Below are positions 1 through 64,000 of a stretch of 64,000 bases of DNA, piece by piece. The position numbers and the translations under genes were made by a program. The DNA comes from Collybia mongolica (taxonomy: Eukaryota > Basidiomycota > Agaricomycetes > Agaricales > Clitocybaceae). The notes under the pieces are model-generated. The model was not told where the DNA came from. It ran no database searches and was given only the letters and a program-made list of their open reading frames with translations. Numbering within the stretch: the first letter of the stretch is position 1; each line of letters starts with the position of its first letter. The DNA is taken from NCBI GenBank assembly GCA_013420905.1, contig JAAXNY010000012.1, positions 744,001 through 808,000 on the forward strand. Reading direction: 5' to 3'.

Positions 1-44
1 GCAATCTAATCAGTACGAAAACAAAGAAGGAACCAAAACAAGAC

Positions 45-3000
45 TCACTCTCCCCGCTCACTGCGTTCGCCACTATAGTCCGCATCGCCTCCCCTCCCCT
101 CCAAAGGCTTCCTGATCTCCCGCGAATTCCACTGGCGTGGAAGACTCCACGTAGCAACGATATTATCCCGACCCGTCAACTCCATAGGCGCTTCCACCGT
201 CTGGGTCAACCCCGACCTCGACCTGCTCGATGACCGTGCATGCCCGTATCCACCCGCACTGGATGAGGGAGATCCACTTAACCTGCCTGCGCCTCCCAAC
301 CCAGGTAAAGATATACTTGTCGCACCAAGAGCCGCAGACGCCAAGCCTTGTTCCTTCGAACGCAGCTCGACAGTGCACCTCCGCAATGACAACGTCCCGT
401 CGGTTGGATCGAAAAGGAGGATATCCTGGAAATTGGTAGGACGGCGGCGGAGTGGTCGGGGAGAAGTGGGTGGCGACGTGCCGGAATCTGCTGATGCCGT
501 ACTCAACGAAGGCGCCGCCGTTGCAGAAGGAAGAAGGTTGCTGGAGAGGGTCGACTCGTTGGACTTGATGAACGTGAATGCAAGCGGCGCTCTCTGCTGC
601 TCTGGTCCCGGAGTCTTGGCAACTCGGAGCCTGATGACGGGGCCCAAGTCTGTCGGAACAGGCTGCTGGAAAATCGAAAGAGACATCGTAGGTACATTCA
701 TCATACACTCGATATAGAGACTTACCAATTCCGGCACGTCCCTCACCCTCCCCTCCAAATGGCTTCTATGGTCCGGCTTTCCACCATACTGGTTCACCGC
801 GAACACATGGACCGTCCTCTTCCTCGTCCCAATGGCAATCCACCTCCCATCCCCCGCCCAATCCGCACCCTCCACAACAGCAGATGTCCTTCCTCTCCTC
901 AGATCGTAAACATGCCAAGGCGTCCGCGCCTCCCTCCTCCCACCCCCAGTCGCCCCGGAAATAGAAGTCCTCTTTGACCTCCCTTCCCCACCCCCACCCG
1001 CAGAACCGATACCACAACCAACGACAGGAACAGGCCGAACCTGATACACCTGCAACACCTGCCCATCCCTAGGCGCCACCATGACCGAACACCCATCAGG
1101 CGAAAATGTCAGCCCAGCAATAGGCCGATCCTTCGACACCACAAATTCCGCCACCTTGGCCAGTTCCCCACCACCCGCTCCCAACGTCGCCAAATCCACC
1201 ACAGTCACATAACACCCGCCCTCCAGACCGCCCGTCGGGCCCAACCCCCTCAAATACTTCCCTACCCCCGATCCCAAGCCCCCAGCATCTCCATCCCCAG
1301 GCGAGCCTGAGATCGACGAGGTCGTCGTCCCGGAGTACCTCCGCTCACGCTTCCGCCGCTCTTCCTCCTCCCGCACCCCTACATCCACATCCGCCGGCGC
1401 ACTCCGCGAGAAGAACCGGTTCGTCAGCCCCCCCACGCCCCCTCCTACACCCGGATCACCACCGCTCACTCGGCTCCGGGCAGCGGACACCGCCAGCCCG
1501 CCAAGAGTCCTCATCCCGCTCAGCACGCTGCCCCCCACCCGCAGCGCAGCGTTCCCTAGCTCCGCCTGGGTTGTCGGCAGCCCAAGCCCCCCCGCCACGG
1601 ACGACCCTCCGCTGCTCGATCTTTTCCCGGTGCTCGCTGACGTTCCAGCAGCAACCCCGATAGTAGGAACGGTGGATGTAGGCGAAGACGTGCGAGATCC
1701 CGGGGGCGCGGGCGAGGCGTACGCCAGGAGCCGATGAGATAAGGCAAACACGGGCTTCGGATGTTCCTGGTATTGTGGCGCCTGCTGATGCTGCAGCTGC
1801 CCTGGGTACTGCGAGGGCTGCTGGTGTTGGTACTGATGCTGGCCCTGGCCCTGACCACTCCCCGCACGCGGGTCTAATAATAATGCAGAATGTAATGCTA
1901 CAGGGTTGTTGTTATTGTTGTTGCGTTGGTGGTAGATATTGAAGTGGGTATCCGCGTTGTCATAGTTATAGTTATTATTGTACAAGTTCCTGCCTGGGTT
2001 CGTGTTCATGTTCGTGTGGGTGGGGTTAAAGCGGTTATTATACGACCCCGCAAAGGCATTAGACAGCATCGCCGTTGCTGTAGTGGCGGCCCCGTATGCC
2101 GTGGTGGCAGCCCCCATTGCCGTGGTTGGCAACACCGCCGAAGCTGCGGCTGACGCAGAGGTGGCGAACCCGGAAGCCGGACCTTGGGCCCCAGGATAGC
2201 CAGAAGTTGGTGGGGCGTAAGCTACCAGAGCTTCGGACCGAACGTGTGCAAGGAGGACAAACGTCTCGGCTGACAGAACAGTGAGGCTAGGAGGTGAGGC
2301 AGCACTCTACGTTGCAACGGCAAAATGTCAGCTTCTACTCCTCTCAAATAGGTATCAAGACATACAATGACGATGAACTTCTCATTGGCCTCGAACGAGA
2401 CAGGCACACCTTCCCATGCTTTCTTTGGCCCTCCCCCAAGTTCGGACAGCTCAATACGCCGCACAACACGGCAGAGCTCCAGAGAATAGACGAATAGGAT
2501 CCCACCCGTCTGTCCGCCCCTCGGGCCCTCCGTCCTGGGCAAAAACAAAACCGTCAGCATATATCCACCTCCACGTCAAAGAAGAACAAACTCACAGTAT
2601 CCCAACCACAGCACCGTCCCCAGGCCCGCGGAGGACGCTTGCATGCACCACACGGCCCGCAGCCTCCCACTCGCTCGGCGCCGCCCCCTCAGGCGCCACA
2701 ACCTCATCCCCAACCTTCACGCTCAGCACCTCCTCCACTGCATCCAGCATGGAGCAGTCCCACACCTGAAGCGCATGTTCGTATCCGACGAACAGCAGGC
2801 GACGATCCTCCCCCTCACCAACCTTGTGCTGCCCACCCGGGGATAAACGGACGTAGTCCCAGTGTGCCCACAATGCCTCCCCATCTCTATCCTCACCTCC
2901 GTCTCCCCCTCGTACCCTAGGCCCACCTCGCTCGCCAACCCCTCTGGTGCCGTATGAGACTCCACCAGGCGCAGAGTATCCACCACCATATCCACCTCCG

Positions 3001-4124
3001 GCACCGGCGACACCGAGGTCCACCACCGCTGGTGCACCTGTTGAGAGCTGCGTGAACGGCAGTGGTGCGGAGAAGCGCTTGTTCCTCGGAGAGATTGCCT
3101 TCACCGGGCTCACCGGTGTGTTTGATGCGTTCGAGGACTTCGATGACGTGACTGGACTAATAGGAGTGACTGTATGCGCGGTGGCCTTCACAGGACGTGA
3201 AGGTGCTTCTAAGACATCAGAAGCGAACGTAGTTGGGGGGTTCACTGGCTCTGCACGCGGGGAAGTGGTAACGTTATGGACCACGGCCGCCGGACTTAAG
3301 GACGTTGAAGGGTCACGGCGCCTGGAAAGGACAGCTTGGGGAGCTGAAGCGGCCTCCATAGGTTCGGAAGGGGCCTCCGCCACAGGGCCGGAAGAGGTCT
3401 TGGATGCCGTGCGTGCGCCACTCTTGCGTGCTCTGGCGCCTGAAGATGCAGAGCCACGTCTCATGGCCTGTGCAAGCCCGGATCCGGCAGGGCTTTCATC
3501 CACAACGTTCCTATATGCGCGCGCGCTCGACACTACGTCTCTTGCGCCACCATTCCCGGCGTCTCCGTAGCCAGATGCGAACCGATGAGGCGGCGGCACA
3601 GGGAGAGGCACGGGCGACAATGGGACTGGTGAATCCAGTACTGGTAAGGATACGGGGACTCGTGCTGGCGAAGGCGATGGTGACTGCGCCGGAGAAACAG
3701 ATATCCGTGCTGGAGATGCTGGTTCGAACGCTGGTTTTGTCATTTCCGCCGACGGGGACAATATGTTCACCGCCGGCAAAGCCGGAGATCCAGCGTCCCC
3801 GAGTGTCCCATAAGCATCAAACATGCTATCCAGCACGTCATGAGAGGGCCCGTGCGCTGGGGAGGAAGGTTCCGGAACATTCGTTTCAACCAGATCATGC
3901 GGATTGGTGGCGTAGGGCTCCCAAAGTGTTGATGCTTGGCCTAAGGCATCGTACCCAGGTCTTGTATCGTAGTTCGAGAACTCTTCAAATGATAAGGCGG
4001 GTGGGGAGTGCTGGGCGCCCCCCGTCGGTATTAGTGGAGGTTCAAAGCTGTGGGAAGAGTCAGAAATCGAATTGATAACGGTTTGAGATTGAGCTCTGAG
4101 AACGAAACGACTTGGACGGGGCAT
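45..4124 (-). CDS. BCAS3-like WD40 (beta-propeller) protein, four exons
   Basis: Four exons fit on the minus strand: 4124-2596, 2534-2366, about 2264-726, and 665-45, giving roughly 1285 aa. The N-terminal 430 residues are low-complexity and rich in Ser, Pro and Ala. The propeller begins near 'WAHWDYVRL' and 'LLFVGYEHALQVWD', continues through 'GGILFVYSLELCRVVRRIEL' and 'VAEFVVSKDRPIAGLTFSPDG', and ends near 'WIAIGTRKRTVHVFAVNQYGG'. These blocks match the BCAS3/Atg18-related WD40 family. Family knowledge links BCAS3 to phosphoinositide binding and autophagosome sites; the role here is inferred. The start at 4124 (MPRPSR) is the first methionine near the conserved frame; upstream methionines lie in promoter-like DNA. 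Intron 666-725 is a multiple of three without a stop, so retention would add 20 residues. The exon 2/3 junction is uncertain. The C-terminus lies near the window edge and may continue by another splice. Confidence 0.72.
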
Positions 4125-4298
4125 CAAGGAAGAACGAGAGTATCTAGTGAAGGATGAAAGGAGAAATGATAGTGAATATGATGAACGAAGGGCATATAGG
4201 AGCGATTGAATCATGGAACTGCGCTGCGAGGCCGGAACTGGTACGGCGTATACAGTGCGTGAGGAGGCAGTGCGATAAGCGAAAGAAGAAACTGCGGC

Positions 4299-4665
4299 GA
4301 TCGACACAAAGCGAAATCAAAGAAGGGCGGAAGAAGGATAAAGAAGTACAAGTATAAAGTTGAGCTTGACATACAATGGAGGTGGGGAGGGCAACGAGCC
4401 AGAAGATAACGCTGGAGATGGTTCAGAAGTGGCTTCGGCGCTGTACAAAAAAAATAGATCAGAGATTGAATGGAAAATGCTCTGAAGTCGAGCTTTGAGC
4501 GTGGCATTAAGTAGACACGTTGACAGGAGAAAATGATATTGAAGAGGGTTTGAAATTGGTGAAGCCCACAAACGTGGACTGCACGTGTAGGGTGGTACGA
4601 GAAGATAATCACGGTAATGAAGGAAGGAAAGGTACCGTGGTGATCGACACAAAGTGGTATCAAAG
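4299..4665. repeat. Direct repeat pair upstream of the BCAS3-like gene
   Basis: The motif GATCGACACAAAG followed by an A/T-rich step and ATCAAAGAA occurs at 4299-4324 and again at 4640-4665 in the same orientation, 341 bp apart. Both copies lie upstream of the BCAS3-like start. They may be a duplicated regulatory site or a relic of local duplication. No function can be read from the sequence. Confidence 0.5.
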
Positions 4666-4702
4666 AAAGATGGGGGGACACGAAAACATTGAACCAAACT
4701 TA

Positions 4703-4854
4703 CTTCATATGTCCTTCAAACGCCCCAAGGTCAAGAAGCGGGAGTTCAGCTGGGGTCTCGATGGTGGGGGTTTGCGGCTCTACTGGCGTAGCGACTGTGG
4801 ACTGATGACGGGACGACTTGGAAGAGCGGGCATTGCGGCTGGAGCGGGAGGGCA
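4703..4854 (-). CDS. Possible first exon of an unidentified gene
   Basis: An ATG at 4854 opens a 51-residue frame, beginning MPSRSSRNARSS and ending GAFEGHMK, that runs straight into the strong donor GTAAGTTT. It is Ser/Arg-rich, then Pro/Thr/Glu-rich, which looks like protein rather than chance. I could not find an acceptor that joins it in frame to the BCAS3-like exon downstream, so it is either an alternative 5' exon with an unseen splice or the leftover of another gene. Confidence 0.3.
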
Positions 4855-4859
4855 TTAAT

Positions 4860-5559
4860 GTAGTAGAAAGACGTTATAGTGGTTGTACAGTTGCTTGAAG
4901 TTGAAGAGTGTATTGAGTGGATTGTAAGGTTTAATATGAGTTGGGTCGAATGGATAAAGGTCGAGTCGAGTCGAGTCAGAAAGGAATTGAAAGGGCGATA
5001 AGTAGATAAGAGAGGCAAGAGGGGTCCGTTGTAACTGAATGCAACGAGTTGTCAGTGTCCTATAATGAAGACGTTGAAGTACTTCAAGTTCTATTAGATT
5101 CGAGAGTGAGGTTGGGTGATTTGCAGTGGTGGTTGTTAGCAGGAACAACGCCGAGCTCGGACCCTGCGCCGTCAACCCCACAGACTCGGCGTTATCCAAA
5201 TGGAGTAACTCCGATCGACTTTCCCCAACTTCTACCGCGTCATGCCATTTTTCGGACCTTCGCCACCAACAAACTAGCGGAACAGCAATTCGTCATTATT
5301 TAAATCCAAAAGTCTATTACAACTATACTAACATCATTATACTCCACTGAACTCCTCGTTATCCTACTACAAAAAACACTGATCACGTTCAAACCACTTC
5401 TTTCGGATTAGGATATAAGCATTAGACAACTCAGCTTTCAGCGTCAAGTGATTGATGTATCACTCGGAAGCCTTAAGGTGCCGGTAAGGTATGCCTCTTA
5501 CGAAAATTAGGGTTCCTATCTCACCACGCGTTGTAGAATGCCCTTAATAGCCCTCCACG
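4860..5559. other. Intergenic region without a recognised gene
   Basis: No frame here resembles a known protein. The stretch contains A/T-rich segments such as TATTTAAATCC near 5298 and three GTCGA repeats near 4970. It separates the BCAS3-like gene from the duplicated membrane-protein cluster. Confidence 0.5.
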
Positions 5560-6335
5560 CCCTTGCCCTTGATGCATTAGCATGCCTGATGAATGATCCA
5601 CGCCGCCATATTACACTATAGCTCACGACTATCGCCTGTTCGGAACAAGGGTTAGTCCTCAAGGTCCCTTCTGAATCGTACCTTGTTGGCAAATCGCTCA
5701 CCACCATACACCCTGCCAACCCAGGATTAGCCGTGCCGTAAGTGTCCGGATTCATGCCCAACGCCTCGCACGCAACTCCAAGTTCAACCCCACTTTCTCC
5801 ATCACGGACCCAGGTCACTATGGACACTCTGAACGCCGTCTCCCTAACGTCGAAGGAACCCCCTTTTTTCACTCCGCACGGATTCCGCACCCATCATCAC
5901 TCAGCGTTAGCTAGCCGAACTCGTGCGACCAAACCAACCAACACCAATCTTCGGCGAACACTTCGGCCAGGTCGCGCATACAATCACACAGAAATCCTCC
6001 TCCCCGCGCCGACTGTGTAATCCGGTAATTTAGCGCTACAAGCATTGGAAAAATACTGAAGACTTGATTGGGCAACTCGAAATGCCGGTCACACGTCGCT
6101 CAAATTCCCGGAGTTCTGAACACGAGAAAATTAAGATTAAGCGTAGATCCGCAAAGAAGGGCTCTGTAATGACAGTGACACAAGATGACCGACAGGAAGT
6201 TCTGTTAAGGCCCAACAAAACTAAACTAAACGCCACCCGGCCCCAAGGTCATGAACTCTCCAATACTTCTCCTAAACAAAACCACACAGCACTGCAACTC
6301 GAGCGCCCGCTCTCCATTCCTCTAGACGCCTAAGA
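5560..6335. repeat. Duplicated 3' flank of the PPxY membrane-protein genes, copy A
   Basis: This flank aligns by eye with 11690-12434 downstream of paralogue B. Shared landmarks in the same order are CCTGATGAATGAT, AGAACAA or GGAACAA, CACTCCGCACG, AATGACAGT followed by GATGACCGA or GAATGACCGA, and CCTAAACAAA followed by CCGCACA or CCACACA. The duplication unit therefore covers about 0.75 kb beyond the coding region, showing that the genes arose by segmental tandem duplication. Confidence 0.65.
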
Positions 6336-7427
6336 TCAGGCAGGCATCGGCTCAATCACACTCTCAGTATAACCCGACATGACACGGGAACTCGCCCTTG
6401 TCCTCACCAAATGTGACCTCGACAGGTCGGGCATCGCCTCGAAGACACTCTCGGTGTAATTCGACGCCCTCGTCGTCCTCCCCGACCGCGTCACCGAAAG
6501 ATCAGAGTATGCCGGCGGTGACGTACTCCGCGCCGTGCCCGGGTACGACGGCAGCGTCGACACCGACACTGGGTATAAGGAATCTGAATACATCGTCGAC
6601 GGCCGCGACGCCTCAGGACCAGCGCTGGTGGGATGCCAGCGTGTGGACCATGACGCTGGCCGAGTCGGGAGGGAGTTTACGGTTCTCGGAGTCGTTATCG
6701 AAGCTAGTGACGCCCTATCACCAACACTGGATGCCTGTCGACATGCGGGCGTGGACGGCGTGGTAGGACCGTAAATCGTCAAGACCTGGGTTCGGATATC
6801 CGACTCCGGTATTATGATAGAAAGTCGTGGGGGTGATGGCCCCGGCGCCGCGTCCGGTGCTTGTTCTTCAGCTCTCACTTCTATTGCTGATCGTGCATTT
6901 TCTTCATCATTCTCCGCAGCTGTATGTGACGCCTGTGCTCCAGCTTCTGAGCCGGTAGATACCGACGTTGGTTGCTCTAACAGCCGCCCTACGTTTTCTG
7001 TCGCTGCATCCTCACGAGCATCCTGGTCCGTACCAGCTTCTGAGCCGGTAGATACTGGTGTTGGTTGCTCTACTGGCCCCCCTACGTTTTCTGTCGCTGC
7101 ATCCTGGTCCGTTCCAGCTTCTGAGCCGATAGATACTGATGTTGATTGCTCTACTGGCCCCCCTACGTTTTCTGTCGCTGCGTCCGCCCCAGCGTCCTGG
7201 TCCGTCCGCCTCTGGGGCTGGAGTGAGGACCTGCCCCTTGCCGTTCCTGTGCCTGTGCTTCGATCCAGAAGCACCACGTACTCAACCTGGCCCCTTGAAA
7301 GGCCTCCTTTGTTTCCCAGCTCAATATCCTTCTCCTTCCTGGCTCTGATTCTATAGCAGCAGAAACATACTCCGAACCCGAAGAGCATTAGGCCATTAAT
7401 AACAACCACCACCTCGAAACCTTCCAT
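6336..7427 (-). CDS. Single-pass membrane protein with C-terminal PPxY motif, paralogue A
   Basis: An uninterrupted 363-aa frame. Residues 4-25 are a hydrophobic segment, followed by a basic stretch (RIRARKEKD), so the protein is probably a type III or signal-anchored membrane protein with a long cytosolic tail. The tail holds three tandem repeats of about 27-31 residues (TENVGGPVEQ...STGSEAGTDQD), a Ser/Thr/Pro-rich part, and the family signature TMYSDSLYPVS, SYPGTARS, then SPPAYS at about 303-308. The motif YTESVxExMP occurs twice at the C-terminus. PPAY fits the PPxY ligand of WW domains of Rsp5/Nedd4 ubiquitin ligases; a role as a ligase adaptor is inference. Paralogues lie at 8145-8760, 12435-13280 and, split, at 14048-14510 plus 30566-30869. 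Confidence 0.65.
   Translation of the reverse strand: MEGFEVVVVINGLMLFGFGVCFCCYRIRARKEKDIELGNKGGLSRGQVEYVVLLDRSTGTGTARGRSSLQPQRRTDQDAGADAATENVGGPVEQSTSVSIGSEAGTDQDAATENVGGPVEQPTPVSTGSEAGTDQDAREDAATENVGRLLEQPTSVSTGSEAGAQASHTAAENDEENARSAIEVRAEEQAPDAAPGPSPPRLSIIIPESDIRTQVLTIYGPTTPSTPACRQASSVGDRASLASITTPRTVNSLPTRPASWSTRWHPTSAGPEASRPSTMYSDSLYPVSVSTLPSYPGTARSTSPPAYSDLSVTRSGRTTRASNYTESVFEAMPDLSRSHLVRTRASSRVMSGYTESVIEPMPA
6945..7200 (-). repeat. In-frame coding minisatellite in paralogue A
   Basis: Three head-to-tail units of about 81-93 bp share CCAGCTTCTGAGCCG, GTAGATAC, GGTTGCTCTA and CCTACGTTTTCTGTCGCTGC. The unit lengths are multiples of three, so the frame is kept. Paralogues B and C/D carry only one corresponding unit, so the array expanded in this copy. 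Confidence 0.75.
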
Positions 7428-8144
7428 GCCGGTAGACAGGGGATTACTGTTCGAGTGGAAAATCTACGTTATGGAGGGTGGATCGATGTATACGCAGCGG
7501 TGCTCTCGTTTCCAGTCGTGGTTCGCCCTCGCTGAGGGAGATGAGTGGTTCCAGAAGATGGGGTGCCCGCCGATTCGGTGTGGGTGTACATCTTAATGCG
7601 GTGCTGGGCGCCTATCAGCCAATGACTGGTGAGATCATGGTACAGTTTTTAGCTGCTGTTCCAAAATAATCAGAAGCGTGAGATGAATCACTTCTCCTTG
7701 AAGCAATCACTTTTGCTAGGCAGTTCGGCTTGATAGACCCTAAACAGTTTAGAGGACCTGTGTGGGGCGCACATTCAGAATGTCTGGATGAACAGGAGTA
7801 GTGCGTTTCCTTTTCTTGCACTGATGCTCCCACCTATACAAGGAAATGCCTTTCATTTGAGTGGGGGAAGGCACTTTCACACACCACCACACGCTTAGAA
7901 GCGCGTCACCATCATTTATCATGTCTAGCGGACAGGTTACGCTTTAGCTATGGTCGTGACATACATCAAGAAAGTTCAACACGATCTAGTGGTAACAACC
8001 CGGGACCATCCTTAAGACAACTTCCAGATCTCACGGATCCCATTCTGATTCCCAGATTCTTGGGTTCATCTCCACCTACTGCGCTAGACACCCACCTCCC
8101 ATAGATGTTTTCCCAGCATTTTCTAAAACATCAGAGAAAGAAAA
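7428..8144. other. Upstream flank of paralogue A, no gene seen
   Basis: The part just 5' of the start resembles the region 5' of the other family members. CTGGGCGCCTATCAG near 7606 recurs as CTAGGCGCCTATCAG near 31048. CAGTTTAGAGGACCTGTGT near 7746 recurs as CAGTTCAAAGGACCTGTGT near 13488. The duplicated promoter suggests that the copies started with similar expression. Confidence 0.5.
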
Positions 8145-8760
8145 GTTGAGGTTATATTACTGGAATGCCCAGCCACCAGGCCAAAGTTCTACACAGATTC
8201 GTTGCATCTCCCAAACAAAGCCGCACAGCACTTCTCGCACCTCTCGCACCCCCTTTCTAATCCTCCAGGCGTCGGCTCGCAGTATACTTCGCCAGAACGC
8301 GTCTCAACTCTCGGCACAACAAAATACGGAGGCAGCAATGCCCTCCGCGTGGGCCCCGGGTATCGCGGCAAGGACCAAGGTCAAACCTAGGACCTAGGTG
8401 TTCGGAATCTGCATACATCGTCGGCGGCCGCGGCGCCATAGTGCTGGTACTGCCGTTATTCTGGCGACCGGGCTGCGCCGCTGGTCGGGAATGAGGTATA
8501 TGCGTTCCAGAGTCATTGTTGAACGTCACACCGCTCTGTCTACAGGTGGTGTGGGGGGACCAGAACGTGTTGCAACTTGGCCACGCATATTTGCGCCCCT
8601 GATATCGGATGGCAAGTATCTGAATTGAAAGTCCTGTCGTTGCGTCCAACGTTTGCTCAGTTCCATTGATTGCCGCTTGGTTCGTCGTTGCCCACTGCTC
8701 TTTGCGGCACTCGTACTCCAGCTTTTGGGCCCGTTGATGTTGGTATCGGTCACTGCGCCT
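8145..8760 (-). pseudogene. Degenerate copy X of the PPxY membrane-protein family
   Basis: Minus-strand remnants retain RPPTMYADSEH, matching RPSTMYxDS of the intact copies, and DNA such as TCGGAATCTGCATACATCGTCGGCGGCCGCG, clearly related to the same region of paralogue A. The 3' side keeps AAACAAAGCCGCACAGCACT, as in the flanks of copies A and B. Frames are broken, and the transmembrane start and the PPxY segment are not preserved. It is a decayed tandem copy between A and B. Confidence 0.6.
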
Positions 8761-9062
8761 ACCCCCTACTAAAGGCCCTTTGAGCGACGGGTGATGAGCA
8801 TTGTTCCGGAAAAATCAGAGGTGTGAGACGAATTATGGATGGTCTGTCGGCTCTTAACCTCTTTCTCCGCGTCTTTATTTATCGGCGCGAATAGGATTGC
8901 GCAAGCACGTTCCTCTTCAACCTTCCAAAATTCTCTTATCCGATCCTCCTTGATCAGTGAATATAGCACATGCTCCGTACATAGGTCCATGTGCTACGTT
9001 GCTATCTTCTATCTCACTCTCCTCCTCCCGTTGTCTTCGCCTCCTCTTTTCCCCCTTTTTCG

Positions 9063-9826
9063 TCAAACTTCGATACCCATACTGAACTCGTAGATGTCGT
9101 TCAACGCAGCTACGAACCTTGGGTCGAAAATAGACATCCATGTCCCAGAATGTTTGGATTTTATCTGTAAGTCGTTTTGATCATTCCCTACGGGGTGGAC
9201 TTCGTTCCCGACCATACCAACTCCCAATACCCGTCCCGTCCATCTCTCACCCACCAAGTCCAGGTTGTCGATAACTTGTTGATAGATCCGAGCCTTCTCT
9301 GAACCTACTTCAATTAAAATTCTGATTATATCTGGCTTCGTGTTCTTATCTTTCGGGTGACCCCAGAATTGACAAACTGTAAAGTCCGGATATCTTTTAA
9401 CGCCATTAATGACTGCGGCGCCTAGACAAGGGATTCAGTGTGCTGTTAGTGCATGAATGGTTATCGTTCACCTTGAGAGTCAATGGATGAATGAGAACGG
9501 TGCCTTGAAGAAGTTCCTAAAGGTGGAACTATTCCAATCATTTCTACGTTCGAATCATCTGAGAAACAAATAGTCAAACTCTGACGGCCATAGGCCAAAG
9601 TAAGTATTGGAATGGGTCGGTAATCACCATTCAACTCCGCCATCTCCTCGCGCAGCAGGGCCTGGGGTTTGACGATAAAGTGTGAAGTTGGAAATTTATG
9701 ACCCTGGAGATAGGCGTTCAATGGACCATATATCTGAAATTGACTCCTTGGCGGAGCTGTTCGGAAGGAGTCCAAACGCGCTTGAAGGCGAGAGGGTAGG
9801 TTAGCCGCGGGATCAAATTTTGCCAT
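9063..9826 (-). CDS. Hypothetical 237-aa protein, two exons
   Basis: Exons 9826-9472 and 9421-9063 join cleanly (donor GTGAAC, acceptor TCTAG) to a 237-aa protein with its stop in frame. The N-terminal part (MAKFDPAANLPSRLQ, then FPTSHFIVKPQALLREEMAEL) leads into a C-terminal alpha/beta-looking part with RYPDFTVCQFW and IIRILIEVGSEKARIYQQVI. I do not recognise the family. The spacing of PDF and the strand IEVGSEK faintly recalls PD-(D/E)XK-type folds, but this is only a guess. Intact splicing and the absence of stops argue for a live gene. Confidence 0.55.
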
Positions 9827-9921
9827 GTTCTTACGAGTTGTGGACAGTGGAATGGTGAATTTGGAAATTCTTCTCTGTTTTTATAGTACATCCATGAACG
9901 AGGCGGGATAGATGTCTGTTA

Positions 9922-10320
9922 GCCAGAACAGTTGGTAGTAGTGGGTCCAGGACAATATGCGCCTACACAAGGGCAGTGACATAGCATGTCAGAAGAACTT
10001 CGAGGTAAAGAACTTATGTACAAGCCAAAAATTAATCATTTTCGTTGTTTACAAAAGGCGTAGAGGATTATGGTTGAAGAGGTTGGTAATGATGGGTCTA
10101 GGACAAGTACAGATAGGTGAGGGTCCAGGATGTGGTGCCGCATTCGAAATGGAGAACCCACAAGTAATCGTTGCCGTCCCTTACAAGACGCAGAATGGAG
10201 GACTATTATCGGAGCAATTGATAATGGTGGGTCCAGGACGACACACGGGTAGGCGAGGGTTGTGGCGTTCTGAGTACGAAGAATTGAGAATGAGGTTATT
10301 TACTGGACTCAAGAGTTAAG
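9922..10320. repeat. Degenerate tandem repeat of about 135-151 bp
   Basis: The motif TTGGTAGTAGTGGGTCCAGGA near 9932 recurs as TTGGTAATGATGGGTCTAGGA near 10083 and TTGATAATGGTGGGTCCAGGA near 10217. Each is followed by related purine-rich DNA, and a weaker echo lies near 10611. A 120-aa frame crosses the array but looks like a by-product of the repeat. Confidence 0.55.
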
Positions 10321-10972
10321 TACTAGAGCAATCCGGTTTCATTATTTTGTCACGTAAGCTGGTGACTTTGGCCTGACGAAAAGACTAGTTGGTATCACGG
10401 ACAATTTTGTGACTTCATCGCTTTGGAATGGCCGGTGGGCGTAAGACAACCGCGAAATTTCGGATCTTTCAGGGAGGCTTGTGGCGCATGACTGACAAAT
10501 CAAATTAAATGGTATAGTGGACGAGCCTTACCGAAAGGTGATACGTTGGGAGGGTTTCGACTTGAAGTACGGGAGGCACAGCCAAAAAATCGTCCCCTCC
10601 CCCACATGATAGTGATGGGGGCAGGTGCTTGTGGTATATTAAGCACAATAACGAGTAGCGGCTTGTACGTCTTGAGTTTCAATAACAAAAATGGATGGTC
10701 GATAAGCAGTGTGGCGACGAGGAAGCGATAGAAACTAGTAAAAATATGATCTTGCTAAAATGGTATGTGATGGAAATTCAGCCCTGATGCTCTGCAGTGC
10801 GGACAAGAACGGGAGAATGGACAAATTGATAACAAGCTCCCCAATAAGGATTTGAGTAATGTGGGGTGAAGACGAAAAAAAACGAAATGGGAAGTTGGCA
10901 CTGGCGATTTCCGAACGGATCCGTGTGACATGCGACATGTGAACTGTGTGACTGTCTCATCACGTTGGTATG

Positions 10973-10980
10973 TATAAAAG
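10973..10980 (+). promoter_or_regulatory. TATA box for the gene at 11030
   Basis: TATAAAAG lies 50 bp before the ATG at 11030 and follows A/C-poor DNA without genes. Its position supports 11030, rather than the ATG at 10970 that overlaps the box, as the translation start. Confidence 0.5.
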
Positions 10981-11029
10981 TGACAAAATCGTGATGAATT
11001 TCCCATTCAACTTGAACCAACAATTCAAC

Positions 11030-11699
11030 ATGAAGATCAATAAGCTAGCCGTATACAGTGGATTCACTGTCTCTCCAGAGGACTTTAAAACATTCGTGAA
11101 AGACATGCACCCCCACGCGCCGCCTGGTTATTATGCCGAAACCCTGGATGAGTATATTTGGGGGTACAATCGCTGGCGCAGAAAACGGTCACTTGAAGAA
11201 CAGGCAAAAGTTCCAAGGCTCAGGTGTATGTAATTTGCAATTTCTTAGATGCACTACTGATTCAATTAAGGCAGTTCTGTACAAGCCGGGTTATAACGAC
11301 AGTGATGGGTATACTGAAACTATTGAAAGCTTCTTCTTCCCAATACGTCATGTTGTATACAACGATGACAGCCAGCTCGACAAAGAAGACGTGAGGAACG
11401 CATATCTATGGACACCAAATGAGGCCGACAAAACCAAGCTCGCAGAGTTTGAGACTTATGTGACATCACAACCTGATCTCCAAAATCTCAAGCTTCCGGC
11501 AATTGAGCGGCTCGGATTTGCATGCATGAAGGACCTTCATCCCAAGTTTGAAGATAGAAGTGTATGTCTCAAACGTTGACCTATTTTCTGTTCACTTTCT
11601 GACGCAGATATGATTGGTGATAGTGGTAATTTAGTTTATTGCTCATTTGCCACTTTCTCTGGTTTGAAGAGATTGTGTAGGCTTTTTCCCTTGATGTAG
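11030..11699 (+). CDS. Hypothetical protein, at least three exons
   Basis: Exon 1 (MKINKLAVYSGFTVSPEDFK...) leads to a donor GTATGT at about 11225. The next frame carries SDGYTETIESFFFPIRHVV, a Lys/Glu-rich segment, and LPAIERLGFACMKDLHPKFEDR. A second intron (GTATGTCTC to TGACGCAG) fuses to a last exon ending CRLFPLM and a stop at 11699. The first intron fits best if its acceptor is GACAG near 11301 (77 nt); the closer acceptors break the frame, so the model is uncertain there. I recognise no family. There is no signal peptide or membrane segment. Confidence 0.45.
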
Positions 11700-12434
11700 T
11701 AACCTGCCTGATGAATGATGCACATTACCATGTCATGCTTTAGTGAAGTTCCAGAACAAAACTAGTCGTCAAAACTCGGCAAGTCCCCGCCCCATTTGTG
11801 AATCGCCCACTCTGCAAAACAGGATGAGTTGCACTGCTCAGTGCCCAAGTTTTATGATGCCTTGTAAACAGCTCTGATCTCAACGTCACTTTCTTACCGG
11901 GGACCCGGTCATACGTGGACCTTGAATACCATCTCCCCAGTGTCAATGTGAACGTTCCTTATCCCACTCCGCACGACTCTCTGCTCATACTTCACTCAGT
12001 AGTAGTTCGCTGCTTGCGATACAGCGATCAAAGCAATGCCCCTTTTTGGTAACACTTCGATCATGTTCCCACACAATTACCTTCAAAACAACTCAAGAAC
12101 GTATCTTCTCCGCACAGTGCGTACATTCCGGTACTCGGGCGCCATGACGATCAGAGAGGCGCTAAAGGCTTTAGTATGGTCAGCTTGCAAACTTTCTGAT
12201 CGTGATCTCAGCAAGTCACTTATCATTTACTTCGCATAAGGCAAAATACGAGAATATTATTCAGGTCTACTGTAAATACAAGTCCCATAATGACAGTATC
12301 AGAGAATGACCGATAGGAAGACCATACCAATTCGCTAATGTACGACAAAATCACCAACCGCTCGAGATCGTGAACTTTTCCTTCACTTAGCCTAAACAAA
12401 GCCGCACAACACTGCCTGCACATCACGTACCTCA
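11690..12434. repeat. Duplicated 3' flank of the PPxY membrane-protein genes, copy B
   Basis: Collinear with 5560-6335. Examples are CCTGATGAATGATGCAC, CACTCCGCACGACTC, AATGACAGTATCAGAGAATGACCGA and CCTAAACAAAGCCGCACAACACT. It lies directly 3' of paralogue B, as the sister flank lies 3' of paralogue A. Confidence 0.65.
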
Positions 12435-13280
12435 TTATCCCTCCGGAAACCCAATATTAGGTGTCAGCTCAACCACGCTCTCAGTAAAATTTGATTCCCC
12501 GAGCGAACTAGCCCTTGTCCTCCTCCCTGACCATGTCCCTGATAGTACGGAGTATGCTGGCGGGGACGCGCTCCGTGCTGTTCCCGGGTACGATGGCAAG
12601 GTCGACACTGGGTATATGGAATCTGTATACATCGTCGACGGCCGAGACGCCCCAGTAGTAGCGCTGAGTGTGCGTCGGTGCGTGGACTGTGATTCTGGCA
12701 GAGCCAAGGAAGCGTTCATAGATCCTGAGATTATTGTATCAGAAATTCGCCGGGGCGTGAACGGCGGAGTAGGACGTGAACGTCTCGAGGTGACTTGGCT
12801 AGAGTGGGCTTCTGATATCAAAGTGGAAGGTTCTGGAGGCGAGATTTCGGCCGCTGGGTCGTATACCCGTACTCCAGCTCTCGGATCTGTTGTTACTTGA
12901 TGTATAGGTCCTTGGGTACGCCCCTCCGCTTCGTCTGGTCCCCTTGCTCCAGTTTCTGGACCTGTCCACACTGATGTAAATTGTCGCACAGGCCCCCCGG
13001 TGTGCTCCACCGCTTCATTCCTTTGAGGGATAAACCCTACCCGTCTCTGAGTTCGTAGTAACAACTGGTCCCGCGAGCCGCTTGGGCTAGCATCGAGTAT
13101 TGCCACAGACTCGGTGAGTCCCCCCGAAAGACCTTCTTCAATTCTTAGCCCCTCCGCCCTTTCTCTCCTGGCCCTCCGCCTGGGACGTACATAGGACGCT
13201 AATGTTCCAAAAAGGCAGAACATGACCACGGCAGCACAGCCAATCGCAATGATACTGACTGCAAGTATTCCCGTACCCAT
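12435..13280 (-). CDS. Single-pass membrane protein with C-terminal PPxY motif, paralogue B
   Basis: An intact 281-aa frame. Residues 3-30 are hydrophobic, followed by a very basic segment (RPRRRARRERAEG) that would fix the tail in the cytosol. The tail is Ser/Thr/Pro-rich and keeps the family signatures RPSTMYTDSIYPVS, LPSYPGTARS, SPPAYS (PPAY at 240-243) and FTESVVE. Compared with paralogue A it lacks the repeat expansion. Same family and inferred role: a membrane protein able to bind WW domains. The transmembrane sequences of A, B and C/D differ far more than the C-terminal signatures, so the tail is the constrained part. Confidence 0.65.
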   Translation of the reverse strand: MGTGILAVSIIAIGCAAVVMFCLFGTLASYVRPRRRARRERAEGLRIEEGLSGGLTESVAILDASPSGSRDQLLLRTQRRVGFIPQRNEAVEHTGGPVRQFTSVWTGPETGARGPDEAEGRTQGPIHQVTTDPRAGVRVYDPAAEISPPEPSTLISEAHSSQVTSRRSRPTPPFTPRRISDTIISGSMNASLALPESQSTHRRTLSATTGASRPSTMYTDSIYPVSTLPSYPGTARSASPPAYSVLSGTWSGRRTRASSLGESNFTESVVELTPNIGFPEG

Positions 13281-14047
13281 GTCAGTGCAGAGAGGCCGCC
13301 GTTCAAGTTCGCGACCTTGATTTTGTATAATTGTGGTTTAGAGTACTTTCGAATGAAATGGTCGAGGTCAAACGGTCGCAGGCGTACACCTAAGCCAGGT
13401 GCCATCATGGATGGCCGGAAAGAAGTTAGTGTGATATTCCTACACCATCTGTTAGATATTTGATTATTCAAATAAATGTTGTGAACAGTTCAAAGGACCT
13501 GTGTAAGGTACAAAACCATATAATATCAACTCGCTGATTTCAAACTTAAACAACAATCATCCACCAACGGAAAGATTGAACGAGACAGTTGTAACACCGC
13601 ACCAATCTTTTATACCCCGCCATCACCAACGCCTCCAGCTTTGCTGATAGTAATTTGGACTCCCGCGCCCGGCTCTGTGACACCAACTTCAGCAATTAGT
13701 GGATACATGAGGGGTGTGCGGTTGAGGAGAAGGACAGGCCAAGGTGTGGCGGTCGCGACCCATGTTGATATTGCCGGCGCCCTCGGTCTCTGCGTCTGGG
13801 CGTGCAGAGACGGGAACAAATTACACATTTATCTTCTACTTTACATTGCCCGTAACTGCTTGACACCATCTGACAGTCCTCAAAAGATTTTGCAAGCATT
13901 TCCTGCCCTGTAAAATATCAGAACGGTTTTGTTGCGAGAGGTACGAGAGAAGCGAATCTTCCAACTTCGGTTTTCCCCCAATTTAACACTACCTAGCAGT
14001 ATCCGCACACCGTGCCTCACCCTCTTCCGTCATCTAGACGCCTTAAA
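13281..14047. other. Upstream flank of paralogue B and spacer, no gene seen
   Basis: Only short frames are present, and none resembles a known protein. The first half is related to the 5' flank of paralogue A; the last 50 bp (CATCTAGACGCC...) are related to the 3' flank of paralogue A near 6323. Confidence 0.45.
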
Positions 14048-14510
14048 TCAGGCATCGGGTCGAACGCCCTCTCGATAGTTCGGCATTCCATGAAGACTTG
14101 CCCTCGTTGTCCTCTGCAACAGAGCAGAGTACGCTGGTGGCGACGTGCTCCGCGCCGTTCCCGGCAGTGAGGCCCAAGCACCACCACTGAGCATATGTTG
14201 GTGCGCGGACTGCAACGCTAGCCGAGCCGACGCGGGGTGTATGGGACTTGGAATGATTGCTGAAGGTTGTGATGCCCTGTCGCCAGCACTGGATGTCGGG
14301 TGATATGCAGGGGGTGGAGTGTAGTACATGGGATCGGGACGTGTGGTGGAAAACTGGCCTTGGTGGTTCGCGTCGGGTATCACAATAGAAAGTCGTGGAG
14401 GTGACAACCTCGTCACCGTATTCGAAGCCTGTACTTCAACCCCTATTTGTACTGACGTCAATGTTTCTTGTTGTGTAAGTTCGTCTCCATTCTCCGTTTC
14501 TGGGTCTGTG
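14048..14510 (-). pseudogene. 3' half of PPxY membrane-protein paralogue C/D, cut by a transposon
   Basis: The frame contains SPPRLSIVIPD, as in paralogue A, two PPAY motifs (TPPPAYHP and TSPPAYSAL), LPGTARSTSPPAYS, and the terminal tail ending VRPDA. Its upstream end stops abruptly at 14510, where the terminal repeat CATCAGCAAA begins. The 5' half of the same gene lies 16 kb away at 30566-30869 on the same strand. Without the element and one CA target copy (minus strand) the two halves join in frame (PIFT then DPETEN), matching SVWTGPETG of paralogue B. Confidence 0.75.
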
Positions 14511-14528
14511 CATCAGCAAATCCTGATT
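14511..14528 (+). repeat. Left terminal inverted repeat of the Plavaka element
   Basis: CATCAGCAAATCCTGATT; 17 of 18 bases match the complement of the right end. It contains a short internal palindrome ATCAG/CTGAT. The flank to the left ends in TG. Confidence 0.85.
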
Positions 14529-14912
14529 GGTCTGCCGCCTGGTGTGACGGCACTGTGCAGAGACCTACAGTACCACAGAGTCCACAGCACACGTCCCTAT
14601 AGCGGCAGCTCTGTATGGTGACACAGGTCTTCTGTGGATTACTGTGTAAGCTATTGTTTTCACTGTGCATTACTGCACAGGACAGGGGAATTCCCTGGAG
14701 AGCTTTCCAGTCATGCCTATCTGCTGTATCGTTCTGGGTAATGCAATGAATCCCAGTAAGGATTGTTCAACATTGGGGGATCACACGGGTTCTCGAAATG
14801 AGGTGGCAATGTATTTATTCACTAACATGGGTATAAGCATAAATATAAGGTAAAAATTTATGTGGTTCGAAAGTGGCAGACAGGAAGCATATGATAGATT
14901 AAGGATGGGTTA

Positions 14913-17670
14913 CTAGTCGAGAATGATGTCAAGATTCATGTCATCCGGGGTCGGCTTCCCTTTCTTCGATTGCATCCTGGAATAGACATGAGTGGGTTCG
15001 AGTACCAAGAATATATGAGCACTTGCCTTCCAACCCTGGCAACTTCCTTTAGCATTTCATCAAACTTCGCACCATGATAATGATTCTCCTCGAGACGACT
15101 AATAAGATCCATGATTGCTTCATGTATTTCTGCATATCCATCACCATCAAATTTCAGTGTTATCTGTGTTCCGTCGGCATATTCATCGATGCAGTTGGCA
15201 ATCTGAAAATTTCATTTTTGGTTTGAATGAAGATATTGCAGGATTGGACCTACACAGGCGCACACCATTGCCAAACTCTTTTTGGGCAATGTGACGAAAT
15301 CCTTTGGGAAGATGTGACTCAAGCAAGATTTCTTTTTGCTATAATAAAATGCTCGACAGACTGTCGCAATGAGTGGGTTCCCAAAATTGGAAGTTTTACC
15401 CTAAAGTTCGAGGTGTCAGGAGCAATCAAAAGTTGCAGAAAAGTCTCGAACCCTTTCATCAAGATCACCTTGCAAAAAGAACCCTTTTTTGCGTAAACGC
15501 TCAGCATTTCTCTTCAGTGTTTCAGAGTAGTCTTCTTGGTTAGGGCAATCAGGCTGGAGCTCCTTAGAATAGTGAAGGGCTGTGAGGAGACGGCAGAGAG
15601 TCTTCAGCTGCCCTCGATATGATGCACCATCTTCGAAAATCTAGTGTAACATGTGAATATAAGTCTAATATCCAGGTCTAGTATAACATACCAAAATTGA
15701 CATTGAACGAAGATCATAGTAACCTATACATGGGTAAGTTAGTCTAGAGAATACCATTCAATGGATTTGAGGGTCATTACTGTCATCGAGTAGCTCTGTA
15801 TTACGTGGGTCGTCTTCGTATGCAGCCATCATTTCAAGGACACAGTCCCCAGCGCGTTGAAGAGTAGCTTTGGTACGTTCTGGAAAGGGATCCTGTGTGT
15901 GTATATAGAGGCGGTACTCGTTCTTGGCATTTTCGAGGATATCTGTCCATGCAGCACTGTCTTTATAATATTGCATCTGCGTGGGAAGTGTCTTTGAATC
16001 TTGTGTACTGTGGTTTGCATGTTGCTTTTGCAGTGGTTCGTCGATGTCACCAGCCCGGGCCTCGGATTCGTTGTCAGCATCATTATTGTCAGTGGTCTTA
16101 TCTGCACTCATATGGCGGGGTCTGGTGGGAGGTACCTGTTTGGTCACAGTATGTGCCTTGGTTGATGATTCTGACTGCCGATGGCGAGCTTGGGTCAAGC
16201 GCTCGCTATTGGGGGCACGAACCCTACGATTGGTTCTGTGATGGGCAGCAAGGACAGAATACGGAGCTTCTTCATCCTCTTAAGTGCTATGCAGTGAATG
16301 TCAAGATTAAAATGAGCCAACGAAGACCATACCTCTACTACTACCCTCAAATATCCCATTTAGTGCATTTGTAGCAACTCGTTCATCTTCGTCTGGTGAA
16401 TTTTCGTCAATAATCATGGGATCTATGATTTTTTTTAGCACTGGATTTTTACTTATTTGGGTATACTTCAAACCTGGGATGAGATCACGATTATTATCAA
16501 TATCAATAAAATTGTCTTCAAGCTCATTGCTGAAAGGATCGAGTGCCATCTCTGCGAGGTCTTCGGGGCTTAGTTTGGAGCCTATGTGTTCTTCATCTCC
16601 ACTTTTGTTGTCCTCCACCCCACTGTCGCCGCCACCTTCATCTTCATCATCTTCATCACTTTCACCCTCATCTTCGTATTCATCATCACTGGCATCAGCT
16701 TCGTTGGCATCAGCTTTGTCAGTGTCTTCATCCTCAATTTCCAACAGCCTACGAGTACCACCCCCCATATCCACATCCTCTTGGTCACTCTCGTTGTAGT
16801 CCAAGTCTTTATCATGGCTTTTGTTATTGTTGCGAGTACGCTCAGGTTCGGAATCGGGGGCAATATCTTGCAGAACCAGTTTCGGCTTGACAGGCTTGTG
16901 GGTCAGGGCACGATCGGTGATCCTCGCTTTCGCTGGTGGTAGGGGCGTTGATCCTTGATCTTTTCTTGTTTTCAACGCATGGGTTACTGTGACTCTTTGG
17001 TTAGTTTGTGATGGGCCAGCCCTGATAGTCGGTGGCTTTTCGTGCTCTGATGAGTTTGTTTTATGAAAGCCGAAAACTGTACCATGTGCTACGATTTTTT
17101 GCTGTGATGGTTTTGGCACACCATGTCCTAAGGGAGGATCTTTCTTGCGTACCAGAATCGGGACCTTCTGGAGAAAACCTGTCAAGATTGATCAAGACTT
17201 AAAGATTGTGCTTACTTGGACTGGTGCCGAGCGTTTTTTAACCTGTTTGGGATGTTCCTGTGGTGCCATGTCATTCGTGGGAACTCCATTGGGAATAACA
17301 ACTGCTGTTTTCGACTGCCTTGTTCCATCAAGGTCAGGCCGAAGTTTTTTCTCAAGCTGTGCAAGCTGGTAACCGACCCCGCCTTGGCCTTGGTTTGAAC
17401 GTTGGGGCCGCTTCTTAATGGCTGGAACAAATCATTTATATCTGAAAAACATGAGAGCTAAACTAATCATACTTTCTATATCTTTTTGGGTCAGAATCCT
17501 TGAACCTGAATATATAACATGAGGTGAGGGCCGTGATTATAACGAAAATCAAATGTCCTAGATGGGGACATACCTGAGTTTGGCGCATCACCATCACGAG
17601 CCCTTAATGACTTTGCCGGCCTTGGAGGGTCGCCTTCATCATTTGTTAATGTGCGCTTCTTTGGTGGCAT
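14913..17670 (-). CDS. DUF6532 domain protein, multi-exon, inside the Plavaka element
   Basis: Starts MPPKKRTLTNDEGDPP at 17670 with donor GTATGT at 17573. Several exons follow: a Pro/Lys-rich N-terminal region, a strongly acidic Asp/Glu stretch around 16600-16800, then YYKDSAAWTDILENAKNEYR and ERTKATLQRAGD. The core has SYRGQLKTLCRLL, NPLIATVCRAFYYSKK, FPKDFVTLPKKSLAMV and CIDEYADGT, the pattern of the DUF6532 family common in Agaricomycetes. The last exon (MQSKKGKPTPDDM...) is reached through a GC-AG intron and stops at 14913. The function of DUF6532 is unknown. The acidic N-terminal half suggests a nuclear or DNA-associated protein (inference). It lies in the half of the element opposite the transposase and appears intact, unlike the host fragments beside it. 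Confidence 0.68.
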
Positions 17671-18134
17671 TGCAGTCGGGAATATCAGAAACGTCTAGGA
17701 AAGGTTACGGTAAGCAAACAAAGGGGGGGAAATGCTTGAAACAGGTTTGGTTTGACGTGGCTAGGTGATTTTATTTGAGCCATCACGTGAGAACCAGGGA
17801 AGTAAAATAGTATCCAGCCACCCTGGAGATTCGGGTTCCTAGAATGAAGGAAGAGAAAAGTGGTACAATTGTTCTAGTACATCGTTTGAGGGATAAGAAT
17901 TTTGTAAAATTAAGCCTAATATCCAACGTACCCATATAATCTCTGAATTTCCTCGCCATCCACCTCATTCTGGTTTCAGTGCAGCACAGGTTTACACATC
18001 GCGTGGGGCAGGGTTCCTGGCGGGGGCTCAAGTGGGCAGGGGTTGTGTCTGGGTCCCAGACCATGAAGATAGTGCCACTGACTCCAGCTGTGCACTGGAT
18101 AACCAACTCAACCTCTACGCTGTAGGTCCCTGTG
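17671..18134. other. Spacer between DUF6532 gene and TCF25 fragment
   Basis: Holds the promoter of the DUF6532 gene and minus-strand DNA without a clear match. A frame with CVNLCCTETRMRWMARKFRDY near 17930-18010 looks protein-like, but I could not assign it; it may be another captured fragment. Confidence 0.35.
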
Positions 18135-19170
18135 TTCATGTCAGCCAGTGGACAGGGCGGCCCGGGAAAATGTGCACGTGGATTGCAAGGAAGAAAGGCC
18201 AGTTTTCTACATGATCGAAATCGAGGCAGTTCGTACCGCTCGTGAGGTTGAATGCCCCAATAAATGCTCATTCATAGGTGAAGATTACATGATTGACGAA
18301 ATCAACCACTTGCGCATACTCTTCAATATCATGCGATCAGAGGGGTTGATAAAGGGAAAGGTAAAAAAGGCTTCACCTTCACGATGCCTATACACCTCGG
18401 ATAACTGCAGCAGTGTATCAGCGTGCCATGGCAGCTTTCTGAGAATTTCCCAAAATGCTTCCAGATCTGAAAGGGGCGTGAGTGAATGCAAACACGACAT
18501 GCAGCATTCCATGTACCGCCAGCCATAACACTTCAAATGAACACCTTGGTTGCGCTTTTGTACTGTTTGCTATAATCCACCATCCACCACTTTTCATCCG
18601 TACACCTCTGGCCTTTCAACTCCATTTCTCCACCCATTAAAGGACGAACAGATAGGCCTTCGCATTGACTGGCCGGCCACCAAGTAGGCTGGGGACGGGT
18701 CAAGTTAGACCTTTGCACCGTGACCTGCCTCCTCAATGATAATCCTGGTGCACCTGATGGCCCCGATTTGTTGGCCTGTACGACTTTGGCACCAAAGAAT
18801 TTATGCATCTCAGCTTCACTGTCCAGGTGCAACAAAGAGACCGATAATAAGCTTGCTAATGACTGGGCGTTGGGGCCATGACACGTAGATGCCTGTGACT
18901 TGGGATATCTGTGCTTGGGATCAGTCGGAATCGATGTATATTGTACAATAGAAAGTCGTACTTCATAGTAAGCTCAGCAAGCACTTTGTCCAGTTCATTG
19001 TTCACCGCTTTCTTCTCCCTCGCCTTTGCCTTCTTCAAAGCCTTCTTTTCATTCTTCACGGGGGGCGTCACCACAGGGGGAGTGTTTCGCACTGACTTAG
19101 GAGTGCCAGCAGGCGAAGCAGCTGTGACTGCTTCAGGAATTACAGTCTTCTTCTTCTTTTTCTTCTACTG
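18135..19170 (-). pseudogene. Captured fragment of TCF25/Rqc1-family gene, decayed
   Basis: Reading on the minus strand: KKKKKKTVIPEA, ALKKAKAREKKAVNNELDKVLAEL; then SLASLLSVSLLHLDSEAEMHKFFGAKVV, SNLTRPQPTWWPASQCEGLS and YSKQYKSATKVFI; then FWEILRKLPWHADTLLQLSEVYRHREG; then VDFVNHVIFTYE, stop, AFIGAFNLTSGTN and LDFDHVENWPFFLAIH. This order is that of TCF25/Rqc1, a subunit of the ribosome-quality-control complex. The 5' exons and the C-terminal third are missing, so it cannot make a working protein. The internal stop is TGA where family members have Arg, and neighbouring Cys and Trp also replace expected Arg: all are C-to-T changes at CpG. Introns are kept, so genomic DNA was captured. Confidence 0.8.
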
Positions 19171-19539
19171 GTTTATCACTGACTTAACTGCAAGTAAGGC
19201 CTCGTTCACCCAAAGGAATGACAATAAGATGACTTGCTTTCAGACTCACTCAGACAACTCGTTTCTTGTGTGCAGGAAGAAAGTACGAGTGAGGAACATC
19301 ATGTCCAAATTGAACAGGTTCGGAGTTGGGTGAGGAAAAGGTGAGGACAGGATGTTAATGTCTTGGTTAACTGGTTGGTCAGTCTCGGTGAAAGGCATTG
19401 TGGACACGTACATAGTCAATCAATAGCTATCAATCACTAATCAGGTGCACGTGTTGCGTTACCAAGAGCCGAAATCTCCATCAACCCAAAGTAACGTCCA
19501 ACTTATGGACATCAGAAAGTATCAATCAGAGAGTAATGC

Positions 19540-19810
19540 CTTCACAACCCCTAGTCATCCTTTGACACTACGTTGAACTCGATAGACACCCCACTGTCAC
19601 CTACTGAACCATTTGCTGACACTCACACATACAACCCCCTTCAAATACAGGAGGGACTCGCGCTTCCTATACCCTCTATTGTATCGCATTGCAGATAACA
19701 CGAATAATGTTCAGGACATTGATGAACATGACTCCGACTCAGGCAGCAGTCTACTGTCCCCCAGCCATCCTTTGACACAACCTCAAACCTCAATGGATGC
19801 CCCACCGTCA
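19540..19810 (+). repeat. Direct repeat of about 60 bp near the start of the calcium-ATPase fragment
   Basis: CATCCTTTGACACTACG...CACCCCACTGTCACCTACTG near 19555-19604 recurs as CATCCTTTGACACAACC...GCCCCACCGTCACCTACTC near 19765-19818, about 210 bp later. It probably reflects a local duplication at the edge of the captured segment. Confidence 0.45.
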
Positions 19811-20214
19811 CCTACTCCTACAAGCCAAAACAAATGACGCACCAGGCTGAGCTGGCCCAAGATTGTGACATAGCCCGCAGAGGAGAAGGCAGAGAAGAAG
19901 AAGGATAAGAGAAAGGGCGCTGGTGAAGGGGCTTCTCCTAACCATAACACATTTCCCGAGAAGCAGGATTCGCCTCAAATGCCCGTCCCATCGATCATTT
20001 TATCTACACCCGACGTGCCAATCCTACCTTCCGACGGCCCCGCATATGCTGCCACCTTAGACGTTCGCAGAAAATCATACGGCTCGAACATTCTTCCTAC
20101 CCACGCGTCAAAATCCCTCCTACAGCTCATGTGGATGGTGTTAAAGGACAAAGTCCTCGTCCTCCTCTCTATTGCTGCTGTGATCTCGTTCGCTCTCGGC
20201 CTGTTCCAAGGTTT
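19690..20214 (+). pseudogene. Captured PMCA-type Ca2+-ATPase fragment 1 (N-terminal)
   Basis: The frame carries VPSIILSTPDVP, DGPAYAATLDVRRKSYGSNILP, and KSLLQLMWMVLKDKVLVLLSIAAVISFALGLFQ, which is the N-terminal cytosolic part and first membrane helix of fungal vacuolar/plasma-membrane calcium pumps (Pmc1 type). A TAG and a TGA interrupt the low-complexity N-terminal part. The homology ends inside the exon at about 20214, where glycogen debranching enzyme sequence takes over within a few bases. Confidence 0.75.
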
Positions 20215-23200
20215 CGTGTCGTTTTGAACCATACCGCCAACGACAGTCCGTGGTTATCAAATCATCCCGAAGCAGGCATGTGTGTTGTCTTCGTTGACAC
20301 ATTCTTGTTAACCTCAAATTTGGTTAGGATATAGCCCGGCCAACTCACCTCATCTCACTCCTGCGTTTGAGCTTGATTCCGCTATCATCGACTTCTCCGG
20401 ATCATTGACTTCCCTGGGGCTCCCGGCTAAAGTCAATACGCTTGAAGATCTGGACAACATTGTCAACGCTTTCGACATCGTTGTCAAAGATTTGAACTTA
20501 TGGCAATATTATGTTCTCGATAGGGCTCAGGAGCGAGAGGCTGTCAAAGCCGCCCTGATGACTAGCAACTTTGGCGTTTGGACAGACTCTGATGTTAAAG
20601 GAAAGACTGTTGCCGAACTTGCACGAATCGTTAAGACCCAGGGAAAGGTCAAAGGTCTCGGAGGGTTGGCCTCCCGCTTTGGTGTCAGCATAGACCCATC
20701 AGTGGCAGCATCGCTAGTGAAGGCCGCACTTACCGACATTATTGATTCAAATGCGCTGGCAGATGCTTGGGTCCAGATAGTCGACGTCCTCAACGTCCCG
20801 TTATACGAGGAATGGGAGGAGGACATTAAGATCGCTGTGGATAATGTTCGGAACCGAATCAAATTCACTCGGCTGGATGAGCATGGTCCAAAGTTGGGTG
20901 AAATATCCAAAACGTACGTTTTTTAATCAATTTGTGAGTGCATCTCTTGACACAGCCCAACTTAGCATCCCTCTCGTTGAGCCTTACTTTACGCGCCTGG
21001 CTCCTTCATCGAAGGCAGACCCCTTAGTTTACTCACTCGCAAACAACGGATGGATTTGGAATGCCGATCCTCTACAGAACTTTGCCCTCTCTCCTTCCAA
21101 AGCATACCTCCGTCGTGAAGTCATCGTCTGGGGCGACTGCGTAAAATTGCGTTATGGCTCCTCCCCCACAGCCAATCCTTGGCTGTGGGCACACATGACC
21201 AAGTATGTGACAAACTTAGCCCGCACTTTCGACGGGTTCCGTATCGACAATTGCCATTCCACTCCACTAGATGTGGGTACCTTCATGCTCGATGCGGCGA
21301 GGGTTGTAAGGCCGGACCTATATGTCTGCGCTGAACTGTTCACAGGGAACGAAGACATGGATTTAGTGTTCGTTAGGGAGCTAGGAATTAATAGTTTGGT
21401 AAGAGAAAGCGGAAACGGATTTGATGTCAAGGAGATGTCGAGGTTGATATATAGACATGGAGTTGGGAAACCAATCGGTGGGTTGTTTCCTTGGTTTTTT
21501 TTTCCGGCAAGTTTTATGTACAAGCATTTCAGGTTCCATGGACAACGCATGCTTAGTCCACGAAGACGAGCTCCCCTCACCCACTGGAAAGGGACCTATA
21601 CGTAGCTGTGTGGTCAGCCCCCTTAGCGGCTCTCTGCCACATGCACTCTTTTATGATCTTACCCATGATAATGAATCACCTCTCGACAAGCGCTCTGCGG
21701 AGGACGCTCTTTCCACTGGAGCCCTGGTCGCATTTAGCCACAGTGCTATCGGCTCCGTGAAGGGCTTCGACGATCTCTATCCAAAACTATTGAACCTCGT
21801 GAACGAGAATCGGAAATACGATCTCACGGGGCTGGGACCGGAAAGTGGAATTGCGAAGGTGAAAAGGGTACTCAATGGCTTGCACCTTGAAATGATGCTT
21901 GGTGGGTTTGAGGAAGGTCATGTTCATCAGGAAAACGACGTAAGTTTCCTTCAGTAACAACTGAGCTCACTTGGATGATAATACTTTTGGGAGGTCAGTA
22001 CATACTATTCCACCGCGTTCAATCTACGACGCAAAAGGGATATCTCTTGATTGCGCATACAGCGTTTACGAAGGGGTCCAAAGCTCGAGGTTCTGGTAAG
22101 ATTAGTTTCGCAATTTCTGCCTCACAACTACAACTAATGGTTGCTAGTTAATCCAATCAAACTTCGGGGAACAAGGGCCAAGCTTGTCCTTGGTGCAAAC
22201 ATTGAAATCTTGTCATACGAAGTACCCCAAGACTCAAAGCTTCTCCGTGGTCTACCTGCGAAGCTTGTGGGGATATCCACCGTGGGCGTTTCTCTGTGCC
22301 TCGATAAAGAAGGTCCCTACACCGAAATTATAGTACCAGAGGCATTCCCACCAGGTAGCATTATGATCTTCGAAACCCAACGTCAAGAATATGATCCCTC
22401 TCTCGATTCTTTCTGCTCCTTTGGGGTTCAGCAAGCATTCGGTGGTCTGGACCTGGTAGATCTGAATGTTATCCTATATCGCGCTGACGGGGAAGAACGC
22501 GATGCAACTGAAGGTCAATTTGGGGTGTATGACGTTCCAGGACTCGGGAAAATGGTGTACTGTGGGCTGGAAGGCTGGATGCATCCTCTAAGACACATTA
22601 TGCGGTACAATGACCTGGGCCATCCTCTTTGCACACACCTCCGGGAGGGAAGCTGGGCGTTTGACTATATTCATGAACGTCTTTCTCAGTACGTTATTTG
22701 GTATATGGACGTTCATTATTTTTCACTATGTTTCACCAGTCAACTCGGAACATTCCCGAGGCTATCAAAGCCTGCGCAGTGGTTGAGGGAACGTTCAGAA
22801 CGCATCAAAGCCCACGTTCCCAATTTTATGCGTCCCAAGTACTTCGCACTTATTATATCTGAGGCCTACAAAGCTGCCCGCCGCTCCGCCGTTGAACAGT
22901 TTTCCAGTTTTGTTGTTTCGGGACATGCATTCACCCATGACCTTGCTATGTGTGCTGTCCAGATGCACGGCTTAGTAAAGTCAGCGTCCCTCGATCCTAG
23001 CTTGGCTACTCCCTCACTGGCTGCCGGTCTTCCTCATTTCACCACAGGTTGGGCGAGGTGTTGGGGTCGAGATGTGTTCATTTCTCTCAGAGGTCTTTTC
23101 CTAACGACTGGTAACTTTGAAGGTGCCAAGAAACACATCCTGACCTTTGCGTCGACTTTAAAGCACGGTCTGATACCAAATTTATTAGACTCGGTCCGAA

Positions 23201-23250
23201 ACCCCCGGTGAGCCTTTAGGATGAATCATTATTCGGTCCTTTCTAATATA
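20215..23250 (+). pseudogene. Captured central fragment of glycogen debranching enzyme
   Basis: Begins in VVLNHTANDSPWLSNHPEAG, then exons with AFELDSAIIDFSGSL, NGWIWNADPLQNFA, LRREVIVWGDCVKLRYG, FDGFRIDNCHSTPL (nucleophile Asp of the 4-alpha-glucanotransferase site), VCAELFTGNEDMD (acid/base Glu), DLTHDNESPLD, and ends in FTTGWARCWGRDVFISLRGLF and GLIPNLLD, the start of the amylo-1,6-glucosidase domain. The enzyme family normally exceeds 1500 residues; both ends are cut here. Most frames are open and introns are kept (one has a GC donor). It sits between calcium-ATPase fragments 1 and 2, so it interrupts that gene. Confidence 0.85.
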
Positions 23251-23625
23251 ATGTGATGAGTCGGGCGCGACGGGTGAGTCAGATGCCATCAAGAAGGTAT
23301 CTTTCGAGGACTGGTCCCAGATGGGGAATGATAGCGCACATACGGAGTGTTTTATGGTTAGCAGCAGTAAGGTTTTAGAAGGCGTTGGATGCTATGTTGT
23401 CATTGCCGTCAGAACGAAAAGCTTTAATGGCCGAATTATGATGGGTATGTTCTTATTTTCCTCCAGCCCTCAGAGGAGATACTGAGAATACGCCCCTTCA
23501 GCTCAAATTAAACCACCTCGCTGAATTAATTGCGAAGATTGGCTCGCTAGCTGGTCTCTTAATATTCTCTGCGCTTATAATAAGATTTTTTGTCCAATTG
23601 GGCACTAATGAACCTCTGAGGTAAG
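23251..23625 (+). pseudogene. Captured PMCA-type Ca2+-ATPase fragment 2
   Basis: CDESGATGESDAIKKV, then TECFMVSSSKVLEGVGCYVVIAVRTKSFNGRIMM, an intron, and TENTPLQLKLNHLAELIAKIGSLAGLLIF ending FFVQLGTNE. It covers the actuator domain TGES loop to membrane helix 3. About 90 residues between fragment 1 and this piece are absent and the debranching-enzyme piece occupies that place. Gly-to-Ser and Gly-to-Arg replacements (SSSKV, AVRTK) fit G-to-A changes. Confidence 0.8.
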
Positions 23626-23645
23626 TTTTAATGTTGTGCTCGCTA
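23594..23645 (+). repeat. Junction repeat, copy 1
   Basis: TGTCCAATTGGGCACTAATGA, then GAGGTAAGTTTTAATGTTGTGCTCGC, at the end of calcium-ATPase fragment 2. A near copy lies at 25886-25940, after calcium-ATPase fragment 3. Both mark edges of captured segments. Confidence 0.65.
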
Positions 23646-24655
23646 CTGTGGTTACTGACTATATTCGATGTCCCCGGCCATGACAGTACACCTTGGAAAG
23701 TTTATGCAGAGTGGGGGAAAACTTTTGGTAAGCCCCCTGAACAGTCCAATATGCACGTCGCAGAAATATTCAAACGTGGTCTTCTCAGGGGATATTATAC
23801 ACTTCAGTGTCCTCCCAAAGTCGATCGTGGTGATCAACTCTGCCCATATTGCGCATGCATTATTGGAGAAGCGAAGCGCTATCTATTCCTGTCGACCATA
23901 TGTCCCCATGGCGGGTGATGTGTAAGCATGGGTTTACTCTTTTTACTGTTTAATTAATGAGTATTGTGTAGCATCGGTTGGAAGTGGGCCTTACCGTTGG
24001 TTCCATATGGCGAAACTTTTCGTCGCCATCATCGATACCTTCAGCAATACTCTGCGAAGAATTGGCTTCCTAATTATTATTACATTCAGTGCAAAGAAGC
24101 TCGGCGGCTTCTGAATGATATTCTCAACAATTCCGACAACTTCAAATCTCACATAGGGCGGTAAAACCTAACCCCCTTGGTAGTCTGGGTTGTTTGAACC
24201 TTTTTTCCAGGCTTGCAGGTGCCGTCATAATGAATATCGTATTCGGACACGAAGTACATTCAATAGATGACGAATACCTCACTATTGCACCTAAAGGTGG
24301 TCGGACAATAGCTGCGGCTGGGGCTGTTGGCTCTCACATACTTGATCTGATTCCCCTTTGTACGTTGATTCTATCGGAAGGTGTGAGTTGATAATAACCA
24401 AATACTTAACCAGTGCGCTTTCTTCCTGACTGGCTCCCAGGAACTGGCTTTAAGCATCTTCCTCGAGGAACCAGAGAAGATCTCTCCGCAATGCGCTATA
24501 TACCATTCAACCATGTAAAAGAAAAAATGGTAAGCACTCAACGCTTTTGTAGAAATCCTCCGATTTTAAAGTCAAAGGAACAGGCCAAAGGGATGGCTCG
24601 GTCTTGTTATGTTTCTGATTTACTTGAAGACACGAATTTTCAAGATGAAGACTGA
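23646..24655 (+). pseudogene. Captured N-terminal half of a cytochrome P450
   Basis: Small exons with TPWKVYAEWGKTFG, DIIHFSVLPKSIVVINSAHIAHALLEKRSAIYSCRPY, WALPLVPYGETFRRHHRYLQQY, LAGAVIMNIVFGHEV and PDWLPGTGFKHLPRGTR, then KGMARSCYVSDLLEDTN, match the N-terminal half (helices A-G) of Agaricomycete microsomal P450s. The oxygen-binding helix I, the ExxR motif and the haem-binding cysteine are all absent. Introns are kept. The piece lies inside an intron position of the calcium-ATPase gene. Non-functional. Confidence 0.78.
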
Positions 24656-24659
24656 CTAT

Positions 24660-25885
24660 TTTGCGTGCTCCCAGGTCTTCCTCTGGCGGTGACTCTCGCC
24701 CTGGCCTTCGCGACGAAACGCATGACATACGAAATGCTCCTTGTCCGCGTCCTCGGCTCTTGCGAAACTATGGCCAACGCTTCGGTGATTTGTACGGATA
24801 AAACAGGAACTCTTACACAGAACGTTATGACTGTCGTTGCTGGTTCCGTCGGCAATCACGCAAAATTCGTGCGACACCTCGAGGACAACGCCGAGCGCAC
24901 AAACGCGGATGAAAACCCCTCACCTGTTCTCGCACGGGAGCGTAAACATCACGAGGATTTTTCTATTGACCAGGGCCACCGTTCTCTCCAGATCTCCTGC
25001 TCTCCGTGAGCTGTTCAACGAGGCAATCGCTGTCAATTCTACGGCGTTCGAGGATGTCAACCCCGAAACACAACAGGTTGCCTTCATCGGAAGCAAAACC
25101 GAGACCGCGCTGCTCAAGTTCGCACAAGAACTCGGCTGGAGCGATTTCAAGGAGACGAGGGACGCGGCGGAGATTGTGCAGATGGTGCCGTTCTCAAGCG
25201 AACGTAAGGCTATGGGTGTCGTGGTAAAGAAAAAGGATGGAAAAGGTTATCGGCTCTACTTGAAAGGTGCTAGTGAGATCTTGTCGAAAAAGTGCAGGAC
25301 CCATGTTGTGGCGAGCGCCCCGAAGGGCAAGAAGCCCTATTTTTCGGACGACGATGAGATCGAAACACAGGACATCGACGAACTGGCCGAGGACAACATC
25401 ACCCGAACTATCATCTTCTACGCCAATCAGACTCTGCGGACAATTACCCTGTGCTATCGGGATCTCGAATCATGGCCGCCTCGTGGCGTCGAGCTTGATG
25501 AAAATGAAGAAGTCAGTTTTTCATGTTTAACAAATGATGACGTTGTTAATTATTCTATCGACAGGTCCCCTATGATTCTCTTGCTCAAGACCTCACGCTG
25601 ATTGGAATCACCGGGATTGAAGACCCACTTCGCGAAGGTGTACGTGAGGCGGTTGCAAAATGCCACAAAGCCGGTGTCACTGTCAAGATGTGTACCGGAG
25701 ACAATGTGCTTACCGCGCGGTCGATTGCCACGCAGTGCGGCATCTTTACACCTGGCGGCATTATCATGGAAGGCCCTGTGTTCAGGAAGCTTACCCAGTC
25801 CGAGATGGTGGAAATTGTGCCCCGGCTCCAGGTGCTCGCTCACTCACCACCGGAAGACAATAAGGTACTCGTCGCTCCACACTTC
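24660..25885 (+). pseudogene. Captured PMCA-type Ca2+-ATPase fragment 3 (P- and N-domains)
   Basis: [20 protein letters not shown] (helix 4), [13 protein letters not shown] with the phosphorylated Asp, IGSKTETALLKFAQ, MVPFSSERKAMGVV, YLKGASEILSKKC, an intron, then IGITGIEDPLREGVREAV, TVKMCTGDNVLTARSIA and LAHSPPEDNK. The sequence breaks off before the hinge motif TGDGTNDGPAL and helices 5-10, so no pump can be made. The catalytic part is well preserved, which suggests recent capture. Confidence 0.85.
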
Positions 25886-25940
25886 TGTCCAATTGTACAC
25901 TAATGAGCCCCAGAGGTAAGCTTTAGTGTTGTGCTCGCCG
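25886..25940 (+). repeat. Junction repeat, copy 2
   Basis: TGTCCAATTGTACACTAATGA, then GAGGTAAGCTTTAGTGTTGTGCTCGC, closely related to 23594-23645. Here it directly follows the truncated calcium-ATPase fragment 3. Confidence 0.65.
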
Positions 25941-26179
25941 GTGTGGCTTTGCTGGCCCATGTTTGTTAAGGAATTGTCGATTCTGAAGATTTCTGCCTCT
26001 CAGAACTTGAAGCTCGGTATTCACAAAGATGTGCAGAACCGTAGCAAAATGGCGACAGAAAGGTTTGAATTCCAGGATGAGATCAGTATGCCCTTGTTCA
26101 TACTCAACCATCTGAGATCAGGCTGACGTTTATTGCAGAAACCTAATCTAACAAGGAGATTTTCCTTCGTAAACTGATC

Positions 26180-26345
26180 TCCAACAGCTCTGTCACCCTG
26201 GGCCAGAAGATCACGGTTGCATCCAGGGAGGGCATTGTCATGGTGCAGTTCAAGGATGTTATCAATACCATGGTGGATAAGCTCGGTCAATTTGCAAAGG
26301 CAGTTACTCGTGTTTCCCAAAGCTGGAACATAGCCATGTTACTCT
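26180..26345 (+). pseudogene. Captured HAMP-repeat fragment of a group III (Nik1-like) histidine kinase
   Basis: The frame LGQKITVASREGIVMVQFKD, VINTMVDKLGQFAKAVTRVSQ follows the repeated HAMP pattern of fungal Nik1/Os1 kinases (GDLxQKITV...LKxTINTMVDQLxxFAxEVTRV). Only about 45 residues remain. The DNA on both sides is unassigned. It is the fifth host gene represented in the element. Confidence 0.65.
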
Positions 26346-26405
26346 GCTATCTTTGAAGGCTGCGACTGTAGGAACCCAATTTTACTTTCACAACTAAATA
26401 ATAGG

Positions 26406-26883
26406 TCAAACAACTATCTTATTCAATCGAGGATGATGCCAATGGAACCCCTTTGTGTCTTGATAACGTATTGAGCTAAAGTAGATTTATTGAGATAAAT
26501 TATGAAAGGTAATGATAAAAACTCACGCCCATCATGGTGAATCGAATGAGGCTGATGCATGCCACACGGTTCTCGAATATCCCCGAAACCACATTTTCTG
26601 ATAGTCCACCTGGCCCTTCCTACACGTCGATCAGCCAATGCAAGCTGCTGCTGTGCATGGTAATAATCTTGGAGAGCTTCACGTAAATCCACAACAGCAG
26701 CTTTGACAGCATCCATCCAGAGAAGGCGTTCATCGTTAACCAACTCGAGTGTGTGTTTTGCTTCATGGGCAGTGTTTATAACATCAGAAAATTCGAACTG
26801 TGAAGGTAACATGAAAATACATGTATGAGATGTGGCGAAATGCCACTCACTGAATCAACCAACTCTGTGCTGTCACTATACAT
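26406..26883 (-). CDS. Small 118-aa protein inside the Plavaka element, three exons
   Basis: Exons 26883-26851 (MYSDSTELVDS), 26797-26527 and 26458-26406 join with GT-AG introns of 53 and 68 nt to a complete frame ending HHPRLNKIVV. The middle is a helical, coiled-coil-like segment (AHEAKHTLELVNDERLLWMDAVKAAV, LREALQDYYHAQQQLALADRR). It is transcribed away from the transposase, with about 170 bp between the two starts, so they may share a promoter. I do not recognise the family. Its place and intactness suggest that it belongs to the element rather than being a captured host gene. Confidence 0.5.
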
Positions 26884-26909
26884 CTTCTAGAGGGGAACCA
26901 CGGCTGAAT

Positions 26910-26924
26910 GGGGGGGGGGGGGGG
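26910..26924 (+). repeat. Homopolymer of 15 G
   Basis: Fifteen consecutive G between the divergent starts of the 118-aa gene and the transposase. It could form a quadruplex-like structure or be a slippage site; it may also be miscounted in assembly. Confidence 0.8.
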
Positions 26925-27048
26925 CGTGTGGTCTTTAGAACTTGGTTAGAGATGCCGTGGTGTTGGTAGATATCATACAGTTTGTGCTAGTAAACGGATT
27001 AGTGTGCGCACAAAAACCAAGTCCATTTTCCCACAGTATACACCACCC

Positions 27049-30000
27049 ATGCCTCGATGTCCTCAATGTTGCCGCTGGTTCAAGGACAAACGTGCTGTTC
27101 TGGCACACACAAACCAACCAAGGGGGTCCTGCTTTGGCTATAAAGAACAAATCAGATCTCTCTCTGATGACCTCGAGCATTACCGCCACCGCAAACGGGC
27201 CAGAACTTCTGCAACACCAAACTCCGAGACCTTGCATCTGCACGACAACGACATTGCATTCAGTACTACTTCCAAGGATATAGGAGACTCTGGTGGTATG
27301 GACATCAACCCTGGTGGCATGGATGTGGATGACTCAGATGAGCCCAAATTTTTCGTCGAAACCTTTCAAGGTGCTGGGGAGATTTTTGGTACTGGTCGAA
27401 CCTTTTTGGACCAGTTTGACAAGGACAATTTTGCACAGGAGCGGGCTCATAACATATATTATCCATTTGCCTCTCGAGATGAGTGGGAGCTTGCATCATA
27501 CCTTCTCCAGTCAAACCTGAGCATGGCGGCAATTGATAAATTTCTTTCCCTCCATCTCGTAAGTCTTTCAGCTTCCTTTGCTTGTAGGAGTAACCCTGCA
27601 TGTACCTTTTCAGATTAAAAATTCTGGCCTTTCATTCAGAACAGCAAAAGAGCTTCGTGGACGTGCTGAAATGCTTCCCAGTGCGCCGGAGTGGAAATGC
27701 AAACACTGGACGACAAATATTCCAACAAAAAAACCAATCAAACTATTCTACCGTGATCCATTGGAGTGCATTCAATCACTCCTTCACAACCCCCTGCTCA
27801 ACGGCCACATTTCATTCACCCCAATGCGAATATTTGACACAGCAACAAAGGCAATACGTACCTATACGGAGTGGATGACGGGTGATGCTGCATGGTCAAT
27901 GCAGGTATGTACACTCCATGTTGCTTCCCATACAATTGTGAACGTAATTTTAGGCAAAAATTTCTCCAGGTGGTACGCTTCTCGGCACGGTTCTTTCATC
28001 AGACAAAACCAACCTAACAGCAATGACTGGCGGCCGAATGGCTCACCCCCTTCTGTTGAGCCTTGCGAATATTGATATGAAATTTCGCATGAAATCATCT
28101 AATCGCGGCTTTGTTCTTCTTGCCCTCCTTCCTGTCCCAAAATTTCTTCACAGAAAAAGCAAAATCCGTGGTATGCTCGAAGCCCGTCTAATTCATGAAT
28201 GCCTTGACTTTGTTCTTCAGCCATTAAAAATTGCTGCTCGCATTGGAACGATGATGTCCGATCCACTTGGGAATCAACGATATGTCTACACAGGCCTCGC
28301 TGCTTACATTGTAGACACTCCAGAATCTGCATCCCTGTCTGGAGTGGCTGGGATGACGTCGTCCATCACGATGGCAACATACAAACATTTTGGTGACTCT
28401 TTTCGACATGAACCACGCATGGCTTCAACAACCATTGCTCAATTGCATGCGCTAGAGGAAGTAGTAGATCCCTGGGATCTTGAAACATATGCTTCGACTG
28501 CTTTAGAACGCTTTCGCCTTGGTGGTGTCCATCGTCCATTTTGGCGAGACTGGCCAATGGCAGAACCATCAGAATTTCTCACACCTGAGCCACTTCATCA
28601 CTGGCATAGAATGTTCTGGGACCATGATATGAAGTGGTGCATTCATGCTGTTGGAAGCCACGAAATTGACTTTCGACTTTCAGTGTTACATCCTCATACA
28701 GCATACCGTCACTTTCAAGAGGGTGTCTCGGCCCTCAAGCAAGTTACAGGACGTGAACATCGAGATCTCCAGCGTTATACTGTTGGCGTAATTGCAGGCG
28801 CTGTCCCAAAACACTTTTTCATTGCAATTCGAGCATTAATGGATTTTCGCTACTTGGCACAGGCACCCGAAATCTCAGACAAGGGATTAATCAAGATCGA
28901 AGAGGCACTGAAGGAGTTTCACAAACATAAGGATGCCATCGTTGCAAGTGGGGCTCGAAATGGCAAGAAAAAGGCAATCAAAGACTGGAACATTCCCAAA
29001 CTCGAATTCCTACAGAGTGTCGTACCAAATATCCATGACAATGGTGTTGCTATGCAATGGTCTGCAGATATAACAGAACGTGCTCATATTACGGAGATCA
29101 AAATTCCTGCAGACTCAACCAACAACCAGAACTATGAATCGCAAATCTGTCGTTACCTTGATCGTGCTGAAAAATGCCATTTGTTCAATCTTGCAACTGT
29201 TCTCCGTGACACTGGCATAGATTTTCATTCCTCAGACCACATGCCGAGTGATAGCAATAATGATGGTGAGGATCCCGAAGAATCCATTATACCCGTCAAC
29301 TCCACCATGTCTCTTCTTGCAAACATTGATCATGTCAATCCACTGGTGGGAACAACTAGAGCCAAAACTGACTATTTTCGATTGGCAAGAGAACTTGAAC
29401 ATGGGTTACATCCCACCGCTCCACACCCTTTTCGCACCTTTGTGTCTGGCAAGACAGCTATTCACCTTGTGCGCGATCCCAGCTTTAGACGAATGACCAT
29501 TGAACAGGTGGCGAACCAGTTCAATCTTTTGGATCTCCCTGGTGCAATTGCTGACTATATGTCCTTCGGGAGCACTACTAGTGATCCAGTCAGTGGTCGG
29601 TGGGTAGCTAATCAGGACTCTCCCCGACTTGGGACTGTCAAAGCACTTGAAGTCTGGACTAAAGTACGAATTCAGAACTATGCATACCATGCACTGCATG
29701 ATGTACTACTCGCCCAGACTGTAAATGCTTTTCCCCCTTCAAAGGATTGGCCCGTCGGTCGCAGTGATGCAGTGATCATTAATACAGATTCAACAAAGGT
29801 ATGGCCACATAGTGGTTTTGAAGGTGAGGCTCCATTTCTATTGTTGGCGTTATCATTTCATTCATATTCTTGATGATAGGTCACCGTGTTGCACAAATTC
29901 GGCTCATTTTTCGCATCATCAGCACTGAAACTATGACGACTTTACCAGGAGCTGATCAGTTCCTCACATATATGCAGCAATTTGATATCATTCCCCAAAT

Positions 30001-30268
30001 CAACCAAAGGGTGTCGGGATCAAGCAGGAAAGGCCCATATCCTGATCCAGCCTCAAATATGTATTGCTTGAAGCGGGCACGGAGAAGTGACAACACCATC
30101 AAAGGAGATGTGGTAGCATTGGCACGAGTCCGAACACTTGCAGATTTAATCCCTCACTTCGGCACAAAGGCTGATCCAAGATTGTCAAAGGAAACTGCAT
30201 TGGAATACAGTACCGAATTCTTCCTGAATAAATACCTAGATAAGGAGCTATTTTATGCATTTAATTAG
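27049..30268 (+). CDS. Plavaka transposase, intact, four exons
   Basis: Exons 27049-27558, 27614-27904, 27954-29823 and 29880-30268 join with clean GT-AG introns to 1019 aa without a stop. The N-terminus has a C2H2-like finger (C4, C7, H20) as in basidiomycete Plavaka proteins. Core blocks include FYRDPLECIQSLL, GGTLLGTVLSSDKTN, GGRMAHPLLLSLANI, HECLDFVLQPLK, WDHDMKWCIHAVG and LQRYTVGVIAGAVPKHFFIAIRALMDFRY, followed by an acidic linker and a C-terminal domain. It would cut and join the terminal repeats of the element. No CGA-to-TGA stops are seen, unlike in other mobile DNA of the window, so the element may still be autonomous. Confidence 0.88.
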
Positions 30269-30547
30269 TTCCCATTATGGTTTTTATTATCAAGCTCTTT
30301 GTTCAACAATGTGGACTTAGTGACTGATCTGACATGATCTGTATAGAAACAAGGGCTCCTTTATGATGATGTACAGACCTGAAACATCCACACAAAGCCG
30401 TACAGAAAAGGCCCAGTCTGTACAGGCTGAATGTGTTCTATTCAGCTCTGCACAGCACTGTGAAGTCATGATCAGCTCTGCGTAGCACTGTGAAAACACA
30501 GACGAAATCGAGAGACACTGAGGTTCCTGTCGGCTATTTGTGGGAAA

Positions 30548-30565
30548 AATCAGGGTTTGCTGATG
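30548..30565 (-). repeat. Right terminal inverted repeat of the Plavaka element
   Basis: AATCAGGGTTTGCTGATG on the plus strand, complementary to the left end except for one base. The flank to the right begins TG, matching the TG before the left end. Upstream subterminal DNA at 30340-30500 repeats TCTGCACAGCACTGTGA and related motifs, likely transposase-binding sites. Confidence 0.85.
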
Positions 30566-30869
30566 TGAATATTGGCGTCGGTTGGCGCATAAAGTCCCCA
30601 GCGTGTTCCATCGTTAGATCCTCTTGAGTGGCAAGGCCGTTTCGTTGTGGTGGCTGACGTGATGACGGTCCACACGATATGCTTTCGCCGGTATCCAAAA
30701 GCGGCACATATTCAGCGTGAATCCTCAAAATGTCTCTCTCATCACCTAGTTCGAGCTTCTTCTCCTTCCTAGACATACGTCTCCTCCAGTCGACAAATAA
30801 AGCCAAGATTGCGCACATGACGAGTACTACGCTGATAATCGCAACTCTCGCCAGAAACCCGATGTCCAT
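30566..30869 (-). pseudogene. 5' half of PPxY membrane-protein paralogue C/D, cut by the transposon
   Basis: Starts MDIGFLARVAIISVVLVM at 30869: a hydrophobic segment (residues 5-25) followed by WRRRMSRKEKKLELGDERD, equivalent to the juxtamembrane part of paralogue A (ARKEKDIELG). HAEYVPLLDTGES corresponds to VEYVVLLDRSTGT of A, and MRQPTPIFT to VEQPTPVST. The homology ends at the terminal repeat. The 3' half is at 14048-14510. The start and promoter remain, so a truncated 111-aa protein running into the element is possible. Confidence 0.78.
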
Positions 30870-31737
30870 ACCAGTAGAACGGAGACTGCTCTTTGAGTGG
30901 GTGGCCCAATTTTGGGGATAGTGTTCAATGTGGTAGCAGTAGCGGTCGTACTTTCTGGTTGTGGCTTGCCCTCGATGAGAATGATATATGTTGCCAATTG
31001 ATGGAGTCTATATCAATGCAGTCAGGGGTGTACTTTTGAACGCAGTGCTAGGCGCCTATCAGACGATGGCTACTGAATTCTACAACAATCACGAATATGC
31101 GATGAATCACCCGCACTCACAACGATCCCGAAGCATCGCAAACACGTAGAAACCAGTGAGATGGCATGTAAGATATGCTAAGGATAGTTAGAAGGACTGG
31201 TCTGGCACACGTACAGGAATAGTTCGATGGTCAGTAGGTTTGGGTGATTGAGATCAGCATGCTTCGTCTGTATGAATCCTTGTTTCCCAATCAAGTCCCA
31301 ATAGGAAATAATATCCACGCATTGCATATCAATCACAAAAGCGTATCGGGGAAGTTGATTTGAGGCCAGATAGTAAACGGGAGAAGCCTCTTACATGTTA
31401 GATGCGATGTACTTTAATCTGTACAGGTGAAAAATTATTCATCCGGCAAACACCGAATTGATCAACAGCTCGATTTTCAACGTTCAACGTTCAAATTTCA
31501 AAAAAATTCGATCATTGCTGTAACAAACCACTACAGCTCCGCCCTGGGACCTGAGTTTGTAATAACAAGGGGGCAATATTGTGATGCCCCATCGCGCTGG
31601 ACGAAAACATATTGAAAGAAGCTAGTAGTGACTTCTCTATAGCCTCTTTTGAAGAATAGTAAAAATCGACAAACGTATAAGTACTTCAAAACAAATCTAT
31701 TCTGCATACCTCATCCGCTACAAAATGACCCCGTTAT
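30870..31737. other. Promoter side of paralogue C/D, no gene seen
   Basis: The first 250 bp are related to the 5' flank of paralogue A (GTAGAACGGAGACTGCTCTTTGAGTGG against GTAGACAGGGGATTACTGTTCGAGTGG; GCTAGGCGCCTATCAG). The rest shows no recognisable gene. Confidence 0.5.
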
Positions 31738-33082
31738 TTAAACCGCTGGATCCTGAATGTGAATATCGGCGGTGGAAATACTTGGTGGAAATTGTTTGTT
31801 CTTCATCTCGATAAAGAACGAGGTGTCCACAACAGAGCCGGCTGCCTCAAAGGGAACATCACTTCGGGTACTGGGGAGTTCCCTCGTTAAGCTTTCGTTC
31901 CTCGCAGCCCAAGCAATGGTGCTCTCGTGATCAGTGGATTGGTCTGACCTACGGTTTCGATCGATGCGCAGAATCATAACGTTGAACACGATAGGCTGAG
32001 ATCAATCTGTCAGAGCACAGGCCTTCGGAATATCATATATACCACTCACAATAAGTTGAATCATCTACAAGGCAAAAATTGAGCTGAGTATATGCATATG
32101 GTTTTCAACGAAAGGCCATACTACGTCGGACATGGGCAAAATGGCTTCACTCTTGGACACAAATGTACCCAGAAGGATAAGTAAAGCCGTGGAGTATATG
32201 GCTCCAGATTCGATGACCGTCCACATTACGCGTCTCATCATCGAATGACCACTGGTCAAACCACTACTGGCATACTTGGCAGACTGTGAGTACGCTCGCC
32301 ATATTCGGAACGCTATCATCGCTGCAGCACAACAGTTAGCAAGGCAGGAGGGACTTTAAGGGCTCTGAACCTACTCGTAACGATGATGTTGAGTAATAAT
32401 GTGAGGCTCACAAATCCAGTACCAAATGGTGAGATTTCCTTTGCTGTAAAGGATGATTGGCCCACATTGGACTGAATGATAGATCCAGCGAGCACACAGA
32501 CTGCGCTCAGCCGAATCAGCAAAGGTCAATCATACATGGTTGGTGACTAACCGAGTATGCCAAACCAGATCAGAATAGGAAATACGACCACAAACCAATT
32601 CTCGAAATAGACCTTCCAGCAGCGATATATCTGCGTGGAAGTTAAGAAAACCTTTCGCAGATAATATGGCATATTCTTACAAGAATGGAATCACCCAGCA
32701 AGGTCTGCGCCCCGTAAGTGAAACCCCGGACTACGATAGCCCAGTTACCCAGATTTGTTAATACACGAGCGGGTCCTCCAACGCCAGTGTATTTAATAAA
32801 AGCATCAACGATGTCTTTGAATTGCAAAGAGATATTAAAAATAGAGAGGAAACCCATGACTAGGATGACTGTGAGGACCAAGCGATCCGACCGGGATGCG
32901 AGTGCTCTGCCGCCGCGTACGAGCACATTGATACATGCAAAGAACGAAACCAGGAATATACCTAGAGCGCTGTGATTAGCTACAATAATCTGAGCATGAA
33001 CAGGAGGGCGCTGACCGAATAGGACACTCTCCAAGAAGAGCCCAACAAGCTCAGCTAGAGTCACGGGGAATGAATCAGCCAT
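31738..33082 (-). CDS. Fungal seven-transmembrane protein
   Basis: At least five exons on the minus strand. Exon 1 starts MADSFPVTLAELVGLFL and contains HSALGIFLVSFFACINVLV, LVLTVILVMGFLSIFNISLQF and GAQTLLGDSIL; then IYRCWKVYFENWFVVVFPILIWFGIL; AVCVLAGSIIQSN with FVSLTLLLNIIVT; MIAFRIWRAYSQSAKYA, YSTALLILLGTFV and FVENHMHILSSIFAL; and MFNVMILRIDRN with a cytosolic tail ending at 31738. The GD...YRCW motif after helix 3 is typical of a large Agaricomycete family of seven-helix proteins of unknown ligand, sometimes compared with GPCRs. Frames are open and splice sites fit, so the gene is likely intact. Confidence 0.65.
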
Positions 33083-34744
33083 AGAGAGATTGAGATATTG
33101 CTTTTGTCCCTGGGTTGCAGGTGGGAAGAATGAAGCATCGCCGGCCTGCGTCGATTATAAGTACATCTATATGCGGGTACGAGAACGCCGACCCCGCGCA
33201 CCACGACAAGTTGGCACTGATCGTCACTGTCAGCTATCTCATAGCATGATACTCGCCTCCGCTGCTATTCTGTGTTCGAACTCGAACCGCTGGGGTTCTA
33301 CTTGGGTAGGTGACCTCGTTTGTGACCAGCGCGAATGGGATCCCTAGTAGTCAACACTTGAGAAAGGCGCAGGAAATGAGTACGGGGAGAACCTATTCCA
33401 AATGCAGCATATACAGCACCAGTTACGGTCAATGCTTACCACTGTCTGATGTCCAGTCCCGGCTGTCCGTGCGAGTAATTCTTTAGTGTCTACTAGCGCT
33501 GGTGTTCGGCACGGGTGCGCCGTTGATCCAAGCTTTGACTTAAGTCCGAGTGACATGATGTACGAGGTCTTATTCTTGGCCTTTTCTCTTATGCAAAGCT
33601 ACCTGATTATGAGCAGCCAATGACAAATTAACATGTATCATGAAGCTGTGCGGAAACTGTTTGAATTTGATTCTTGAATATGGGAATAAGGCGTAGGCTG
33701 GACTTGAGCAGAAGCTTGGAGTTTACATTTCTTTCGTGTGGTGAGAAAGGAGGTGAGTCCTGGGACGCTGGTCGTTAAACTTAGGTTAATTGTGCCTGTC
33801 ATTGTTGTTGCCATCGTCACTGTTGATTGAAGCGTGGGAAGCCGTCAACACCACCATCGCTTGTTGTGCTTGACGTCCACAGTCTGTTCGTCGTCACCAA
33901 CGCCCGTCATCCCCAGTGCGTGTCCAACGTACTCATGTACCTAGGTGAGTGCACTCGTTCGAATCCTTAGCAGAAACACTGGCCTGAACTGCTCATGGCA
34001 GTGTCAACTTTATATTGGTCCGCTCAATCTTTTTATGGCAGAAACGCGTTTGATTAGGTCGTATGAACATATTCTAGAGCACTGGTGAGTCAAGTTTACC
34101 CCGAGTCGCCTCTAACTATATCTTTTTTTGATGCTAGGATCTATCTTCAATATCAACCATCTATCTGGCTACAGGGGCTCTGTTGAGAGTCGATTAAAGA
34201 CAACAGTGAACGCTACATATGCCGTCACATACGTTCCTCATTCCGCCACTCAATACCAAACTTCCAATAACACCTTTTCAAGCTTGATACCGGGCGAAAC
34301 TTGGAAGAGGGTTAACTGTGGAAGCGAGCGCTGGGAGAGTCGAAGACCAACTCGAGTAGCAATAGCGGGGTGTGGCTGGCAATCCTTCGCCCGATGTCAC
34401 ATATCCCATCTGGATAGTCAACGAAGTACGGCTTTTATCCTGATTTCTGCCCATTGGGTAACCAAAATGTTTTATGAGCTCTTCTACTTGATTCGCTGAA
34501 TCGCACCCATTTGAACCCGCGATCGCCTACACACCATATTCCTTCTGCGAGAGCGGCGTTCCGCAAAGAGTGAAGGGGAAACATTGTCGGTGCCGGGACG
34601 CTTGCGTGAAATTACAATGAGTCTGAGGCAAGGATCATTCCATAGATTTTCCCTTCTCTTGCTTACCCTTCATCATGAATCCATCCTACAGCCTTAGCTT
34701 TGTATTCTCCCAATCACCCGTAGGTGTGATTAATCGTGCTTCGG
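33083..34744. other. Intergenic stretch, no recognised gene
   Basis: Only short frames are found. A minus-strand frame from 33556 (MSLGLKSKLGST...) ends at a possible donor but has no convincing continuation. A plus-strand frame at 34128-34499 resembles nothing known. Confidence 0.4.
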
Positions 34745-35107
34745 TCAACCCATTGGTTTCGATTTTGGTGATTTCCAGAATACCACAACCATATGCAATA
34801 TTCTATCGAGGCTCACACCATACAAAGCACGTGAGCCCGTAGCTGCAAGAAAAATGCGACGACTTCGCGAATAGAGAAATATCGATATTGATCCAATCGC
34901 TAAATATGAACGACGATCTTGAACTCCACACTCGTTGAGTGTGAGTTGCTGCTGTTCTAATTGAAAAGTGCTTTGTTGGACCAATTGTTTGGGCACTGCC
35001 TCTGCCGAGTTCGCACGTTCTGCTGGTGACTTGTTCTTGCTCAGTATGTATAAAAATAAAAAGATTAACATGTCCAAATTCAGATTCTAATCAGTCTCTA
35101 CTTGGCG

Positions 35108-36215
35108 TCAGTTTGAGTAACCCCTATCCATCCCGTAGCATCGTCTGCAATCAGTACTTGTGTGCGAATGTGGATGAGTCCCCCTCGCCATCTCGCGGAT
35201 GTTGAGTACTATACGCGCTGCGAGTAAGCTGTGCATAACACGCTGGAACCTAATAAAGCGATCAAGCATCAGTCGACGAAACAGCAAGTACTGTCTGCGG
35301 CCCCACGTAGTAAATAGATCAGCATATTCGGGCTGGGTTTCGTGGTTAGCTTTGAAGTATGACAAAAAGTGACGGCTTACTGGACATGCGAGCAAGACCG
35401 TGATATAGCCGCAAGATATGACTTCCTATTTGTAAGATTTTAGATAGCATACCCTGTGTCGCACAGCTTACCGAAAATACAGCCAAAATATAAGACGCCA
35501 TCTTGATATAGGGTGATCACCAGAGGATTGCTGGAATTTCGGTAACGCTGGACAAAGACCCACAGCGTAAGAATCATAATAACTAGCCGCAGAAAATTTA
35601 GGATTTCAGAAAGGGTAACAAAGAGAATTTGTACCAGACTCGTATGCCACTATTAATACGAAATCCACGATCAGGATATTGTTACCAGCAATAGAATAGC
35701 ATCCACTAATTGTTGGCAATGGTGGTGCCCCGTCTAAAGAGGAATATCAGCAACTGCTCACCGAACTAGATTTCATCAATCGGACAAACATTTGAGCGAG
35801 TGCAGAAAAATACCAAGAACAACGAGTGCTGGCACATAGATCACCTAAAGATTGGTTCAAAGGTAGGGTAAGAGGTCGATGATACTCACAACAAAGAGCA
35901 ACCCTAGGCACAGAAGTATCTTTTTACTATTAGCCCATAAGGCGTAGGTTCGCAATAGGAGAACCACTGGTGCTAAACATGAAGATGGGATCCATTGAGT
36001 TGCTAAGCACACAAACCATGCGACATAGCAATGCCAAATGCTATTGACCCTGTTGATTCCGACAGACGTCAGGTTCTGAGGAGATATGCAAGCTATTGTG
36101 ACATACATGTGGTGATAGAGTTCAACCACCAGCACGTCTACAGCTGAGGGTCGACTACGAGAAATGCAGATTTCATAATAGCACATACCTCGTAAGTGAT
36201 TCCCGCCCCAAGTGT
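35108..36215 (-). pseudogene. DUF6533-like multi-membrane protein, probably decayed
   Basis: Minus-strand pieces in order: VDVLVVELYHHMYVTIACIS and INRVNSIWHCYVAWFVCLATQW, VVLLLRTYALWANSKKILLCLGLLFVVS; a piece with VPALVVLGIFLHSL near 35800; and LMLDRFIRFQRVMHSLLAARIVLNIREMARG at the end. The RTYALW motif and the terminal QRVMHSLLAARIVLN block fit the DUF6533 family of fungal integral membrane proteins. The first helix exon is not recognisable and the middle exons have stops that I could not remove by splicing, so I call it broken. A frame at 34745-35077 downstream cannot be placed. Confidence 0.45.
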
Positions 36216-37103
36216 ATCTGTTGAAATGTAGTTAGTAATGGGTGTTCTCTAATTAATTTTAGCGCAGCTCGGAGGCCTACAATATACCGTCATTGGCACG
36301 TCTACAAACGCCGGATACCTCATCAGTAGGAAAACGACCTTGGAGATCGACCAAGCGGATTTCCATACTAACTCGACCTATTGGCAGAATATGGTTGGGC
36401 AGGTCAGCAGTGAGAAACTTGGCTTTATATAGATACTTGCCTCACGGTGCAGCGTCTGGAAATAGTCAAAAAGCTGAACTCCGTAAGTTTAATTCAGAGT
36501 ATATAATGGGTTCTCTTACAAAGACTGTGAGACTGACGACTGTAGATTCCCTGTCAGAAACAGTTCTGTGTGGTTGATGGACAGGCTATTACCATTCATA
36601 TACTGCAGAATTACGGAGTGTGTGAGAAATGACGGAAGATTTCAATGAAGTGTGCCAACCTGTACACACTGACGAATGTTCGCGATCGTGGTGGCTGCAC
36701 TCGTAGACATGGTCACTGCGGAAGTGGAGACACAGGTCTTGATTTTCATGAACCATGGGTTTATGTAGGGAGAACAAGGAACTTTCATATAATAGGGGAC
36801 GCTTTGGAGACTCTGGTTCTTCTGGGGCTTTTGTCATTCGAATCAGTGGGGGCTGTCCACAGGGGCTAAAATTTTGACCCTTTTTGAGGCTTTCCATTCT
36901 TTGTGTCGTGGGTTATGAATTCAAAAAACCGATGGTCCGAGAGGTACTGAAGGTTTTTTTGATAGGGGTGTGATGACTGCAAGTTCAATTCCCACTGCCT
37001 TGAATCCCTGGAGGCACGTTGGATCGTCGATATGAAAGTTGTGGTCGCTGTTTGCAATACGTTGCTTTCTGAGTCTTGACCATTAGCGTATGCAAAAAAG
37101 TAT

Positions 37104-37192
37104 TGACCGAGGTAGGTCTCGAACCTACAATCTCCTGATATTCATGCGCTGCGCAGTCGTAGTCAGACGCGATGCCATTTCGCCACACGGCC
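37104..37192 (-). tRNA. tRNA-Arg(ACG) with intron
   Basis: An 89-nt gene. The D arm is GCGA/TCGC, the anticodon stem TCTGA/TCAGG with loop C-T-ACG-A, the variable loop AGATT, and the T arm GTAGG/CCTAC with loop TTCGAGA. The acceptor is GGCCGTG/CTCGGTC with one G-U pair and one U-U mismatch. A 17-nt intron lies at the canonical position after base 37. A run of six T follows shortly after the 3' end, fitting RNA polymerase III termination. Confidence 0.82.
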
Positions 37193-37527
37193 CATGACTT
37201 CTTCGGATCAGAGGCCTTCCCCGATCCAGGATCCACATTCATTTGATTATTCGGGGGAACCCAATCCCAAATAATACAAGTTCTCATCAACGGTTTTGTT
37301 TGATGGCGGTGTTGATAGACCGTGATACGGTTAATCGGTCTTAAGTAATCGTCATACAAGTGAAGGTTACGATAGGAAGTATTCACTACAGCGAACCCCC
37401 ATGCTTCCGCACGACTTCCGTACCTCGTTCTTATGCCCGTCCTAGTTTCAATCGAGTCCCCCAAAGAAAAGAGAAAATACGGCCATGGCTCGTTCAGTTA
37501 GGCTTGTTTTGCTAACTTGAGTCGGAG

Positions 37528-39077
37528 TCAGTCCTCGTTTGTCGTGTGGGGGTCGTCATATGGAAGAATGCAATCAATAAATATTCCCTGTGACCGAAAT
37601 TCTTTCAGTTTATCTTCAACGCCAGCCGCAGTCTTTATGCAATTGACTTCAATTTTTTTAATGGGTGTAATAGCGCTGCTTGATGCGGGCAAGGCGTCGG
37701 GCTGTCGGGCCGTCAGCAAATTGACAACGTCGACTGCATTTTCGGTATGAAATTCTAAAACTTCGATCTTGCGCAAGAGCTTTCCCTGTGCAACCATTTC
37801 TAGAGTGGAAGCGCTTATAGGATGGTACCATGGGGCGATGAATGATCGGATATTTGGAAAATCCCAAAAATAGCTTCATCGAGTGGAATGACATGCCGGG
37901 GGTTTTCCGCGGACGACGCTATCTCAACGTGGCGAAGAGATTCTTTCGTTGATTCAAAGAACTCCTTACAGTGGCGCGTCCAGTCATTCTTGCGGTGGGT
38001 AATACATGTTATGATCCGAAATTCGGATAAGTTTGGAAGAGAAAGGCGGGACAGTAGCGAGGAAAAGCCTCCAGACCGAAAACTGACCGAAAAGGAGTCG
38101 AGGAGCGGCAAGCATAACGGGAAGTCTGGGAGAGGCCCGAGTCCGGTGACCGAACCAAATTTTTCGTCGATATATGAGAAATTGCAGGTGACAAGGGATA
38201 TGCATTTGGCGAGGATGACGAAACAGGCGTCTGGAGGGATTCTCATAGTCAGGGTGAGCTGCGTTAGCTGTCCCCATGGGAAGTTGGGAGAGAGCCATGA
38301 ATGCGTATGGACACAAAGAGTTACTGAACGAAGTTTATGTGCAGACATCAATGCTGTGTCTGTTTCAGAACATGGCTCGATGTTCCTGGAGTCTACCCAC
38401 ATGGTAATTTCCTCGAGGTTGTTAAATGACCCCGGGGGAGCAGAGAGGAGCTTCTTGAGATCTCCAGCGGAGACAGCCGTACCGATTATTCGAAGGCGTT
38501 CGGAGAAAGCTAGGATAAGTTTGTCGACGAGGATGGAGTCCTTCCTCGAAAGTGGGACTAGTGTAGGCTGGTACATATCGGATAATCTAAGCTTCGATCC
38601 CGAGTATTGCGACCACCAAGATGCCCCGAGTTCAATTTCACAACTTTGAGGGTAAGGCGGGAAAAAGAGGTCCCATAAATCTGGTGTATCGAACGCAATT
38701 CTCCTCCACCTCGAGCATATCTGAGTGATTCGCAGGCGCGAGTCCAGTTTTCCATGCCTGAGAGGAAACACTGCATAACGCTCAGTGACAACGAAGGAAA
38801 ATATGTTCGATATCAGCTCCGACGGGAGCTTCTTGTGTGGCGATAGGATAGCTTCGTAGTTCGTGATGCGTTTTGAGATATGGGCTCGTTTTGCGAGGAG
38901 AATGGCGATGTCGAGGTGGAGTTGATGAAGCTCTGATTGCGTGATCGTAAGTAGATCTTGTATGTAAGATGCTTCCGCAGGAGTTGGGATACTATTTGGG
39001 GACCGGAAGATAGTGCTTCTAGGTGATGGAAAATCTGGATATCCTGGCAAGCCGGAAGGATGTTTTAGATCGTCCAT
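37528..39077 (-). pseudogene. F-box protein gene with a frameshift near its end
   Basis: A 420-codon frame from 39077 has an N-terminal coiled coil (SELHQLHLDIAILLAKRAHI), the F-box KLPSELISNIFSFVVTERY, LRITQICSRWRRIAFDTPDLWDLFF, and a long leucine-rich part. F-box proteins link substrates to SCF ubiquitin ligases through Skp1. Near 37870 the frame shifts: the expected continuation DFPNIRSFIAPWYHPISAS...MVAQGKLL to CILPYDDPHTTNED lies in another frame ending at 37528. The slip is at a run of T and G (GCTATTTTTGGGATTTTCC), so one base is lost or the assembly is wrong there. The shifted form would lack only about 90 C-terminal residues. Confidence 0.7.
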
Positions 39078-39409
39078 ATTGAGTTAAGAGTTGACCTGCA
39101 AACCGCGATATCAAATCGCTAGTGCCCAATATATCACATCTACAATTACTTACGGGTTCTGCCTTCAAGTTCAATCTGCTTCCTAACTGCAATCGACGGA
39201 AAAACCAAGTCGCTCCTGTCCTGGATCCATCCGAATCCCGATACCTAACATCGGAGGAACCCGTACAAGCTAACCCAAAACTAAGGGGTCTAGCGTCGTT
39301 GGCACAAGACTATGGATCCTGTGAAACACGCTTGCAGGTCATCATTTTGATATCCAAGTGAAATCGTCTACTTTGCCTGCATGACGTCGTTGAAACATAG
39401 CAAAAAGAT

Positions 39410-39497
39410 TGACCGAGGTAGGGGTCGAACCTACAATCTCCTGATAAGGATGCTGTCGCAGTCGTAGTCAGACGCGATGCCATTTCGCCACACGGCC
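39410..39497 (-). tRNA. tRNA-Arg(ACG) with intron, second copy
   Basis: 88 nt; the same mature sequence as the copy at 37104 apart from the T-loop (TTCGACC), with a different 16-nt intron. The acceptor again has a G-U pair and a U-U mismatch, so these are features of this tRNA family and not decay of one copy. TTTTT follows the 3' end. Confidence 0.82.
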
Positions 39498-39533
39498 GAT
39501 ACCGCCGAAATGGCGCAGGTCAACTAGTCAAAC

Positions 39534-40070
39534 TTAAGTAATCGTGCGGAAACTTATAGTCGCGGATCTCAGGGGAATCACGTGTTTGGTTGGCCTCAGC
39601 TCGTTCCGTTTTCTTCTTGTGCTCGACACAACTTCCATATTTTCTCGAACCGTTTTGTCTTTACCTGTTGAATCACGTTCAAGGTCCTGGGATCCTCCAG
39701 TATTCATAGGCAGTGGGCATGTATCATATCTTTCAAGTGGCAGACCCGAAAGACTCATAACTTTGTTTTCGCAGTGACCAGGAAATCCAGAGGATATCTG
39801 CTGTATATCACTTGTTGAAACCGTACGGGAAAAGATCTGGTATCTCTCCAACCTTGTCGCAAGGTGATTGGTGAATGATACATGCTCGCCAATCGCTGAC
39901 TTGAATACAGGAAAGTCCCACGCGCCATTGTTTCTGCATCCAATATCCGAATCAGATACTCTACACCTTATCATCCGATTTGTTGAGTTCTGGGGGCAAC
40001 ATGCTAGGTCACAGTGAATCTGAGGTGAAGCTTTGAAGAGGGACTTAATACCGTTATGGTGAGTTGCCAT
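39534..40070 (-). CDS. Unrecognised open frame
   Basis: From the ATG at 40070, 178 codons run to a stop at 39534 (MATHHNGIKSLFKASPQ...). No domain or membrane segment is recognised. It does not overlap another gene and the frame is long for this A/T level, but its codon use is unremarkable. It may be chance. Confidence 0.25.
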   Translation of the reverse strand: MATHHNGIKSLFKASPQIHCDLACCPQNSTNRMIRCRVSDSDIGCRNNGAWDFPVFKSAIGEHVSFTNHLATRLERYQIFSRTVSTSDIQQISSGFPGHCENKVMSLSGLPLERYDTCPLPMNTGGSQDLERDSTGKDKTVRENMEVVSSTRRKRNELRPTKHVIPLRSATISFRTIT

Positions 40071-40660
40071 AATTAAAAGTATAATTAGGTCGTTTAAATC
40101 AAATTGTATGTAGTAGATCCCCATCCTACCCCCGACCATTGGCCGCAAAGAACACATATCCAAACCGTATCGAATACCTAACGCCGGGTCACCTCGCTCG
40201 CGAGCTGTGTAAGGTAGTTCAGGGCATCCGCAACAATCCGCCCAAGATTCCTAGCTGCTCAATACATCCGAGGTCGACCGTTGCATTTTCAATTACCAGA
40301 AAACATGTATCGTCGTTCCCATCTAGTTTCGAGTAGGCGAGGATTCGTGAGCAATCATGCTGCTGAATTTTGATTGCAGTTCAACACGCGACTCTACGCG
40401 ACGCGTCTGTAATCACGTGGCTCTGTGCCTGTCATGTGGCTGGTCTGCATGTCAACAGGTGTTCAGCGTTCAGCGCCCATTGTTCAACGTTGCCACTGCC
40501 ACGTCCCTTCTCCCTCCTCGACTACACATAACGAAAGTAAGCACCCTACTCTACTCAATGGCTCTAAGGAGTACATTTTCGATTCTAAACTTATCTCAGG
40601 CCAGTTTGCGACGAGAATTACGAAAATCATTCAGCCGCGACCTTGTTCCCTCAAACTATC

Positions 40661-41911
40661 ATGCATACCCTTCATGATCTCCCCCCTGAACTTATCTCGT
40701 ACATAATGGAATTCAACGTTCTAGGACCTGCTTGCTTTCCTATCACAAAGGACGAACCTCGACTTCAACTCACCCAGGTCTGTACCACGTGGCGAAAAAT
40801 CGCATTTGACACACCAACGATATGGGACCTGCGGTTTCCCGCTTCATACTGCTCTCAAAGCCCATTGAAGCTCGCCCATTATTGGTGGTCTCAGAGCTCG
40901 GGATCTCAGCTTCTGTTATTGATCAAACCCATACCACTCCATGAAACCCCTCCACGTTCCAGTCAATTTTTTGAGCAAATGGTGTTACCTTTTGCTCCCA
41001 GACTTGGAGTTATTCGCATCAATCTCAACTGTGCGGGCCTTGCGAGGCTGCTCGCATTACCACCATATTCATTCCCGAACCTCCGTAAAGTATCGGTCTG
41101 GTTACAAGATACGAAATATAGGTACACATGGAAAAAGTCAAGATCATCACTTGAGGATGCTCCCCTCCTTCATTCTGTTTGTTTGTCTTTCTCCGCCGAA
41201 GCTCAGTTCAACCCATCCCTCCCATGGGGGCAACTAACTCGATTGGTGCTTGTGACCAGCACCTCTGGATCGGATTTTTTGACGATTCTGTCTCAAAGCA
41301 CCTGCCTTGAGGATGGTGTGTTCTTGGAAATTGATGTTCTCAGCTCTGAAACCATCGCTCAAATCGAGGCCCTTCCAAATCAACTTCTACGTCTAACCAA
41401 GCTTACTCAGTTATCAATCCGGTTTGCATGTGCGGGCTTCTATCACGTCACATCGCGTCTCGTACTCCCCGAACTCAATGAGCTTCAATTTGCTTGTAGC
41501 CCCAGTCGGGCAGACCCCTCCCCTGATTTCGTTACGTTCCTGCAGCCAATGAAGACCTCTCTGCGTCATCTTGAATTGAGGTCGGGCCTCGCAGGAGACT
41601 CGAATATTATGAGCGAGGCAATTTTGGAGAGTCTACCCCATCTTCGTTCATTTATCATTCCACCCCGTCATATAATCCTCCCTTCAACTCTGGAGCGCGT
41701 TTCAAAGGGCGAACTATTACGAGAAGCGGAGCGGTTACAATTTGGTGCTTACGATATTGTTCCTGTTGTGAACATGCTACGTACGCGAAGAGATGACTCT
41801 TTATCCTTTATTAAAGAGATTCGCGTGCGACCGAAATCATGTTCGTTAGAGGTTGCTGATGAACTGGAGGACCTACGCTCACAAGGAGTAGCTATTGACG
41901 TTATTGACTAG
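40661..41911 (+). CDS. F-box protein
   Basis: From the ATG at 40661 (MHTLHDLPPELISYIMEFNV) an uninterrupted 416-aa frame. The F-box is at residues 5-60, including LQLTQVCTTWRKIAFDTPTIWDL, followed by leucine-rich repeats of irregular length (FPNLRKVSVWL, PLLHSVCLSF, LPWGQLTRLVLV, LPELNELQFA) and the family ending ELEDLRSQGVAIDVID. It is a likely SCF substrate receptor. It is related to the genes at 37528-39077 and 53292-54713. The longer frame begins six codons upstream with TTG, so 40661 is the first ATG. Its last 105 bp recur at 45284-45373 as a duplicated tail. Confidence 0.75.
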   Translation: MHTLHDLPPELISYIMEFNVLGPACFPITKDEPRLQLTQVCTTWRKIAFDTPTIWDLRFPASYCSQSPLKLAHYWWSQSSGSQLLLLIKPIPLHETPPRSSQFFEQMVLPFAPRLGVIRINLNCAGLARLLALPPYSFPNLRKVSVWLQDTKYRYTWKKSRSSLEDAPLLHSVCLSFSAEAQFNPSLPWGQLTRLVLVTSTSGSDFLTILSQSTCLEDGVFLEIDVLSSETIAQIEALPNQLLRLTKLTQLSIRFACAGFYHVTSRLVLPELNELQFACSPSRADPSPDFVTFLQPMKTSLRHLELRSGLAGDSNIMSEAILESLPHLRSFIIPPRHIILPSTLERVSKGELLREAERLQFGAYDIVPVVNMLRTRRDDSLSFIKEIRVRPKSCSLEVADELEDLRSQGVAIDVID

Positions 41912-42083
41912 ATGCTAATTACTGTGTGTAAAGTACACTGTGGGTAACATCTGGGATCATAGGTGAAAAGATTCGTAGGAAGATTCGATTAGATAATAAG
42001 CCCTCCCACATCTGTATCCGAAGTTGATCTGAGAGCTATCTCTGAGTCACTTTCTATTAACATGCGCAGGTTCCTTCATCAAT

Positions 42084-44022
42084 GTATTCGCAACAAGGTA
42101 TCCCGGACGGCATAATTACTGGTATTTTATCACATCTTAGCCCTCTGGCCGGCGATGCACAGACACTCAGAGTATGTGCTCTTGTGTCTCGTTCTATACT
42201 CTTTCCCCGGTACCCTTGGTACTGTGAAGCATCTCTCCGTGGGGGACAGCATTGTAGTTAACGACTTGCCTGCCCCTACGGAGTCAGTTACTCCCGAGCA
42301 ATCAAAGCTAGAATCTCTCCACCTCTATTTCCAACGTCCCTGCCGTATCTACACACAACATCAAAATATTTTCCATGCAGTTTCACGACCAGATACTCAC
42401 GTTCATCCTTCAAATCCATTCATTAGTACCACAGCTCTACGTCGATTGTCCATATGCACAACATTCTGGACCGCATACACACTTCCAATTTTGGGGAGGC
42501 CTTGAAATCTGGACGAAATTCATTGGAGGAGTTTGTTTGGAAATTCTATACCAAACGTGAGCATGATGAAAGTACGTGCTCTCCTCTGTTCAGTTTCCTT
42601 TGTTGCTTTCTAGTTCTATTTAACGGAAACAGAACTCTTACCCCCTTGTAGTGATGTGCCGGGCCCGGCTCAAAGCCGTCGAGCCGTCAGGGCCGAGCTC
42701 TCTTGGGCCAAGCCAGGCCGGGCTTTGAGATGGCTCAGTGAAGGCTGAAAGCTCGGCTTGCACTCCAGCAAAGCCCAAGCCGGAGGCTCAGGCCACGGCT
42801 TAGGGTTAGCCTAAAACATGCCTGTTCGGTGGTCTTCCACATATGTAATGCTTGAATGTGCTGCTTCTCTGAAGAAGGTAGTGTTCCCCCAAGCCATTTC
42901 AAAATTATATCATTTCAACTATATGGTACATCAGATTGTTGACCAGTTCATTGCGGCATTGGTCTCGGCTGAGACAGACCACACCAAGCAACAGAAACTC
43001 AATGACCTTCAACTGTCAGAGGAGGAATGGGGATGAGTGGAGTCTTTCTTGGATCTCCTTGCAGTAAGCAGTCTCTCCTTCATTTAGTAGATGTTCCTTT
43101 ATTCCTGATGTCGTTATCGCAGAGTTTGACTAGAGTATTATTTTTGTGCAATAAGCCCCGGCCTGAGCTGTCCCAAGACCGAGCCAAGCCTAAGCCGTCC
43201 TTGACGGCCTAGCTTGAGTATCTAGCAGGCCCTTGTCCTAATAAGCCAGGCTGAAGCCCCGGCTTTCAGGCCAAGCCAGGCCGGAACATCACTACCCCCT
43301 TGAATCCAATCATCTAAATCCGACACTCGATACTCACCACTCACCAGCTCTTGGATTCACACAGATAATTGCAAGTTTGGCCAACCTGCACTCTTTAGTT
43401 TTTATTCCCCAACCTTGGGACTGAATCACTTCCTGGTATTACCGACACATTAGCGGAAATTGCACACCAGGTTAAGTTCAGACAGAAACGGCTGGACAAT
43501 CTAACACTATGCCTTGATTTTTATGGCCATTCTATAGATTGATGTTCCTCTGTGAACACTCTTTTCGGATATAAAGGTGCCTTAGCACATTTGGACGCAG
43601 TTCTTTCCGGCCTCGGGATGGATGAGACACTGGTCTGTCAATTGACTATTCTCCTGAAACCTGGTTGCCCATTCCCCGGCATGCATGTGCAATCGCCTTC
43701 TTTCACCGTACAACCATGGGCTGATGATCCCGTCCCGGCACATATAATTGGCCTCCTCGGAGAACCTCAAACACCGATGAAGTGAATGCAGGTATTAAGT
43801 CATTGATGGAGACACGGTTTCCCTTGCTTCATGCTCATGGAGGGAGTTTGGAAACTCGGATTTGTGATGATGTTGATTTTGAGGTTGGGATGGGGCATGG
43901 TGGCATTTGGACGGAAATGTAGAAGGTCATCTACTGGGGTGGGTGTGGGCATGGAGCTGAAACGGGAACATTACTGCAGTGAGTTGAACACAGATGGAGT
44001 TATGGGGATGAATGATAAATGA
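42084..44022 (+). pseudogene. F-box-like gene, broken duplicate
   Basis: The start MYSQQGIPDGIITGILSHLSP matches the intact copy at 45540 (MHPQQRISDDIINGVLSHLSP). After CALVSRS about 375 bp are missing and the frame is lost. LGTVKHLSVGDSIVVNDLP, VWKFYTKREHDES and LDAVLSGLGMDETLV follow in other frames. A hAT element sits in the intron (42649-43294). An early stop follows the deletion, so no F-box protein of normal length can be made. Confidence 0.8.
42649..43294 (+). mobile_element. 646-bp hAT element with 8-bp target duplication
   Basis: The ends TAGTGATGTGCCGG and CCGGAACATCACTA are inverted repeats. CCCCCTTG stands on both sides (42641-42648 and 43295-43302), the 8-bp duplication typical of hAT. 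The outer parts are made of repeated GGCTC/GAGCC and AGGCC/GGCCT motifs. The centre keeps a short transposase remnant: PVRWSSTYVMLE, VDQFIAALVSAETDHTKQQ, DLQLSEEEWG. It is an internally deleted, non-autonomous copy. Confidence 0.88.
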
Positions 44023-44829
44023 TATTGATGATATTTTATGGATTACAAATCATGTAGCACTGAGAATTTCACCCATGCTAAAATACTCTCAACCCCATGA
44101 AATAGTGAACCAGTCAAAAAAAATTGAACAGTAACAGACTCATAGATCTCATACATACTTTTCCAGCAATTCCCTTATCCTTGTATCCACTATCTATCAT
44201 TTCAACCCCTCTCACTAGGGTCCATCGTATAGAAATAACCTCCTGCTTGTAGAGCTTGTGTGGTGACTTTGGACCTTACCACTGGCTAGGGTAAAGATAT
44301 CTGGCAACTTTCTGAAACTTATAATCTTTCTTTTGAAGTGGCCCTCCCCCACCAATTTTGGTTGTATAAGCATAAGCCACATCCTCCTTGTTGTGCATGC
44401 ATGCGAATGGAATAGACCCAAGTTCTTGAGACTTGAATATACACCTGGCAGGATCTTTTGTATTGTAACCTTTTCTGTGGGCAGTGTTGTAGGCTTTCAT
44501 GTAGAAGTAGTCAATCTCATCAGATTTACAGGCACAATAGAATTTCACTGTCCTACTTGGAATTTCTTCTGTAATCCATGATATGAGGAGTACTTCAAGT
44601 TGAATGATTGGCCACTGGGGTGCAATTGATAAGGTGTGCATCAGATGGCATGGCATTGACGCTACCAATGAGGAGAGAAGTAAAAAAGGGTATATTTTGT
44701 GACAACTCACAAGGTTAGTAAGGACAATAGTGAATGGTTGGATAGTAACCACAGAGATGCAACTTCCCTTTTATACCAGGTAGGTAAGCCATAATGTAAC
44801 AGTCAAGTGGGTATATACAATACAGCATA

Positions 44830-44960
44830 CAGTGATGTGCAGGCCTGGCTTGAGAGGGCTTTGGCCTGGAAAAATCTCAGGCCAAGGCCAGGCCCTCAAC
44901 CACAGCTTGGCTTAGACCTACCAGGACCTCCACTATTATTTTGTGCAAGTCTTTTTGCAT
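44830..44960 (+). mobile_element. Remnant of a second hAT element
   Basis: AGTGATGTGCAGGCCTGGCTTGAG resembles the left end at 42649, followed by the same GGCC/GGCCT-rich subterminal DNA (AGGCCAAGGCCAGGCCCTC). No matching right end is seen, so the copy is truncated. It lies between the two units of the F-box duplication. Confidence 0.55.
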
Positions 44961-45149
44961 GCTTCTGCCTGTTTTTCTACAATGATTTTGTAAAAGGAGG
45001 TGAGTTCAGGAACTGACACATTATTTTTTTCATGGGGCCCTGTAGATGCTGTGATTTTTTGATGTTCCATAGTTGATTAGAATTGAACAGACATTTTTAT
45101 AGTCCTTGTAGCACTTTACAGATGAGCATAAATTTAGCTATAACTGCTG

Positions 45150-45283
45150 AGAGCTATGGAGGTCTGCACAGAGGTGTACAGCAACAGAACCTACTCTATG
45201 GCATCTATGGCACTATGTGTGTCTATGGGTATCTACGCAGGGCTGCTAGTAGATCTCTGCAGGGGACCCAGGATTTGCTGATG
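45150..45283 (+). mobile_element. Solo terminus related to the Plavaka element
   Basis: Ends GGATTTGCTGATG at 45283, identical to the outer 13 bases of the element end at 14511 read on the other strand. Before it are related motifs (GTCTGCACAGAGG, AGATCTCTGCAGG). No partner end is seen. The duplicated F-box tail starts at the next base. Confidence 0.55.
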
Positions 45284-47625
45284 TTTATTAAAGAGATTTG
45301 TGTGCAACTGGAGCTTGATGATGGACTGGAGGACTTGCACTCACAAGGAGTAACTATTGACATTATTGACTAGATGCTATTTACTGTGCATTGTAGGGTA
45401 ACATACGGATTTATAGTTAAAGTATTGAGATCAATTCATAACAAATTCAATCAGATAAATCCTCCCACATCTGTATCCGAAGTTGATCCGAGGACTGTCT
45501 CTTCCCTTTTAATCAGCCTGCGCAGTGCTTCCATCATCAATGCATCCACAACAACGTATCTCAGACGACATAATAAATGGTGTCTTATCCCATCTTAGCC
45601 CTCAGGCTGGCGATGCACAGACAGTCAAAACATGTGCTCTTGTGTCTCGTTCTTTCCTAGCTCCTAGTCAGGGCGTTTTCTTTTCGCACATCACTCTGGA
45701 TGGCCCCTCGACGACAAGAAGGCTTCGTGTCCTGTTCAGTCAATCCCCAAATATCCCTTCACTCGTCCGCCATATCCGTATCACAGCTGATCGCCATGCC
45801 CAAGGACTTCTATTCCAAGCATCTTGGTTTCAAGGCGATGAGGACCCAAATTTTTCTTTCGTTCTTCAAAGACTGACGAATCTCAACGTATCGCGCTTTA
45901 CCCTGGGTTGGGGAGGCTCCATGATTATCACATGGCATGACCTCTCCGCTATAACACGGTCGTCACTTCATGATTTGATCACAAAATCACCAGGGCTTCA
46001 TACGCTAAACATCTCAAATGTTGTTGGCCTTCCATACTCTTTCCTCGAATCCCTGGGTACTGTGAAGCATCTCTCCATGAGAGATAGCATGATTATTTAT
46101 GACTTGCCTGCCCCTACGGAGTCGGTTACTCCAACGCAATCAAAGTTGGAATCTCTCCACCTCTACTTCCAACATCCTGCCCACGCAATTTCACGACCAA
46201 ATGCTCAGACACACCCTTCACACCCATTCGTTGATACTACAACTCTACGCCGATTGTTCATATGCACAACGTCCTCGACTCCGTACACACTCTCAATTTT
46301 TCGAGAGGCCTTGGAATCTGGACGAAACTCGTTGGAGGAGTTTGTTTGGAAATATTATACCCAACAAGAACATGATGAAAGTACGTGCTCTCCTCTGTTC
46401 GTCTTTCCTTTGTTGCTTTCTGGTTCTATCTAATCAAACTCCGGCCCCCTTCGATCTAATCATCTGAATGCGATACTCACCATTCATTTCCAGCCCCCGG
46501 ATTCACACAGATAATCGCAAGTTTGGCCAATCTGCGTTCTTTAGTTTTTATTCTGCGCCACCCCGACCTCGAGGCTGAATCACTTCCTGAAATTACCGAC
46601 ATATTAGGTCAAATTGCGCGCCAGGTTAAGTTCAGACAGAAAGGACTGGACAATCTAACGCTGTGTCTCGATTTTTATGGTCACTCTAAGGATTGGCGCT
46701 CCTCTGTGAATACTCTTTACGGATATAAAAACGCCTTAGCACGTTTGGACGCGGTTCTTTCCGGCCTCGGGATGGATGAGACACTGGTCCGTCAATTGAC
46801 TATTCTCCTGAAACCTGGTTGCCCATTCCCCGGCATGCGTGTGCAATCGCCTTCTTTTAACGTACGACGATGGGCTGATGTTCCCGTCCCGGTACATATA
46901 CTTGCCCACCTCGGAGAACCTCAAACGCTCGATGAAGTGAATGCAGGTATTAAATCATTGATGGAGACACGATTTCCCTTGCTTCGGGCTCGCGGAGGGC
47001 GTTTGGAAACTCGGATTTGTGACGGCGTTGATTTTGAGGTTGGGATGGGGCATGATGGCATTTTTGACGGAAGTGTAGAAGGCCATCTACCGGGGTGGGC
47101 GTGGGCGTGGGGCTGAAACGGGAACATTACCACAGGGAGTTGAACACAGATGGAGTTATGGGGATGAATGATACTGACGATTTTCTATGGATTACAAATC
47201 ATGTAGCACAATGAGAATTCAACCCACGTTACAATGTTTTCAATCCTCGTAAGAAACGAACCTGTCAAGAAACAATAACAGAGCAATAGATCTCATACAT
47301 GTATTCAGCAATTCCCTTATCCTCATAACCACTATCCACCATTTCGCCCCTCTCGCTAGGGTCCATGGTTTAGAAATGGTCTGTATCCTCCTTGTTGTGT
47401 AGTTCATATAACGACCCAGAATCACACCGCTGGCTAGGGTAGAGATTTCAGGCGACTTAATGAAGCATATAACATCTCTTTTGAAGCGCCTTTCTTTTAG
47501 CCATTTTGGTTGTATAAGCATAGTCCGTCCTACTTGTTGTTCCGTCCTGCTTGAAATCGTAAGCTTATTCTGTAATCCATGTTATGAGAACTTATTTTGA
47601 GATTGAATGATTAGCCACTTAGCAA
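45284..47625 (+). repeat. Tandem segmental duplication, unit 2
   Basis: Collinear with unit 1. It begins with TTTATTAAAGAGATT of the F-box gene tail, of which the last 30 codons are kept (VQLELDDGLEDLHSQGVTIDIID with its stop), directly after the Plavaka-like terminus. Confidence 0.8.
45540..47116 (+). CDS. F-box-like protein, two exons, intact
   Basis: Exons 45540-46380 and 46494-47116 (donor GTACGT, acceptor TTCCAG) give 487 aa. The N-terminal F-box-like part is RISDDIINGVLSHLSPQ with KTCALVSRSFLAPSQGVFFSHITLDG. The rest is a mixed leucine-rich region with HLFYF-like steps such as SKLESLHLYFQHP, LRRLFICTT, NLRSLVFILRHPDLE and LDNLTLCLDFYG, ending LPGWAWAWG. This layout is common in Agaricomycete F-box families, which are large and fast-evolving. 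The substrate is unknown. It differs from the F-box genes at 40661 and 53292 in the form of the F-box and in having an intron. Confidence 0.75.
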
Positions 47626-48603
47626 AAAGATCAAGTGGTTCATGCCCTCTCGCTTGGTGAATTATTTCATTCACGTGGAGCATGGAGGTGCCTTATTAAT
47701 GGAGATCGCTGATAACTTTGGGAGTAGAGAATGTCCCTGTCTGTCTGTGGTTGCGTTTGGGGTTTCAATGAAGGGTACGGAGGACAAGCGTGGGTCCGAT
47801 TTCAGGGTAGGAAGGCCATTAAATAATATCTGTATTATGGACTATCTAAACACGGAAACGAAAAGAGTGGATAGTCATGCCGATGGAAGTTCAATCATGG
47901 TGAATTGACTTAATAGGAGTGGTCTGACCACGTTGAAGATGGATTCTTCGAATGGTGGCCCGTGAGCCCAGTGGCGCGCTATCGGCCTTCAAATAAGGTG
48001 TTGGTGAGTAAGAGGACCATCAGGAAAACGAGTGGCATTTACAAGTAGAGAAGGGGGGGGGATCGGGAAAACGTCTAGTTAGTATCGTCGAAGGTCGTCC
48101 AATCATAAGAGAGTGTGCGATTGATAGAAGGATTCGCTGTAAGCTACGCCATATAGTACGGGCCAGTGTCTTGCCTGAATTCTCAGAAGAGGCTGTTTAC
48201 ACGTTTCGAGTAGGTGGGCGACTTACTAGTTATAAGCCTGAGGTGATATAAGGGCAGTTAACTCGCCTATACACTCATATATAGGCATGAGACGTCAGCG
48301 GTCGTGGCTTAACCCCAGGAAATCGACACCGTCCGGGAACTGTGATGATACCACCCGAGGCCCCTTCGAAGTCGGTCGCTGATCCGTCTCGGGCAGTTGT
48401 TGTATACATAGTAACAATCATTCAGGCACTTGAAGTGTAAAGTCAGAAAAATACAAGAGGGATAGAAAGCACCGTGCATATCTCAGTTCTTGCTTGAAAT
48501 CTTCTCACTGTCAACTCACTTGTGGTTGGTGTCAAGCTAGTGTTCGGCCACAGGTTACGCCGATTGATTTGATGAGTAAACAATGTCATGATCCGCGGGA
48601 ATG
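47117..48603. other. Intergenic region, no recognised gene
   Basis: The first 500 bp are the 3' flank of duplication unit 2. The remainder contains short frames only (for example 47642-47908), none of which resembles a known protein. Confidence 0.45.
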
Positions 48604-48732
48604 TCACATGATCGGCTTCACTTCGTCGTCCACCCGAACCAGTTTTTTCCGAGTTGCGCAGCTACACCATTCTGGATGCTTATTCTTTAATGCGAACACA
48701 CACAGCTCACCGCCACACGTCGGACAAAGCAT
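48604..48732 (-). CDS. Short zinc-ribbon-like open frame
   Basis: 42 codons from an ATG at 48732: MLCPTCGGEL, then WCSCATRKK and VRVDDEVKPIM. The CPxCGG start and the CSC pair look like half of a zinc ribbon, but no second exon is found. A longer overlapping frame on the plus strand shows nothing recognisable. Could be chance. Confidence 0.2.
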   Translation of the reverse strand: MLCPTCGGELCVFALKNKHPEWCSCATRKKLVRVDDEVKPIM

Positions 48733-49270
48733 TCTGAAAAAGTATATCGCTCCAATACTACTCCCAGGACCCAGGCTAATCTCCATTGATGGTGATTCTG
48801 TTGTGATTCTGACAGCAAGGCCCGAACATGATGAGCGTCCACAGCCTCCACGAACTGTTGCCTGGACCACAAAACGGACTGCCCAAAGCCTTCATCGTAG
48901 GTCCCTTCCGCGGTCACTGATTTTTCTCATGATGCAATTCCGGTCAGACATGGTCACCTCAAGCCCAAATGCAGATGACCTACTAACGTAGGCTCGACGG
49001 TACAGCATCATGGAATCGCCGCTCACACAGGGCTTCCCTTTCTCTTCATAACTACAAAAAACTTCCCCCGACTGGGTTACGAGAAGGAACCCGTTTCTAA
49101 ATTTTACGCAATCAATCTTTGATCCCTCTCACTCCGGACAGATGCATTCTTTTGAGCATCACCCAAACAAAGAACACCCCAAATCTCCCAGTAAATACTG
49201 CGGCTCTAAGCTGCCGTGGAGATGATAAACTCGTTACTTAACAAATGCTCACACTATCCGCGCCTTCCCT

Positions 49271-50858
49271 ATGTTGAGAAACGTAACCCTAGGCTTTTGT
49301 ACCCAAGCTTTGGTTTTTCTTTTATCCATTGGATATGCTGGTTCGGCAGTGACCAATAGGACGATTGACGACGAATTTGGGGACTCCGTGACTCAAAGAA
49401 AACCAATCTTTCTACCCACAACGGGGGGTATCTGGGCGGGTCAGGAATGTGGGGGGTGTCGCGTCCAGCCCGATAGGGCTGTCGCGTTCAAGGGAACTTG
49501 GAACGCAGCTACATTTAGGCCAGAAGAAGGAGGGAGTGGGCCTATATCTATCTATTTATCATTCAAGGGTTTGTCTACTTTGCTCTATTTTCTATTCCTT
49601 CACAACTAAAATTTTCGTCAACAGGGACAGCAATATATGTTTATTTCATTACCGGAAACCAAATTGCGGGAGGGATCATTACAACACTGACCGAGTGTAA
49701 CTTCACGCTCGACGGCCAGCATGCAGACTTTTTCCAACATATTCCTGACCAATCTACGGACATAAATTACAATGTCCTTGCTTTCAGGCGCACAAACCTG
49801 CAGAACATCGACCATACACTCATAGTTTCCACGGCGGGCGTAGATTATCACGTATTTGTGAATTTTGATTATGCAATATATACGTAAGTTTCTCTTTTGG
49901 GTCTAGAGCTCTGTTCAACAATCCTTAGTGAATTATCGATAGATTCGATGATGGTGTGGAATCCGAGGTTCCCTCCTTACCTCGAAGCACAACGGTCGAC
50001 CCACCCTCCCCTGCCACACATTCATCCTCTACTATGACATCCGAAACCTCATCCACGACGTCGGGGAGCCTTTCTACGACTTCGGGAAATTCCTCTACAG
50101 GTTCTGTGAGCTCCACGACAACAGCTGGAAACACAACTGGAAACACAATAACTGGGAACCTGACAACCATAGCTGGCGACCACTTCACAACCTCTCAGAG
50201 CTTCCTGGTAGCGCCCACTGCAACCTCTGTTCCTGATAATGATAGGAAAGTTCCCCTGGGTGCAATTTTGGGAGGAACGTTGGGTGGTCTGGCACTGGCC
50301 CTCTTGGCCATCTTGTTCCTGTGCGTTTACCTCAAGGGGGAGAAGCAACGAAAGAAACTTGGATTACTCTCAGTTGTGGATCCGACCGCGCAAAACCCCA
50401 CCGCACTCCAAAGGGAGGGAATTCGCGATCCGCGAACCTTCTCCTTGCATAAACGTGTTTCTTCAAGGCCTCGCAGTACGTCCGGGCTTCCGATCAACTA
50501 CGAGGCCAAAGCACAACACCGTGTCAGTAACTCCCATGCGCCTGACATGGCGCAATATATGTTCACAAAAGGCAGATCCAACTTTGGAAATATCGAAACT
50601 CGACGTAGTAGTGGGTCGAACAATGCGCCAGCGAGCTCAGCCGCGACGGCTGATGACGCCCTCCGCACTCGGCAGATAGATTTTGAGCGTCAAAGACAGG
50701 ACGCTGAGCGGGGATTGAGGGATATAGGGATAGAACCCCAACGCGATTCACCCGGCCCAAGCACCTTTCCTACGATGTTACATACAGGCGTTCATATTCA
50801 ACATCGGAGCGTACACGGAGAAGTGGAGGAGCCGCCCCCGAAATATTCTGCAAGTTGA
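49271..50858 (+). CDS. Secreted-type single-pass membrane protein with Ser/Thr-rich stalk, three exons
   Basis: Exons 49271-49568, 49625-49883 and 49943-50858 give 490 aa. There is a signal peptide (residues 1-25, GFCTQALVFLLSIGYAGSA). A beta-rich outer domain follows, with GIWAGQECGGCRVQPDRAVAFKGTW, GTAIYVYFITGN and IVSTAGVDYHVFVNFDYAIY and two N-glycosylation sites, then a stalk of Ser/Thr repeats, a membrane helix (VPLGAILGGTLGGLALALLAILFLCVYL), a basic stop (KGEKQRKK), and a cytosolic tail of about 170 residues ending PPPKYSAS. Such proteins are frequent in Agaricomycetes and are compared with Mid2-like wall sensors; ligand and role are unknown. The PPKY end is a WW-domain ligand, as in the paralogues at 6336 and 12435. 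Confidence 0.75.
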
Positions 50859-52514
50859 GTATTTACTGCCAGCCGCTGAGTAAAATGTCATGTGGTAGGT
50901 ATATCACTTGTGATATCATACCCAAATTTCCTACCCACGCACCAGTACGGTATGCTCCAGCACGGCCGCGACGACCGGATAATTTGAAGGTACGGTTATT
51001 TCTGCCGGAGCGGGGGATTACCACGTTCGCCGGAATTTCCAGATAGGATGGATCCCGTCACCCGTTGCCATAATTCCACGTCAAAGTAGTATTAAAGAAG
51101 CGAACCAATGTGGGATCAGGCTTCCAACACACATGATATATCATACAATTCTCCGTGGCTGTAGCCACCACTTCTGATACTACGTTCCTGTCGGCGAATC
51201 GTTACCCCTGCGACGGGTGGCTGATACACCACCTCTGTGATGTGGGACGAAGATCAAGAAAAATAAAACCTGAGATCGATCGTGACCCACCTAATATGAA
51301 CAACAGCGCCCGCAGGCAGAACGAAGGAAATTCTTCCGGAGTGCTCCGATAAATGAGTACGACTTTTCGATGGTCGAATGCGGCGCGGTTGTCTAGGTAC
51401 GTATACCACCAACGCTGTGACTTGCTTTTCTGGTATAGTAGTCCCTAACTGCTCGATTAATTGGTTGCAAACGCCAATCAAGCTATTTTTAGGGACTTCC
51501 TTGGGGATTTCTTTGAAATCAAGTGGCTCGCTTACATCAATGATATTTTAATTAAGATGTATGAGATGGTTGCCTTGCACTGGTGATGCTCTAATTTGAC
51601 AGTTGTATGTTGAGAGCTCAGTTGTCCCTTGATTCGTCGAAGACATTGTAAATTCAAAATATGAGAACACCTTACGGGATTGTGTCCATCATTGGTCATG
51701 TCGATCTAGTATCAGCAGCACAGCCCAACAACTCCGGCATAGGATGCGAGGTCATCGCTTGCCCCAGTGAGGACACCCTTTTTTGGTGCAGCTTTTATCT
51801 ATCACAGAACCTACCGTTATGGCCACGCTCATCCTCTGTGCCCTCCTATTTCTTCGTCATTTGATGTTCTATATCCACATCACAACTTCCGACAAACAGG
51901 GAAATAAAACTAGAATGGATGATGGCTCGGGCTCTGGTATTCCAATAGGAGATGAAGAAGGCGAACGGAAATTGTATACTCCAGCGCCATATCTAGGAGG
52001 TGTGGAGAATCTCCCCACACGCGGACAGGGTTAGGCTGGAAGTGGAGCATCGTCGTCAACTCTGTCGCCGTACCCAGGAGCGGCGAGTATGTCGTCGTAG
52101 ACATGCTCTGATCTGTCGAGAGTCTATACATGAAGACTTTGGGTGAAAGTACGCGATGTACATCAATGAGAATCAAGACGGAACCTTCCTCACTTGTTGG
52201 GGACAGATGATGATGATTTAATTTGCGTTATTCCGCTTTGACATGAGCCTCTTTTTTTTCTTTCTGGGGAGCAGGGTTATGAATGAAATACCGTTATGGA
52301 TCTTCAAGAAATCAGCAAAACAATAAAAATTCTACATTATGATAGGGGTACAGGTCTATGTTTCGAGTTTACAAGCAAGTCAATTCACGTCCAACGTCGT
52401 ATATGGTATTTGGCATGAATGCAGACAGACTATTCGGATTTGAGTTTAGCTTATGATGACACCGGGAGGATGCACGCTTACTAAAGGGCGACAACAACTA
52501 TAAAGATTGAACAC
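50859..52514. other. Intergenic region, no recognised gene
   Basis: Contains short frames. One on the plus strand (51819-52034, MATLILCALLFLRHLMFYI...) has a hydrophobic start and an acidic tail like a small membrane protein, but has no further support. Confidence 0.4.
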
Positions 52515-52935
52515 TCAGAAACAACATGGGATGGGAATAATCCAACATGTACCCCCGCCCTAGAAAGATGTATAGGATTAATCAGTAATCTGTATGAATA
52601 TAGGAATGTATAACATACGGGGCATGGTATGCATCCACCACGCAACCTCATTGGATCTTCTGTCTCTCCAGCATTTCCAGTACTCATGGTCTTCCCGCCT
52701 CTTGGTTCTTGTGCAATGATTCCCTCACGAGCACTCTCCCGCTGTCCCCGGTAAAAATGTGTTAACGTTTCCTAGTTTGAAAAAACGCTGGGATACATAC
52801 GTTCTCCTCCTGTTGCTGCCGCGGAACCTCTACCCTTGTCTGGTGGCGGTTATCCGAGGAGAGTTGCTCCATCCTCGAAGGAGGGTAGGACGTCTTGGAG
52901 GTTGCGGCGGCGGTTGCCTTTACGGTTGTCGACAT
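52515..52935 (-). CDS. Small protein with cysteine-rich C-terminal tail, three exons
   Basis: Exons 52935-52801, 52741-52619 and 52559-52515 (introns of 59 nt each, all GT-AG) give exactly 100 aa from MSTTVKATAAATSK to a stop. The first 60 residues are polar and probably disordered (PRQQQEEN). The end is RLRGGCIPCP, GGGTCWIIPIPCCF, five cysteines in the last 22 residues with no other cysteine in the protein. This suggests S-acylation and membrane attachment of the tail, or metal binding; both are inference. I believe similar C-termini occur in other Agaricomycetes but cannot verify it. No frame of normal reporting length reveals this gene because its exons are short. Confidence 0.6.
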
Positions 52936-53291
52936 ATTTCAATGAGGGAATGGTGATAAAGCAGAAAAAGAAGGAATTAGACGCTGTGGGTTGGGCGTGG
53001 AGACGGTTTGGCCAAAATGACCTCATGCTAGAGCCACGTGATATTCACATGAATGTTAGTCACGTGTAGTTACCCCCCGTAAAATTTAACCGATCAATGG
53101 TGCAAAGTGAACGGCAACGTCGCGAACGATTATAGGCCCATTTCTACCCCAGGTGAGCATATAGCAGGCTCACAGAAAGACGACCAGGACGCCAGCCTGA
53201 ACAGCGACGAATTTGGCTTTTATATCGACCTTCAACCAGCCTTGGCCCATTTAGCAAACGTGAGCTACGCCCTACATTCTTCAAGCCATCT

Positions 53292-54713
53292 ATGGCTGAC
53301 TTTTCGAGTACAGGTACAACCCTACCCTGTTCGAACCCCATGGCAGAACATCAAGACAACGATCCCGGCCGATGGTCAGATATCGCTCCTCGAATCCAGC
53401 ATTCGAATTCCAGCTTTAACAGCGTTGAGGCGCTCCGTGTACAGGAACTTCCCCCAGAACTCATCGCAAAAATCATCCATTTTTTTCTGGAAGATATTCC
53501 AAATGTCACAGTACTACCCCAGCATACTCGTTCGCGCCATCCTCGACTTCAGATTACCCAGGTCTGCACAGCATGGCGTGCTATTGCTTTTAGTATCTAT
53601 GATTTGTGGGAGCTAGCGGTCTATGGGAACTCCCCTGGATCATGCAATCTTGCGAATTCCTGGCTTCGTCAAATCACAGGCCCACGCCTTTCTTTGACGA
53701 TCATAGCTGACGGCTCATCCGACGAACTTAGGTCCGGCGTGAGGGGAAAGCCCTCAACCCCGGTAGAAGATCTCGTTATTCCACATGCGCAAAGGCTTCG
53801 AAAGCTTTCTGTGCCTGTAACGGCCAACAGTCTGAGAAAGCTCTTGCATCTTTCAGATAACTCTTTCGATAACCTGGAGATTCTACACCTACAATTTGTC
53901 GGAGGCGCACGATTGATTGTCGACACCACTTCGTCCCCGTTCATTACTGCCCCTCTCTTGCGAGAACTTTCCCTGGCGCTCGACCATGGGTTCCAAATGA
54001 AAACCCATTTCCCGTGGGCGCAGTTAACGACAATATCTGTAACTGGTATAGGCCTTGACGCTGCTGACTGTCTTTCAGTATTGTCCTGTGGTGCTTCTCT
54101 CATAGACCTTTCCCTTTCCTTCATCTCCGATATTGACTCAGAAACAGAAACCCGCATTTCAGCCCTGCGAAACCATCCACTGCACTTACCAAATGTCAAG
54201 AAACTACACCTTGATTTCAGTTGCTCCAATCCAGGCCCATTCTTACTGTTCTTGGAGCTCCCAAATCTCGTCCATCTGACGCTCGGTTCCCTGATCCTTG
54301 TCCACTGGTCACGCGCTTCCCACCGACAGTTTTTCGAATCATTCGCGCAACGTCTAGAATACTTTGAAACCAACAACAGCTATATGTTCGTTGAGCTGGA
54401 CGATGAAATTCTAACGTGGATGCCGAACCTCCGCAGCTTAATCTTGGGGCGCGATTACCGTCTTACCAATACGACATTGCAGCGGATTGCTGCAGGCGCG
54501 CTCCTCCCCAAAGTGGAGCGCCTCGACTTCTGCACAAGGGACTTCTCCCTCGTTGTGCGAATGCTCTCTGAGCGCCGAAGGAATTCGAAATCATTCGGGA
54601 GCTCTCTCGTTTGTATTAAAAAAATCAAGATCTACGCCCGGACCTGGATGGTTGATGACGAATATTGGAAGCTGCGCGCGCAGGGCGTCGAGATTCAGCT
54701 GGCACGTATATAG
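53292..54713 (+). CDS. F-box protein
   Basis: An uninterrupted 473-aa frame from MADFSSTGTTLP. The F-box is at about residues 52-105 (VQELPPELIAKIIHFFLEDIP, LQITQVCTAWRAIAFSIYDLWELAV), followed by irregular leucine-rich repeats (FDNLEILHLQF, PLLRELSLAL, FPWAQLTTISV, LPNVKKLHLDFS, LPNLVHLTLG, MPNLRSLILG) and an end similar to the other family members (KLRAQGVEIQLARI). It is a probable SCF ubiquitin-ligase receptor with an unknown target. An upstream methionine frame is not conserved with the paralogues, so the start is provisional. Confidence 0.75.
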   Translation: MADFSSTGTTLPCSNPMAEHQDNDPGRWSDIAPRIQHSNSSFNSVEALRVQELPPELIAKIIHFFLEDIPNVTVLPQHTRSRHPRLQITQVCTAWRAIAFSIYDLWELAVYGNSPGSCNLANSWLRQITGPRLSLTIIADGSSDELRSGVRGKPSTPVEDLVIPHAQRLRKLSVPVTANSLRKLLHLSDNSFDNLEILHLQFVGGARLIVDTTSSPFITAPLLRELSLALDHGFQMKTHFPWAQLTTISVTGIGLDAADCLSVLSCGASLIDLSLSFISDIDSETETRISALRNHPLHLPNVKKLHLDFSCSNPGPFLLFLELPNLVHLTLGSLILVHWSRASHRQFFESFAQRLEYFETNNSYMFVELDDEILTWMPNLRSLILGRDYRLTNTTLQRIAAGALLPKVERLDFCTRDFSLVVRMLSERRRNSKSFGSSLVCIKKIKIYARTWMVDDEYWKLRAQGVEIQLARI

Positions 54714-55300
54714 GAATCCCCAATGACTCCGTGACCGCATGGGTCATACTGTTCGTTCCACTCATACTTCGCGGATTTAGAAAGTCCGACACCACTTCTT
54801 AGTGAGGATCAGAAGCCATCGCTCCAGCACCGTATCTACGTTCGGTCCACATTTGCCGCCGGCCGTACTCACTCCTCACATCATCGTTGCATACATACTA
54901 CTTCAGCACGACTGAATTCCTTCCACACCAACGGCTGAGATTTAGAGCGACTGGATTCCCGGAAACAAAGGTGATATAGGTTCATACTATAGGTTGGCTG
55001 CTGGTAGTTTCTTTGAATTGAGTTAGGTTGGATTTGGAATAATTAGATCGTTTAGAATATTGTTCTGAGCAGTTCTACTGCCCCCTGATGATGCCTATAG
55101 GCGAGCGCCAAAGCTTTAATGGTTGACTACCACTACCGTCCATGAATTATATACTCACCAGTAAGCAATAGGAACAGGTCAAAATACCGAAACCCGCGCC
55201 CCGCCCTCAAGGGCAGGATGGAGGTACCCCACGTGCAACAGCGACCCAGACCAATCTCGGAAGGCCCTAAGGCCAACATTGCAGAAGTGTGGTTGTGCTT
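54714..55300. other. Intergenic region, no gene seen
   Basis: Ordinary CG content; no open frame of note. It is the last stretch before the CG-poor transposon block. Confidence 0.45.
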
Positions 55301-57602
55301 CCTACTTGTCAGTAAAGATGGTCCAGCCTAAACATGCCTTTGACTTTTTTTTGCAACATATCTTGGTGAGGCTGCTCCTAATAATACTTGCTCATCCATG
55401 TCTTTTACCATATTAATGCTCAATTTATAGCATTAACATACAACATCCAATTCCATTGTGATTGACTTAGTGATGAGGTCTTTGACCTTGAAGATTCCAT
55501 TCCTGGTACTGTATTTATAAACATACCTGTTGCACCTTCACTCAAATGCAAAAAAATGCCGCACCTCCCAACAAATCTGTGATCAAGCAGTACTGGATTA
55601 CTGCATCATCTCCTGGCTTCAAGCTTCAAGCAAACAAGATCTTCTATGTGGTGTCCAAGCAATGTATGATATTCTATCCTACAAATAGCATTCAAAACTT
55701 AAATCCATCTACACAGCAATGAAGCTGGTGGAACTCATCAAGGAGACAAAAGAGTGGAGATGTGAATGGGCTAAATCTCTGTTAGAGGTTGTCATGTATG
55801 ATAGGAACTTGCAGAGGTAAAGAAGGAATCAGTACCTGTTTCTATGCAGAAAAAAGCAAAAACAAGTTTTAATTTTTTAAAACCCCATGACATGTTCTTC
55901 AATCTTCCAACTCATCTTAATCATCTTAAATTTCATTGTCATTGATATCCATGTCTAATTCAAGCACCAGGGACCCCCCTTTCCTGCAATGATTTCTTGT
56001 ATTTTCTTATTGAAAGTTGCCAGTGATGAGCTGGCATGATGAGCTTTAGTATTTTAAACTAAATATCTGGGAGAACACCCAGTAATGCAACACAGTTTCC
56101 ATAAGCTTTCATGAACAAGTACAGGATTTTGCTTTAAAAACTGCCTATAACCTGGCCTCTCAGAGATTACACATCATGGACCCTAGATCTCACCTTAACT
56201 GATTCTTATGGCAAGTGTGTTCCACCTATTTATTTCTATAGGTCAGCACTGACTACACATTTCTAGTTTAACCAGACCCATGGGCACACTTACACTTGCA
56301 TGAAGATATACCACTGAGACATGATACATTAATCTGAAGAGCATTGACAAAGATGTTTGGGGGGGTATTTGGGGGGATGTGGACAGCAGGCAGGACACCT
56401 GGAACAAAAAAGCTCAGTGGGTATTCATCACAATCAGGACTGTGAAAGCTCACATAACAGGGCATGGTGTTACAAGGTCACTAAGTGTGACAGCCTTGAA
56501 TCCTCAGGTGTGAACTGATGAACAGTTAATTTGTGCAGTATTGTATGTATTGTATTAGAGACATTTGTTATTAGGAGATTCACAGCTGGAACATGGGGGG
56601 CAAGTAAAGTATTAGATGGTATTGTATTTGAGTGTAGTAGAACTAGTTTCAGTGACACTTGCCAGCCATCAATTAAATGGTGTTGAAACATGTGTTGGTT
56701 GGTGAAGGTGGTGCTGTTGGACAAGTGCAAAAGTTTCTTTGTTGATTATGATATCCATAGTTTGTGAACACACATGGATGCAACATCCCTGAGACTGTAG
56801 ATTCAATGTAACAACCACTGACAAGAATGCATTGAAGACACATACACATGCTTGAGCAAGCAGTTGTGATGAATATGGTGTATCAATAAAATTGATTTAC
56901 AAAGGGCATATGTAAGGTAATAAAGGACTAATCATGGTGTGAAGTAGCTTACCAAAACATGATTGAAGGCCAAATATATGCAGTCAGGGAAACAACAACT
57001 GCAATATACAAGATCAGATGATTGTAGAGTATTCCAAATCTTTACACCCTCTTCAACTGGGTCTCCTAAACCACAAAGGTAATGAGTGATGGCCCAAAAA
57101 AAGAGGGTGAGTTTCTGTGTAGCTTTCCTGAATGACATATTGTACATGAAGACAGTCTATGACTTGTTCAGGTGATGTAACCTGTTTGCCAAGGCACAGA
57201 GCATTTATTATACTGAGTGTTTGTTAAGGACCCCCAAAGCTTTATGAAAGGTTTGTTTGAAAAGTGTAGCAGATATAAAGTCATTAATTACTTATATGAA
57301 TAAAACTAGAGGGGGAAAGAGGTGGAGATACATGAGGTGCCAAGGAGAATTTGTCATGAAGACTAGATTTCAGAGCAGCAAAGAGTGGGTAACCCATCAT
57401 TCAATCCACATCAGCATACCCAAAGATGAAGCCACTTTTGAGTTGCTTCTTGGCCATTGCAATTTGGGAGTGTAAGGCCCCACAGAGTCAAACCAAACAT
57501 GTGCAGGTGGTGGAAGTGATGGGAGGGAAGTGGGTTCAATTGTTGTATGTGTGGGTGGTGGAATTGACATAAGAGAAGTGAGTTCAATTGGGGCAGAAGG
57601 AT

Positions 57603-57824
57603 TCAGGATGTGATGGGGGTTTGGAGAGTGAGGGTGACAATGTCCAGCTGTTCAAGGGTTGTGGTTCTGACCCTTGGCTTCAGCTTGGATTGCCTGAGAC
57701 AGCCAGTTAACCAACTGTCTGGGTTTCTTTGCTCCCTATAGGTAAAGTAGACTACTGCAAGGAAGAGGGTCCAGAAAACAACAGCGAATATGATGATGAG
57801 TGCAATGGCAGTTTGGTTGGACAT
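57603..57824 (-). CDS. Small membrane-anchored open frame downstream of the integrase
   Basis: 73 codons starting MSNQTAIALIIIFAVVFWTLFLAVVYFTYREQRN: one clear membrane segment and a basic end. It begins about 15 bp after the stop of the chromodomain integrase on the same strand and may be a third frame of the retroelement or chance. Confidence 0.3.
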   Translation of the reverse strand: MSNQTAIALIIIFAVVFWTLFLAVVYFTYREQRNPDSWLTGCLRQSKLKPRVRTTTLEQLDIVTLTLQTPITS

Positions 57825-57838
57825 GGTGTAAGATGATG

Positions 57839-59290
57839 TTAAGGTTGTGAAGGGGTTAAGTGATCATTGTCTGGCTCAGTTAAGTTGTACAGTGGTTTCC
57901 ATGTGATCTGATTATATAATGCTCCAATTTGCCAAGGAGCCCCTGGCCTGGAGTGATGGAATTCCTGAACAGCATCCTTTGCATGTCCCATATTATGTGC
58001 AGGTTCCCAAATGTTCTCTTTATGTGGATACCCTTTCCACTTGACAAGGTAGTAGAGGCATTTCTGGATCATTTTGGAATCTAAGATCTTCTCAATCTCA
58101 TATTCTTCTTCATCTTCAATGAGAACTGGTGGTTTGGGTATCTCTAGAACTTTTCTAGGAATATTGTCTGCAATGTGGGGTTTTAATTTTACCACATTAA
58201 ATACAGGGTGAACCTTCCATGTTGCAGGGAGTTTGAGTTTGTAAGCATGAGATCCAACCTTCTCCAGAATTTCAAAGGGGCCCAAGCATTTATCATCAAG
58301 CTTCTTTGAAGGTCAGTTTGTCCAAAGGTCTTCAGCATCCAACCACACCTTTTGGCCAATCGCATAATTAGGTGCCTCCTGACATTTTGCATTGTAGAAC
58401 CTAGACATGTCTTCTGCTGCCTTTTTCAATGCAGCTTGGGCCTCCTCTCATGCCTTCTTCATTCATTGTGCAAAGTCATTGGCTGCCTCTACTGATGATT
58501 CCCTGTTGATTTCCATTCCTGTATAGGGGTGTCTGCCATATTCCAGAAAGAAGGGAGATTGTTTAGTTGTGCTTTGAATTTTGTTGTTATAAGAGAATTC
58601 TGCAATTGAAAACCATTCCACCCAATCATCCTGGTGGTAGTTAACAAACAGGTGTAGGTACTGTTCTATCTCCTGATTTAGTCATTCTGTTTGACCATCA
58701 GTTTGTGGGTGATAGGCAGTGGATAGCATAGTCTCTACTCCAAGCAGTTTGTTTAAGGCCTTCATAAATCGAGATGCAAATTGTGGACCCCAATCTGATA
58801 TGATTCTCTTAGGAATTCCATGGTGTTTCCACATATGATCACAATAGAGGCGAGCTGTTCCTTCTGCTGTTTGTTCTATATTTGTAGGGAATATGTGAAT
58901 CCTTTTGATCAACCTGCACACAGCAACTTGGATAGCATCATATCCTTGGCATGACAGTAACCCTACAATCATATCTGTGGAGATGTCCTCCCATGGTTGG
59001 GTTGGTACCCGATTTGGAGATAATGTTCCACTTGGTTTTGCTGGAAATGTCTTTGTACATTGACAAGCTTGACATGAGCAGACATAGTTCAGCATGTATT
59101 GGTGAAGGTTTGTCCACCAGTAATTCCTAAGGACTAGCTCAGCTGTTTTATATTGTCCTGGATGTCCAACAATAGGGGTACTATGGTGTTACTGCATAAT
59201 TTCATAGCATAACTTCTCATCCCTTGGAACATAGACCCAATGATAGGGCCCAAAAATTGTTTGCACTTGAGAAGTCAACAAGTAAGGCTA
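57839..59290 (-). pseudogene. Truncated Ty3/gypsy polyprotein: integrase and chromodomain
   Basis: Reading on the minus strand: a zinc-binding part (HHSTPIVGHPGQYKT, WWTNLHQYMLNYVCSCQACQ), the integrase core with WEDISTDMIVG, IISDWGPQFASRFMKALNK and STAYHPQTDGQTE, then GPFEILEKVGSHAYKLKLP and a chromodomain (YEIEKILDSKMIQKCLYYLVKWKGYPHKENIWEP). Reverse transcriptase and protease are missing on the 5' side. Stops include TGA directly after QTDGQTE, where Arg is standard, and TGA in the following helical part; Trp replaces Arg in ISDWGPQ. No LTR is recognised. Non-functional. Confidence 0.82.
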
Positions 59291-59643
59291 TTAGTATCAT
59301 TTCTAATAACCAAGTTAATGGTAATAGAGGATTAGAGTCAAGCTCTGAGATGGCTAATCAGAGTGAACTAGTCTAATGATTAATACACTATCAGTACAGA
59401 GGACTATGAGTATGGACTATTATTAGTTCTATTCACCATGCCCAGTTACAACCTTGGTATCTTAAATCATAAGTAACCATTGTAGTATAATATCATTAGT
59501 CCAGGGATCATCATTAATAGGAGATGTAATTGTAAATTCAGGACTTGCACAACCCAAGGCCAGAGTCTGATCAGGGGTGCTTGGTGTTAACTACTGGAAA
59601 GACAGGACACTGTAAATAACAACTGGAATGATTAGGAGAAGTA

Positions 59644-59870
59644 CAGTAGGCAATAAAACCATTTCAATGTTTTCACATTCTGTAAAGATGCATCCATATG
59701 TCAGAAAATAAAAATTGGAAAAATATGAAAGAATTACAGAAGCTGCATTGATGTCATATAATGTTGCTTATATAATGTCTTTGCACCACTTCCATTTTTG
59801 GTAGCAAAATCACAGGATACATACAAAGCCATCATTGAAACGGTTTTGTTGCCCATTATTAAAAAGTAAG
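59644..59870 (+). repeat. Left arm of the Tc1-like element
   Basis: The outer motif GGCAATAAAACCATTTCAATG near 59649 and an inner motif, CATTGAAACGGTTTTGTTGCC near 59833, are inverted to each other, so the arm is itself a small inverted-repeat unit. Confidence 0.8.
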
Positions 59871-59882
59871 AAAGTGGTAAAA

Positions 59883-60800
59883 CTAGTACTTGGTATATCC
59901 TCCTTTGGCCCTCAACACTGCAGCAATACATCTAGGCATGCTCTCAATCAATCCTTGACAGACAGACTTATCTATTGCTTCCCACTCTTTCTCCACTTGC
60001 TCCCAAAGCTCATGCTGGCTGTGTGGAGAATTTTCATATTCATTGAGCTTCATTTTGAGGTGATGCCAAAGATGTTCAATAGGATTCATGTCAGGTGACT
60101 GTGCAGGCCACTTCATAACATTGAAACTATTGTCCTTGAACCAGTTTTGGACCTTCTTGCTTGTGTGTTTGGGGTCATTGTCCTGCTGGAAGATGATATC
60201 AGCAGGGGTTTTCCCATAGTGATGAAGGGAATCTTGAAGCTCATCCTCCATGATGGATACATAGAGGTCTGCATCCATCTTTCCCTCAATCCTGGTTGCA
60301 TATCCAACCCCATCCCACCCCATGCAGCCCCATACCATCACATTACCACCTCCAAACTTCAGTGTCCCCTCTACAATCCTATCACTCAACTACTCCCCTA
60401 CCTCTTTCCAGATCCATTTCCTTCCATCTGACCCCAGACAGTTAATTTTGGTTTCATCAGACCATATAACCCTTTTCCAGTCCTCCAGAGTCCACTCCTT
60501 GTGCCTTTCTGCAAAGTCCAACTGATCCCTCCTATGACAGGTTTTGAGAAGAGGCCATTTTTGTTTTACTGCAGGCCATAAACCATGCTTTTTCAAGTTG
60601 CGACAAATAGTTTGGGAGGAAATGGATTGGTTGGTGACATCTTGAAGAGCTTTGGTGACTTGGACTGCATTATCAGCCTTGCCCATGCAAATGATGTGCT
60701 TTGCATAGCTAATATTGGCAGAAGTGAGCTTGGAAGTGCCTGCATCAAGCAGTGTGATGACATGAGAGCACTGAGCAGGGGTAAGAGATCACATAGTGTG
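59883..60800 (-). pseudogene. Tc1-like transposase with nonsense mutations
   Basis: Reading from about 60800: SLTPAQCSHVITLLDAG, KALQDVTNQSISSQTICRNLKKHGL, WKRVIWSDETKINCLGSDG with the first catalytic Asp; a TAG; then SDRIVEGTLKFGGGNVMVWGCM, IIFQQDNDPKHTSKK with the second Asp, and SPDMNPIEHLWHHLK with the Glu, to GGYTKY and a stop. The DDE residues are all present. A TAG (probably from CAG) interrupts the middle, and the codon after the presumed start is TGA where related proteins have Arg (MRSLTPAQC). Both are C-to-T. It could be mobilised in trans. Confidence 0.8.
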
Positions 60801-60929
60801 TTTGGGGGCATTAGAGCACTTGAACACTCTGTATTTATACTAAAATATGAGCAAGTCACATGACTTTGTTTAATACATTAAACAATAAACAAAGTCATGT
60901 GACTACAGTTAAGATCTCAGCACTTATTT

Positions 60930-61153
60930 ATTTTTTTACAATGGGCAACAAAACCATTTCAATGATGGCTTTGTATGTATCCTGTGATTTTGCTACCAAA
61001 AATGGAAGTGGTGCAAAGACATTATGTAAGCAACATTATATGACATCAATGCAGCTTCTGTAATTTTTTCATATTTTTCCAATTTTTATTTTCTGACATA
61101 TGGATGCATCTTTACAGAATGTGAAAACATTGAAATGGTTTTGTTGCCTACTG
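60930..61153 (-). repeat. Right arm of the Tc1-like element
   Basis: A near-perfect inverted copy of 59644-59870, again with the terminal motif present at its outer end and in inverted form at its inner end (GGCAACAAAACCATTTCAATG near 60945). Confidence 0.8.
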
Positions 61154-61866
61154 TAAAAGACAGTGCCACACTGTTTTAAAAATAGCCAAGTGTGCTGCTG
61201 AGCATTGATAAGAGTTTAGCCAGCTCTCTTTTTATTGGCCAAGTAATAAGTAATAACATAATTGGCATGAATGGCATGCACACCAAGTTGTAGAGGATGA
61301 GTCAGCATTAAAACATAAGCCCTTGGTGCAGAAAGGTCTTGTTCTGCATAAATCTTGATTAGAATCATCTCAAAGTATTTGGCTAAAGAGATCACAGAAT
61401 TGAAGAGTTCAGTTCACTTGGAACTTAGTACTTGTATCATCCAATGGAATTATTAGGCACTTGGCCTTTGGTGCACTTGGCACCTTTGTTTTAAAAAGTC
61501 ACTTGGACTCATTGATATGTTTGGGATCATTAATAATTGAACATACACTTGGTACTCAGTCTAGTGAATTGAAAGATATTATAAAATATACCTAAGGTCT
61601 AAACACTTGTATTAAGACTTTGTCCAAATTAAACCTGTTGAGAGATCAGTGAAAAGGCCTTGACTAGTACTATTTAAAAACTTAGTGCTTTCATGCACTC
61701 GAACCTGAACTCAAATCAGGCAATTCCTACTGTTTGTGTGTTGATTGTTAGATTTGGTGTGTGTGTGTGTGTAAGAGATTACATTTCATAACATCAGCAC
61801 ACTTATAGCCCAGGAGCCCCCTTTCACCAATGTGCAAGTGCAAGTGCCAATGCTGATGTCCAATGT

Positions 61867-62558
61867 GTGAAGTCAGAGCCATGTGCACAGAATTGGGCAT
61901 GCCCCTTACAGCTTGGGGCTGAGGCCAACATTAACTGTTACTTATGTGGGCAAACTACAAAGCTCAAAGACATGAGGAATCATGTGGGAAGGCACTTGCT
62001 TTTTGCTCAGAAGAAAACAAATCAATTTGAGAAGTTACTACCTGGTGTATCTATGGAGTCTCTGATTGACCCATGTGGTTGGTGTGGGATGGATGGGTGT
62101 AATACACAGCTTGTGAAAAAGGGCAATACATTTTCCACCACCTCAAATTGCCAGTATCATTACTCAATGGAAGAGCAAAGCAGGTGTCAAAAGCATCACC
62201 ATGTACAAATCTACCAGTCCACTGTCCAATATGTCTGCCTACTCCCATGGGACAACAGAAAACATTCTGGAAATACAATTTTCTGTGGCACCTTGCAAGT
62301 GAGCATCCTGCAGAAGATAACAGTCAGCTATATTCAGTGCCTCCTGAGTTCTACTTACTCACTTACATAACACCTCAAGAGGAAACATACATGGGTATCA
62401 GTCAAGATGAGACAGATACATACAGGGATTATTATACACTTCCTGACACTGACAATATAGATGGGATGGAAGAAGTTGTTGAGAAAGCTCAGAAAAGGGA
62501 AAGAGCAGCATCTAGCACACTACCACAGCCACCAAAAAAGATTATTAGATCAATGTAA
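61867..62558 (+). pseudogene. Transposon-associated Cys/His-rich protein, frameshifted
   Basis: The first frame has INCYLCGQTTKLKDMRNHVGRHLL and DPCGWCGMDGCNTQLVKKG with SNCQYHYS. Near 62150 the match moves to another frame with KASPCTNLPVHCPICLPTPMGQQKTFWKYNFLWHLASEH and the end KRERAASSTLPQPPKKIIRSM. The order of Cys/His clusters is that of a C-terminal region I know from repeated, unnamed genes of Agaricomycetes. The frameshift makes it non-functional. Confidence 0.55.
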
Positions 62559-62927
62559 ACATTAATTTTATTAGGTGGCAACTAGATACACTACCAATAG
62601 CAGGCCAAGTTAGTACTGGTTGCAGTAAGAAGCAAGAGATTCAGAGTTGTTTTGAAATGTGTTCAACTTAGCCGAAATTAGCCGAACTGAATTTCCTACT
62701 TGAGGCATTGTCCCATGGAGGACCCTACAAGACCCTTGATGTAAGGGTCCAGGGGAGTCATGGTCTTGGATTCTTCTATGGTGCTGTGTGCTTAGTCACC
62801 ACCACTTCCGGGCAATGGCGGAATTGGCAGGTGGAAAAAAAAAAAATTCAGCCAGTGTATATTTTCCGGTATAGTCATGATGGAGTAGCATGGTAGACAA
62901 CATTTGAAATATAAATTATTCATTCTG

Positions 62928-64000
62928 TATGGCCCAACCACAAAACACACGAAAGGCAGCGGCAGCTTGAGCTCGGACAGGCAAAGCACAAAAGAAAAAC
63001 AAGTTCAATGATGAAGCCGCTGGGGAATCAAGTTCAAGCAACACGGCACTAATAGGAGACAGCAACATTGAATGTACCAGCTGGACAGGAGGTGTCAATC
63101 ACATCCTGTCAGATTTTGAGGATGATGAAACATGGGAGGATACCCACTCAGTGACTGATAGTCTCAACTCTGCTGAAAGTGAAATTGACAGTGATGACTC
63201 ATCACTGATGAGGACCTTGATCTCGAAGAACTTGAAGGCCAGGATCTGGTGGAGGGCCTAAAGAAGCATTGGGAGCTGGAGCTGGAGCTGCAAATGCTCA
63301 CACAGCTGACACCATATGAGCTTCTGTTGGAAAAGAGGACATCACAGGAGTGGAAGAATGCCGAAGCAAAGCGAAGACTGGGGTACAATGGGCTATCAGA
63401 CTGACGGAAGCGAGAAATCAACCAGAAGCTGCATGAGAAGGAGGAACAGGACAAGGTGACACAAGAAAGGTGAGTAAAGACTGCTCAAGTGACATGGAAC
63501 CTCACCAGAGCTCTCTGGTACAGTGAGCAAGCAGCGAGATTCTGCAGCTTCTTCACCCTAAAACCTCCCAGCCCATCACCAGCCCCAGGTGGTGTATCTG
63601 ATGTCCCAAATGCACATGCAAATGAGTCAAGTGCACCCACATCACCAAGACCAGAGAATGACCCACCCAATGACTCAGCAGTTCTCGATAACTTGGATAT
63701 GGATGCTGTCTGCCATGGATACTGGTCCAACATGTCTGATGACGAGCTTCAGGACAATGAATGGAATAATTTGGATAACGACCAACCTGAGACAGAGCAC
63801 GCTGACAAGGCACCCACACTTCATCCAACTTCATCCACCAATGTTGTCCCACCCCCTCCACAAAAATGACAAAAGCTTGACATCCGAGCTCATGACACAA
63901 GAAAAAAAGCCCAGGAAGTCTGTCGCCAGATCCTGCAGAAAAGCCTAGTTGACATTAAGAAGCTTATTGCATCAAAGTGAACCGAGTTCAATGCTGGTCA
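62928..64000 (+). pseudogene. 5' part of a transposon gene, broken, runs off the window
   Basis: MAQPQNTRKAAAA, stop, ARTGKAQKKNKF...; an acidic part; then DLEELEGQDLVEGLKKHWELELELQMLTQLTPYELLLEKRT, QEWKNAEAKRRLGYNGLSD, stop, RKREINQKLHEK; an intron near 63472; a Pro/Asp-rich part; and ending AQEVCRQILQKSLVDIKKLIASK, stop, TEFNAGQ. This arrangement precedes the DDE domain of a repeated Agaricomycete transposon family. In each of three places the stop is TGA where Arg (CGA) fits. The catalytic part lies outside the window. Confidence 0.55.

Follow-up and report, generated by a model that had tools for sequence, protein, structure and literature searches.

How do pieces of several unrelated cellular genes come to lie inside one cut-and-paste transposon whose transposase frame is intact? 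Host-gene uptake by such transposons has been argued mostly from plants and animals, and the element at positions 14511–30565 of the window (the whole stretch of 64,000 nucleotides that was analysed) may give a step-by-step record of how fungal transposons gather host genes. Our reading, to which we assign a probability of about 0.72, is that a mobile PlavakaB element took up pieces of six host genes serially, its internal breaks being patched with host DNA joined end to end.

Ends, class and genes of the element

The element spans 16,055 bp between 18-bp terminal inverted repeats, CATCAGCAAATCCTGATT on the left (14511–14528, plus strand) and CATCAGCAAACCCTGATT on the right (30548–30565, minus strand), which differ at one position. 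The bases directly outside the ends form a target duplication, TG, at 14509–14510 and 30566–30567. With up to three mismatches allowed, the terminal pattern had 3 matches in the window versus 0.19 expected, and 0 of 100 shuffles gave three. Genome-wide there were 67 exact matches (32 forward, 35 reverse), and none to the reversed control pattern. The transposase gene (27049–30268, plus strand) was modelled with three introns (27559–27613, 27905–27953 and 29824–29879). The model encodes 1019 aa with zero internal stops and matches the Plavaka domain over its full length (PF18759, positions 1–325 of 325, E 1e-91) as well as DUF6830. The inverted ends and the intact 1019-aa transposase described in an earlier, sequence-only reading are therefore borne out. 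Compared with the transposase of the C17 sister copy, pN/pS was 0.20, which would fit selection for a working enzyme. The element's second gene (15758–17670, minus strand), in a region common to the sister copies, was modelled as an acidic protein of 563 aa and had no Pfam match.

Host gene pieces lie between the terminal inverted repeats, as in Pack-TYPE elements; those are non-autonomous and lack a transposase, whereas this element has an intact 1019-codon transposase model. Helitrons have no terminal inverted repeats. Target duplications are also reported to be absent from them, in contrast to the 18-bp inverted ends and 2-bp duplication found here. PlavakaB elements are described by their CATCA..TGATG termini, a 2- or 3-bp target duplication and a Plavaka transposase, with C(2)C and H(3-4)H motifs and catalytic D, D and E residues (PMC12730594). 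The present element has the CATCA..TGATG termini, and TG, TC and TA duplications flank three of its copies; by these features and the Pfam domain, its sequence matches the PlavakaB type.

With regard to the insertion site, the flanks were joined because our search gave no paralogous empty site; the left 800 bp of flank, the only flank searched, matched only itself. The rebuilt site (flanks joined with one TG) holds a single open frame on the minus strand that crosses the joint and runs for 300 codons, with 146 and 153 codons on either side. Four shifted joins left only 48, 23, 47 and 24 codons on the shorter side. The equivalent join at both sister copies, made with 300 bp of flank per side, left no long frame open.

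Captured host pieces and their source loci

The cargo derives from six genes: TCF25, PMCA, glycogen debranching enzyme (GDE), cytochrome P450, HSP90 and a HAMP histidine kinase. All six have matches elsewhere in the genome, those of HSP90 and HAMP being more diverged. The source loci lie on six different contigs, and zero pieces adjoin a terminal repeat. The TCF25 piece (18105–19177, sense on the minus strand) is 93.6% identical to C5:326754-327839. All other pieces lie on the plus strand. PMCA is present in several pieces from 19642 to 25874: the first pieces (19642–20216) come from C1:7859703-7860773 with two internal deletions of coding sequence, a middle piece (23250–23659) corresponds to C1:7861123-7861574, and the main piece (24651–25874), common to both sister copies, is 94.8% identical to C1:7861716-7862941. 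A second, diverged copy of the patch C1:7859820-7859878 matches at 19548–19605, and the patch C1:7861507-7861566 is repeated at 25887–25946, downstream of the main piece. The GDE piece (20217–23249; 98.8% over 3,033 columns to C8:1417471-1420502) occupies the position of 349 bp of PMCA in parent coordinates, and the P450 piece (23657–24651; 96.7% to C11:1691874-1692868, where the parent is on the minus strand) that of 141 bp. HSP90 is represented by two pieces whose order is swapped (26002–26192; C9:671430-671475, then C9:669977-670152), beside the HAMP piece (26199–26319; 83% to C7:20942-21059). The exact donors of HSP90 and HAMP are less sure, since these matches are short and diverged.

All captured pieces are partial, and introns were kept in the four examined (GDE, TCF25, P450 and the PMCA main piece), which indicates capture from DNA. 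We considered whether the PMCA gaps were spliced introns; this was ruled out, as the parent has open coding sequence where the stretches are missing. Truncation and retained introns had both been noted in the sequence-only reading, and its expectation of closely similar parents elsewhere agrees with the identities above for GDE, P450, the PMCA main piece and TCF25. Of its five captured genes, TCF25, PMCA, GDE, P450 and HAMP stand; the count is nonetheless six, HSP90 having been missed.

Most differences between the GDE piece and the resident gene are silent (21/30, p = 1e-7). A different allele was therefore the probable donor, which makes divergence from this assembly an unsafe basis for dating. 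The GDE, P450 and TCF25 pieces, found in the studied copy only, are known from one assembly.

Sister copies and probable order of capture

More copies with the same termini, for which the sequence-only reading had suggested a search, were found, and two of them share part of the cargo. These sister copies (C17:386902-404789 and C16:1175903-1189042; target duplications TC and TA versus TG here) align at ~92–97% to the element over both arms and the PMCA-HSP90-HAMP block. The PMCA, HSP90 and HAMP pieces are thus present in three element copies on different contigs, as in transduplication, and the cargo has moved, because the sisters carry it on other contigs with other duplications. The parents of GDE, P450 and TCF25 had no match in either sister. 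The sisters instead carry a splicing-factor-like piece of 157 bp, 97% identical to C6:2615263-2615419, part of an RRM-domain gene, together with an OPT-transporter-like segment that is old. Specifically, four other element copies have at the TCF25 site a 681–684-bp segment resembling an OPT-transporter locus, an assignment that is weaker than the others (72% match for the 684-bp segment).

The parent PMCA positions missing from the studied copy are 7860774–7861122, at GDE, and 7861575–7861715, at P450; the sisters lack 7861042–7861515, where the 157-bp RRM-gene piece sits. These reciprocal losses indicate one ancestral contiguous PMCA piece. The three copies also have sites in common versus the parent, 20 in the main piece and 8 in a 5' piece. 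A stretch at about 383–681 of the main piece is without such sites.

On this sequence comparison, it is likely that PMCA, HSP90 and HAMP were captured first, followed separately by the splicing-factor-like piece in the sisters and by TCF25, P450 and, last, GDE in the studied copy. In the copy tree the studied copy branches first with weak support (69 and 53), and the tree does not settle the priority of TCF25 and the OPT-like segment at their shared spot. The TCF25 divergence (57/1073) exceeds the arm divergence between copies (121/3594) and would fit late capture only once its CpG changes are excluded. We also considered whether PMCA had been copied again from the host into the studied copy; the shared sites are spread along the main piece, and a single capture is preferred. 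A further copy at C17:1069411 was considered as a pre-capture state, but a PMCA-like patch is already present in the element sequence immediately ahead of its break; this reading was dropped, and the copy is more likely truncated.

Among other Plavaka elements, a related short family has copies that are 100% identical over their middle part. The search for a host source of the middle of these 1.5-kb elements gave no parent gene, only element copies and one 69-bp match. The first 3 kb of a 12-kb stretch on C1, bounded by terminal inverted repeats, matched neither the studied element beyond its end nor the PMCA and GDE parents. The longest open frame there, 445 aa, resembles by eye a retroelement RNase H region.

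Junctions and CpG loss

Late pieces each replace resident sequence. The overlap was 0 bp at six of the seven junctions scored and 1 bp at the other; these are late junctions, the old HSP90 and HAMP joints being outside the seven, and random ends would give at least six flush joints of seven ~11% of the time. A flush joint is compatible with either copying or the ligation of ready-made fragments. The break sites do not look random. ACTGAC adjoins the resident side at three of the six joints of the studied copy (19178, 23654 and 24651), and three alike among six random resident 6-mers occurred in 0 of 200,000 draws. The P450 piece sits between two ACTGAC copies, both already in the sisters and the parent, and they are therefore not a fresh target duplication. 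None of the mechanisms considered here explains the recurrence of the motif.

In the TCF25 piece, C-to-T changes affected 35 of 142 CpG bases versus 5 of 403 other C/G bases; it also has 3 new stops and a 13-bp deletion. The P450 piece has 32 changes of 992 and zero new stops or frameshifts. Counted as element:parent, CpG decay was 35:3 in TCF25, 8:5 in P450 and 4:3 in GDE, and in the PMCA main piece 40:1 (C16), 22:4 (C17) and 14:6 (studied copy). CpG loss is thus clear only in TCF25 and the sisters' PMCA, the excess being small or absent in P450, GDE and the studied copy's PMCA main piece. Excess loss in older pieces, relative to their parent genes, would fit methylation, and on this ground silencing of the element is predicted to extend to the captured pieces. 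For the chimeric transcripts or small RNAs that the sequence-only reading thought the element could generate, this CpG excess is the one related sign. The mutation signature helps to separate old captured pieces from new, and with this system one can ask experimentally whether, in mushrooms, capture of a piece leads to silencing of its parent gene.

Proposed mechanism and alternatives

Gene capture by a Plavaka element is supported by the sequence comparisons. Direct observation establishes where the element ends, its 2-bp duplication, an intact frame for the transposase, the loci that match the pieces, the cargo common to three copies and the flush replacement of resident sequence by late pieces; from there the process may be pictured as follows. 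A break or gap would open in mid-element, perhaps through incomplete repair after excision; DNA of an unrelated gene would be copied or ligated into it, and the ends would be sealed using few or no bases in common. The arms on both sides and the transposase would remain intact, so that the element could keep moving with its new cargo.

It is quite possible, at somewhat less than even odds, that the pieces were copied by polymerase template switching (replication-based, by FoSTeS or abortive strand-invasion repair) rather than joined as fragments. The repeated PMCA patch after the PMCA piece and the swapped HSP90 pieces beside HAMP resemble successive jumps, and a metazoan Pack-TIR study proposes gap filling with short microhomology (PMC8277862). 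In 67.6% of the cases of that study, at least one breakpoint is reported to show microhomology (PMC8277862), whereas six of our seven scored joints are without overlap, a comparison that covers late junctions only and a count that is not rare by chance (11%). Far less probable is an assembly artefact in which gene copies of the other haplotype were misjoined into the element. This would account for the allele-like GDE differences (21/30 silent), for a P450 piece without new stop or frameshift, and for the confinement of GDE, P450 and TCF25 to the studied copy; nevertheless, the backbone is confirmed by three copies, the sister lineage has its own late piece in two copies, and the decay of TCF25 (3 stops, 13-bp deletion, CpG loss) and the 32/992 changes of P450 read as separate copies.

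We regard insertion of the pieces by another transposon type, such as a Helitron, or by a site-specific process as equally improbable. Helitrons are reported to carry gene pieces in plants and animals, and ACTGAC at 3/6 joints, with P450 between two copies, hints at a site preference. However, both copies at P450 pre-exist, the late pieces join flush where resident DNA has been lost, inspection by eye shows no foreign ends at the joints, and Pleurotus Helitrons are reported without host gene fragments. Least probable of all would be aberrant excision of neighbouring copies that packs the intervening host DNA into a hybrid element, as proposed for Arabidopsis Pack-CACTA and described in a 2026 review. 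Plavaka transposases are reported to be related to CACTA/EnSpm (PMC12730594), but the pieces come from six contigs, GDE and P450 lie inside the earlier captured PMCA, and none adjoins a terminal repeat.

Serial patching of internal breaks is thus the reading we prefer. A more tentative extension, which we think doubtful, is that the PlavakaB elements of this genome have a central capture bay between two divergent element genes, where ACTGAC-favouring breaks would be repeatedly patched with host protein-coding pieces, new patches overwriting old; the pieces would be sense to the neighbouring element gene, and the methylated cargo could steer silencing to the parents. If true, a fungal element that encodes its own transposase would be collecting host genes one after another. 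One fungal family offers an ordered series: an early capture common to its copies here, then two separate histories, with likely donors, flush joints and a motif that recurs at some of them. Given the intact transposase frame and the short-family copies that are 100% identical over their middle part, capture could be sought live in the laboratory.

Comparison with known systems

The element has in common with PlavakaB of Agaricomycotina the CATCA..TGATG termini, the 2-bp target duplication and the Plavaka transposase (PMC12730594). In some families the additional gene described in that work is a TET/JBP dioxygenase, unlike the second gene here with no Pfam match, and partial pieces of six unrelated host genes are noted only in our element when set against that description (PMC12730594). 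Fungal hAT elements that transduplicated histone H3 in Pyrenophora and Mycosphaerellaceae (PMC3538342, PMC6710886) are likewise cut-and-paste elements that took up and mobilised a host gene; mutation eroded the copies so acquired, and the original survived (PMC6710886). That case concerns one gene, captured from a transcript without introns (PMC6710886), in contrast to six genes, introns where examined and several steps here.

Published precedents exist for the capture of a single gene by fungal hAT elements and of several genes by a plant CACTA element; we found no report of serial capture in a Plavaka element in the literature searched. The sequence-only reading had likened the locus to Pack-type or Helitron capture; the closest analogy is with CACTA/Pack-type capture, Helitrons being less close. 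Pack-TYPE elements and metazoan Pack-TIRs likewise hold host DNA between terminal inverted repeats (PMC8903248, PMC8277862), but the former are non-autonomous plant elements (PMC8903248), whereas the studied element retains its transposase. Tgm-Express1, a soybean CACTA element, is likewise a terminal-inverted-repeat element of the wider CACTA relationship and carries pieces of five unrelated host genes with exons and introns kept (PMC1947982). It differs in being a 5.7-kb plant element, compared with a 16-kb element, likely of a mushroom, that has an intact transposase frame and sister copies that inform the order of capture.

Structure of the element and its cargo

The cargo of the Plavaka-type transposon at window 14511–30565 (16,055 bp) represents serial capture of DNA from several host genes by an element with an intact transposase frame, and it is somewhat richer than first reported. 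The sequence-only reading had counted pieces of five host genes; the multi-gene cargo is real, but the number is too low, since the window copy carries pieces of six source genes, including HSP90. Source loci were located by a DNA search of the element middle against its own genome and refined with BLAST (C-numbers denote contigs). The longer pieces derive from TCF25 (18105–19177; C5:326754–327839, 93.6%), glycogen debranching enzyme (GDE; 20217–23249; C8:1417471–1420502, 98.8%), cytochrome P450 (23657–24651; C11:1691874–1692868, 96.7%) and the calcium ATPase PMCA (main piece 24651–25874; C1:7861716–7862941, 94.8%), and introns are retained in all four. Further PMCA pieces lie at 19642–20216 and 23250–23659. 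Two HSP90 pieces in swapped order (26002–26192; source on C9) are followed by a HAMP-kinase piece (26199–26319; source on C7, 83%).

For the parents, Pfam matches support the assignment to TCF25, P450, cation ATPase and HSP90; for GDE, the support comes through the captured piece itself. At the kinase parent locus, HAMP is found only on a neighbouring frame, and the matching frame has no Pfam match. The best listed match to the host TCF25 model, at 78% identity, comes from Collybia nuda, and the next one listed stands at 60%. All eight assigned pieces are in sense orientation with respect to the nearest element gene: PMCA, GDE, P450, HSP90, HAMP and an RRM-gene piece of related copies toward the transposase, TCF25 and an OPT-like segment toward the left-arm gene. 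If these were independent coin tosses, uniform orientation would have a chance of 1 in 256, for a pattern spotted post hoc.

The transposase model (27049–30268; three introns, 1019 codons, no stop) contains a complete Pfam Plavaka domain and DUF6830, and its closest relative, among the best 120 of 775 matches, is from C. nuda (61% identity over 92% of the length). The second gene model (15758–17670, minus strand) predicts an acidic protein of 563 aa with no Pfam match. A six-frame genome search returned 119 Plavaka transposase domain matches (several per gene), showing that the group is abundant in this genome.

Element boundaries and insertion site

Inverted repeats of 18 bp, differing at one base, delimit the element, and TG lies on either side. 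The end sequence has 67 exact copies across the searched genome (46.0 Mb, 26 contigs; the window corresponds to C12:744001–808000), compared with 0 for a reversed control pattern; a solitary end-like site with 2 mismatches occurs at 45266–45283 (minus strand). PlavakaB elements, as defined in a 2025 paper (PMC12730594), end in CATCA..TGATG and duplicate 2 or 3 bp of target; the window element shows both features.

Fusing the flanks with a single TG yields one minus-strand frame of 300 codons that stays open over the joint (14051–14510 plus 30568–31007; no Pfam match), while in four shifted joins the shorter of the two sides reached 48, 23, 47 and 24 codons. The element has thus probably landed within a coding exon, in a gene that lacks any Pfam match. 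The left flank is otherwise unique in the genome, and joining the flanks of two sister copies (below) gave nothing like this long open frame.

Sister copies and order of capture

Both arms and the PMCA-HSP90-HAMP block are common, at about 92–97%, to the window copy and sister copies at C17:386902–404789 and C16:1175903–1189042, which are flanked by target duplications (TC/TC and TA/TA, respectively). The cargo therefore moves with the element. In two broken copies (C17:1069411 and C8:3116197), the right half was not found in the stretches examined. Between the window and C17 copies the transposase has a pN/pS of 0.20, which suggests selection for function as the copies diverged; the transposases of both sisters look damaged: under the window copy's intron model that of C17 has one in-frame stop, and that of C16 is split by an insertion of 1.29 kb.

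Neither sister copy contains sequence that matches the GDE, TCF25 or P450 parents. PMCA parent positions 7860774–7861122 and 7861575–7861715 are missing from the window copy, where GDE and P450 stand instead, whereas the sisters lack positions 7861042–7861515 and carry a 157-bp piece there (97% identity to C6:2615263–2615419, in a gene with an RRM domain). These reciprocal gaps are most simply explained by a common ancestor with one continuous PMCA piece that would have been patched separately in each lineage. At the TCF25 spot, the other four copies have a segment of 681–684 bp, about 475 bp of which show 72% similarity to a locus that contains an OPT-transporter frame. The window copy branches first in a five-copy tree, but with weak support, so the direction of replacement between TCF25 and the OPT-like segment is likely rather than proven.

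Captured TCF25 shows C-to-T changes from its parent at 35 of 142 CpG bases versus 5 of the 403 C or G bases outside CpG. CpG losses in element and parent are 35:3 for TCF25 and, for the main PMCA piece, 40:1 in C16, 22:4 in C17 and 14:6 in the window copy, compared with 8:5 for P450 and 4:3 for GDE. The decay of TCF25 and of the sisters' PMCA fits that expected if element methylation was followed by deamination; for the window PMCA main piece, P450 and GDE the excess is small or absent. The TCF25 piece has gained three stops and lost 13 bp in one deletion, the window PMCA main piece carries a single 2-bp deletion, GDE a single 1-bp insertion and no stop, and P450 neither stop nor frameshift. 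Since 21 of 30 GDE coding differences are silent (24% expected, p = 1e-7), the simplest reading is a very recent copy from another allele of the gene.

Mechanism of capture

We scored continued identity across seven joints of the late pieces (two each for TCF25, GDE and P450, one for the sisters' RRM piece). Overlap was 0 bp at six and 1 bp at one; an eighth joint, judged by eye, possibly shares 2 bp and contains a small deletion. By coordinates, resident element DNA was lost in all four late events (141 to 684 bp). Although at least six flush joints of seven are expected by chance ~11% of the time, flush joints and resident loss together fit a break in the element that would be repaired with a patch of host-gene DNA and closed by end joining, a reading to which we assign a probability of about 0.72.

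That value was 0.75 before we considered ACTGAC, which adjoins the resident side at three of six window-copy joints (19178, 23654 and 24651) and hints at preferred break sites. Three identical 6-mers arose in 0 of 200,000 sets of six random resident draws, with the caveat that the motif was noticed late and its 6-base length picked after it was seen. Two of the three sites, by eye, sit where a PMCA intron branch site would be expected, with an AG acceptor within about 30 bases downstream. The recurrence counts against purely random breaks, and it makes insertion of the pieces by another transposon type (e.g., Helitron) or a site-specific process slightly less improbable than before, though still very unlikely beside patch repair.

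Short relatives and other features of the window

Short elements of about 1.53 kb (e.g., C8:3413770–3415303 and C12:86423–87956) match the element at roughly 82–88% over 633 bp at its start and 512 bp at its end. Their middle is full length in 21 of 35 matches, at least 8 of them at 100%, which suggests that the family was recently active. Two loci of equal length (3,353 bp; C1:8155009–8158361 and C2:484320–487672) resemble inverted pairs of short elements with right ends outermost, and are perhaps a mobile dimer.

Elsewhere in the window, 56000–64000 is CpG-poor, two 4-kb blocks having observed/expected ratios of 0.04 and 0.14, and a 235-bp inverted repeat (59642–59876/60921–61155) surrounds a DDE_3 transposase fragment (59883–60389). 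A tandem duplicate stretch at 41849–47522 (spacing about 3.1–3.8 kb, mostly 84–92% identity) is overlapped at its start by an F-box-like frame slightly below the Pfam cut-off (40643–41911). Two similar minus-strand tRNA genes lie at 37104–37192 and 39410–39497, one predicted as tRNA-Arg(ACG) and the other without a clear anticodon. Three consecutive copies of one repeat unit at 6939–7205 (spacings 93 and 81 bp) fall within a minus-strand open frame (6336–7427) without a Pfam match.

Comparison with known systems

In the open-access literature searched, no listed title reports host-gene pieces in a Plavaka element. According to PMC4289320, Pleurotus Helitrons do not take up such pieces. The nearest systems are a CACTA element of soybean that carries pieces of five host genes (PMC1947982), ascomycete hAT elements that captured one histone gene (PMC3538342, PMC6710886) and metazoan Pack-TIRs (PMC8277862). 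The window element is a variant on this known gene capture: serial, multi-gene and at the DNA level, by a Plavaka element whose transposase frame is intact.
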